Below are positions 1 through 35,273 of a stretch of DNA of 35,273 nt, in pieces. Origin of the DNA: a virus; IMG/VR virus record IMGVR_UViG_3300042561_001029, positions 1-35,273 of that record. One strand, written 5' to 3'. The translations under genes and the position numbers were made by a program. The notes below the pieces were generated by a model. That model was given only the letters and a program-made list of their open reading frames with translations, was not told the DNA's origin and did not search any database. The first letter of the stretch is position 1. Every line of letters starts with the position of its first letter.

Positions 1-127
1 ACGGCGTCGTGGGATTACGAGTGTGGCGCGACGACCGACAGCGGGACGATTGATTTGTCCGGTCTGTGCGAAGATCCAGTTGTTGAGTACGACGACACGA
101 TCGATGCGGGCGGTTGTAGCGTTAGGA
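1..127. repeat. terminal direct repeat, left copy (circular-assembly overlap)
   Basis: These 127 bases are identical to the last 127 bases of the window. The cysteine-rich reading frame crossing the end stays in phase when the two copies are merged, so the molecule closes into a circle of 35,146 bp. A length of exactly 127 equals a common maximum k-mer of short-read assemblers, so the repeat is most simply an assembly overlap of a circular or circularly permuted genome, not a biological terminal repeat. Confidence 0.95.
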
Positions 128-486
128 TCATTTCCACGACATCGGCCGAAAACTGTTTGGCTTGCGACGAGGGGCCGTGCGACGATCCTGCCAACTGCGT
201 CACAGTCGATTGCTGCACGGAACCAGTACCAAAGACGTTGACTTTGACTCTTGTAGGCGGCACCCACGCAGGCACGTACACAATGACATGGGACGGCGTC
301 AGCGAATGGATCGCAGACCCAGCACCATTTACCGGCCGGTTATCATGCAACGATCCAACTTGGGAATTGGTGTTGGAACTTGAGACATACGGACACGACA
401 CTGCGAACTGTGACCCGTTCTCATTGACGTTTGACACCTCATTCCCGGTCTGGGACGTTGGTTCTGTTTCAGCGACCATATCATGA
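1..486 (+). CDS. cysteine-rich tail-region protein, C-terminal part (gene begins at 34643)
   Basis: This is the 3' part of a gene that starts at 34643 and crosses the artificial ends; joined across the 127-base overlap it encodes about 329 residues. The part here is in frame from base 1 and ends at TGA 484-486. It contains repeated cysteine pairs and single cysteines (for example LACDEGPC, VDCC) in a beta-rich, Thr/Asp-rich sequence, which looks like an extracellular or virion-surface protein stabilised by disulfides. I do not recognise a family. It follows the tape-measure and tail-tip genes and overlaps the next gene by ATGA, so a role at the tail tip is inferred from position only. Confidence 0.8.
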   Translation, partial: TASWDYECGATTDSGTIDLSGLCEDPVVEYDDTIDAGGCSVRIISTTSAENCLACDEGPCDDPANCVTVDCCTEPVPKTLTLTLVGGTHAGTYTMTWDGVSEWIADPAPFTGRLSCNDPTWELVLELETYGHDTANCDPFSLTFDTSFPVWDVGSVSATIS

Positions 487-737
487 GAACGCGAATCAAG
501 CGAATCAACGGCGTCGAAGTATCAAAACGCACTGTTGGCGTTCCAGTCCAAGTTTGCATCCACCGCGGCCCGCAGCTGCGGACGATCACCTCGGTCGTGT
601 GCAGTAAAAAGACAATCGACCTGCCAGTCTACTCCTGCGGGCTGTTCGGCGGTGAATGTGTCCACCGTAAAGTTTGCGAGCACCATGACCCGGCGATTCG
701 GGTTTGTGTTGGGTGTCTAAATCGGGCGGTCACTTAA
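483..737 (+). CDS. small cysteine-rich protein, end of tail operon
   Basis: This is an 84-residue protein. Its ATG overlaps the stop of the preceding cysteine-rich gene (ATGA at 483-486), which supports translational coupling. It has eight cysteines with a spacing that suggests knuckles or disulfides (VCIHR, VVCSKK, YSCGLFGGEC, KVCEHH, VCVGC) and several histidines, so metal binding is also possible. No family is recognised. It is the last rightward gene before the attachment-site region and the oppositely oriented integrase. It may be a structural partner of the preceding protein or a small zinc-binding virion accessory protein; neither role is shown by the sequence. Confidence 0.7.
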   Translation: MRTRIKRINGVEVSKRTVGVPVQVCIHRGPQLRTITSVVCSKKTIDLPVYSCGLFGGECVHRKVCEHHDPAIRVCVGCLNRAVT

Positions 738-747
738 GCACCCCAAC

Positions 748-765
748 CTGTCACTAAACTGTCAC
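748..765. repeat. candidate integrase arm-type sites, left pair
   Basis: CTGTCAC occurs at 748-754 and again at 759-765, separated by TAAA. A second, nearly identical pair lies at 931-949 on the other side of the tRNA-like core. Pairs of short direct repeats on both sides of a core are the known layout of arm sites bound by the N-terminal domain of lambda-type integrases. The binding itself is inferred. Confidence 0.5.
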
Positions 766-783
766 CGTAGCCCCAAAAAAGAG

Positions 784-840
784 CGGAAGGCACGGGAATC
801 GAACCCGCAACCCCTTGCGGGGCACTTCATTTCCAATCTA
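784..840 (-). other. attP: putative attP core: 3' half of a class II tRNA (serine-like)
   Basis: Read on the minus strand, this stretch has an anticodon-loop-like TTGGAAA (830-836, GGA anticodon in tRNA-Ser position), a variable arm CCCC-GCAA-GGGG, and a T arm GCGGG/TTCGATT/CCCGT (792-808). It ends with an acceptor strand GCCTTCC plus a G discriminator (784-791). No D arm or 5' acceptor strand is present, so it is not a full tRNA gene. Tyrosine integrases often use tRNA 3' ends, and the integrase gene ends 26 bp away. I infer that insertion here restores a host tRNA-Ser 3' end. The exact crossover limits cannot be seen without the host sequence. Confidence 0.75.
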
Positions 841-865
841 GTCCTAGGGTCTTTTGGCGACCGTC

Positions 866-1987
866 TCAGCGTTTTTTGCCCTGTTTTCCAGGGGTCGGCG
901 AGCTGGAAGACTCCGATTTGTGGCGCGGATCTGTCACTAAAGCTGTCACTGGTGCCCACACCGAGGCCGCGATCTGATCGATGTCGGCCTGCACGTAGTA
1001 CCGCAGGGTCGTCTCGATGCTGCTGTGTCGCATGATCGTCTTGAGCACGATCGGGTGGACCCGAAGTGACCATCGTTGGCCAAACGTGCGGCGCAGGTCG
1101 TGGGCCGAGGCGTGCTTGGTCGGGCTGACGCGGATTCCCGCAGCAACGCCGTAACCCGAGATCCGTTTGGCGACTGTGCTGGTCACCATACCCAGCGGGA
1201 ACACAAATTTTGTTGTTGGACCACAAATCTTTTTGCACAGCCGGTAGAAGTCCGGGCAGATCGGGACCGATTCAATCTTCTTATTTTTCTGGGTAGAAAA
1301 GCGAATCACCGGCGGCGAGGCTTGCAGATCCAGATGGACCGGCCCACCATCACAGCGCAGGGTCAGGGCCTCGGAGAGTCGCAGACCAGAGAGCCATAGG
1401 CCTTTGAGCAGATCAACCATCTTGGGCCGCAGCTCGGCCTGCGGCTCGGTGTCCACTGCGCGGAGCAACCTTGCCATTTCCCAAATCGTCAACGGTCGAC
1501 CACGGGACCGGGACGATTCTGGCATCACGACCTGGGGGACTGATTGGAGCATGCCCATCTTGGCCGCCCAGGATAGCGCAGAACGCACGCAGCGAAGATT
1601 CGAGGCAACAGAGGCGTCTCGCAGCCCGGACGCACGCAGCGACGCAGCCCAGCGGCTTAGCACGCTGCTGGTGATCTCGCGGATAGACTTCGGCGAACCG
1701 ATGTCCCGCTCAAATCGGCTCATCGCGTAGTCGAAGTTTTCGGCCGTGGATTCGCGTTTGGTCGCTAGGTGCTCGCGAGCGAACCGCTCCCGGAACTTGG
1801 TCCATGAAATTCCATCAACCGCGCCCTCGGCCATGAGCTGGGCCTCGAGCTTGACGGCGGCCCGTTCCGCTTCTCGTCGACTGGTCGTGTCCAAAAACTT
1901 CCGTCGCCTGCGACCGGACAGCGGTTCAGTCCAGGAAAGGACCAGGCCACGGCGCGAGGCGTCGGTCTGGATGTGAACGCGGATCAT
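866..1987 (-). CDS. int: tyrosine recombinase / phage integrase
   Basis: This is a 373-residue site-specific recombinase that would insert the phage genome into, and excise it from, the host chromosome. The N-terminal part has basic arm-binding and core-binding (SAM-like) regions. The C-terminal catalytic domain shows the arginine in SGLRLSEALTLR (near residue 200), HDLRRTF (near 296), the histidine in MRHSS (near 320) and the nucleophile region LRYY (near 329), so it looks intact. A longer frame opens at GTG 2041, but ATG 1987 is preferred because it overlaps the stop of a 46-residue upstream gene (ATGA). The Ser/Lys-rich tail after the tyrosine is unusually long (about 43 residues), and its coding DNA holds one of the CTGTCAC pairs. 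It lies next to the tRNA-derived attP and is transcribed against the tail genes. Confidence 0.95.
   Translation of the reverse strand: MIRVHIQTDASRRGLVLSWTEPLSGRRRRKFLDTTSRREAERAAVKLEAQLMAEGAVDGISWTKFRERFAREHLATKRESTAENFDYAMSRFERDIGSPKSIREITSSVLSRWAASLRASGLRDASVASNLRCVRSALSWAAKMGMLQSVPQVVMPESSRSRGRPLTIWEMARLLRAVDTEPQAELRPKMVDLLKGLWLSGLRLSEALTLRCDGGPVHLDLQASPPVIRFSTQKNKKIESVPICPDFYRLCKKICGPTTKFVFPLGMVTSTVAKRISGYGVAAGIRVSPTKHASAHDLRRTFGQRWSLRVHPIVLKTIMRHSSIETTLRYYVQADIDQIAASVWAPVTALVTDPRHKSESSSSPTPGKQGKKR
931..949. repeat. candidate integrase arm-type sites, right pair
   Basis: CTGTCAC at 931-937 and 943-949, separated by TAAAG, lies inside the 3' end of the integrase gene. It matches the pair at 748-765 on the far side of the tRNA-derived core. 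The match across a coding/non-coding boundary suggests a DNA-level role. Confidence 0.5.
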
Positions 1988-2124
1988 TGGGCCTTGCGTT
2001 CCTCGTACGATTCCTGCGCCCCGTCCGATGCGTCGAGCCACTCCTGAAACGTGGGCTCACGCACCGGCCGCGGCTCAGGCTCTCGGCATTCGGCCAGGAG
2101 GACAATCAGCCAAGCGATTCGCAT
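1984..2124 (-). CDS. 46-residue peptide coupled to integrase
   Basis: This short gene starts at ATG 2124 and ends at TGA 1984-1986, overlapping the integrase ATG by ATGA and overlapping the end of the upstream 153-residue gene. The peptide begins MRIAWLIVLLAEC, a short hydrophobic segment ending in a cysteine, followed by a charged, proline-rich tail ending EERKAQ. The start could resemble a lipoprotein signal, but the length is marginal. The double overlap is the main evidence that it is translated; it also decides the integrase start. No family is recognised. Confidence 0.5.
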   Translation of the reverse strand: MRIAWLIVLLAECREPEPRPVREPTFQEWLDASDGAQESYEERKAQ

Positions 2125-2567
2125 GTGATCACCTCTCCATCATCGGACAGCACCGCCAGGCGAAACTCGCCCATGTCGGTGGTTTGGTGTTTGTTCAAGT
2201 ACCGCACTAGTCGCTGGCGGTCTGGGATCGTCGGACCGTAGTTCGTTTTCAGCAACTCCTGCAAGTCGCAACCGTGGTAAATACCGATCCGCAGTGGCGT
2301 CTCGCGAAACCAGTCGGCCATCGACCGGTGGTACACGCTCCGCAACTGCCCCTGATCCAGATCACGGACTCGGAGTAAGTACCGCGAGCGACGCGTCATT
2401 GGCCGGCGCAGAAACTCGGCCACGGAAATTGGATCGCTGGCAAGATCCCTAATCTTCAAAATCTCGAATCGACGCGGTTCCCACCTTGGGAACTCCACTG
2501 AAACGTGGGTCGTGAACGGGTAGTAGGTGTCGAGAAAAGAGGGTAGGCAAAGATTGTTTGGCCGCAT
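2106..2567 (-). CDS. hypothetical protein in integrase operon
   Basis: This is a 153-residue protein whose start is preceded by GGAG about nine bases upstream on the minus strand. It is rich in Arg and aromatic residues (for example SRYLLRVRDLDQGQL, YHRSMADWF, YLNKHQTTDMG) and has no signal peptide or membrane segment. Its end overlaps the 46-residue gene that in turn overlaps the integrase, so the three are probably expressed together. I do not recognise a domain. By position it could be a recombination accessory or a superinfection or lysogeny function, but nothing in the sequence proves this. Confidence 0.65.
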   Translation of the reverse strand: MRPNNLCLPSFLDTYYPFTTHVSVEFPRWEPRRFEILKIRDLASDPISVAEFLRRPMTRRSRYLLRVRDLDQGQLRSVYHRSMADWFRETPLRIGIYHGCDLQELLKTNYGPTIPDRQRLVRYLNKHQTTDMGEFRLAVLSDDGEVITCESLG

Positions 2568-2649
2568 TATTTGTGCTCCAGGAAAATGGTTTCCGTCCGT
2601 GTTTGTTTAACTCCTGCGACCAGTTTCCAGGCTTGATTGACTCGTTTGG

Positions 2650-2853
2650 TCAATTTTCGTTTTTCCCTTTGGATAAAGCGCCAACGGCGAACAAAACTAT
2701 TCCAGTGAAGCATACAAAACCGCCAATAGTTTTCAGCGTCGACACGGTCGAATCATTAGCTACATCGATTGGTAAATTCAATTGCGTGACGACCAGCCCA
2801 ACTAAAGCCAGAAGCAAACCGAACACCACAAAAAGGGCAGATTTTACGGTCAT
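2650..2853 (-). CDS. small two-pass membrane protein
   Basis: This protein has 67 residues with two clear hydrophobic helices: one near the N terminus (ALFVVFGLLLALVGLVV) and one near the C terminus (IGGFVCFTGIVLFAVGAL). They are joined by a polar loop, and the protein ends with a lysine-rich tail. I chose ATG 2853 because it lies 19 bp after the preceding gene's stop and has AGGAG ten bases upstream; a frame extended to 2919 would overlap that gene. It is in the leftward (lysogeny-side) operon, where small membrane proteins often act in superinfection exclusion. That role is inferred. The region is visibly richer in A+T than the structural genes. Confidence 0.65.
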   Translation of the reverse strand: MTVKSALFVVFGLLLALVGLVVTQLNLPIDVANDSTVSTLKTIGGFVCFTGIVLFAVGALSKGKNEN

Positions 2854-2872
2854 GTCTCCGAAACTCCTAATT

Positions 2873-3262
2873 TCAGGATTTGCGTTTTTTTGTTTTCTTG
2901 CTGTATTTAGCGATTTCACGGTCTCCTTGATCTTCGCTTTTTGCTTGAGATTCTAGCAATCCGTGCAACGCGTCGTCAGTAATTCTCGGACGGCCGGCAA
3001 TTTTCTTGGACGCTAAAATTCCTCGCTCAATCGCTTGATTTTCCGAAAGATGACCATCGCGAATATTTCGGCGTATTCTTTGAAAGCACTTTCGATGCAC
3101 TCCGCGAAGATGATCTGCTCCGTCCAATGGCTTACCACAATTCAAGCAAATGCCCTTTGAAAGCAATTGTTTTGCTTCCTCTGGCATGTCCGATTCTCCA
3201 CTGTCGATTGCCGCCAAAACTTCCTGAAGGATTGCAATGGCCGCTTTTATTTGTTCTCGCAT
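2873..3262 (-). CDS. CxxC...HxxC zinc-finger-like protein, leftward member of a divergent paralogous pair
   Basis: It has up to 129 residues. The core has a CLNC knuckle followed by HRKC, then a basic helix-like stretch (FQRIRRNIRDG), then GILASKKIAGRPRI and a lysine-rich tail. The same order of motifs is found in the divergently transcribed protein at 3478-3741, so the two are paralogues. The start is uncertain. ATG 3262 gives an extra N-terminal helix but has no clear ribosome binding site, whereas ATG 3187 has GGAG seven bases upstream and gives about 104 residues, closer to the partner. It heads the leftward operon that leads to the integrase, the position of a lysogeny repressor. No classical helix-turn-helix repressor is seen nearby. 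DNA binding is inferred from basic residues and context. Confidence 0.7.
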   Translation of the reverse strand: MREQIKAAIAILQEVLAAIDSGESDMPEEAKQLLSKGICLNCGKPLDGADHLRGVHRKCFQRIRRNIRDGHLSENQAIERGILASKKIAGRPRITDDALHGLLESQAKSEDQGDREIAKYSKKTKKRKS

Positions 3263-3477
3263 ATACGCATTTTGAAAATATTTTCCACAAACGCAAGTCC
3301 TTAAATGCCAATACTTTACGAGTTTTTTAGCTGTTTCAAGCTATCAAAATCCGTATGATACCTATTTCCATACGTCGAATGAGCCGATAGAATACTTCAA
3401 GGGCAATGACACATGGATGGTTTCAGTTCTTTTGAACGTGAGGTTGTCCAGTGCATATTTTCATTAGAGGGAATGTC
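3263..3477. promoter_or_regulatory. divergent control region between the paralogous finger proteins
   Basis: This is an A+T-rich gene-free stretch with no long frame. Two inverted repeats stand out: TAGCT-N6-AGCTA at 3328-3343 and CGTATG-N11-CATACG at 3352-3374, with a further ATACG half site at 3263-3267 next to the leftward ATG. For the rightward gene a -35-like TTGAAC (3432-3437) and a -10-like CATATT or TATTTT (3454-3461) fit a promoter just before the ribosome site AGAGGG (3466-3471). The leftward promoter is not clear to me. By layout this is the operator region of the lysis/lysogeny switch. Confidence 0.5.
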
Positions 3478-3741
3478 ATGGCAAAGATTTCAGCAAAGGG
3501 ATTAAAGCGGCTGAAACACTGCGCGATTAATGGTCTTTGCACCGTATGTCTAGAAAAACTGTCGCCTGGAGATTTGGTGCGACGTGGTGCTCACTCATCC
3601 TGTTACCAAAGGGTTTTGAGGATGATTCGAACCGGAAATTATGACGCAAAAAAGGTCGTTGAAGATGGCGTGTTGCGTGAGCAAAACCAAGCGGGCCGAC
3701 CGGCCAAGATTGTCGCCGAACTGCCGGAGGCGATTAAATGA
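3478..3741 (+). CDS. CxxC...HxxC zinc-finger-like protein, rightward member of the pair
   Basis: This is an 87-residue basic protein starting at ATG 3478 with AGAGGG six bases upstream (a frame from GTG 3451 is less likely). It shows GLCTVC, then RRGAHSSC, a YQRVLRMIRTGN helix, GVLREQNQAGRP and a short C-terminal tail. This is the same architecture as the leftward protein that starts 216 bp away in the opposite direction. It is the first gene of the rightward early operon, the place that Cro holds in lambda. The next gene overlaps its stop by ATGA. The four Cys/His ligands suggest one bound zinc. A role as transcriptional regulator is inferred from the divergent arrangement and basic character, not from a known family. 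Confidence 0.7.
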   Translation: MAKISAKGLKRLKHCAINGLCTVCLEKLSPGDLVRRGAHSSCYQRVLRMIRTGNYDAKKVVEDGVLREQNQAGRPAKIVAELPEAIK

Positions 3742-3869
3742 ACCTCGACCTAATCTCAATCGTTCGCTTGACCGGCAACGACTTCATTGACGTTGCGATC
3801 CTGCAATTGGCGGCTGTCGCGATCGCTTTCGTTTACGCGGAGATTTTGACGCGGAGGGCACAGCGATGA
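3738..3869 (+). CDS. 43-residue single-pass membrane peptide
   Basis: This small gene overlaps its upstream neighbour by ATGA (3738-3741) and its downstream neighbour by ATGA (3866-3869). It codes for about 43 residues with a central hydrophobic helix (VAILQLAAVAIAFVYAEIL) and a basic tail TRRAQR, which predicts a single membrane span with the C terminus inside. It is too short for family recognition. The overlaps on both sides are the main support for translation. Confidence 0.55.
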   Translation: MNLDLISIVRLTGNDFIDVAILQLAAVAIAFVYAEILTRRAQR

Positions 3870-4114
3870 TTCAGGCGGACGCGATGTACACGACCGGCGA
3901 TTTGCGGCGAATCGGCTTGGGCACAACGATGCTTGGCCGGGCTCGCAGGGCTGGAGTCAGTGCCGTGCGAGTCGGCAAGTCTGATTGGTACTACGGGCGA
4001 GACCTGATCGCCTGGATGAAGGACATGGACCGCAGCGCAAGTGATTGCGAAGTGGCAGCGGTTGCCACGGCGGGAACGGATTCGGGGCATGATGCCCCAT
4101 TTTTCAAGGAGTGA
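3866..4114 (+). CDS. excisionase-like / MerR-type helix-turn-helix protein
   Basis: The protein has 82 residues. The N-terminal 55 residues read as a winged helix-turn-helix of the excisionase/MlrA type: YTTGDLRRIGLGTTMLGRA, then a turn with RVGKSDWYYGRDLIAWM, the usual recognition helix, wing and closing helix. The C-terminal third is low in structure. It is in the early rightward operon, opposite in direction to the integrase, so it could act as a recombination directionality factor (Xis) or as a small repressor. The family resemblance is good, but the specific role is inferred. CsrA follows with translational coupling. Confidence 0.65.
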   Translation: MIQADAMYTTGDLRRIGLGTTMLGRARRAGVSAVRVGKSDWYYGRDLIAWMKDMDRSASDCEVAAVATAGTDSGHDAPFFKE

Positions 4115-4119
4115 TGGAA

Positions 4120-4320
4120 GTGTTGATTCTGAAAAGGAATGTGGACGAGCGAGTGATTGTCGAGATTGGAGGACAGCAGGTCGAGGTGATGGTGACGGCA
4201 GTAGGTCATGGGGTCGTTAGCCTGGGGTTTGCCGCCCCGAAATCGGTCACGATCCACCGTGAGGAAGTGTATCGCGAGATACACGAGAAGAAACAAACGG
4301 ACGTTCCGTTTGAAGCCTAA
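4120..4320 (+). CDS. csrA: CsrA/RsmA-type RNA-binding translational regulator
   Basis: It has 66 residues from GTG 4120, giving the canonical N terminus MLILKR. AAGGAG lies eight bases upstream; the in-frame GTG 4111 and ATG 4114 are too close to it. The fold-defining segments are present: MLILKR with the RNA-contacting Leu4/Arg6, and GFAAPKSVTIHREEVY with the key arginine of HRE (Arg47, equivalent to Arg44 in E. coli). CsrA dimers bind GGA in RNA loops and block or activate translation and decay of target mRNAs. Six GGA triplets lie between 4108 and 4173, one of them in the ribosome site, so autoregulation is plausible. A CsrA in a phage early operon could redirect host translation or time phage genes. 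Confidence 0.92.
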   Translation: MLILKRNVDERVIVEIGGQQVEVMVTAVGHGVVSLGFAAPKSVTIHREEVYREIHEKKQTDVPFEA

Positions 4321-4326
4321 CAAAAA

Positions 4327-4354
4327 GGGCCTGCCGGTGAGAACGGTCAGGCCC
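4327..4354 (+). promoter_or_regulatory. strong hairpin between csrA and the ATPase gene
   Basis: GGGCCTG (4327-4333) pairs perfectly with CAGGCCC (4348-4354), with an inner CCG/CGG extension and a small loop. No U-tract follows, so it is not a normal intrinsic terminator. It ends 18 bases before the next ATG and could be a processing or attenuation element, or a structure that modulates the next start. Confidence 0.5.
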
Positions 4355-4372
4355 GAAACCAAAGGGAACAAA

Positions 4373-5890
4373 ATGAGTATTGCAGTTGAAAACGAAAAGT
4401 CAATCACGCTCGATCACGTTGGCCCGATCGAGCACCTTGAGATCCCAATCCCAGCAGGTGGCGGAGTCGTTGTGCTCCGCGGTGAATGCGGCCAAGGCAA
4501 GAGTCACGCGATCAAGAGCGTCGCGGCCCTGCGAGACAATGGCGCACGCAACGAGCTGCGACCGACCGACGGTTGGCCAAGCGGCACCATTGAGGGCCTG
4601 GGTGTGACCGTACGGCTGGGTCGTCGCAATACGGCTCGCGGGGAGTTGGTCTGCGAGTCGCTCGATTCCGGCGTTGATCCGTCGGTCCTAGTCGATCCAG
4701 GCCTCAAGGATCCAATCAAGGCGGACAGCAAGCGACTGGCGACACTGGTGCAGCTTGCAGCGATCCAAGTACCGACCGAGCGATGGGTGCAGCAGTGCGA
4801 CCGGTTCGCGGATTCGATCGCGGTCAAGGATCTGGTCTCGGACAACCCAGTCGAGACGGCTGATCGGATTCGAAGGCGGTTGCATGAGTTCGCGCTGAGC
4901 CAGGAGAAGATCGGCGAGTCGCAAGTGGGCGAAGCTGCGACGTTGGCCAAGAGCGTGGCGGATGTGGATGTGAAAGCCGACTGCGATCCGGTGGCACAAG
5001 CGGCGATCATCGACGCGGCTAATACAGCGCTGGCCGAGGCCAAGGCCAAGCAAGCGGCGTTTGCATCTGCTGCCCAGGCGTACAGTGCTGCCAAGGCGAA
5101 GTTGGCGGACACGAAGGCTGGACTCAAGAGCGTGGTGGAGTGCGAAGGTCACTTGGCACTGGCGATTGTGACGCACGAAAGGGCTTGGTCGGAACTGTCG
5201 TCTGTGTCAAGCCAGTTGCAATCTCTTGAGCGTCAAGTCGAGGCAATGCGGGGTATCGTGCAATCCGCCAAGACTGAAGCTGATCGCAAAGCTGAAGCGA
5301 TCAAAGATGCTGAGCACAATCTGCAAACCGCTCGCTCTCAACACGCGGACATCGCCGATCTCGAAAAACTCGTCCGCGCTCAACTCCCGGATCACGTCCC
5401 GGACGAAGTGATCGCGGATCTATTTGCCAGACGGTCTCAAGCCCTCGAAGCGGCCAAACAAGGGGAGGTCGTTCGTCGTGCGAAAGAGACGCTGGCCAAG
5501 GCCGAGGCTCTGGCCGCCAAAGGCAATGCCACTCTGGCCGAGGCCGAAGCGATCCGCACGATCGCACGCTCTACCGATCAAGTGCTCGAGCAAGCTCTGG
5601 TCGATGCCGGCTATGACACGATCCGAGTGCTCGACGGTCGTCTGTGTGTCATTAGCGAACGAGGACACGAGCCAGTGTCGGAGCTGTCTACAGGCGAGCG
5701 TTGGGAGCTGGCCCTGGACATTGCCGCGCGGTCTCTGCCGTCGGGTGGTTTGTTGTCCGTGCATCAAGAGGGATGGCAAGCTCTGGATCCGTCGCTGCGG
5801 TCTCGAGTGGCTGGGATGGCGAAGGCTCGTGGGCTTGTGATCATTACGGCAGAGGTTGGTGTTGGGGCTCTGCGGGCGGAGGTGCTGTGA
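4373..5890 (+). CDS. SbcC/SMC-like coiled-coil ATPase
   Basis: This is a 505-residue protein from ATG 4373 (GGGAA ribosome site). The N terminus has a Walker A loop, GECGQGKS (residues 37-44). A long Ala/Glu/Lys-rich coiled coil fills roughly 200-420, and the C-terminal lobe holds an ABC signature ELSTGE (437-442). This is the head-coil-head order of SbcC, RecN and AAA_23 proteins, but the coil is short. A normal Walker B Asp-Glu is not evident; the place is taken by LLSVHQEGW, so ATP hydrolysis may be weak or use other residues. No Mre11/SbcD-type nuclease is adjacent. It is in the recombination operon, so DNA-end processing or scaffolding is the likely area of function. Confidence 0.75.
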   Translation: MSIAVENEKSITLDHVGPIEHLEIPIPAGGGVVVLRGECGQGKSHAIKSVAALRDNGARNELRPTDGWPSGTIEGLGVTVRLGRRNTARGELVCESLDSGVDPSVLVDPGLKDPIKADSKRLATLVQLAAIQVPTERWVQQCDRFADSIAVKDLVSDNPVETADRIRRRLHEFALSQEKIGESQVGEAATLAKSVADVDVKADCDPVAQAAIIDAANTALAEAKAKQAAFASAAQAYSAAKAKLADTKAGLKSVVECEGHLALAIVTHERAWSELSSVSSQLQSLERQVEAMRGIVQSAKTEADRKAEAIKDAEHNLQTARSQHADIADLEKLVRAQLPDHVPDEVIADLFARRSQALEAAKQGEVVRRAKETLAKAEALAAKGNATLAEAEAIRTIARSTDQVLEQALVDAGYDTIRVLDGRLCVISERGHEPVSELSTGERWELALDIAARSLPSGGLLSVHQEGWQALDPSLRSRVAGMAKARGLVIITAEVGVGALRAEVL

Positions 5891-6171
5891 TGAATTCAGA
5901 GCGTGAGTTCGGGACGCTGATAGCGGACGAGTTCTACCGCGAAATGGAAGAAAAACGGATGCGAGTCTGTGGCCATTGGCTGTTTAGCGATGACTCACGT
6001 GCTGGGTTTGTCGTTCGGCTTGCTGAGCTACTTGGAGTCAAGACTGATGGAATGGTGGATACGCCTTCGGTGCCCCAAATGGATGGACGAACAGGCATCG
6101 TTTCGGTGCCTGAAAATCTTCCTCAAAGGGGCGCTGCGGAAGTGGGGTTTTCAATGCGAGGACATTCGTGA
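5890..6171 (+). CDS. hypothetical early protein
   Basis: It has 93 residues, starting with ATG at 5890 that overlaps the ATPase stop (TGATG). The N-terminal half is acidic and helical (FGTLIADEFYREMEEKR), followed by GHWLFSDDSRAGFVVRLAEL, and the C-terminal part is rich in Pro, Gly and Val. No family is recognised. The next gene's start overlaps its stop. An alternative frame opens at 5969 over much of this region, but this frame is preferred for its tight coupling on both sides. Confidence 0.6.
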   Translation: MNSEREFGTLIADEFYREMEEKRMRVCGHWLFSDDSRAGFVVRLAELLGVKTDGMVDTPSVPQMDGRTGIVSVPENLPQRGAAEVGFSMRGHS

Positions 6172-6548
6172 TGTTGCAACAAATGAGCTTGTTCGGCGAC
6201 CTGACCCAGCGGACGAATCAATACGGGCACCCGCTGGAGGATCAGCCGATCGCACGGGAGACGGACCCAAACCCAAGCCACGTCGCAGCCGCTCAGGTTC
6301 GGTGCGGGCTAAGCCAAATGCAGGCAACGTTCGTCGGGATCCTGCGGGCATCGACCAGCCCAATGACAGCGGCGGAAGTAGCAGCTGCGGCGTTCCCGGA
6401 TCTGGATGAGCCGTATGCGATGTGCAAGCGCGAGACGCTGCGCAAGCGAGCCAGTGAGCTGGTCAAGCGTGGGTGGATCAGGATCGTTGGTGAGCGGGTG
6501 TGTGCGGTGAACGGCAACCTAGCGAGTGTTTATGAGGTGGTGCAGTGA
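6171..6548 (+). CDS. predicted winged-helix early protein
   Basis: It has 125 residues, with ATG at 6171 overlapping the previous stop and GAGG about eight bases upstream. The N terminus carries QMSLFGDL and a polar linker. From about residue 45 it looks like a winged helix: QMQATFVGILRASTSPMTA, AAFPDLDEPYAMCKRETLRKR, then a wing with ELVKRGWIRIVGERVCAVNG. Similar small phage proteins with this arrangement usually bind DNA or regulate replication. The exact role is unknown. Confidence 0.6.
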   Translation: MLQQMSLFGDLTQRTNQYGHPLEDQPIARETDPNPSHVAAAQVRCGLSQMQATFVGILRASTSPMTAAEVAAAAFPDLDEPYAMCKRETLRKRASELVKRGWIRIVGERVCAVNGNLASVYEVVQ

Positions 6549-6889
6549 GTGAGACAACAAAATTAGAGGGCAGCGCCGAGACGTTTGGGATTTGTTTGCT
6601 GTTTGTGGATGTCGTGCAGCGATTTGGATGGATTCACGGCGAACCGTTGCCAAAGCGAGTCCTAAGTGTCGGCGACGCCAATAAAGGCTGGGGCATGGAG
6701 CTAAATCCAACCAATGAGCAGCTAGATGATGTTCCGCCATTTACAGCAACTATCACCTGGAATGGATGGCCCGCTGGTTCGTTGGAGGCGTCGGGCGGTT
6801 GGATTTGTGCGGGCGAACTTGCCAACGAATCTACCTTTCGTGAGTGGCTTGGTGGAATGAAAAAAGGGGTGAGCGAGGTGACGCCATGA
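6545..6889 (+). CDS. hypothetical phage protein
   Basis: It has 114 residues, starting at GTG 6545, which overlaps the previous stop (GTGA). It is tryptophan- and glycine-rich (FGWIHGEPLPKR, TITWNGWPAGSLEASGGW, FREWLGGMKKG) with a likely compact alpha/beta fold. It has no membrane segment, signal or catalytic motif that I recognise. It overlaps the next gene by ATGA, so it belongs to the same early operon. Confidence 0.6.
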   Translation: MSETTKLEGSAETFGICLLFVDVVQRFGWIHGEPLPKRVLSVGDANKGWGMELNPTNEQLDDVPPFTATITWNGWPAGSLEASGGWICAGELANESTFREWLGGMKKGVSEVTP

Positions 6890-7548
6890 AAGAGCGACCT
6901 ATCTTGTTTAAAGGCGCGATGGTGCGGGCGATTCTGGATGGCAATAAGACCCAGACGCGGCGGATCATCGAATGCATCTGTAATTCGTGGCATATCGACC
7001 GTGTTCTTGGGGACTGGGGACTGTCAGTTCCTCCGCATAAATGGGACGGAAGCGATCCTGAACCACTCTGGAGATGGACTGGAAAAAAACAACCAAAAGC
7101 CGGGGACTGGGTTGAGGTTTTTCAGACCGAAGTAGACGACCACCGAGGCGGTCCAATTTCCTGTCCGTTCGGCACAGTTGGCGACCGACTTTGGGTACGG
7201 GAGACTTGGCAGTTTTGCGATTACGACGGGCCTGGTGGATACCCGAAAACAGACATCGTTTACCGCGCTGATGGCGAAACAGACGACAAGCGGCACGGTT
7301 GGGTTCCCTCAATCCACATGCCACGATGGGCGTCTCGAATCACGTTGGAGGTAACTGGCGTTCGAGTGGAGAGGTTGAACGAGATTAGTGAGTCGGACGC
7401 AATAAGTGAAGGCGTCACACTACCAAATCCAGAATTGGAGACGTATTACAGCGGATTCAAGCGATTGTGGCAATCAATCAACGGACCCAGTTCTTGGTCA
7501 CTGAATCCGTGGGTTTGGGTGATCAAATTTAAGAGGGTGACACCATGA
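6886..7548 (+). CDS. ASCH-domain-like phage protein
   Basis: It has 220 residues from ATG 6886 (GAGG upstream; overlaps the previous stop). It opens with KERPILFKGAMVRAILDGNK followed by TQTRR, then has GDRLWVRETW in the middle and IHMPRWASRITLEVTGVRVE near the C terminus. This pattern is widespread in phages and prophages and is often labelled morphogenetic protein or ASCH-like. The ASCH fold is related to PUA RNA-binding domains, so an RNA- or nucleotide-linked role is more likely than morphogenesis. Its neighbours are early genes, not structural ones. Confidence 0.75.
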   Translation: MKERPILFKGAMVRAILDGNKTQTRRIIECICNSWHIDRVLGDWGLSVPPHKWDGSDPEPLWRWTGKKQPKAGDWVEVFQTEVDDHRGGPISCPFGTVGDRLWVRETWQFCDYDGPGGYPKTDIVYRADGETDDKRHGWVPSIHMPRWASRITLEVTGVRVERLNEISESDAISEGVTLPNPELETYYSGFKRLWQSINGPSSWSLNPWVWVIKFKRVTP

Positions 7549-8018
7549 ACGCAACCTGCGAAGACCCGATCTATGTCCGCTGGCTAATCCGCCGCGATAT
7601 GCCCGAAGTGCTGGCGATCGAGAACGAGCTACCAAGCCCGGCCACAGAGAAGGAGATCATCGATTGTATTCGCCAGCGAACGATGATCGGAATGGTTGTC
7701 GAGTACGAGGGCGTTGTCGTCGGCTACATGATTTATGAACTGCTGAAAGAAAAACTTCGAATCCATCAACTGGCGGTCGCTAAGTCGCATCGTCGCAAGG
7801 GCTGCGGAACGGCCCTGGTCCAAAAGATCGCTCGCAAGTTGGGCGACAAAAATCGGACTTCGATCGACATCCAGGTTTCGGACGGCAACTTTGAGCTGAT
7901 CGGGTTTCTGAAGTCGCTGGGGTTCTTCATCACCAGCATGGCAGGCCGATCGTTTTGGATGCAGTTTACTAGCGAAAAACGGCTGAAGGTCAGTTTGAAA
8001 AACAGGATTAAAGGGTAA
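7545..8018 (+). CDS. GNAT-family N-acetyltransferase (RimI-like)
   Basis: It has 157 residues, overlapping the previous gene by ATGA. The GNAT acetyl-CoA site is visible as LAVAKSHRRKGCGTALV (about 76-93), with the R-x-x-G-x-G core at residues 83-88 and the expected beta strand before it. The N terminus (VRWLIRRDMPEVLAIENEL) is like RimI-type protein acetyltransferases. The enzyme would transfer acetyl from acetyl-CoA to an amine, possibly on a host protein. The substrate cannot be read from sequence. It is an accessory gene embedded in the early operon directly before the GHKL ATPase. Confidence 0.85.
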   Translation: MNATCEDPIYVRWLIRRDMPEVLAIENELPSPATEKEIIDCIRQRTMIGMVVEYEGVVVGYMIYELLKEKLRIHQLAVAKSHRRKGCGTALVQKIARKLGDKNRTSIDIQVSDGNFELIGFLKSLGFFITSMAGRSFWMQFTSEKRLKVSLKNRIKG

Positions 8019-8022
8019 CAAA

Positions 8023-9423
8023 ATGGTCCATCTTCCACCAGATCCGCATATCTTAGCATCGTTCGCCAACGCTAATCTACCCTGGTGGAAGGCACTGGCC
8101 GAATTGGTCGATAACTCGCTTGATGCTGGCGCAACTAGGGTCGTCATTGATGTTACTGGTCGCGTCGTTACTGTCAGCGATGACGGTCTTGGGTGCGAGG
8201 ATATCACGGCTGTTTTCAAGCTCGGTGAGCACAAGCGGCGCAAGAGTTCCAAGCGAAGCCTGGGGAGGTATGGGATTGGAGCAAAAGACGCATGGCTATC
8301 GTGTGCCGATACGATGGAGGTTACGTCGTTTCGCGGCAACACCAAGACGACGATGCGGGTCAATTACACAGATTGGATGCAGAATAACTGGAATGTTTCT
8401 GACCCGATTGTGGAGCCTCATAGCGGGCCATCGGGCACCGTGATCAGGCTTCCACTGCGGCCTGGGAAGAAGTCGCCTGCGGAGGAAGCGTTTAGATCAA
8501 TTGCGTTTGCCTTTACGCCAGCGATCAGCAGCGGCATACAGATTGTGCGGCAATCAGGCACCATTAAAAAAACTCTGGTTCCCGTCACAATGCCATTAAG
8601 AAACGACGTTGTGCAGGCTGAGTTTGACATCGATGGAAAGTCGGTAGCAATCGACATCGGGATTTTGCCAGATGGCGTCTCACTTGAGCGCGGCCCATTC
8701 TGGTTGATCTATGGCCACAGAATTATCGACGTGAGTTCCATAGGGGCAGGCCAATACAGCGTGCGGCGGGTGGCTGGAACGATAACTATTGGTGATGGCT
8801 GGGGATTATCAAAAAACAAAGACGATTTGACAGACAACCTGGATCGCTTGGCAGATGCAATTTTTGTTCGGATCGAGCATGTCTTAAAAAAAGCAGATCA
8901 GTTGGCCGAAACAATTGAATCGGCAATGCTGAAAAATGAAATTCAAGACATGATCAACTCGGCAGCGGCAGACGCGAACGGAAAAACAAAGGCGAAGCGT
9001 GGTCCGGGATCAAGCAGCGGAACTGTCCAGCCGAAACTGACAGACAGAAATCATAAGGCATGCGCTACTCAACCCGGGGATGGGTCGATTGATGGGTCAA
9101 GTGCAGGCCAAGGCAGTGGCCGAAAAACTGGTTACACGATGGATTGGGCAAATCTAGATCCAGCGATTATTGGCAAGTTCGATCCTTCTGGGATGCGGGT
9201 TTATCTGAACCTGGATAATGGATTGATTGCATCTGCAAAAGATCAGTCTAACCGTGCTGCACTTGCGGCATGTGCAGTGGCTTTAATCGCTGACCATTGT
9301 TGCCGGCATGACGATAAAGGCCAGAAGTTTTTGAGGTTTTCATTTGATGATTTCCCTCAAGCGATGGGAACGTTGGTGAAGGATTACAAAGAGGAGAAGC
9401 AAAATGCTAAAGCAGCGGTTTGA
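8023..9423 (+). CDS. GHKL-type ATPase (Hsp90/MutL/MORC-like N-terminal domain)
   Basis: It has 466 residues, with ATG 8023 and GGG-rich ribosome site. The Bergerat ATP-binding fold is clear: N box ELVDNSLDAG (27-36), G1 box SDDGLG (52-57), and GRYGIGAKDA (81-90) with the lid glycine. After about residue 210 there is a transducer-like region, then a polar Gly/Ser/Lys-rich linker (about 310-365) and a C-terminal domain of about 95 residues ending in a basic tail. The architecture fits stand-alone GHKL ATPases such as MORC-like proteins; there is no histidine-kinase phosphoacceptor. It sits between an acetyltransferase and a ParB-like gene and overlaps the latter. A role in DNA loading, DNA compaction or anti-defence is inferred. 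Confidence 0.8.
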   Translation: MVHLPPDPHILASFANANLPWWKALAELVDNSLDAGATRVVIDVTGRVVTVSDDGLGCEDITAVFKLGEHKRRKSSKRSLGRYGIGAKDAWLSCADTMEVTSFRGNTKTTMRVNYTDWMQNNWNVSDPIVEPHSGPSGTVIRLPLRPGKKSPAEEAFRSIAFAFTPAISSGIQIVRQSGTIKKTLVPVTMPLRNDVVQAEFDIDGKSVAIDIGILPDGVSLERGPFWLIYGHRIIDVSSIGAGQYSVRRVAGTITIGDGWGLSKNKDDLTDNLDRLADAIFVRIEHVLKKADQLAETIESAMLKNEIQDMINSAAADANGKTKAKRGPGSSSGTVQPKLTDRNHKACATQPGDGSIDGSSAGQGSGRKTGYTMDWANLDPAIIGKFDPSGMRVYLNLDNGLIASAKDQSNRAALAACAVALIADHCCRHDDKGQKFLRFSFDDFPQAMGTLVKDYKEEKQNAKAAV

Positions 9424-10306
9424 GGTGCACCCAGTCGCGTCGATCTTTCCGATGATGAGCGATCAGGAATACGAGGGGCTCAAGAAAGACATTGCCGAGA
9501 ACGGCCAACGAGAGCCAATCGTTTTTTGGTGTGACAAGTTGATTGACGGCCGAAATCGGTTGAAGGCTTGTGAAGAGCTTGGTCGGGAACCGGATGTTTG
9601 TGAGCTTGACGAAGATCAAGACCCAGTGAAGTACGTCATCAGCCACAACTTGCATCGTCGGCATCTTGATGAGTCCCAACGAGCGATGGTTGGGGCACGG
9701 TTGCGTAAGGTGTTCGATGACGAAGCGAAAGAGCGAAAGAAGCGGAAGCCTGAATCTGTTCCGGCCAATTGTCCGGAACAAAACAAAGGTGACTCTCGCG
9801 ACAAAGCAGGCGAATCCGTGGCAGTCTCTGGCAAGTCAATTGATCGAGCCACCACAGTGCTAACTGAAGGCACGCCCGAACTGGCCGAAATGGTTGACCG
9901 TGGCGAGGTCAAGGTCAGTAAGGCCGCGACATTGGTCAAGAAAGTTGCGAGCAAGGAAAAGCAAACCGAGATCGTGAAGAAAGGCCCTGCTGCGATCAAG
10001 GAAGCCACGAAGCCCGAACCTCGCCGCGACACCCTCGCAATTCTCAAGAAGCAAATCGCCGAGCTAGACGACGCCCCAGCCTACGAGCTGTACCGTTGGC
10101 AGCGGAGCCAAATGGCCAGTGCTGAGGCGGAAGGCTATCTGACTGACGGCGGACCTGAGTTGATCAGCGACGACATCGAGCTACTGGCCTCGATGATCGA
10201 GTCGGACAACATGCTCGGGATCATGTGGCATTTGATCCGCGCGGTGGAGCCGTCCAAGGCCAATCTGATTTACGAGTTTCTGCAAGAGATGGAGGACCGA
10301 GAGTGA
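9404..10306 (+). CDS. ParB/Srx-type N-terminal domain protein
   Basis: This is a 300-residue protein that starts inside the end of the GHKL gene. The first 90 residues are a ParB N-terminal (Srx-like) domain, with GQREPIVFW, DGRNRLKACEELG and KYVISHNLHRRHL, the last being the C-motif region used for CTP or phosphate binding. A helix-rich central part (about 100-200) with SGKSIDRATTVL may be a helix-turn-helix. The C-terminal part is acidic. Phage ParB-like proteins act as DNA-binding factors, nucleases or modifiers; no ParA partner is nearby, so plasmid-type partition is unlikely. Its pairing with the GHKL ATPase is notable. Confidence 0.85.
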   Translation: MLKQRFEVHPVASIFPMMSDQEYEGLKKDIAENGQREPIVFWCDKLIDGRNRLKACEELGREPDVCELDEDQDPVKYVISHNLHRRHLDESQRAMVGARLRKVFDDEAKERKKRKPESVPANCPEQNKGDSRDKAGESVAVSGKSIDRATTVLTEGTPELAEMVDRGEVKVSKAATLVKKVASKEKQTEIVKKGPAAIKEATKPEPRRDTLAILKKQIAELDDAPAYELYRWQRSQMASAEAEGYLTDGGPELISDDIELLASMIESDNMLGIMWHLIRAVEPSKANLIYEFLQEMEDRE

Positions 10307-10416
10307 AAGCGAGCAGCATGGATAGCGACTGGAAAAACGAGGGCAATGGCGTTGGGATCTTGTGGGCGTTGGTGGTGTCGATCGGGGTTTGGTATCTCAT
10401 TTGGAGGGCTTTTTGA
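10303..10416 (+). CDS. 37-residue single-pass membrane peptide
   Basis: It starts at GTG 10303, overlapping the previous stop (GTGA), or possibly at ATG 10318, and ends at TGA 10414-10416. The N-terminal half is polar, and the C-terminal half is one hydrophobic helix (GILWALVVSIGVWYLIW) ending RAF. Small one-helix peptides of this kind can be holin-like or accessory, but its place among recombination genes gives no clear function. The GGAGG for the next gene is inside its 3' end. Confidence 0.45.
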   Translation: MKASSMDSDWKNEGNGVGILWALVVSIGVWYLIWRAF

Positions 10417-10418
10417 TT

Positions 10419-10784
10419 ATGGCGTGGAAAGAAATTGCACCGCTGAAGCAAGTGCGAAACCCGAATTGTGTTCGCTTCTATTTCGTGCAAGAGCGGAAGA
10501 AAGAACGGGTCAATGTGATGATCGGTAAGAACTGTTTGGCCGCGGCCAAGCTGAAGGTCGGCGATCGCGTGGATGTGGTGTGGGACGACGAAAAAAGTTT
10601 ACTGGGGTTTCGCAAGTCGGACACGGGGCGAACGATCAGCGGGAAGACGGGCAGCGGGTGGGTGATGTTTGATCGCTTGCAAGGGCGGCCAGGTAAGGCG
10701 ATGGCGTCGATGTTGGGCAAGATGATCGACGCGAAGGCGGATAGGGGCTTGTTGGTTATCGAGTGTGCGGAGTACCTGAAGTGA
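10419..10784 (+). CDS. hypothetical AbrB-like small protein
   Basis: It has 121 residues from ATG 10419 with GGAGG eleven bases upstream. The N-terminal part is beta-rich and contains NCLAAAKLKVGDRVDVVWDD, similar in style to swapped-hairpin AbrB/SpoVT or other small DNA-binding beta proteins. The C-terminal part is GKAMASMLGKMIDAKADRG with a final beta strand. It lies directly upstream of the exonuclease and recombinase genes and overlaps the first of them. The family assignment is tentative. Confidence 0.55.
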   Translation: MAWKEIAPLKQVRNPNCVRFYFVQERKKERVNVMIGKNCLAAAKLKVGDRVDVVWDDEKSLLGFRKSDTGRTISGKTGSGWVMFDRLQGRPGKAMASMLGKMIDAKADRGLLVIECAEYLK

Positions 10785-11767
10785 ATGCGATTGTCCCAAT
10801 TACAAAACCAGCGTGGCCCTGCCAAGTCGAGCAGCACGAAACCGAAGCGGAGTGGCTCGAAGCCCGCAAGACTGGCATCGGTGCCTCGGAGGTGGCCAGC
10901 GTGTTCGGCTGCGGATACGCCAACACTTCACCGATCACGGTCTGGGCCGCGAAAACGGGCGGGCCTCGGATGGAGTTCGATCAAGCCACGATCCGCCGCA
11001 TGAATCGCGGACACAAGCTGGAGCCGGTCATCGCTTCGGAGTTCACCGAAGAGACAGGGCTGGAGTGCTACGATCCTGGCCCGTACACGATCTACCGCAG
11101 CAATAAGGTGCCGTGGCTGTTTGCGACGCTGGACCGCTGGTGTGTCGATCCAGATTTCGGCGCGATCCCGGTTGAACTCAAGGCGGTTCACGGTCGATTC
11201 CGCAACGACTGGGACGAACAAGACGAGCCACCGCTCAAATACATGGTCCAGTGTCAAACGCAGATGGCGGTGACGGGCGCGAAGGCTTGCTACCTTGTCG
11301 GCCTGATCGGCGGCGACGAGATCGCGGTTCGCCTGATTGAGCGGAACGACCGCTTCATCGAGGCGATGTTGGCCAAGCTCACTGGCTTCTGGGGCTATGT
11401 CGTCAATCGCTTGATGCCGCCAGTGGATGAAAGCGAAGCGACCAAGGCGATGTTGGGAATGATCTACCCGAAGGACACTGGGGCAGAGGTCTCGCTTCCG
11501 ATCGACTTCATCGAGTTGGATCGCGAGCTGCTGCAACTGAAGGAGCAACGAAAGACCATCGAGACACGGATCGATGGAATCGAGAACTTGATCAAGGCCG
11601 AGCTGAAGACCGCGACGCGCGGTTGCCTGCCGGTCGGATCATACAGCTGGAAGGCTCAGACTCGCACGGCTATCGACGCCGAGTTGCTGCGGGCAGAGTT
11701 TCCAGAAGTGGCTGAGCGGTGTAGCAAGGTCACGGAGTTTCGCGTTTTGAGGCGTTCAAGCAAATAG
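10781..11767 (+). CDS. YqaJ/lambda-exonuclease-type recombination nuclease
   Basis: This is a 328-residue protein from GTG 10781 (GTGA overlap; GGAG upstream). It carries the PD-(D/E)xK phage exonuclease signature: TGIGASEVASVFG (32-44), the glutamate in NRGHKLEPVI (E81), ATLDRW with the catalytic aspartate (D118), and VELKAVHG with E132 and K134. The C-terminal 100 residues include a helical coiled segment. It would chew back 5' strands at double-strand ends and feed single strands to RecT, encoded nine bases downstream. Together they form a Red-like recombination module for replication, recircularisation or repair of phage DNA. Confidence 0.9.
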   Translation: MNAIVPITKPAWPCQVEQHETEAEWLEARKTGIGASEVASVFGCGYANTSPITVWAAKTGGPRMEFDQATIRRMNRGHKLEPVIASEFTEETGLECYDPGPYTIYRSNKVPWLFATLDRWCVDPDFGAIPVELKAVHGRFRNDWDEQDEPPLKYMVQCQTQMAVTGAKACYLVGLIGGDEIAVRLIERNDRFIEAMLAKLTGFWGYVVNRLMPPVDESEATKAMLGMIYPKDTGAEVSLPIDFIELDRELLQLKEQRKTIETRIDGIENLIKAELKTATRGCLPVGSYSWKAQTRTAIDAELLRAEFPEVAERCSKVTEFRVLRRSSK

Positions 11768-11775
11768 AGGATTTT

Positions 11776-12723
11776 ATGAGTACGACAGTAGCAGAATCAA
11801 ACAACAAGAAGCCAGCAACCATTCGCCAACAACTGGAGTCGGATGCGTTCAAGAATTCGATCTCGAAGATCTTGCCAAAACATGTGACACCTGAGCGTAT
11901 GGCGAGGGTCGCTGTGACCGCATTGACTCGGACGCCAATGCTGGCCGAGTGCGACCAAGGATCGTTCTTCCGCTGCATGCTGGACCTTTCCCAATGGGGA
12001 CTCGAACCAGACGGACGGCGGGCGCACTTGATCCCGTTTCGCAATAATCAAAAGGGGATTGTCGAGTGCCAATTGATCATCGACTACAAGGGCCTTGTTG
12101 AGCTGTGTTATCGCTCTGGGGTCGTGGCGAACATCCACGCGGATATCGTCTGCGAGAACGATGTGTTCGGTTACGACAGGGGTGAGTTGGTTGAGCATAA
12201 GATCGATTTCAAGCAGCCTCGGGGAAAGATGTACGCAGCCTACTGTTTGGTTCGAATGAAGGACGGCACTGAGAAGTGCGAGGTTCTGACCCGAGAAGAA
12301 GTCGACGCGATCAGGGCCAGAAGTAAAGCGGGAAAGTCTGGACCGTGGGTGACAGACTACAACGAGATGGCCAAGAAGACGGCGTTTCGTCGAGTGTCGA
12401 AGTGGATCCCATTATCCGCCGAGATTCGTGACGCCATTCACGCAGATGACGACACGATCGATGGCGAGGTTCTTCGGCCATCGAAACCGAAGCTCGGTCT
12501 CGACGATCTAACCGACCGCTTGATCGGAACGCCGAAAGACGAAGAGCCAACGATCGAGACACCATTGATCGACCTGACCGCTTTCCGCGCGGACCTGGCA
12601 GCTGCAAAGACGCCGGCCGATGTGGACCAACTGCTCAAGTTCGCGCTCCCCGATGGGCTCGACATCGACACCGAGGCGATGCTGCGGGATCTGGCAGCTG
12701 AGCGTAAGGGACAGTTGGTTTAG
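11776..12723 (+). CDS. recT: RecT single-strand annealing protein
   Basis: It has 315 residues. The RecT core is easy to recognise: ALTRTPMLAECDQGSFFRCM, LDLSQWGLEPDGRRAHLIPF, ECQLIIDYKGLVELCYRSG and NEMAKKTAFRRVSKWIPLS. The region after about residue 225 is acidic and variable, as usual for the family. The protein binds single-stranded DNA and anneals complementary strands, working with the exonuclease encoded just upstream. ATG 11776 has GAGG in the short spacer. It is the last gene before a non-coding stretch that holds a tRNA-like structure. Confidence 0.95.
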   Translation: MSTTVAESNNKKPATIRQQLESDAFKNSISKILPKHVTPERMARVAVTALTRTPMLAECDQGSFFRCMLDLSQWGLEPDGRRAHLIPFRNNQKGIVECQLIIDYKGLVELCYRSGVVANIHADIVCENDVFGYDRGELVEHKIDFKQPRGKMYAAYCLVRMKDGTEKCEVLTREEVDAIRARSKAGKSGPWVTDYNEMAKKTAFRRVSKWIPLSAEIRDAIHADDDTIDGEVLRPSKPKLGLDDLTDRLIGTPKDEEPTIETPLIDLTAFRADLAAAKTPADVDQLLKFALPDGLDIDTEAMLRDLAAERKGQLV

Positions 12724-12802
12724 GAAAACGCGGCGTCCAACCATCCGCGTTACAAATTGGTTGGCAGGCCCGACGACCCTTGGCCAGTAATGATGGGTCG
12801 GT

Positions 12803-12878
12803 GGATCGGCGGCGTGCGTACCTCGAAGCCAGGCTCAAGTCTGCGTAGGTGCGGCAGGTTCGATTCCTGCCCGATCTG
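12803..12878 (+). ncRNA. tRNA-like structure lacking a normal D arm
   Basis: This is a 76-base element between recT and the next gene. A 7-bp acceptor-like stem is formed by GGATCGG (12803-12809) and CCGATCT (12871-12877, first pair G-U). A perfect T arm follows the tRNA rule: GCAGG/TTCGATT/CCTGC (12854-12870). The middle does not fold as D arm plus 5/7/5 anticodon arm. Instead GTACCT pairs with AGGTGC, and CAGGC with GTCTG around a TCAA loop, giving one long arm. No CCA is encoded. It may be a decayed tRNA, a tRNA mimic or an unusual phage tRNA. A CTCAAGT loop with CAA anticodon falls at the standard position but with a mismatched stem. The remaining non-coding bases from 12724 to 12987 show no other clear feature. 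Confidence 0.4.
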
Positions 12879-12987
12879 TTTGGAACGCTAATGTTCAATC
12901 GGTCGCGACGAGTGATCACAACTTTGCCAATCGACGTTGCCGCGACTCGATTGCAACATTTTGTTATCGCGGCTTTGGATGCAAGAT

Positions 12988-13206
12988 ATGGACTACGAGA
13001 CATTGACAGCGGAAGCGAAACACTCAGCAGCGATCGAGGCCCAAGAAATGAATCTTGTTGCGACGCTTCGGCCTCGCATCTTCATTGACGGCAATATGTG
13101 GTGTGTGCTGTTTGGTGAGGATTTGCAAAACGGTATCGCAGGCTTTGGCGAGACACCACGGCTAGCGGTTTACGATTTCAATAAGGCGTGGGACAAGTCC
13201 CGATAA
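12988..13206 (+). CDS. small conserved-type phage protein
   Basis: It has 72 residues from ATG 12988 (an in-frame ATG at 12979 is an alternative). The C-terminal half has the pattern IFIDGNMWCVLFGEDLQNG followed by AGFGETPRLAVYDFNKAW, which I recognise as a common small phage protein of unknown function found in many siphoviruses. It is cytosolic with no membrane segment. It lies between the recombination genes and the replication initiator gene, the usual place for this family. Confidence 0.7.
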   Translation: MDYETLTAEAKHSAAIEAQEMNLVATLRPRIFIDGNMWCVLFGEDLQNGIAGFGETPRLAVYDFNKAWDKSR

Positions 13207-13258
13207 CAATTTATACAAGTTCGTCGCGCAGTGAAATATTTTGGAGCGCAGTTTTAAC

Positions 13259-13360
13259 ATGGGAAACGAGCCGACACTCAAGCAACAAATGCTGCATCGG
13301 ATCAGGGCCACTGGGAAGTCCGAGGCGACGTTCAAAACCGTTCGACCAGGCGCGGCGTAA
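13259..13360 (+). CDS. possible 33-residue basic peptide
   Basis: This is a short frame starting at ATG 13259 with GGAG 13 bases upstream (rather far). The peptide is basic (QQMLHRIRATGKSEATFK) and could bind nucleic acid, but its length allows chance occurrence. The stretch 13207-13426 holds no other convincing gene. I list it at low confidence. Confidence 0.25.
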   Translation: MGNEPTLKQQMLHRIRATGKSEATFKTVRPGAA

Positions 13361-13426
13361 GCTCGGATAAGACAGGTTAGCAACAGGCCAATGGCCACGG
13401 ACTAGGGCAATAGGAAAGGGATTGGG

Positions 13427-14317
13427 ATGGCAAGGATTCGCGATAGTACCGTCTATCGAATTGCGAAATGGGACGAGGTGTTCGAACGCGCGGAGTCCAG
13501 GAAACTAAAGGCATTGACTTGGGTTTCGGTGCCAACTTCGTTCAATTCGAACGGATACCAATGCATGCTCGACGAGTTCCAGGATACTGCTCCTGCGATC
13601 TACGGCGCTTGGTGTGCCCTGGTGGCTATTGCTGCCTCCTGTACCGTCAGGGGAACGCTATGCAACAGCCGAGGTAATCCACTTCCAACAACCCATCTTG
13701 CTCGCATCTCTGGATTTCCTCGCCCGATTTTTGATCAACTGATTGATTGGGCGTCCCGAACTGAAATCGGCTGGCTGGTACCGTCCACCAACGATGAAAT
13801 CAGTGAAAAACTCCGAGAAAATGGCACTTCGGGGGATCGTCGGGGGATCGTCGGGGGATCGTCGGGGGATTCCCCCGACTACCAGACCAGACCAGACCAG
13901 ACAGAACCAGACCTAACCCAACCTAACCCAACCCAACCAGACAAGACCGGTGCCGGTCTGTCGTCGGTCGTTGGTGGTGGGGGCGTTGGTTCGGATTGTC
14001 GGTCGCTGACGGAAGCTGAATTGCTCAGGGTCGATTCCGAATCGGTCAATGCGTTTGGCGGTCGGTTGAGCGACACGTTGCTTGGATTTGGCTTGGACCA
14101 GCGATCGATTGGCAGGACGGCACGAATGGCTCTTGCCGCTGGAGTCCGCTCTGCGGTTCTGGAGACCGCGAGGGCAGCAAAAGCTCCAAGTGTCAGAAGT
14201 CCAAAGCGGTACTGGGATGCGGCGATCAAGAAAATCTTTGCCGAGGCGGGCTTCGACTTTGCCGCATCGATGAAGGTCTTGCAGGAAATCGCAGATCGAA
14301 AGGCAGCTACCGCATGA
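13427..14317 (+). CDS. replication initiator / replisome organiser (lambda O-like role)
   Basis: It has 296 residues, with ATG 13427 and GGGATTGGG upstream. The N-terminal 125 residues resemble a phage replisome-organiser winged-helix domain: WVSVPTSFNSNGYQCMLDEF, TTHLARISGFPRPIFDQL, EIGWLV. The middle (about 130-190) is low-complexity and is encoded by tandem DNA repeats. The C-terminal 100 residues form a helical domain (LTEAELLRVDSE, KRYWDAAIKKIF), possibly for helicase loading. Lambda O is built the same way, with origin iterons inside the gene at the linker. No separate helicase or loader gene is visible, so host DnaB is probably recruited. The assignment rests on layout more than on sequence identity. 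Confidence 0.65.
   Translation: MARIRDSTVYRIAKWDEVFERAESRKLKALTWVSVPTSFNSNGYQCMLDEFQDTAPAIYGAWCALVAIAASCTVRGTLCNSRGNPLPTTHLARISGFPRPIFDQLIDWASRTEIGWLVPSTNDEISEKLRENGTSGDRRGIVGGSSGDSPDYQTRPDQTEPDLTQPNPTQPDKTGAGLSSVVGGGGVGSDCRSLTEAELLRVDSESVNAFGGRLSDTLLGFGLDQRSIGRTARMALAAGVRSAVLETARAAKAPSVRSPKRYWDAAIKKIFAEAGFDFAASMKVLQEIADRKAATA
13830..13877 (+). repeat. ori: 11-bp iterons with terminal palindrome (putative replication origin)
   Basis: CGGGGGATCGT is repeated exactly three times at 13830-13862, followed by a fourth, truncated unit that forms a perfect inverted repeat, CGGGGG-ATT-CCCCCG (13863-13877). The 11-bp period is about one turn of DNA, so bound proteins would stack on one face. The array lies in the linker of the initiator gene, as in lambda. 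Confidence 0.65.
13881..13950 (+). repeat. strand-biased short tandem repeats next to the iterons
   Basis: ACCAG occurs four times in tandem at 13881-13900, and ACCTAACCCA twice at 13911-13930, in a tract almost free of G outside ACCAG and rich in A and C. The five- and ten-base periods are out of phase with codons. A strand-asymmetric tract beside iterons fits the unwinding side of an origin. It codes for a Pro/Thr/Gln/Asp-rich linker. Confidence 0.55.
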
Positions 14318-14628
14318 GACTCACCATCAGCCAACACGCCTTGGATCGGTACCGAGAACGGTTCTCGCTGCGGAATGCGTCAGACGCGAGCCTGATCGAT
14401 CGGTTACGCTCGGCCTGGCGGCACGGTGACTCGATGCATCGCGACGGGCCAGCGGTTGTCCGAGAGTTCTTTGAGCACGGATCGATCGCGGAATGGAGAC
14501 ACTACCGGGGCGTGATCATGATCGTTAGCTTCGATGTCATGATCACCGTGGTGCGGTACAACAAAAACCACAAGCCGATGCTTCGCAGACGCGGCAAAAA
14601 CCAGCATCAAAAAAGGCGGCGAGCGTGA
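14314..14628 (+). CDS. hypothetical basic protein
   Basis: It has 104 residues, overlapping the initiator gene by ATGA. It begins RLTISQHALDRYRERF, a motif seen in many small phage and mobile-element proteins (ISxHAxxRxxER type), has a central beta segment RGVIMIVSFDVMITVVRY and ends in a strongly basic tail (MLRRRGKNQHQKRRRA). Nucleic-acid binding is likely from the tail. A relation to RelE/BrnT-like toxins is possible but not supported by clear catalytic residues. Confidence 0.55.
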   Translation: MRLTISQHALDRYRERFSLRNASDASLIDRLRSAWRHGDSMHRDGPAVVREFFEHGSIAEWRHYRGVIMIVSFDVMITVVRYNKNHKPMLRRRGKNQHQKRRRA

Positions 14629-14969
14629 ATGCGATACTCAAAGAACGGGTTCGGATCGCACTGGCACGGGTGGAGATCGCCCTCGGATACGACGTGAATG
14701 CTCATGACCTGAAGCACCAGCCGGAATACGATCGGGCTATTCGGATCATCGAATCGCTTCGCGAAGAATCCAGCGAGGAAGAAACACCGTTGGAGCTGCT
14801 TGATCTTCCGACCGCGATCTGCGGGTACTTGTACACAGCTGGGGTGATGTCCGTCGAGCAGCTCGTGATGATGACCGATTCGCAGTTGATGCAGATCGAT
14901 CAGATCCGAGCAGGTAGGCTTCGTGAGATCGATCACTATTTGCAGCGTGCTGGTTTACGTCGCGGCTGA
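14625..14969 (+). CDS. protein with RNA polymerase alpha-CTD-like helix-hairpin-helix domain
   Basis: It has 114 residues, starting at GTG 14625 (GTGA overlap). The C-terminal 60 residues read as an alpha-CTD/HhH fold: LDLPTAICGYLYTAGVMSVE, QLVMMTDSQLMQIDQIRAGR, then LREIDHYLQRAGLR. This is the same order as the host alpha subunit C-terminal domain that contacts UP elements and activators. The N-terminal half is helical and acidic. It is the last gene of the early operon, just before a promoter-like region and the late tail-tip block, so a role in late transcription is attractive. That role is inferred; HhH domains also occur in plain DNA-binding proteins. Confidence 0.6.
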   Translation: MNAILKERVRIALARVEIALGYDVNAHDLKHQPEYDRAIRIIESLREESSEEETPLELLDLPTAICGYLYTAGVMSVEQLVMMTDSQLMQIDQIRAGRLREIDHYLQRAGLRRG

Positions 14970-15177
14970 GGCCGTAGATTTTGCGCGTAACGAGCGCCGG
15001 CTTGTTCCTGCTCTGTGGAGAGGGGTTAATTGTTTCGCGGCGTCCTGCGCAATCCTAGAGGTTTTGGCGCGGTGGTTGGTTGACGCAAAAAACGTGATTG
15101 ACATTCGCGAGTTCGAAAGTCTAGGCTTCTGTGCGGCAATTTTTGGCGACAGTATTTCCCGATATTGGAGTTTTGTG
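14970..15177 (+). promoter_or_regulatory. gene-free leader with promoter-like sequence
   Basis: No coding frame with a good start is present here, although the frame of the next gene is open. A -35 consensus TTGACA (15098-15103) is followed after 17-18 bases by CTAGGC/TAGGCT (15121-15127), and TTGACG lies at 15080-15085. The ribosome site GGAG at 15167-15170 serves ATG 15178. It could be a promoter for the secreted-protease and tail-tip block. Confidence 0.45.
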
Positions 15178-16224
15178 ATGGGTGTGAAGCGTGGTCGGAT
15201 TTTGTTAATCGCTGTGGCGATGTTTTCGTTGATCTCGTTCGAGTCATCGGAAGCGCAATTGTTTCGCCGACCGTTGTTTCAGCGTCAGGCCTCGATTTGC
15301 AACGGGCCAGCTTGCGTGCCTACGACCAGTCAATCGATCCAGGTGGTCGACGATTGCCCTCCACTGGTCGTCCAAAGCAATCTTTCGCCAGACGAACTGA
15401 AAGATTTTGAGCCGGTTTCCGAGACCAACGCTCAGTGGTTCCGCAGTGCCGCGCGGATGATCGCCGGCAATAGTTGCGGGTCCGGATCAGTCGTTGGATT
15501 CATGGATGAGTCGACACTTTTGATCACCAATGCTCACGTTGTTGGGACCAGGCCAGGAAGTGCCGCAACCGTCAGGATGATGGTCAACGGCGAGGAAAAG
15601 CAGTACACCGGCACGATCGTGATGGCGGCGTACTCGGACAAGGTTTTAGCTGACTGGGCGATTGTCAGGGTGCCGGGCAAGATCCCGGTAGAACCGAGGA
15701 AACTCAGCAAAGAGAAACCAGAAGGCGACCACGTTACCGTTGGTTCGCCTCGATGCGTGTGGCCGTTGGTGTATTCGGCTCTCAAAACCGTCGACGCTTC
15801 GAACAACTCGGCATTGTGGCGATGGACGCCAAACGCGATCGGTGGTCAATCTGGCTCAGGCGTGTGGAGCGCCGAAGACGGCAACCAAGACGGCTTGTTG
15901 ACTTGGTCGTGGGGAGGGTACGGCGCGGGCCAACAAACTTGGTGGATCTATCAACAGGCCAAGCAGCGTAACATCGTTGGCGAACTGCGGCCGGCCGGGC
16001 TGGCGGAACTATCGCCACGGTCCAAGGATGTAATTGTCGAGGAAGGGTTTTTTGTGCAGGCAAATATCGGTGAATTGCCAATTTGGGCCGAAGATTCTAC
16101 CGACCCAGTTGATCCAGTTGACCCAACGGACCCGCCTGTCTGCCCGGCCATCAGTCCCGAAAATGCAAAGAAGCTCAAGGAAGCGCTGAAACTGATCGAG
16201 CAGATCCTACAGACGGCGGGCTAG
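15178..16224 (+). CDS. secreted trypsin-like serine protease
   Basis: It has 348 residues from ATG 15178 (GGAG seven bases upstream). A signal peptide is clear: basic MGVKRGR, hydrophobic LLIAVAMFSLISF, and a likely cleavage around ESSEAQ. The mature protein has the chymotrypsin/HtrA triad: ITNAHVV (H120), LADWAIV (D159) and GGQSGSGVW (S225). An Asp-Pro repeat (TDPVDPVDPTDPP) links it to a short helical tail. There is no PDZ domain. It would act in the periplasm or outside the cell and cleave protein. It may be a lysogenic-conversion factor, a wall-degrading enzyme or a virion-linked protease. Exported proteases are unusual phage cargo. It is followed by an exported Cys-rich protein and a terminator. 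Confidence 0.88.
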   Translation: MGVKRGRILLIAVAMFSLISFESSEAQLFRRPLFQRQASICNGPACVPTTSQSIQVVDDCPPLVVQSNLSPDELKDFEPVSETNAQWFRSAARMIAGNSCGSGSVVGFMDESTLLITNAHVVGTRPGSAATVRMMVNGEEKQYTGTIVMAAYSDKVLADWAIVRVPGKIPVEPRKLSKEKPEGDHVTVGSPRCVWPLVYSALKTVDASNNSALWRWTPNAIGGQSGSGVWSAEDGNQDGLLTWSWGGYGAGQQTWWIYQQAKQRNIVGELRPAGLAELSPRSKDVIVEEGFFVQANIGELPIWAEDSTDPVDPVDPTDPPVCPAISPENAKKLKEALKLIEQILQTAG

Positions 16225-16259
16225 TTTGTTTCGGGGCGTTTTCTGAAAGGTTGTTTGTC

Positions 16260-16526
16260 ATGCGAAATTTGATCTTGATCGTTTGTCTGTTGTTCGTTGG
16301 TTGCTTCGCTGCCAACGAGGCTCAAGGCCAAGTGCAATGGAATCCCCAATGTGCGTTGGAATCAGCCCAGAAGTTCGCGGCCTGCCGGGCCTCGGGCGGC
16401 GGAAACTTCGGCTGTTTGGTGACGGCTGGGTTCCATTATTGGCAGTGCAGCGGCTCGACGTTCGGAACTCGCGGTCCGGTTCGTGCGGCAATTGTCGGCC
16501 GTCGAGCCGTCAGGTTGTCTCGATAA
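16260..16526 (+). CDS. small exported cysteine-rich protein
   Basis: It has 88 residues from ATG 16260. The N terminus is a strong signal peptide (MRNLILIVCLLFVGCFAANE), possibly of lipoprotein type around VGCF, though a signal peptidase I site after EAQG is equally possible. The mature part has cysteines in QCALESAQKFAACRASGG, NFGCLVTAG and WQCSG, then a basic tail. The style is that of planctomycete exported Cys-rich proteins. It lies between the protease and an intrinsic terminator, so the two are probably one transcription unit and may work together, for example as protease plus propeptide or partner. Confidence 0.65.
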   Translation: MRNLILIVCLLFVGCFAANEAQGQVQWNPQCALESAQKFAACRASGGGNFGCLVTAGFHYWQCSGSTFGTRGPVRAAIVGRRAVRLSR

Positions 16527-16554
16527 ATCGGCGTTGCTGAGTTGACGCTGTTTG

Positions 16555-16585
16555 GCGATCGGGCATGACGCTCGGTCGCTTTTTT
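16555..16585 (+). terminator. intrinsic terminator after the protease pair
   Basis: GCGATCG (16555-16561) pairs with CGGTCGC (16573-16579) over seven base pairs with one G-U, with an eleven-base loop, followed by six T at 16580-16585. This is a standard Rho-independent terminator and separates the exported protease unit from the metalloprotease and tail genes. Confidence 0.75.
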
Positions 16586-16601
16586 CTACCTGGAAAATCG
16601 C

Positions 16602-17285
16602 ATGTCGATGGTCACGATAACTTGGCAGCCAGGAGCGGTGAAAGGTCGATCGGTTCAGCAAACCGATAGGCTGATTACCGAGGCGTGCCAAATGTGGCAG
16701 CGAGTTTGTGGCGTGCAATTCCTGGTTGGCCCGTTCGGCCTGCCGTCGGCGATTACCATTTACCCGTACGCTGGTCAGATGGCTGGGGCGATGGTGGCCT
16801 ACCCAGCAACCCGCCAGATTCTCTACAGCACGGTCCAGCAATATCCATCGGATCATTGGACTCGGGCAGCATTCGCTCATGAAATTGGTCATTGCTTCGG
16901 TTGGGTACACTCGGCAAGCAACCTGCCAGAGAACCTGATGCACTGGAAGGGATCGTCGGTGTTCTACCATGCGGCTGCCGAGGCCCAGAGAGCCCGATCA
17001 CAATTCGGTCGACCATCAAGCAGATCGAAACCCTGGTCAATCACGTGGGTCCAACAAGAAATCGTTAGGCTCCGGCGGATCAAACCACTACCCACTGCAT
17101 CGATCCAGACACGCGAAGCACAGCTTAAGCGATTGCAAGCGGAGTGGCGAGCGATCGACGGGATAACGCATGTGGCCTCGTCCCTGAAGGCAATTGGTGT
17201 CTGTGAGTGTTTCGGAACAGTTTCGAAGGTCGCAAGTCGAACAAACTGGACGCAAGTCTTTGAAGAACTGAGGGCCAGCGAATGA
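16602..17285 (+). CDS. metzincin-type (matrixin-like) zinc metalloprotease
   Basis: It has 227 residues from ATG 16602. The zinc site is the full metzincin form, HEIGHCFGWVH (H93, E94, H97, G100, H103), and a Met-turn candidate follows in PENLMHW (M113). The region before it (RLITEACQMWQRVCGVQF, AITIYPYAG) matches the start of a matrixin fold. No signal peptide is present, so it is either a virion component delivered with the tail or released on lysis. The C-terminal half is basic and helical. It overlaps the next tail-region gene by ATGA and is placed just ahead of the fibre genes, which suggests a receptor- or envelope-degrading role on the tail. Confidence 0.82.
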   Translation: MSMVTITWQPGAVKGRSVQQTDRLITEACQMWQRVCGVQFLVGPFGLPSAITIYPYAGQMAGAMVAYPATRQILYSTVQQYPSDHWTRAAFAHEIGHCFGWVHSASNLPENLMHWKGSSVFYHAAAEAQRARSQFGRPSSRSKPWSITWVQQEIVRLRRIKPLPTASIQTREAQLKRLQAEWRAIDGITHVASSLKAIGVCECFGTVSKVASRTNWTQVFEELRASE

Positions 17286-17596
17286 GTTGCCTAACACGAT
17301 CGACGCCGATTCCAGCCAATCGCGGTAGCGGTGTCGAGTTTTCGTTTAACTGGAAAAATCCTGACGGAACAAACGCCAACTTGACTGGATGGACAGTGGA
17401 TTTCCGTGACGAGTCAGCCGCGTTGACTAGCCTACTCGCAGTCGAAATCACAACGGCAGCCACCGGTTTGATCACTTGCACCATCGATTGGGATGAAGCT
17501 CTTGCGGTCGGTGTCGAATATGTGTTTCGGGTTTGGCTGACTCATGCTACCGCATTGCCTGAGTCAACAAATCTGTTTGTGGTGAGTTACGAATGA
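17282..17596 (+). CDS. small beta-rich tail-region protein
   Basis: It has 104 residues, ATGA-coupled to the metalloprotease gene. It is almost all beta strand (GVEFSFNWKNPDG, LTGWTVDFRDESA, YVFRVWLTHATALPES) and resembles small immunoglobulin-like or BppU-type tail modules. Its stop overlaps the next gene's start. It is probably part of the tail tip or fibre base, judged by position and fold style only. Confidence 0.6.
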   Translation: MSCLTRSTPIPANRGSGVEFSFNWKNPDGTNANLTGWTVDFRDESAALTSLLAVEITTAATGLITCTIDWDEALAVGVEYVFRVWLTHATALPESTNLFVVSYE

Positions 17597-17907
17597 TAAC
17601 GACCGTTACCTACTACCGAAATCACGTAGAGGTGACGCGGAATGTTGTCGTTTCGGTGCCGACGCTGTCGTCCGGTAACCAGGTTAGCTACGAAAACGAA
17701 GCAGCGACCGCAGCTCCGGTACCGCATCGCGCGGAAATCGAAACGGCAGTAACTTACTCGGCGACGATGACAAAGCAGCGGTACCGAATCGATTTGGAAA
17801 CGCCTGAGTTGCCGAACATTACGGTGGTTGACTTCTTTTTCCTGCGACCGGATGGAGTTTCTTTCTATCGTCGTCCCGATGGTACTTCGAGATATGTGAG
17901 AGCCTAA
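17593..17907 (+). CDS. small tail-region protein
   Basis: It has 104 residues, overlapping both neighbours (ATGA-type at the start, TAATG at the end). It is beta-rich, with TTVTYYRNHVEVTRNVVVS and ITVVDFFFLRPDGVSFYRRP. It has no signal peptide and no cysteines. No family is recognised. Because it lies directly upstream of the tail fibre gene, it is probably a fibre or baseplate accessory. Confidence 0.6.
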   Translation: MITTVTYYRNHVEVTRNVVVSVPTLSSGNQVSYENEAATAAPVPHRAEIETAVTYSATMTKQRYRIDLETPELPNITVVDFFFLRPDGVSFYRRPDGTSRYVRA

Positions 17908-19403
17908 TGCCTGATTTAATAGTATCAGCCGACGTAGATGCGATGATGGCCTCGGCGAATAACGCGGCGATTAGAACCTCTATTGGTGCTGGCGACGTTT
18001 CAAAAGTAGGGACACCAGTTAATAATCAGGTCGGTGTGTGGACTGGTAACGGAACGATAGAGGGCGATGCGAATCTTACCTTTGACACAACGACAGATAC
18101 GCTTCGGACTGTGAATTTAGAAGCTACTGATGTTCGTATTTATGATGTTGCAGAAGATGCTTACGCGAGGATTGAAGCGTTAAACAATGGATTAGAGTTT
18201 TACAACGCACAAGGAACTTTAAGTTCAGTTACAAGTGGATTGACTGACCTCGCAAGAGTTGCAAATACTCAACCTCTCGACGCAACCCTGACCGCGTTTG
18301 CAGGTTTGACGATTGCGGCAAATTCGTTGACGGTTGGTACGGGTGCCGATGCGTTTAGCCAAACGAGCTTTGCGGCTAATACATTTCCCGCCAGAGCATC
18401 GACGGGCGATCTGGTTGCGAAGGCGATCACTGACTTCGGGTTGTCGCTGGTCGATGATGCGACTGCGGGCGACGCACGGACGACGCTGGGACTCGGCACA
18501 CTTGCGACTCAGAGCGGGACGTTTAGCGGGACTTCAAGCGGGACGAATACCGGCGACCAAACAATAACACTAACTGGTGACGTAACGGGGTCAGGCACAG
18601 GATCATTTGTCGCGACGATTGCGAACGGTGCTGTTGATATTGCGATGCTCTCGGCAACCGGTACGCCGTCCGGTTCCACGTTTCTTCGGGGCGATAACAC
18701 CTGGGCGACTCCTGCGGGATCAGGCGATGTCTCTAAGGTTGGGACGCCGGTCAACAATCAAGTCGGCGTGTGGACTGGCGACGGTACGATTGAAGGTGCT
18801 GCAAATTTCACTTATGACGGTTCCAATCTTCAAGTTACCGGCGACATTGGATCGACCGGAACACGGATAACCAAAGGCTGGTTTACCGATCTCCAAGTGA
18901 CCAATGCAATTGCAGGATCGGTGACAGGCAACGCTGCGACAGTTACGACTAATGCGAATCTGACGGGGCATGTTACCAGCACGGGAAATGCGGCGGTGCT
19001 GGGATCATTCACCAAGGCACAGTTAAATACGGCAGTCAGTGATGGCGACGTTGTCTATTCAGGTGATGCACTTGGCACTCCGTCAAGTGGGACGTTGACA
19101 AACTGTACGGGATACGCGGCCGTAAACGTTACAGGCTTGGGCACAATCGCTACTCAAGCGGCGAATAACGTCTCAATCACTGGCGGATCGATTAGCGGAA
19201 TCACGGATCTCGCGATCACAGATGGTGGTACTGGTCAAAGTAATGCACAGGACGCGATTAACGCCCTGACGCAAGTATCGGCCGCGACCAACGAGCACGT
19301 TCTGACGAAGGATACAGCGACCGGGAATGCGACTTGGAAAGCAGCTCCAAGTGGCGGCGGTGGCGGAGAGATTAACCTAGTTTTTATTTCAATGTTGATT
19401 TGA
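17907..19403 (+). CDS. tail fibre / receptor-binding protein
   Basis: It has 498 residues, rich in Thr, Gly, Ala and Asn, with the repeating beta pattern of phage fibres. A 32-residue module starting GDVSKVGTPVNNQVGVWTG occurs twice, at residues 29-60 and 273-304, with 28 identical positions. Other fibre signatures are QPLDATLTAFAGL, FLRGDNTWATP, LTGHVTSTGNAAVLGSFTK and ITDGGTGQSNAQDAINAL, the last typical of long tail fibres. The protein ends in a glycine run and a hydrophobic tip and has no chaperone domain. It should form the trimeric fibre that recognises the host surface. Confidence 0.85.
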   Translation: MPDLIVSADVDAMMASANNAAIRTSIGAGDVSKVGTPVNNQVGVWTGNGTIEGDANLTFDTTTDTLRTVNLEATDVRIYDVAEDAYARIEALNNGLEFYNAQGTLSSVTSGLTDLARVANTQPLDATLTAFAGLTIAANSLTVGTGADAFSQTSFAANTFPARASTGDLVAKAITDFGLSLVDDATAGDARTTLGLGTLATQSGTFSGTSSGTNTGDQTITLTGDVTGSGTGSFVATIANGAVDIAMLSATGTPSGSTFLRGDNTWATPAGSGDVSKVGTPVNNQVGVWTGDGTIEGAANFTYDGSNLQVTGDIGSTGTRITKGWFTDLQVTNAIAGSVTGNAATVTTNANLTGHVTSTGNAAVLGSFTKAQLNTAVSDGDVVYSGDALGTPSSGTLTNCTGYAAVNVTGLGTIATQAANNVSITGGSISGITDLAITDGGTGQSNAQDAINALTQVSAATNEHVLTKDTATGNATWKAAPSGGGGGEINLVFISMLI

Positions 19404-19410
19404 GGGAAAT

Positions 19411-19803
19411 ATGGCAGCAGCACCAACCTACGCAGCAAATCCGCGGTCAATTGATCGTGGTGCAGTATCGGCCGCGAATACAAACCGAGACGGTTCGGGA
19501 ACGATTGTGAGTATTGCGACCGGTTCGGCAGCAGGCTTCAAAATCATGGAAGTCGTGGCACAAGCGACGGTCACAACCACAGCCGGTATGATTCGGCTTT
19601 TCATCTCAACGGACTCAGGTTCAACGTGGGATTTATTCGACGAGTTGCCGGTCGGAGCAACAGCCGTATCGGCGTCAGCCACAGCGTTTCGCGGCGTGAA
19701 AAATTACAACAATCTTGTTTTGACCGGAACAACAAATAGACTCGGAGCAAGTACCCACATTGCGGAAGCGTTTGAGGTTTACGCATTGGGGGCGGATCTG
19801 TAA
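19411..19803 (+). CDS. fibre-associated hypothetical protein
   Basis: It has 130 residues, with ATG 19411 and GAGGG upstream. The sequence is beta-rich (FKIMEVVAQATVTTTAGMI, RLFISTDSGSTWDLFDEL, YNNLVLTGTTNRL), similar in style to small proteins that follow fibre genes. Its stop overlaps the next start (TAATG). It is probably a fibre or tail-tip component. Confidence 0.65.
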   Translation: MAAAPTYAANPRSIDRGAVSAANTNRDGSGTIVSIATGSAAGFKIMEVVAQATVTTTAGMIRLFISTDSGSTWDLFDELPVGATAVSASATAFRGVKNYNNLVLTGTTNRLGASTHIAEAFEVYALGADL

Positions 19804-20702
19804 TGAACCGAGGAATCTTTAACTTTCCGCAACAGGTCAAAACTGAACAGTGGTTTTACGCTCAGGGTAATGCGGGAACTGCTTCAGCAACGAAAAATTG
19901 GCAGCAATGGGACAAACCCCAAGGCTGTCAATTTGTTTCAATCTTTTGCTTGGGTGCTGGCGGTGGTGGCGGCAACGGACATTCAGCAGCAGCAGCGGCA
20001 GCCCGTGGTGGTGGAGGTGGTGGCGGGTCTGGAGCGTTTGTACGGGCAACGTTTCTCGCGTCAATGCTTCCGAGTGTCCTATGGCTTCAAGTGCCGCGAG
20101 GTGGCAACACAGCCGGTGGTCGTGCAATCGTCGCGGTCGGCCGAGAAACAGCAGGGTCCACGATGTTGCTCATCTCAGGTGCCGCGGACGCAGGGGCGGG
20201 CGGCAACGGGACTGGAGCAGCGGCGGGAACACTTGGAGCAGCAAGCACGGTAGCAACAATCACGTCGGCTGGCCTGACGGCATGGGCGATCGATTGGCTT
20301 GCTCAGGCTGGAGCGGCAGGCGTGGCAGGCGGAGCACAAACCGGGGCAGTTGGCCAAAGCGTCACGCTTGCTATTCCGGTGAGTGGCGGAGCTGGAGGCG
20401 GTGGAGTTACCGCGACGGATCAGGCCGGTGGAGCGATCAACGGTATTGGAAATTACCAATTCGCACGCCCAACGATTGCAGGCGGTGCGGCTGGTTCTAA
20501 TCCGGGTAGTGGTGGATTTTCAATGTTCGGTGGTGCGTTTTTACACACAGGGGGCAGTGGTGGAGGCTCATCGAATGCAGGTGTCGGTGGGGCAGGTGGA
20601 CCCGGTGGGTATGGCTCGGGTGGTGGAGGTGGCGGTGGTGGTACGACAGGTGGGACAGGTGGTCCCGGTGGTGATGGGTTGATTATTGTTTCAACGTGGT
20701 GA
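19803..20702 (+). CDS. glycine-rich tail adhesin-like protein
   Basis: It has 299 residues. After about 40 ordinary residues it consists of long glycine-rich loops (GAGGGGGNG, RGGGGGGGSGAF, GGYGSGGGGGGGGTTGGTGG) separated by beta strands, and ends LIIVSTW. Polyglycine sandwiches of this type form the receptor-binding tips of T-even adhesins (gp38) and the tips of many fibre proteins. It follows the fibre gene, as tip adhesins do. The glycine runs are prone to length change and recombination, which is known to alter host range. Confidence 0.75.
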   Translation: MNRGIFNFPQQVKTEQWFYAQGNAGTASATKNWQQWDKPQGCQFVSIFCLGAGGGGGNGHSAAAAAARGGGGGGGSGAFVRATFLASMLPSVLWLQVPRGGNTAGGRAIVAVGRETAGSTMLLISGAADAGAGGNGTGAAAGTLGAASTVATITSAGLTAWAIDWLAQAGAAGVAGGAQTGAVGQSVTLAIPVSGGAGGGGVTATDQAGGAINGIGNYQFARPTIAGGAAGSNPGSGGFSMFGGAFLHTGGSGGGSSNAGVGGAGGPGGYGSGGGGGGGGTTGGTGGPGGDGLIIVSTW

Positions 20703-20705
20703 TAC

Positions 20706-21632
20706 ATGAGTCTCTACAGTTTAGTTGAAGCAGCAAATGAGATCACTCCGACAATCCAACTATGGACGCAGCGGAGTGCAGACACCACGCTTAACGCGAT
20801 GGTGACCTGGAGCGACACGGAAGCGTATTACTACGATTTCCAAAAGGGTGGTGACGATGCAATTATTTTCGCTAACGCATGGCAACGGGACTACACATTA
20901 CCCAGTGGTGTGATGACGCCAGCAGCAAGCGGAACAGCGACACAAGTAAAGACTGGCGCGATCCTCGAAGCGGCGTTGTCGATGAGGCTGGCTGGCACCT
21001 CGGATACGTATTACTTTTTTCCGGATCACGGAACGCCGACGTGCTTTTTGGTTGCTCGGAATTGGTGGCGTGATGGGGTCGAACTGACGGCCGTTGGGAC
21101 TAATTACGTCAAATGCGAAAACACAGTGATTGATTCGCTCTATGACTGCATCCACCCGGACCAAGCTGACCCGTTGGCTCGGATGCGAATTATGCACACG
21201 ATCACCAAGAGCCATGTGCAAGCCGATGTTGCGGTGGAGTTTAAGCGGTCGTGTCAGATCAGTGATGGGTACTCGATCATGACCGCGGCTTCTGGAATGA
21301 CCTCGCCACGACTAGCGGCGGTCAGTGTCAATGCACCGGCTGAAGCAATGGCACTTACGGGGTCGAATCAAGCAGCTACAGGCCAAGGCGGTGTGACTGG
21401 TATCGCGATGGGCAAAAGCGGAGTCTCGACGGTTATTGTTGCGGATTGGCCGTCGATTGATCGTGTGTTGAACAACGAGGAATTTACGGACGCGAGTTTG
21501 TTTCAGTGGTTTATTGCGAGCACGAATAAGTTCTACAATCAGCCTTTCAACGACTGCCAGATCCCGATTGGTAGAACGTTCCGTTGGACGGGTCGCTGGC
21601 GGCTGGCTGAATGGGAGTCGATTCTGACATGA
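20706..21632 (+). CDS. hypothetical tail-region protein
   Basis: It has 308 residues. Mixed alpha/beta; no catalytic motif is recognised. Notable stretches are TTLNAMVTWSDTEAYYYDFQ, RLAGTSDTYYFFPDHGTPT and a C-terminal RTFRWTGRWRLAEWES. It is the last gene of the tail-tip block, followed by a non-coding stretch and the terminase genes. It may be a virion surface protein. Confidence 0.65.
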   Translation: MSLYSLVEAANEITPTIQLWTQRSADTTLNAMVTWSDTEAYYYDFQKGGDDAIIFANAWQRDYTLPSGVMTPAASGTATQVKTGAILEAALSMRLAGTSDTYYFFPDHGTPTCFLVARNWWRDGVELTAVGTNYVKCENTVIDSLYDCIHPDQADPLARMRIMHTITKSHVQADVAVEFKRSCQISDGYSIMTAASGMTSPRLAAVSVNAPAEAMALTGSNQAATGQGGVTGIAMGKSGVSTVIVADWPSIDRVLNNEEFTDASLFQWFIASTNKFYNQPFNDCQIPIGRTFRWTGRWRLAEWESILT

Positions 21633-21854
21633 TCGCGATTCGAACGCGCGTTTTTCGGTGTATCGAAATGAGACAGAAAAAAAACGAAAAAAGGGGGGTG
21701 GTTTTGGGTCCCTATCGCTTGACACGATTTCCTGCGGGCGGGAAATCAGCGTGAAATTTTGAGACACAGTCCGGCGCTTGTCAATTTTTTTTGGTGAGGT
21801 GGATAGAAAAACACAAAACGAGAAAACGACAAATGACGCGGGGAGGGGGAACGT
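21633..21854. promoter_or_regulatory. non-coding region upstream of terminase (candidate cos/pac and promoter)
   Basis: This 222-base stretch has no gene. It holds a perfect 10-bp palindrome AACGCGCGTT followed by more T (21643-21654), a near-palindrome with arms GATTTCCTGC (21726-21735) and GCGGGAAATC (21738-21747), homopurine tracts with A8 and G6, and two CGCTTGACA/CGCTTGTCA copies. TTGACA begins near 21720. GGGGAGGGGGAAC is the ribosome site for the next GTG. By position just before the terminase genes it is the best place for a packaging site. Confidence 0.45.
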
Positions 21855-22256
21855 GTGGACGATCGGATCCTGTTGGATAAAGCCAAGCAGCATGATGACC
21901 TGAGATTGATTCGGCGAGCGATGAAACAACGATGGGAAATACCGGACCGAACCCGAGCTTTGATCATGGATCGATTGGCTTGCATTCTAGAAGCTGGTGC
22001 GGACGACATCGCATTAAAGGCCATCAGCGAGCTACGACACATGGAGGCGCAAAATCAAAAAGATGAACACAAGTACGTCGAACTCAAGATACAGCAGCAG
22101 CACGCTCGATTGGATGCTATCGCTACCGAACTCGGAGTTGATCCGCGTCTTATCGTCGATGCGACCGAGGCGTCGGGTGGCAGTGTTGACCGACCTTCGG
22201 AGCCACCGGCCAAAGCAAAGGGACGAGCGAAACAAGGACGTCGAAAGAAAACGTGA
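21855..22256 (+). CDS. putative terminase small subunit
   Basis: It has 133 residues from GTG 21855 with a strong GGGGAGGGGG ribosome site. The N-terminal part is helical and basic (DDLRLIRRAMKQRWEIPDRT), the centre is a long acidic/amphipathic helix that could oligomerise (ISELRHMEAQNQKDEHKYVE), and the C terminus is a flexible, highly basic tail (KAKGRAKQGRRKKT). Size, order of parts and position directly before the large terminase fit a DNA-recognising small terminase subunit. Sequence identity to known families is not evident to me. Confidence 0.7.
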   Translation: MDDRILLDKAKQHDDLRLIRRAMKQRWEIPDRTRALIMDRLACILEAGADDIALKAISELRHMEAQNQKDEHKYVELKIQQQHARLDAIATELGVDPRLIVDATEASGGSVDRPSEPPAKAKGRAKQGRRKKT

Positions 22257-24267
22257 GGCGCGATCGGAAGCGGCACGGGTTGAGATCCCGCCAGTGCTCG
22301 ACCCGAAGCGCCGAGCCAAATGTCTGGCCGATCCGCGGCTGTTTTTGCGAACCTACTTTCCGTCGATCTTCTTTTCGCCATTCGCCGACCACCACTTGGC
22401 AATGATCGCAGCGATCGAAGAGCGGGCAAAGTACGGCGGCGACAAGTCGGTCGCAGGCCCACGCGGTGAAGGCAAGACACAAGTCGCCATCGGCATGACT
22501 GTCTGGGCACTGCTAGCCACCGACCGACGGTTCATTGTGCTGATCGCCAAGAACGGCAAGAAGGCCAGGTCGTTGTTTAAGCAGATCAAAGCTAAGTTCG
22601 ACGATCCGGCGCGGTACCCACTCCTGGCTGGCGACTTTCCCGAGATCTCGATTCCGGTCGCAGCGCTGGCCGGTGCTCCACAGCGGGCGAGCAAGCAGCA
22701 CGTTGATGGCGTGTTAACGCGGATCGAGTGGAGTGCGGACCGAATGAGACTACCCGCCACCCCTGGCAGCCACTACGGCGGCAAGCGAGTAATCTACTTC
22801 GGCATGGACTCGGCGATCCGTGGCGAGTCCGAAGAAGGTGACCGACCCGACTTGGCCATCATCGACGACCCCGAGACCCGCGAGGCCGCGTTCAGCGAGA
22901 CCCAGCACTTTGAGATTGAGGAGATGATTGATCGCGATGTCGCCGGCTTGGCTGGACCAACCACAAAGCTCGCTCGTGTTGTGTTGACTACCGTGCAGAA
23001 CAAGCGCTGCTACAGCTACCGCGTTACTAATCCCAAGGTCAAGCCACAATGGGACGGCGTCTGCTACGGAATGCTGAAGCAATGGCCAGAGCGGCGAGAT
23101 CTGTGGGACGAGTACATTGCCGTCCGACAACAGGGGAAAGCCAGCGGCGACGTCTCTGGCCGCGAGGCCACCGCGTTCTATGTCGCCAACCAAGAGGAAA
23201 TGAAGCGGGGTGCGTTGTTGACCAACCCTTACCGATTTGTTTCGGCACCAGGCCCAGACGGCCAACCGTTGGAGTTGGACGCCCTGCAAGCATTTTTCAA
23301 CTTCGTGGCCGACTATGGCATGGCGTCGGCAATGTCCGAGCTGCAGAACGAGCCAGAGGACGACCAAGAAATTGCTTCGACGGTGATCACGCCTGGCGTG
23401 GTACAGAGGCGAGACAGCGGTTTGAGTCGCAACGAGGTTCCGCGAGTCGAAGGAGTGAAAATATTCGGCGGTTGTGACGTTGGTAAGTATGAGTCCTACT
23501 GGGTAAAGATCGCCGTCCACGGAAACGCCATCGTTCACGTTATCGACTATGGAGTGTCTCACACGTCACAAGAGATCAACGAAAAATCAGACCAAGAATC
23601 GATCGAGCGGGCTGTTCTACGATCGCTGCAACAGTGGCGAACGGAGATCATGGCCGAAAATCCGTTTGATTTCTGTTTGGTCGATTCTGGCACATTTACG
23701 AACGGCGTCTACGAATTTATTCGCCAGTCGGGTGGGATTCCATTTGCCGCAGCCAAGGGCCATGACACAAAACAGATGCGGTTCATCGGAGAGAATACCG
23801 ACGCAAAGTTGCACTACGAAAACTGTCGAGCAGACTTTCAGGGGCGCGAGGTTGGGTTGTGGCTGTACAACTTCGATTCTGTGCAGTGGAAAAAGCAAGT
23901 TCATCAGCGATTTATTACATCGACGTTCAATGAGATTGGCCAGCATCAAGACGGCACGTTGTCGCTCTGGCATGATCAATCTAAGATGACGCACAAAACG
24001 TATTCACACCACATTTGTGCCGAAATCTGGGAAGAGCGTTTTATCGAAGGCAAAGGATTAGTTGGCAAATGGGTACCGAAATCAAAACGAAATCACTGGT
24101 TGGACGCAACAGCGATGGCACTGGCAGCCGCGGGAGTGTTCGGATTCCGAGTGTTGCCGAAGACGCAGCCGCAGGCGAAACCGATACGGACCGAGAACAC
24201 CCAGAAGACCAGTCCACTAACCACACCACACGGCCGTCCGTTTTTGGCAACCGAACGAAATCGATAA
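22177..24267 (+). CDS. terL: terminase large subunit
   Basis: It has about 696 residues if GTG 22177 is the start (GAGG six bases upstream; the frame is open further 5' inside the small subunit gene). The ATPase has Walker A GPRGEGKT (94-101) and Walker B LAIIDDPE (about 226-233), followed by a coupling region VVLTTVQNK. The C-terminal RNase H-like nuclease has GGCDVGK, FCLVDSGTF and HWLDATAMALAAAG, supplying the acidic metal ligands. The motor cuts concatemeric DNA and pumps it through the portal. The length is above the common 450-600 residues because of an inserted middle region. It overlaps the small subunit gene by up to 80 bp. Confidence 0.92.
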   Translation: MAVLTDLRSHRPKQRDERNKDVERKREARSEAARVEIPPVLDPKRRAKCLADPRLFLRTYFPSIFFSPFADHHLAMIAAIEERAKYGGDKSVAGPRGEGKTQVAIGMTVWALLATDRRFIVLIAKNGKKARSLFKQIKAKFDDPARYPLLAGDFPEISIPVAALAGAPQRASKQHVDGVLTRIEWSADRMRLPATPGSHYGGKRVIYFGMDSAIRGESEEGDRPDLAIIDDPETREAAFSETQHFEIEEMIDRDVAGLAGPTTKLARVVLTTVQNKRCYSYRVTNPKVKPQWDGVCYGMLKQWPERRDLWDEYIAVRQQGKASGDVSGREATAFYVANQEEMKRGALLTNPYRFVSAPGPDGQPLELDALQAFFNFVADYGMASAMSELQNEPEDDQEIASTVITPGVVQRRDSGLSRNEVPRVEGVKIFGGCDVGKYESYWVKIAVHGNAIVHVIDYGVSHTSQEINEKSDQESIERAVLRSLQQWRTEIMAENPFDFCLVDSGTFTNGVYEFIRQSGGIPFAAAKGHDTKQMRFIGENTDAKLHYENCRADFQGREVGLWLYNFDSVQWKKQVHQRFITSTFNEIGQHQDGTLSLWHDQSKMTHKTYSHHICAEIWEERFIEGKGLVGKWVPKSKRNHWLDATAMALAAAGVFGFRVLPKTQPQAKPIRTENTQKTSPLTTPHGRPFLATERNR

Positions 24268-24311
24268 CGGTTCCACTGGCAGATGCCAATCTGGAAGGTT
24301 ACTGCACGCGG

Positions 24312-24473
24312 ATGATCAACGTCCGTTTGGATCGTCACCAGGGCATGGCGCTGAAGCGGCTTCGCCTCGGGCTAGAGAATGCTGGAGAAAAACTTGCGAA
24401 CGGCAGCGAGGTGTCCGACAACTCCAAGGTGATCCGTTGGATATTGGAGCAACTAGCAAAAGTCGAAGTGTAG
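24312..24473 (+). CDS. small ribbon-helix-helix-like protein
   Basis: It has 53 residues from ATG 24312; the frame is open further upstream inside terL, so a longer form is possible. The start MINVRLDRHQGMALKRLRLG looks like a strand followed by a helix, and EVSDNSKVIRWILEQLAKVE is a second helix, the order of an Arc/MetJ ribbon-helix-helix domain. It would bind DNA as a dimer. It sits between the terminase and portal genes, an unusual place for a regulator. Confidence 0.5.
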   Translation: MINVRLDRHQGMALKRLRLGLENAGEKLANGSEVSDNSKVIRWILEQLAKVEV

Positions 24474-24533
24474 CAACAAAACAACTTTCTTTTTGTTGGC
24501 AATGATTAATCGCCGGCCGTCTATTATGCCGGA
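24474..24533 (+). promoter_or_regulatory. short spacer with A+T-rich hairpin and -10-like box
   Basis: CAACAAAA pairs with TTTTGTTG around a CAACTTTCT-type loop near 24475-24499, and a TATTAT box lies just before the next start. The hairpin is weak and could be a partial terminator or an mRNA-end element. The -10 box may be fortuitous. Confidence 0.25.
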
Positions 24534-24806
24534 ATGCCAACACCAGATTTGGAAACGATCGAGCAGGCGTTGCTTGACAATGCCGACTATGACGAAACCG
24601 GCAGCGTGACAAAGGCCAAGGCTTTTGTGACTGCGGCGAGGCGATGGCTGATTCTATCGCCACAATCATCGTCGAATCAGAATAGCAGCATGTCTTGGGA
24701 CACTGCCACTATTCGCCAGATGCTGATCAGCGCAAATAACTTCATCGCCATCAACGCTGGCTCATCTGTTCGCCAACTGTCTGTCGGTACGGGGTGGCGT
24801 GGATGA
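24534..24806 (+). CDS. small head-region protein (gpW-like position)
   Basis: It has 90 residues and is mostly helical: ETIEQALLDNADYDETG, SVTKAKAFVTAARRWLI, TATIRQMLISANNFIAINAG. Position directly upstream of the portal gene, with the portal start overlapping its stop (ATGA), and its size match the lambda W type of head-to-tail joining protein. I infer this role from place and helical content; identity is not obvious. Confidence 0.6.
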   Translation: MPTPDLETIEQALLDNADYDETGSVTKAKAFVTAARRWLILSPQSSSNQNSSMSWDTATIRQMLISANNFIAINAGSSVRQLSVGTGWRG

Positions 24807-26374
24807 CTAAATACAAGACGCAATTCGCCCAGCGCAAGGCGGACATTAAAGCTGATTACGAAATGAGCCGCACTAGCCGGTTTGTTCGGCAGCGTCTCGG
24901 GACTGCCCCAATGGGCGGGTCGGCGGATTACCACTACCGCAGCGAATCCCAATACTACAACGACATGGAAAAGTGTCGCGACATGGACCGGAATGATTCC
25001 ATCGTCGGGCAAACCATTGATCGTTCAGTGGCAAATGTTGTTCAGGATGGGTTCACGCTTGAGCCAAAGACAGGCGATTCCAAACTGGACCTGGATCTGT
25101 GGCAGCGATGGCAAGACTGGGCTGGAAATCCCGACCAGTGTGATATTTCTGGCGAAATGTGTTGGCACGATTTTGAGTTGAAAGGGTATCGGTCGCACTT
25201 GATCGACGGAGACGCCACGATCACGCTGACCACCGAGGGGACGTTGCAATTTCTGGAAGCTCACACAATCCAGACAACGACTAGCATGGAGAACACGTTT
25301 TGCGGTGTGACGATGGACCAATACCGCAAGCGTTTGAAATTTTGGGTTATGCAAGACGGTCTGACTCCAAGTAAACAAAAGGAAAAAGCCAAGCCAATCG
25401 ACGTGCGCGACCCGAAGGGGCATCGCCAGATTTTCCAGATCTACAACCCTCGGCGAGCCAACCAAACCCGCGGAGTGTCAGCATTGGCACCGATTTTTTA
25501 CATCACTGGCATGCTCGAGGACATCAACTTCGCCAAGGTGGTGCAGCAGCAAATGGTCAGTTGCTTTGCGGTGTTTCGCCAGCGAGCGGCCTCGAACTCG
25601 ACTGACGGAACCCCGCCTTCGATGGCCGGTTATGGCGAATCTTCCACAGCGACCAGCGCGACCGGCCAAACGAAATACCTCGAGGGAATTGGACCTGGGA
25701 TGGAGATCATTGGGGCAGCTGGCGAGCAGCTGATGATGGACTCGCCAAAGGTTCCAAATGCTGAGTATTTTCAGCAAGTGCGAATGTTGCTGCAAATTAT
25801 CGGCGCGAACCTCGGTCTGCCATTGTGCTTGGTACTGATGGACGGCTCGGAGACCAATTTCAGCGGTTGGCGTGGTGCGGTGGACGAGGCCCGTAAGGGA
25901 TTCCGCGCTAACCAGGCAATGCTCAAGAAGCGGCAGCATCGGCCCATCTATGAGGGCAAGGTCCGCCAGTGGATCGAAAAAGACAGGGCGCTCAAAAGAA
26001 TTGCCGGCAAGCGAGGGATTAATATCCTCGGCCACGAATGGCACAGCCCTCAATGGAAGTACATCAACCCGCGTGAAGACTCGGAAGGCGATGCTGCTCG
26101 GATTCGCAATGGACAGACGAGTTATCGCCGACTTCACACCGACAACAGCACTGATTGGGAAACGATCGCCGAGGAACAGATCGCTGACACCGCATACGCG
26201 ATTGTTCGAGCCAAAGCCAAGGCCAAGGAGATCAACGATGAGTTCAACGACGGTGCCCCGGTCAATTGGCGCGATTTGATCAACCTAGTGACGCCGTCCG
26301 GTGTGACCATGAATTTGCAAGATCCTGAGGTGCTGAAAACGCAGCAGGAAACAGCCAAGGAGCCCATCCAATGA
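24803..26374 (+). CDS. portal protein (lambda-type)
   Basis: It has 523 residues from ATG 24803, which overlaps the previous stop. A frame from GTG 24794 is less likely. It has the features of lambda-like portals: early DRNDSIVGQTIDRSVANVVQ, the clip/stem region YNPRRANQTRGVSALAPIFY, LEDINFAKVVQQQMVSCFAV, and the conserved LMDGSETNFSGWRGAVDEAR, followed by EWHSPQWKYINPREDSEGDA. Twelve copies form the ring through which DNA enters and to which the tail is attached. The C-terminal 70 residues are helical and charged. The protease gene follows with ATGA overlap. Confidence 0.93.
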   Translation: MTKYKTQFAQRKADIKADYEMSRTSRFVRQRLGTAPMGGSADYHYRSESQYYNDMEKCRDMDRNDSIVGQTIDRSVANVVQDGFTLEPKTGDSKLDLDLWQRWQDWAGNPDQCDISGEMCWHDFELKGYRSHLIDGDATITLTTEGTLQFLEAHTIQTTTSMENTFCGVTMDQYRKRLKFWVMQDGLTPSKQKEKAKPIDVRDPKGHRQIFQIYNPRRANQTRGVSALAPIFYITGMLEDINFAKVVQQQMVSCFAVFRQRAASNSTDGTPPSMAGYGESSTATSATGQTKYLEGIGPGMEIIGAAGEQLMMDSPKVPNAEYFQQVRMLLQIIGANLGLPLCLVLMDGSETNFSGWRGAVDEARKGFRANQAMLKKRQHRPIYEGKVRQWIEKDRALKRIAGKRGINILGHEWHSPQWKYINPREDSEGDAARIRNGQTSYRRLHTDNSTDWETIAEEQIADTAYAIVRAKAKAKEINDEFNDGAPVNWRDLINLVTPSGVTMNLQDPEVLKTQQETAKEPIQ

Positions 26375-27414
26375 AACAGATCGTCATCGATGGGATCATC
26401 GGCAAGGGCGAAGGCGAATACCCGGCGTCGCAAATGCGTGCCGAACTTGAGGCGGCTGATGGCGGTCCCATCCACGTCACAATCCACTCGGAGGGCGGGA
26501 GTGTATACGAGGGTAATGCGATCCACGACATGCTGGTGAGCTACCCTGGCCGCAAGACGGCCACGATTCAATCGATGGCGTTTTCAATTGCTTCGTTTAT
26601 CGCCTTGGCGTTTGACGAGGTCGAAATCGCCCCCAACGGCTGGATGATGCTGCACAACCCTTACGTGATGGCTGAGGGGGATGGTAAGCATCTGGCAAAG
26701 GTGGCCAGCCAGATCGACGAGCTGCGAACCAAAATGGTTGACGGCTACGCCAAGCGAATGAAGGTAGATCCAGACCAGGTCGCGGCCATCATGGCAGATG
26801 AAACATTCCTGGACGCCGAAAAGGCTGTCAAACTTGGATTGGCGGATCGCGTGACCGCCAGCGGTTACACGTCATCACGCGAAGTTAAATCGTTGCACAA
26901 ACTTCCGCACGGCGTAGTGCAGGCGTTGTTTGGCAATTCACCTGACTTGAATAAGGAACCCCAAATGAGTCAGACAGTCACGCGAGTTGCCGCGACGGCC
27001 AAAGCCATCAAGGCAGCATTTCCCAAGGCCAAATCCGACTTCGTTGTGAAGTGCATGGAAAAGGAAATGACCATTGAGGAAGTGAAAGACGAGTACCTGG
27101 AGGAAACCGAAGAAGAAATGGCGACCCTCCGCGCTCAGCTTGAGGAAATGCAAGCCAAGCTCAAGGCGATGGAAGAAAAGGAAATGGCCAAAAAGGCCAA
27201 GGCCGCTGAGGACGACAAAAAGCCAGAGGCCAAAAGCGGTGTCCAGCCGGTGGCCCAGGTGACGACCGCGACCCGTGGCTCTGCCCGCGCTGCTTGGATG
27301 GGTGCCGTCCAGGCGAAGATGCAAAGCGGTCTGCCTCGCGAAAAGGCGATGGCTTCGGTCGACCGTGAAACGCCGGAACTGCGCCAGGCGTACCTGGACG
27401 AAATGAACAGCTAA
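26371..27414 (+). CDS. ClpP-like head maturation protease fused to scaffold
   Basis: It has 347 residues. The N-terminal 190 are a ClpP/S14-type serine protease: SMAFSIASFIALA with the nucleophile (S72), WMMLHNP with the histidine (H95), and MADETFLDAEKAVKLGL with the aspartate (D143). From about residue 215 the protein becomes a long charged coiled coil (EEMATLRAQLEEMQAKLKAM) and ends in a small helical domain, as expected for an assembly scaffold. An internal in-frame start at 26965 has its own good ribosome site. This matches lambda C with nested Nu3: the protease processes head proteins while the scaffold shapes the procapsid. Confidence 0.9.
   Translation: MKQIVIDGIIGKGEGEYPASQMRAELEAADGGPIHVTIHSEGGSVYEGNAIHDMLVSYPGRKTATIQSMAFSIASFIALAFDEVEIAPNGWMMLHNPYVMAEGDGKHLAKVASQIDELRTKMVDGYAKRMKVDPDQVAAIMADETFLDAEKAVKLGLADRVTASGYTSSREVKSLHKLPHGVVQALFGNSPDLNKEPQMSQTVTRVAATAKAIKAAFPKAKSDFVVKCMEKEMTIEEVKDEYLEETEEEMATLRAQLEEMQAKLKAMEEKEMAKKAKAAEDDKKPEAKSGVQPVAQVTTATRGSARAAWMGAVQAKMQSGLPREKAMASVDRETPELRQAYLDEMNS
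26965..27414 (+). CDS. nested in-frame scaffold protein (Nu3-like)
   Basis: This is an internal initiation inside the protease gene. ATG 26965 is preceded by TAAGGA at 26952-26957, seven bases away, a strong Shine-Dalgarno. The product would be 149 residues beginning MSQTVTRVAATAKAIKAAF, with the coiled coil and C-terminal domain of the parent and no protease. Lambda makes Nu3 from the C gene in the same way. Confidence 0.65.
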   Translation: MSQTVTRVAATAKAIKAAFPKAKSDFVVKCMEKEMTIEEVKDEYLEETEEEMATLRAQLEEMQAKLKAMEEKEMAKKAKAAEDDKKPEAKSGVQPVAQVTTATRGSARAAWMGAVQAKMQSGLPREKAMASVDRETPELRQAYLDEMNS

Positions 27415-27473
27415 GCGGCAGTCGCTTTGCTTTTTTGCTTTACCAAAGTTTTTGAAATTGGAGAACTCAAACA

Positions 27474-28160
27474 ATGAGTCAATATGTTGATGGAAATGAA
27501 AAGGCATTCACGGCGGACGAGGCAATTGCGTTGCATCTTCGCGTGAAGTTCGACTCGGATAGCCGAGTTACTCTTGCCGGTGCGACGGATGTCTCGATCG
27601 GGACGGCTGTCACTCCGGCATTCGCCGCCGCAGATGATATTACCGTTCGACTGCGAACCGCTGCGGGTACTCGCAAGATGGTTGCCAGTGAAGCGATCGC
27701 CGCAGGTGGTTTCGTTTACGCTGGGGCTTCTGGCAAGGTCGCTGCGGACGGTTCCGTTCTTGAAGGCGAAGCACTTGAAGCGGCATCCGCCGACGGCGAC
27801 GTAATCGAAGTTATGACGATTGGTTCTGCCAGCGTCATGGGCGGTTACATCGCAGCGGCACAGCAAGCCCTGAGCGGTGCTGGTGCGGTCAATGTGACCA
27901 CCTTCTACACCGCTTGGACAACGACCGGTGCAAATGCTGGAACGCTGGCCAACGGAACGTTCCCAGGCCAGTTGAAAAAGATCAAGCAGATCGTGGACGG
28001 CGGCGTAGGCACGTTGACACCAACCGCATTGACGGGCGGAACGACGATCGCTTTTGAAGATGCCGGCGACTACGCACTGCTGTTGTGGGACGGTGATAGC
28101 TGGGTTCCGATCGAACTTGGCAACGATGCGGACGGTGCGACCGCTCCCACTTTGGCTTAA
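27474..28160 (+). CDS. head decoration protein
   Basis: It has 228 residues, with ATG 27474 and GGAG upstream. It is rich in Ala, Gly, Thr and Val. The N-terminal half (KAFTADEAIALHLRVKF, ASEAIAAGGFVYAGASGKVA, EGEALEAASADGDVIEVM) is typical of capsid cement proteins of the DUF2190/lambda D-like kind. The C-terminal half (FPGQLKKIKQIVDGGVG) may be a second surface domain. It lies between the scaffold and the major capsid gene, as D does in lambda. Confidence 0.75.
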   Translation: MSQYVDGNEKAFTADEAIALHLRVKFDSDSRVTLAGATDVSIGTAVTPAFAAADDITVRLRTAAGTRKMVASEAIAAGGFVYAGASGKVAADGSVLEGEALEAASADGDVIEVMTIGSASVMGGYIAAAQQALSGAGAVNVTTFYTAWTTTGANAGTLANGTFPGQLKKIKQIVDGGVGTLTPTALTGGTTIAFEDAGDYALLLWDGDSWVPIELGNDADGATAPTLA

Positions 28161-28186
28161 CACACTTTTGAAACGGAGAACAGATC

Positions 28187-29173
28187 ATGGGACTTACCCA
28201 ATCAACAAGTGCGGCAACCGTCCGATCGGACTTGGCCGCTTTCATGGAATTCGATCTCGAGATGGAAAAGATCGGATACGTTGCCACGCAGGTATTGCCG
28301 GTGATCGAAACCGGACTGCAAGCCGACAACCCTGGCAAGGTGCCATTGGAGTCACTGCTGTTCCAAGCAGATTCCAAACGCAACAGCGGCGGACGGTACA
28401 ACCGGATCAGCGGCACGTTTGAGCGATGGACCTACGCAACCCAAGAAAACGGTATTGAAGAGCCGGTCGATGAACGCGACCTGCAACGTTACCGCGATCT
28501 GTTGTTGCTGGATCAAATCGCTTACGCTCGAGCTTTGGGCGTGGTGATGCGAAATCACGAGCAGCGAGTTGCTGCTGCTGTGTTCAACACCGGCACTTGG
28601 AATGGTGCGGCATTGACGACCGCAATCACCAATGAGTGGGACTCCAACCACAAGACGAACGCAGTTCCAATCGACGATGTCGAAGGTGCTGTTCGCAAGG
28701 TCTACGACGGATCTGGTTTGTGGTGCAACGCTTTGGTGATCAATCGCAAGGTTTTCAGAAATCTTCGCAACCTCGACCAAATCGTTGATCGGATCACGGC
28801 GTCCGGTGCCGGGAGTCCAGCAAAACCGTCAGACATCACTCCAGCGATGTTGGCGGCGGTGTTTGACTTGGACTACGTCATCGTGGCCGGTTCGTCAAAA
28901 AACAACGCAATCGAAGGACAAGCGGCTTCTCCGACTCAAATTTGGTCGGATGAGTACGCAATGGTTTGCCGCGTGGCTACCACCGCCGACATGCGAGAAC
29001 CTTGCATCGGCCGGACCTTCCACTGGGCCGCTGATGGGTCGAGCATTGGCGGAACAGTCGAGGAATACTTCGAAGAGCAATCGCGCTCTCGGATCATTCG
29101 CGTTCGCCATGATACGGACGAGGTGATCATGTACCCGCAAGCTGGTCACTTGTTGTCCAACGTCACAACCTAG
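28187..29173 (+). CDS. major capsid protein (HK97 fold, lambda E-like)
   Basis: It has 328 residues, with ATG 28187 and CGGAG upstream. It has the look of lambda-E/P2-like capsid proteins: an early helix SDLAAFMEFDLEMEKIGYVA, the loop RNSGGRYNRISGTFERWTYA, spine helices LLLLDQIAYARALGVVMRNH, and the C-terminal AMVCRVATTADMREPCIGRT with RIIRVRHDTDEVIM. It will form the icosahedral shell. Single gene, no frameshift, and spaced from its neighbours by short gaps with own ribosome sites, consistent with high expression. Confidence 0.88.
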   Translation: MGLTQSTSAATVRSDLAAFMEFDLEMEKIGYVATQVLPVIETGLQADNPGKVPLESLLFQADSKRNSGGRYNRISGTFERWTYATQENGIEEPVDERDLQRYRDLLLLDQIAYARALGVVMRNHEQRVAAAVFNTGTWNGAALTTAITNEWDSNHKTNAVPIDDVEGAVRKVYDGSGLWCNALVINRKVFRNLRNLDQIVDRITASGAGSPAKPSDITPAMLAAVFDLDYVIVAGSSKNNAIEGQAASPTQIWSDEYAMVCRVATTADMREPCIGRTFHWAADGSSIGGTVEEYFEEQSRSRIIRVRHDTDEVIMYPQAGHLLSNVTT

Positions 29174-29182
29174 TGGTGACCA

Positions 29183-29539
29183 ATGACGCTGTCACGCCAT
29201 GATCGCCGTTTTGCCACCAATGCGTTCGTTCAATTGCTTTTGCAGTTTGGCGAACCGTTGGCGTACCAATCCAGGCCTGGTCAAGAGCGTGACATCGTCG
29301 GAATCGTAGATCGGGAACCGCCTGTCGTCTATGACGGCGGCGGCAACCCGATTTATGGCGACTACGTGATCCGTGTCCACAACTCGTCAACTCGCGGAAT
29401 CCTGGACACTGAAGTCGACTACGGAAATCACTGCGTTAGCATCCGGTCGCGCCAGAGCGATGGTTCCTGTGTCGTTCTAAAAACAATCATCAGCAAAGAG
29501 TCGGAAGACAGTGGCGTACTGGTACTGAGGTTGCGATGA
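29183..29539 (+). CDS. head-tail connector / head completion protein
   Basis: It has 118 residues, beta-rich: FVQLLLQFGEPLAYQ, VDREPPVVYDGGGNP, YGDYVIRVHNSSTRGI. Position between the capsid and tail-terminator genes is that of small stopper or adaptor proteins that close the portal after packaging. No firm family match is claimed. The next gene overlaps its stop (ATGA). Confidence 0.6.
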   Translation: MTLSRHDRRFATNAFVQLLLQFGEPLAYQSRPGQERDIVGIVDREPPVVYDGGGNPIYGDYVIRVHNSSTRGILDTEVDYGNHCVSIRSRQSDGSCVVLKTIISKESEDSGVLVLRLR

Positions 29540-30024
29540 GCGAAATCATAGCCGAACAGATCGTCACCAAGGTGAAAGATCGCCTCGCAGAAATCAACGT
29601 GGCGGATGGCTACCAATTCACAACCCCCGAGGTCGTCCGTCCTTTGCGTTTCGTCAACAATCGATTTCAGAACTTGCAAATCCTAGTAACTATCTCGGAG
29701 ATCGCAACCAATCAGTCGTTGAGCCATCCCGGCAACCCACCGGCGATTGCCAAGGACATGACGGTTATGTGCTCCTGCTATGGCATGGTATCGAAAACAG
29801 ATAAAAACCCGGCGGACTACTGGCGGAACCGGATCTTTGGGGCAATGTCGAAGGCGATCACAACCGGGGTGGCTTGGTGGCAATGGGGCGGTCTAGCGAT
29901 CAACACGATGGTCGGCAACCCGATTTATCGAGCCGAAGACGGTGGGGCCAACGTCGGCGTGCAGCTGCCGGTGATTATCACGTTTCGCACCGATGAAGAC
30001 GACCCTTTTCAGGTGAGGGCGTGA
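29536..30024 (+). CDS. tail-head joining / tail terminator-like protein
   Basis: It has 162 residues with an alpha/beta arrangement: IAEQIVTKVKDRLAEINVAD, FQNLQILVTISEIATNQ, and a late beta strand VGVQLPVIITFRTDED. This arrangement, and position after the connector and before a Z-like gene, resemble tail terminator proteins (lambda U family), which cap the tail tube. The role is inferred from order and fold style. Confidence 0.6.
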   Translation: MSEIIAEQIVTKVKDRLAEINVADGYQFTTPEVVRPLRFVNNRFQNLQILVTISEIATNQSLSHPGNPPAIAKDMTVMCSCYGMVSKTDKNPADYWRNRIFGAMSKAITTGVAWWQWGGLAINTMVGNPIYRAEDGGANVGVQLPVIITFRTDEDDPFQVRA

Positions 30025-30025
30025 C

Positions 30026-30643
30026 ATGGAGCTGAAAGTCGAATATCGCGGGATTGACGCTGTCCGGGCGCAGCTATTGGACCTTAGCAACAATATGCCG
30101 AAAGAGATTGCGATTGCGGGGACCGAGACGGCTAAGAAGGCCAGAAAGATGATTGCCAGAAAATTGGCAACGGTCATCCGTCAGCCGATCAAAAACTTGC
30201 TGAAGGCCACCTACTACAAATCACGTAGCGATGGAGTATTGATTCGGATTCGCAGTTTCGAGATAGCCTTGCGGCGATTTAAGCCAACCCAAAACAAGCA
30301 AGGCGTAACTGTAGCAACCAGGCTTGGGGCTTTTAATGTATCGACGCTCAAGAAGCAACCCATAAAAGACAATCATCCCGGGGCGTTCATGGGGCCAAAC
30401 CCCAAAAAGCGAAATCCAAAATTACGAGGCAATCCAGTCAAACGAGTCGGTCGGTCCAGGCTTCCGATTAAGGCACTTCCTGCGGTGTCGGTTGTGGCTA
30501 CGACTGACCAGTCTGGTTTGACTCAGATTTTGGCGGAAGAAATCAAGGTAGAGTACGGAAAACAAATTCTAGAGCGGGTGCGGATGTTGACGCTCAAGAA
30601 GCAAAAGAAACTAACCTGGCAAGTCGCCGGCAAGAGTGCATAG
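30026..30643 (+). CDS. minor tail protein Z-like (tail completion)
   Basis: It has 205 residues and is strongly basic. The N terminus is VEYRGIDAVRAQLLDLSNN, followed by a long helix with ETAKKARKMIARKLATVI. Then there are beta segments, LGAFNVSTLKKQ, a HPGAFMGPNPKKR-type loop and GRSRLPIKALPAVSV. This pattern is that of the lambda Z/GPZ tail completion family, needed for correct joining of tail to head. It lies before the tail tube gene as expected. Confidence 0.75.
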   Translation: MELKVEYRGIDAVRAQLLDLSNNMPKEIAIAGTETAKKARKMIARKLATVIRQPIKNLLKATYYKSRSDGVLIRIRSFEIALRRFKPTQNKQGVTVATRLGAFNVSTLKKQPIKDNHPGAFMGPNPKKRNPKLRGNPVKRVGRSRLPIKALPAVSVVATTDQSGLTQILAEEIKVEYGKQILERVRMLTLKKQKKLTWQVAGKSA

Positions 30644-30654
30644 AGGAACCTAAC

Positions 30655-31578
30655 ATGACGCTACCACGACGATTCACTGTTTTAGCCGCGAAGGTTGAGG
30701 CAACCCCTGGTACGGCGGAAGCGCTGACGGCCAGCGAAGCGGCGTACAATATTTTCGACGCTCAAATCACTCCCAACATCCCAATGAGCGAGCGACCGCA
30801 ACAGGGCAGCTATCGACACAACGCGGCGGTGGCTGGCCCTCGGTCAGCGACTTGCACATTTCGGATCGAGTTGACCGGCAACGGTTCTGGCGGTGTCCCG
30901 ACCTGGGCGACCGTTTTCTTGGCAGCGTGTGGTGTTGTGAATTCCGGTGGCGTTTTGACTCCGCGAAACGAGGTGGTTGGCGCGAACGTCAAAACAATAA
31001 CGATCGGCGTCTATGAAGCTGGTCGTCGATCTCGGATGTCTGGCGCGATGGGAAACGCGGTTTTCGAATTTGTGTCTGGGCAGTTGATCGGGATCGATTT
31101 TACTTTCACCGGCAAATGGGAAGGCGAAGACGACCAGACGCTAATTGTCCCGACTTACCCAACTCGCCTGCCGCTGCGAGCTGCCGCCACGACATTCACG
31201 ATCGGCAGCGTGACTCCGTGCTTTGAGACCATGACATTCGACCTTGGGAATGAAGTTTATCTTCGCCCATGTTCGACGACGGATAGCGGTTTCGCGGCGG
31301 CCGTCATCACCAGCCGTCGGCCAGTGTTTTCATTGGATCCAGAGGCCAAGTTGGTCGCCACAGATGATCGCTATGGTCGCTGGTTGGCCTCTACGACACA
31401 AGCGTTTTCGTATGCGGTTGAAGACGCCGACGATTCGATCACATTCGCCGCGCCAGCAGTCCAGATCATGAACGTCACGCCAGGGGAACGGGGCAATCTG
31501 ATCACCGACAATACCGAATTGTTGTGTGTTGCAAGTGGGACGGATCCAGAATTTTCAATCACATTTGCTGCAGCATAG
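30655..31578 (+). CDS. major tail tube protein
   Basis: It has 307 residues from ATG 30655. Almost entirely beta (TCTFRIELTGNGSGG, VKTITIGVYEAGRRS, GNAVFEFVSGQLIGIDFTF, TGKWEGEDDQTL), with KVEATPGTAEALTASEA near the start, a common opening of tail tube proteins in siphoviruses of environmental bacteria. Size and position directly before the overlapping tail chaperone frames fit the protein that polymerises into the tail tube. Confidence 0.78.
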   Translation: MTLPRRFTVLAAKVEATPGTAEALTASEAAYNIFDAQITPNIPMSERPQQGSYRHNAAVAGPRSATCTFRIELTGNGSGGVPTWATVFLAACGVVNSGGVLTPRNEVVGANVKTITIGVYEAGRRSRMSGAMGNAVFEFVSGQLIGIDFTFTGKWEGEDDQTLIVPTYPTRLPLRAAATTFTIGSVTPCFETMTFDLGNEVYLRPCSTTDSGFAAAVITSRRPVFSLDPEAKLVATDDRYGRWLASTTQAFSYAVEDADDSITFAAPAVQIMNVTPGERGNLITDNTELLCVASGTDPEFSITFAAA

Positions 31579-31586
31579 GAACAAAA

Positions 31587-31913
31587 ATGCCAAACTTCGA
31601 GCCAGGTAAAACCATCTGGGTTGTTCTTCGCAATGACCGCAACAAGCCGGACCCCCCTAAGTTCAAGACTCGCTCATTGTCGCTACGCGAGCAGATCGAA
31701 CTCACGGAGCGGGTCGATGCAATGGAAAAGCTACCACTTGGACAGTTCATGGAAGCGCTACAAACTGTCGCCGGAGAATATGTCACCGATTGGTCAGGCT
31801 TGAGTCGGCCATTCCAGCCAGGTGATTTTGCTGATGTTTTGAACTTGGCAGATATGCAGAACTTGATCAACTCGGTCATCGGCCAAGTGGAGTACGAAGA
31901 AAAAAAAGCCTAA
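31587..31913 (+). CDS. tail assembly chaperone, short form (G-like)
   Basis: It has 108 residues from ATG 31587 with AGGA upstream. The protein is mainly helical after a short beta start (FKTRSLSLREQIELTERVDAM, FMEALQTVAGEYVTDWSG, ADVLNLADMQNLINSVIGQV) and ends EEKKA. It is placed between the tail tube and tape measure genes, where lambda G lies. The 3' end has a run of eight A directly before the stop, followed by a hairpin, which allows a -1 frameshift into the next frame to make a longer G-T form. Confidence 0.82.
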   Translation: MPNFEPGKTIWVVLRNDRNKPDPPKFKTRSLSLREQIELTERVDAMEKLPLGQFMEALQTVAGEYVTDWSGLSRPFQPGDFADVLNLADMQNLINSVIGQVEYEEKKA

Positions 31914-31943
31914 GGCTGGCGGCGATGCTCCGATGCGGCCAGC
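31901..31943 (+). promoter_or_regulatory. programmed -1 ribosomal frameshift signal
   Basis: The heptamer A-AAA-AAA (31901-31907) is in the correct phase of the chaperone frame (GAA AAA AAA GCC). Seven bases downstream starts a stem GCTGGC (31915-31920) pairing perfectly with GCCAGC (31938-31943). The -1 frame is open from before the slip site to 32254. This is the textbook arrangement of slippery site, spacer and structure. Confidence 0.8.
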
Positions 31944-32254
31944 TATGCAATCGGTGTCATGGGGGCAAATGCAAAGAGGATTTGCAACGGGGGCTGCGAT
32001 ATGAGTGCCCAACCTGCAACGGAACTGGGTGTGAGCAATGCGGAAACTACGGACATGTAGTGACCCATAGCTGCCCGGTCCAGTCAATCGGCAACATTCT
32101 CAATGCAATTCCATTGTTTGATTTGTTTGCCAAAGGGGCAATGCCGGTCAGTGGTGGGGTGCTGGATCAATCGGCTTGGTTTATCCAGGCGGAACAGTTT
32201 TTTTCGAACGATGTGGAATCTACTAAAGCGGAGGCGATGAGGCGTGACCACTGA
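31907..32254 (+). CDS. tail assembly chaperone frameshift extension (T-like) with zinc ribbon
   Basis: This is the -1 frame reached through the slippery run; it adds about 115 residues, so the G-T form would be about 222 residues. ATG 31925 exists in frame but has no good ribosome site. The extension begins with two knuckle pairs, LCNRCHGGKC and ECPTCNGTGCEQC, of DnaJ zinc-ribbon style, followed by a helix ending GGVLDQSAWFIQAEQFF, a feature seen in other tail chaperone C-terminal parts. It should contact the tape measure protein during tail assembly. The stop overlaps the tape measure start. Confidence 0.75.
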   Translation, partial: SLRLAAMLRCGQLCNRCHGGKCKEDLQRGLRYECPTCNGTGCEQCGNYGHVVTHSCPVQSIGNILNAIPLFDLFAKGAMPVSGGVLDQSAWFIQAEQFFSNDVESTKAEAMRRDH

Positions 32255-33380
32255 AAACATCGACTACCGTTTGGGTGCAAAGGATACTGGCGCAGTCGCT
32301 GCGTTTCAACGGCTGCGGACTGAGTTGTGGAACAACGAAAAAGCACTGAACACTGTCGGTCGTCAGGGTAAGCTAACCTCCACCGCGCTAAAAGATGCGG
32401 CTGGCGTTCTTGGGCCGGAGTTTCAATTACTCGGCGATCGCATCGATCATATTTCTGGGGCATTAGCTGATTTCAGCGGTGCTGGACTTTTGGCGAAAGC
32501 CTCTTTGGCAAGCCTTGTTGCCGTCGGATCATTTGAAGTCGGGAACATGCTGGGAAACCTCGTGTTTCAGACTGCGGAATGGACCAAGCAACTGGAGGAA
32601 GCGAGAACGGCGATCCGCGAAACCAACAGTGAATTGGCAAAAAGCGCACGAGAACGAGCGCAAGGTCTGTCGCAGGAACAAATTCAAGAAGAAATCAAAG
32701 GAACAGAAGCGAGTATTGCACGATTGCAGGCACAGATCGACAAAAGCAATATGGCGATCTTGAATTTTTCTGGCGGCCAGTTTCTAGGTTTTGGTGAATC
32801 AGATCGACGTGAGCAGGTAAAAAATTTTGAGCTACAGATCGAGCAACAGAAAGCCCTCCGCGAAGCCTATCGCGAAACCGAACAGTCGATGAAAGAGCAA
32901 GCGATCGCAGCGGCGAAAGCTGAGCAGGCCAGAATCATCGAATCGTCACGTTCGGACAATGAAAAGGCATTGCAGGAAATCAGAGCATTGGAGCAGGCCC
33001 AGGCCGATTACCTGGGCACCTTGGACGCCGAGTTGGTTCGGGTGCGTGAAGGTGAAGAAGCCTATTTGCGTTTGACGCTGGAGAAGAAAAAGTTTTCCGA
33101 AGAAACGATCAAAGCAGCACTTGCTCGACAAAAAGAACTGGACGTGATTCGCACTGAGAACGCGGAAAAAAGTCGTCGAACGGAAATGCGATCATCGCGT
33201 CTTCCAGAAGTGCGAGCGGAGCAGCAGCGTTTTCTCACCCGCGGTCCTGGAATGAAAGGCGAAGAAAAGTTGCTGGCGGCACTCAAAGAGCAAATTGCCA
33301 AAGAAGATGCGATGTTGGCCGAGCAAAAGAAGCAGACAAAGGTCCTTGAGAATCGTTTGCCACGGGAGTCAACGCGATGA
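32244..33380 (+). CDS. tape measure protein (short)
   Basis: It has 378 residues from GTG 32244. It is almost all alpha-helical with long charged coiled coils (ELAKSARERAQGLSQEQIQE, RESTR end) and one hydrophobic segment near residues 75-105 (GAGLLAKASLASLVAVGSF), as in tape measure proteins. Position after the frameshifted chaperones is diagnostic. Tape measure length sets tail length; by the usual rule of about 1.5 angstrom per residue the tail would be near 55-60 nm, short for a siphovirus. No peptidase or muramidase domain is present. Confidence 0.8.
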   Translation: MTTENIDYRLGAKDTGAVAAFQRLRTELWNNEKALNTVGRQGKLTSTALKDAAGVLGPEFQLLGDRIDHISGALADFSGAGLLAKASLASLVAVGSFEVGNMLGNLVFQTAEWTKQLEEARTAIRETNSELAKSARERAQGLSQEQIQEEIKGTEASIARLQAQIDKSNMAILNFSGGQFLGFGESDRREQVKNFELQIEQQKALREAYRETEQSMKEQAIAAAKAEQARIIESSRSDNEKALQEIRALEQAQADYLGTLDAELVRVREGEEAYLRLTLEKKKFSEETIKAALARQKELDVIRTENAEKSRRTEMRSSRLPEVRAEQQRFLTRGPGMKGEEKLLAALKEQIAKEDAMLAEQKKQTKVLENRLPRESTR

Positions 33381-34258
33381 CATGGAGCGTGATTGAATCG
33401 TGGGAAGGCGACGCCCGGGTGTCCTACGACCCAAATGGGATTTCTGGCACCGCGACAACTGTTCGAAATTTTACCGTTTCGGTCCCTGAGAAAACTCCAT
33501 TGCAGGTTGTTGACGCCCCTGGTCTGCCTCGTCCAAATTCACGGCATCCGGTCAGCCCGTTTTTGGTTGCGCGACACTACAACGTGACCAAGATGGGGCC
33601 ATTGTTTTATCAAGTCTCGGTCGAATACGAGGGCAAAACGCCGGACCCAAACAACCCTGCGGAAAACCCACTCAACCGGCCGCCAGTGATCAGCTTTGGT
33701 AGCGTGACTCAAGAAGTGGAAATCGACGAAGATATCAACGGTGATCCAATTCAAACCGTCAACGGTGAGCCCATCGTGGGAATCACGGCACCATTTACCG
33801 ACCTGATCGTGACGGTAGAGCGTAACCTGGCGAGTTTTGATCCTGCGGTGATCACGACCTACACAAACAAGGTCAACTCCCAGAATTGGTTCGGGTGTCC
33901 AACTGGCACGACCAGGATCATGGATATTAGCGCCCGATCCAATTTCAATCCAGACTTCCCCTATTGGGAGGCAACTGCTAGTTTTCAGGTGCGACGAGGC
34001 CGTGGGTCTGTGACCGACGCGAAAGCGTGGTGGCATCGAACCGCACACCAAGGGTATCTGATCAAAAACTCGGCCGGTACGAAAATCGATTACGCCAAAG
34101 CAGAACCCGCCGACGACTTCACCACGCGAGGAACGACAGTCGCGCAACCAGTGATGTTGGATTTAGTGACTGGCCAAAGGCTCGCAGCCGGAACTGGGGC
34201 GTACATCGAATTCCAAATTCTGGAAACGATCGACTTCAATCTTTTGAATTTACTGTGA
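33377..34258 (+). CDS. tail tip / distal tail protein
   Basis: It has 293 residues, ATGA-coupled to the tape measure gene. It is beta-rich (FTVSVPEKTPLQVVDAPG, YQVSVEYEGKTPDPNNP, FTDLIVTVERNLASFDPAVI) with a central region around SQNWFGCPTGTTRIMDISAR. Position right after the tape measure is that of distal tail or baseplate hub proteins. I do not recognise a specific family. Its long length and lack of a carbohydrate-binding motif leave the exact place in the tail tip open. Confidence 0.65.
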   Translation: MTWSVIESWEGDARVSYDPNGISGTATTVRNFTVSVPEKTPLQVVDAPGLPRPNSRHPVSPFLVARHYNVTKMGPLFYQVSVEYEGKTPDPNNPAENPLNRPPVISFGSVTQEVEIDEDINGDPIQTVNGEPIVGITAPFTDLIVTVERNLASFDPAVITTYTNKVNSQNWFGCPTGTTRIMDISARSNFNPDFPYWEATASFQVRRGRGSVTDAKAWWHRTAHQGYLIKNSAGTKIDYAKAEPADDFTTRGTTVAQPVMLDLVTGQRLAAGTGAYIEFQILETIDFNLLNLL

Positions 34259-34265
34259 GGATGAA

Positions 34266-34640
34266 ATGACAATCCAGACAACACTTGTGGTCCAGGATTC
34301 CGAGCGACGTATCGGGTGGGATATTGTGGCTTTGAACCAAATCCCACTGACGCAGGTCGGCAACTTTAGTGCGTCGTTTCTATTCGACATCGGGACCGTT
34401 GAAGAAACGTTATCATTCGGTGACATCACGCCAGGTAAGATTGTTCTCGCGAATCTTGATGCGACAAACTTTGTCGAGTGGGGTTACGCAACAGGCGTTC
34501 GACCTGGGCGGTTGGATCACAAGGTAGCTTCAACGGATGAATGTGGAGATCCGAATATGATCACGGTCAGTGGTGCAACGATCTACGTGAAAGCCGACAC
34601 CGCGGCTTGTAAAATCAAAGTTTGGGTTTATCAGGCATAG
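34266..34640 (+). CDS. small tail-tip protein
   Basis: It has 124 residues, beta-rich: TTLVVQDSERRIGWDIVALN, VGNFSASFLFDIGTVEETL and a C-terminal strand ACKIKVWVYQA. It begins eight bases after the previous stop with GAGG upstream. No family is recognised. It is one of the small proteins that follow the distal tail gene and probably part of the same assembly. Confidence 0.6.
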   Translation: MTIQTTLVVQDSERRIGWDIVALNQIPLTQVGNFSASFLFDIGTVEETLSFGDITPGKIVLANLDATNFVEWGYATGVRPGRLDHKVASTDECGDPNMITVSGATIYVKADTAACKIKVWVYQA

Positions 34641-34642
34641 CA

Positions 34643-35273
34643 ATGGCAAAATACGTCGGACCCATTTCGGAAGCTCGCTGGAACAATGCCGCTCGATTCG
34701 CCGAAAACAATGGCGCTGGGACTCGGCACGTTCGGGGTCCGTACCGAGAGCCGAGGACAACTACCGGATGCGAGTCGGCACCACCTCCTGGCAGCTATCC
34801 TGCTGTTGCTGGCCAAGCGATCGCAGCAGGCGCAAGCGGTTCGGTGGTTTACGACGGCGAGGTCTACACAGCGACAAACCAAAGCCAGTGCAATGTTGTG
34901 ATCGGGGATAAAATCGGGTTACATGTTTCGCCGGCGTGCGAGGCTTTTTTTGTGCCTTGCGTGTGTTCCTGTTCGCAGACGACTCCTACGGTTTGTTGCG
35001 ACAAGTTTATTGCTATTTGCATCAACGGCGAAGTGGAAGTTCTCGCGGTTGATGGTGGATCGGCACAATGGACTTTGACTGGTTGTTGTGAGTGTGACGG
35101 GACTCCTGTTCTGACGATTGAACTGTCATGTACCGGTGACACTGTGACGGCGTCGTGGGATTACGAGTGTGGCGCGACGACCGACAGCGGGACGATTGAT
35201 TTGTCCGGTCTGTGCGAAGATCCAGTTGTTGAGTACGACGACACGATCGATGCGGGCGGTTGTAGCGTTAGGA
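34643..35273 (+). CDS. cysteine-rich tail-region protein, N-terminal part (continues at base 1)
   Basis: It starts at ATG 34643, two bases after the previous stop, and is open to the end of the window. Because 35147-35273 equals 1-127 in the same phase, it continues to the stop at 484-486 for a total of about 329 residues. The start MAKYVGPISEARWNNAARFA is ordinary. From about residue 45 the protein is cysteine-rich (CVCSCSQTTPTVCC, TGCCECDG), about two dozen cysteines in all, in a beta-rich context. Many disulfides would suit a protein outside the cell. No signal peptide is seen, so it would reach the outside as part of the virion. Family unknown. Confidence 0.75.
   Translation, partial: MAKYVGPISEARWNNAARFAENNGAGTRHVRGPYREPRTTTGCESAPPPGSYPAVAGQAIAAGASGSVVYDGEVYTATNQSQCNVVIGDKIGLHVSPACEAFFVPCVCSCSQTTPTVCCDKFIAICINGEVEVLAVDGGSAQWTLTGCCECDGTPVLTIELSCTGDTVTASWDYECGATTDSGTIDLSGLCEDPVVEYDDTIDAGGCSVR
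35147..35273. repeat. terminal direct repeat, right copy (circular-assembly overlap)
   Basis: This is an exact copy of bases 1-127. Removing one copy closes the sequence into a circle without breaking the cysteine-rich gene that spans the junction. Confidence 0.95.

Follow-up and report, generated by a model that had tools for sequence, protein, structure and literature searches.

A divergent pair of paralogous CxxC proteins as a candidate lysis/lysogeny switch in a circularly closing virus genome

Two small paralogous proteins, here termed P1 and P2, are encoded back to back across 215 bp of AT-rich DNA in the virus record IMGVR_UViG_3300042561_001029, of which the whole stretch of 35,273 nucleotides (hereafter, the window) was analysed (Table 1). 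We think it somewhat probable that P1, the intergenic DNA, and P2 together form the lysis/lysogeny switch (immunity region) of this phage, with P1 being CI-like and P2 Cro-like, and this reading is the best among those considered. Position, paralogy, exchange as a block between sister phages, and absence together with the integrase in a distant relative all fit an immunity region. A fuller version, put forward more tentatively, is that the switch consists of two paralogous zinc-knuckle DNA-binding proteins of an unnamed family, which would act on common operators, would acquire new specificities in evolution as a matched set (ligand order included), and would confer differing immunity types on sister phages without a helix-turn-helix (HTH) repressor. 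If so, the CI/Cro logic would have arisen independently on another protein fold, and temperate phages of this kind would escape repressor searches that rely on HTH profiles.

Table 1. Positions and proposed roles of features in and around the P1/P2 region (window coordinates)
Feature	Position	Strand	Description
Tyrosine integrase	866-2041	-	Last gene of leftward operon; Phage_integrase, E 7e-11; 94% identical in sister
ORF153	2106-2567	-	153 aa, no assigned function; between P1 and integrase; kept in sister
67-aa hydrophobic ORF	2650-2853	-	Behind P1; two likely membrane helices (judged by eye); missing from sister cassette
Exchanged cassette	2665-3736		Two-transmembrane ORF, P1, intergenic DNA, and P2; L020 counterpart 203-1068 carries another pair
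P1	2873-3262	-	129 aa, CxxC-HxxC protein; heads leftward (integrase) operon; proposed CI-like lysogeny regulator
Intergenic control region	3263-3477		215 bp, 37% G+C (window mean 54.6%); divergent starts; proposed operator/promoter DNA
CAAAAT-N6-ATG	3263-3274	-	Directly before P1 start; candidate -10 element, read from sequence
TCAAAATCCGTAT	3344-3356	+	Candidate operator half-site; inverted partner (12/13) of 3263-3275 at P1 start
CGTATG-N11-CATACG	3352-3374		Candidate operator palindrome; overlaps proposed P2 -35; P 0.67 alone, chance level
TTTCCA-17-TAGAAT	3365-3393	+	Sigma-70-like site, 9/12 consensus match only; proposed P2 promoter
P2	3478-3741	+	87 aa, P1 paralogue; heads rightward early operon; proposed Cro-like regulator

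As an earlier note on this DNA had proposed, the two genes diverge from one control region and each heads an operon. P1 is the first of a co-directional series on the minus strand that ends with the tyrosine integrase, and P2 opens the early series on the plus strand, in which a CsrA homologue (4111-4320; Pfam E 1.5e-13) and an ATPase whose long middle part is coiled-coil-like follow. The start of P2 is an ATG preceded by AGAGGG, and its stop codon overlaps the start of the next gene (ATGA). An alternative start of P1 is Met26, located after a GGAG-like sequence, which would give a protein of 104 aa. The product of 3866-4114 had been called excisionase-like; this label is unproven, because no Pfam or PHROGs model, and no NCBIfam model above its cut-off, matches the protein.

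Paralogy of the pair, also claimed in the earlier note, was confirmed by several measures. In BLASTP, 22 of 57 residues in the core are identical (39%; 45 bits; E 2e-12), and the local alignment score of 110 compares with 50 for the best shuffle (z 17.4). A search of the record with P2 recovered P1 (E 1.8e-10) and no third copy. The two proteins have in common the motif CxxC-x13/14-HxxC-[FY]QR...AGRP; the pattern CxxC-x13-H-x2-C-[FY]-Q-R occurs at a single site in the window, which is P1, and its x14 form at a single site, which is P2, with zero sites for either form in 100 dinucleotide shuffles. Judged by their sequences, P1 and P2 are true paralogues. The common order of motifs described earlier is therefore present within the pair; its AGRP segment (AGRPRI and AGRPAK in P1 and P2, in which GRP is a possible AT-hook core) does not extend beyond it, being absent from the pair of the sister phage.

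The sister contig, L020 (IMGVR_UViG_3300046007_007960), was found with the integrase's catalytic end as query. It is 92% identical to the window over 1-1985, 81% over 2082-2664, 91% over 3737-3938, and 99% over 25950-30024, and shows no similarity to the window between 2664 and 3737. In place of this segment (45% G+C, vs 55%), L020 carries a replacement pair, also divergent, consisting of P1' (L020:740-1081, 113 aa) and P2' (L020:198-512, 104 aa), both with CxxC...RGLCxxH[FY]. On the right, homology breaks at the final bases of P2, and on the left at the P1' stop codon; since the breaks coincide with gene ends, the exchange respects gene boundaries. ORF153, being kept in the sister, lies outside it. 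Within pairs, the proteins are much alike (shuffle z 17.4 for P1-P2 and 18.2 for P1'-P2'; BLASTP 45 and 47 bits), whereas between the phages the z values are 5.9 (P1-P1') and 1.9 (P2-P2') at the same position (BLASTP 17 and 14 bits), and 9.4 (P1-P2') and 1.6 (P2-P1') at crossed positions. The ligand order is likewise pair-specific, with HxxC in both P1 and P2 and CxxH in both P1' and P2'. Comparison of the profiles of the two pairs gave E 0.0015 and placed the zinc ligands in register (RG[VA]H/RGLC), and all four proteins therefore probably belong to one family; a MAFFT alignment pairs the histidines of HxxC and CxxH instead, which is probably wrong. As read from the alignment with this one sister phage, both genes and the intergenic DNA have been swapped as one block, a pattern that immunity regions (CI-operators-Cro) show, and the likeness within pairs, together with the ligand order, is expected if the members of a pair read the same DNA or fit each other. 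Divergent pairs beside integrases, the conservation of which the earlier note had regarded as supportive, were thus found in one further phage, L020, and only in that one. Because the sisters differ in the cassette on a nearly identical background, specificity and immunity should be directly testable by comparing the pairs and their intergenic DNA.

The place of P1 and P2 is not alone in being exchanged, since the tail-region genes at 30025-34792 are also strongly unlike those of the sister, and this is counted against the switch reading; the tail segment, which adjoins the 99% identical 25950-30024, may represent a host-range exchange. L020 also has an extra membrane and zinc-ribbon-like ORF (L020 1792-2146) just ahead of its integrase, where the window instead has its two-helix membrane ORF behind P1. 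Beside the integrase of the window, a sequence resembling a tRNA 3' end, TTCGATTCCCG...GCCTTCCGC (788-845, minus strand), is kept in the sister and is a likely attP core; ARAGORN and Rfam made no tRNA call on it.

Comparison with L020 also defined the form of the genome. Bases 1-127 of the record are an exact direct repeat of 35147-35273, a length that is a common assembly k-mer. The 127-bp repeat is single-copy in L020 (4006-4132), where it joins both ends of the window, and the window therefore closes as a circle of ~35.1 kb. The record thus represents a virus genome that closes into a circle and is not itself an integrated prophage, and the prophage setting assumed in the earlier note was not borne out.

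A more distant relative, the incomplete 21-kb contig L007, shares with the window the ATPase (52% identity), YqaJ (67%), and several homologous tail genes. Between its homologue of the gene at 34266-34640 and the ATPase, the integrase, P1, and P2 are all absent; given that the contig is incomplete, its integrase could sit elsewhere. Based on this joint absence, P2, although lytic in direction, appears to be tied to the lysogeny module and to be no core early gene. A CxxC stretch in an L007 ORF (7509-7928) was rejected as a relative of P1 and P2, as the real gene probably starts at ~7700 and encodes an HTH_17 protein; this excisionase-like HTH_17 protein (L007 7701-7928) lies ahead of the ATPase. 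Homology of window 483-737 with a cysteine-rich ORF of L007 was suspected and then dropped.

Searches of Pfam, PHROGs, and NCBIfam assigned neither P1 nor P2 to any family, including the HTH families, and only coiled-coil matches below the cut-off were obtained with P1. Direct searches for relatives in IMG/VR, GTDB, and phage and plasmid collections found none. The motif pattern, searched over viral contigs, occurred in ten stretches, every one of which was judged to be chance, and a match of P2 to phrog_7109 (E 0.037) was discarded, as this profile gave a signal in neither phage record, yet did so in 9 of 14 unrelated control genomes. No HTH repressor was recognised among the tested proteins of the early region, in line with the earlier note; a repressor too divergent for Pfam may hide as a winged helix, for example at 6168-6548. 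P1 has no peptidase S24 match in Pfam and, at 129 aa, no self-cleaving C-terminal domain; sensor and cleavage domains are lacking in both proteins, which is counted against the switch reading.

Structure prediction, suggested earlier as a check, gave a zinc-knuckle/helix core in both proteins and no significant fold match. In the AlphaFold2 models (computed from four sequences), P1 and P2 consist of a helix, a CxxC hairpin, a helix beginning at HxxC, and a short further helix, with moderate confidence in the core (pLDDT of about 75-80 for P1 and about 80-86 for P2); the P1 model is extended at both termini by helices without a counterpart in P2. Fold searches with the models recognised no DNA-binding domain, another point against the switch reading, and weak likeness was seen to the zinc domains of Slx4, RING, and HNH proteins. 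By the topology of the models, the core may be described as treble-clef-like. Four zinc ligands follow in order, CxxC and HxxC in P1 and P2, and CxxC and CxxH in the sister proteins. We propose that P1 and P2 bind zinc and also DNA.

In the intergenic region, the sigma-70-like site listed in Table 1 is the best promoter-like site on the plus strand and ends 84 bases upstream of the P2 start. L020 has TTGATC-16-TATCAT ~95 bases upstream of P2', so that the promoter-like geometry is alike in the two phages. A Shine-Dalgarno sequence is present for P2 and P2', and none for P1 and P1' as annotated. Directly before P1', TAAAAT-N6-ATG takes the place of the CAAAAT-N6-ATG of P1, and both elements, as read from the sequence, would suit possible leaderless messages of P1 and P1'. 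Leaderless messages have been reported for the cro region of PY54 (PMC4488713). As for operators, TCAAAATCC is found in the sister at the same relative place as the candidate half-site of the window (shared 9-mer, P 0.01), and the most notable repeat is the 12/13 inverted pair (at n>=9/10, 4 observed against 0.7 expected; P about 0.03, one among many tests). The remaining repeats are at or near chance, and 3263-3477 contains no statistically convincing operator array, which also speaks against the switch reading. The similarity between the intergenic DNA of the window and that of L020 is faint, with 5 of 300 shuffles scoring equally high.

In the proposed mechanism, P1 would keep the rightward early promoter off, favouring lysogeny, and P2, as the first rightward product, would turn the leftward promoter down as lytic growth begins. 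Both proteins would bind sites within 3263-3477 through a zinc-knuckle/helix domain of common ancestry, and the pair and its sites would for this reason be exchanged together. That the operators are shared, and which promoter each protein represses, is what we infer here. The switch claimed in the earlier note is accordingly supported in part: its layout, its paralogy, and the absence of any recognised HTH repressor among the proteins tested were confirmed, and block exchange between flanks 81-92% identical adds support of an independent kind, but a convincing operator set was not found.

Other explanations were weighed against the same evidence. It is rather unlikely, but conceivable, that a mosaic hot spot next to the integrase encodes P1 and P2 as variable accessory proteins (acting in superinfection exclusion, anti-defence, or take-over of the host) and that the true repressor is another, unrecognised gene. 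The cassette is AT-rich and hypervariable and contains a membrane ORF, like many cargo loci, and a repressor could hide among the other genes of the phage without assignment; cargo, however, need not be paralogous, divergent, and swapped along with both promoters, and it would be unusual for cargo to head the early operon with a stop codon overlapping the next start, as P2 does. Also, PADLOC gave no match, and ORF153, likewise uncharacterised and part of the leftward operon, stays out of the exchange.

That only one of the two proteins is the repressor, while the other acts as antirepressor or modulator by pairing with it via the shared zinc domain and does not bind operators, appears decidedly unlikely. 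Paralogy would suit hetero-oligomerisation as well, the extra terminal helices are confined to P1, and a shared operator set is not evident, but the exchange of the intergenic DNA fits contact with DNA by at least one partner. Highly improbable is a set of roles outside lysis/lysogeny control, in which P1 and P2 would be RNA-binding antiterminators, recombination accessory factors, or degenerate zinc domains of HNH endonucleases. Apart from the weak fold similarities described above, the sister proteins match the HNH family phrog_5351 (E 0.13-0.21, covering the zinc knuckle only), and one of them matches the DksA-like fingers (phrog_54); these families have, like P1 and P2, a CxxC knuckle followed by a helix with a second ligand pair. 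All of these HNH and DksA matches are non-significant (E 0.05-0.2), and direct reading of P1, P2, and the sister pair found no catalytic HNH motif; moreover, such roles do not predict a concerted swap with the intergenic DNA.

The switch reading can be set beside known systems. Small zinc-finger transcription regulators of temperate phages are represented by Ogr/Delta of P2/P4, which are late-gene activators. P1 and P2 likewise appear to be small zinc-finger-type proteins of a temperate-looking phage, but Ogr/Delta have the spacing CX2CX22CX4C and are encoded by single genes, whereas the divergent paralogues P1 and P2 have CX2CX13HX2C and CX2CX14HX2C, respectively. As in a lambda-type region, two divergent genes for proposed regulators lie where the lysogeny and early operons meet, with putative promoters between them, the block is exchanged among sister phages, and a leaderless message is possible; unlike lambda CI and Cro, P1 and P2 are small zinc-knuckle paralogues without HTH, and the region has neither a clear operator triplet nor a cleavable C-terminal domain. 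The cI-OR-cro immunity region is also found in N15, PY54, and phiKO2 (PMC4488713). Gifsy-1 prophages, otherwise alike, differ extensively in the immunity region (PMC3121763), as do the present phages in the P1/P2 region; the Gifsy repressors, in contrast, belong to another protein family and are subject to LexA-controlled antirepressors encoded outside the region (PMC3121763).

Elsewhere in the window, the RNA polymerase alpha C-terminal domain is weakly matched by 14625-14969 (E 7e-4, which misses the cut-off), and the GHKL ATPase encoded at 8023-9423 (HATPase_c_3, E 1e-18) bears a weak resemblance to MutL and the anti-phage ATPase MzaB.
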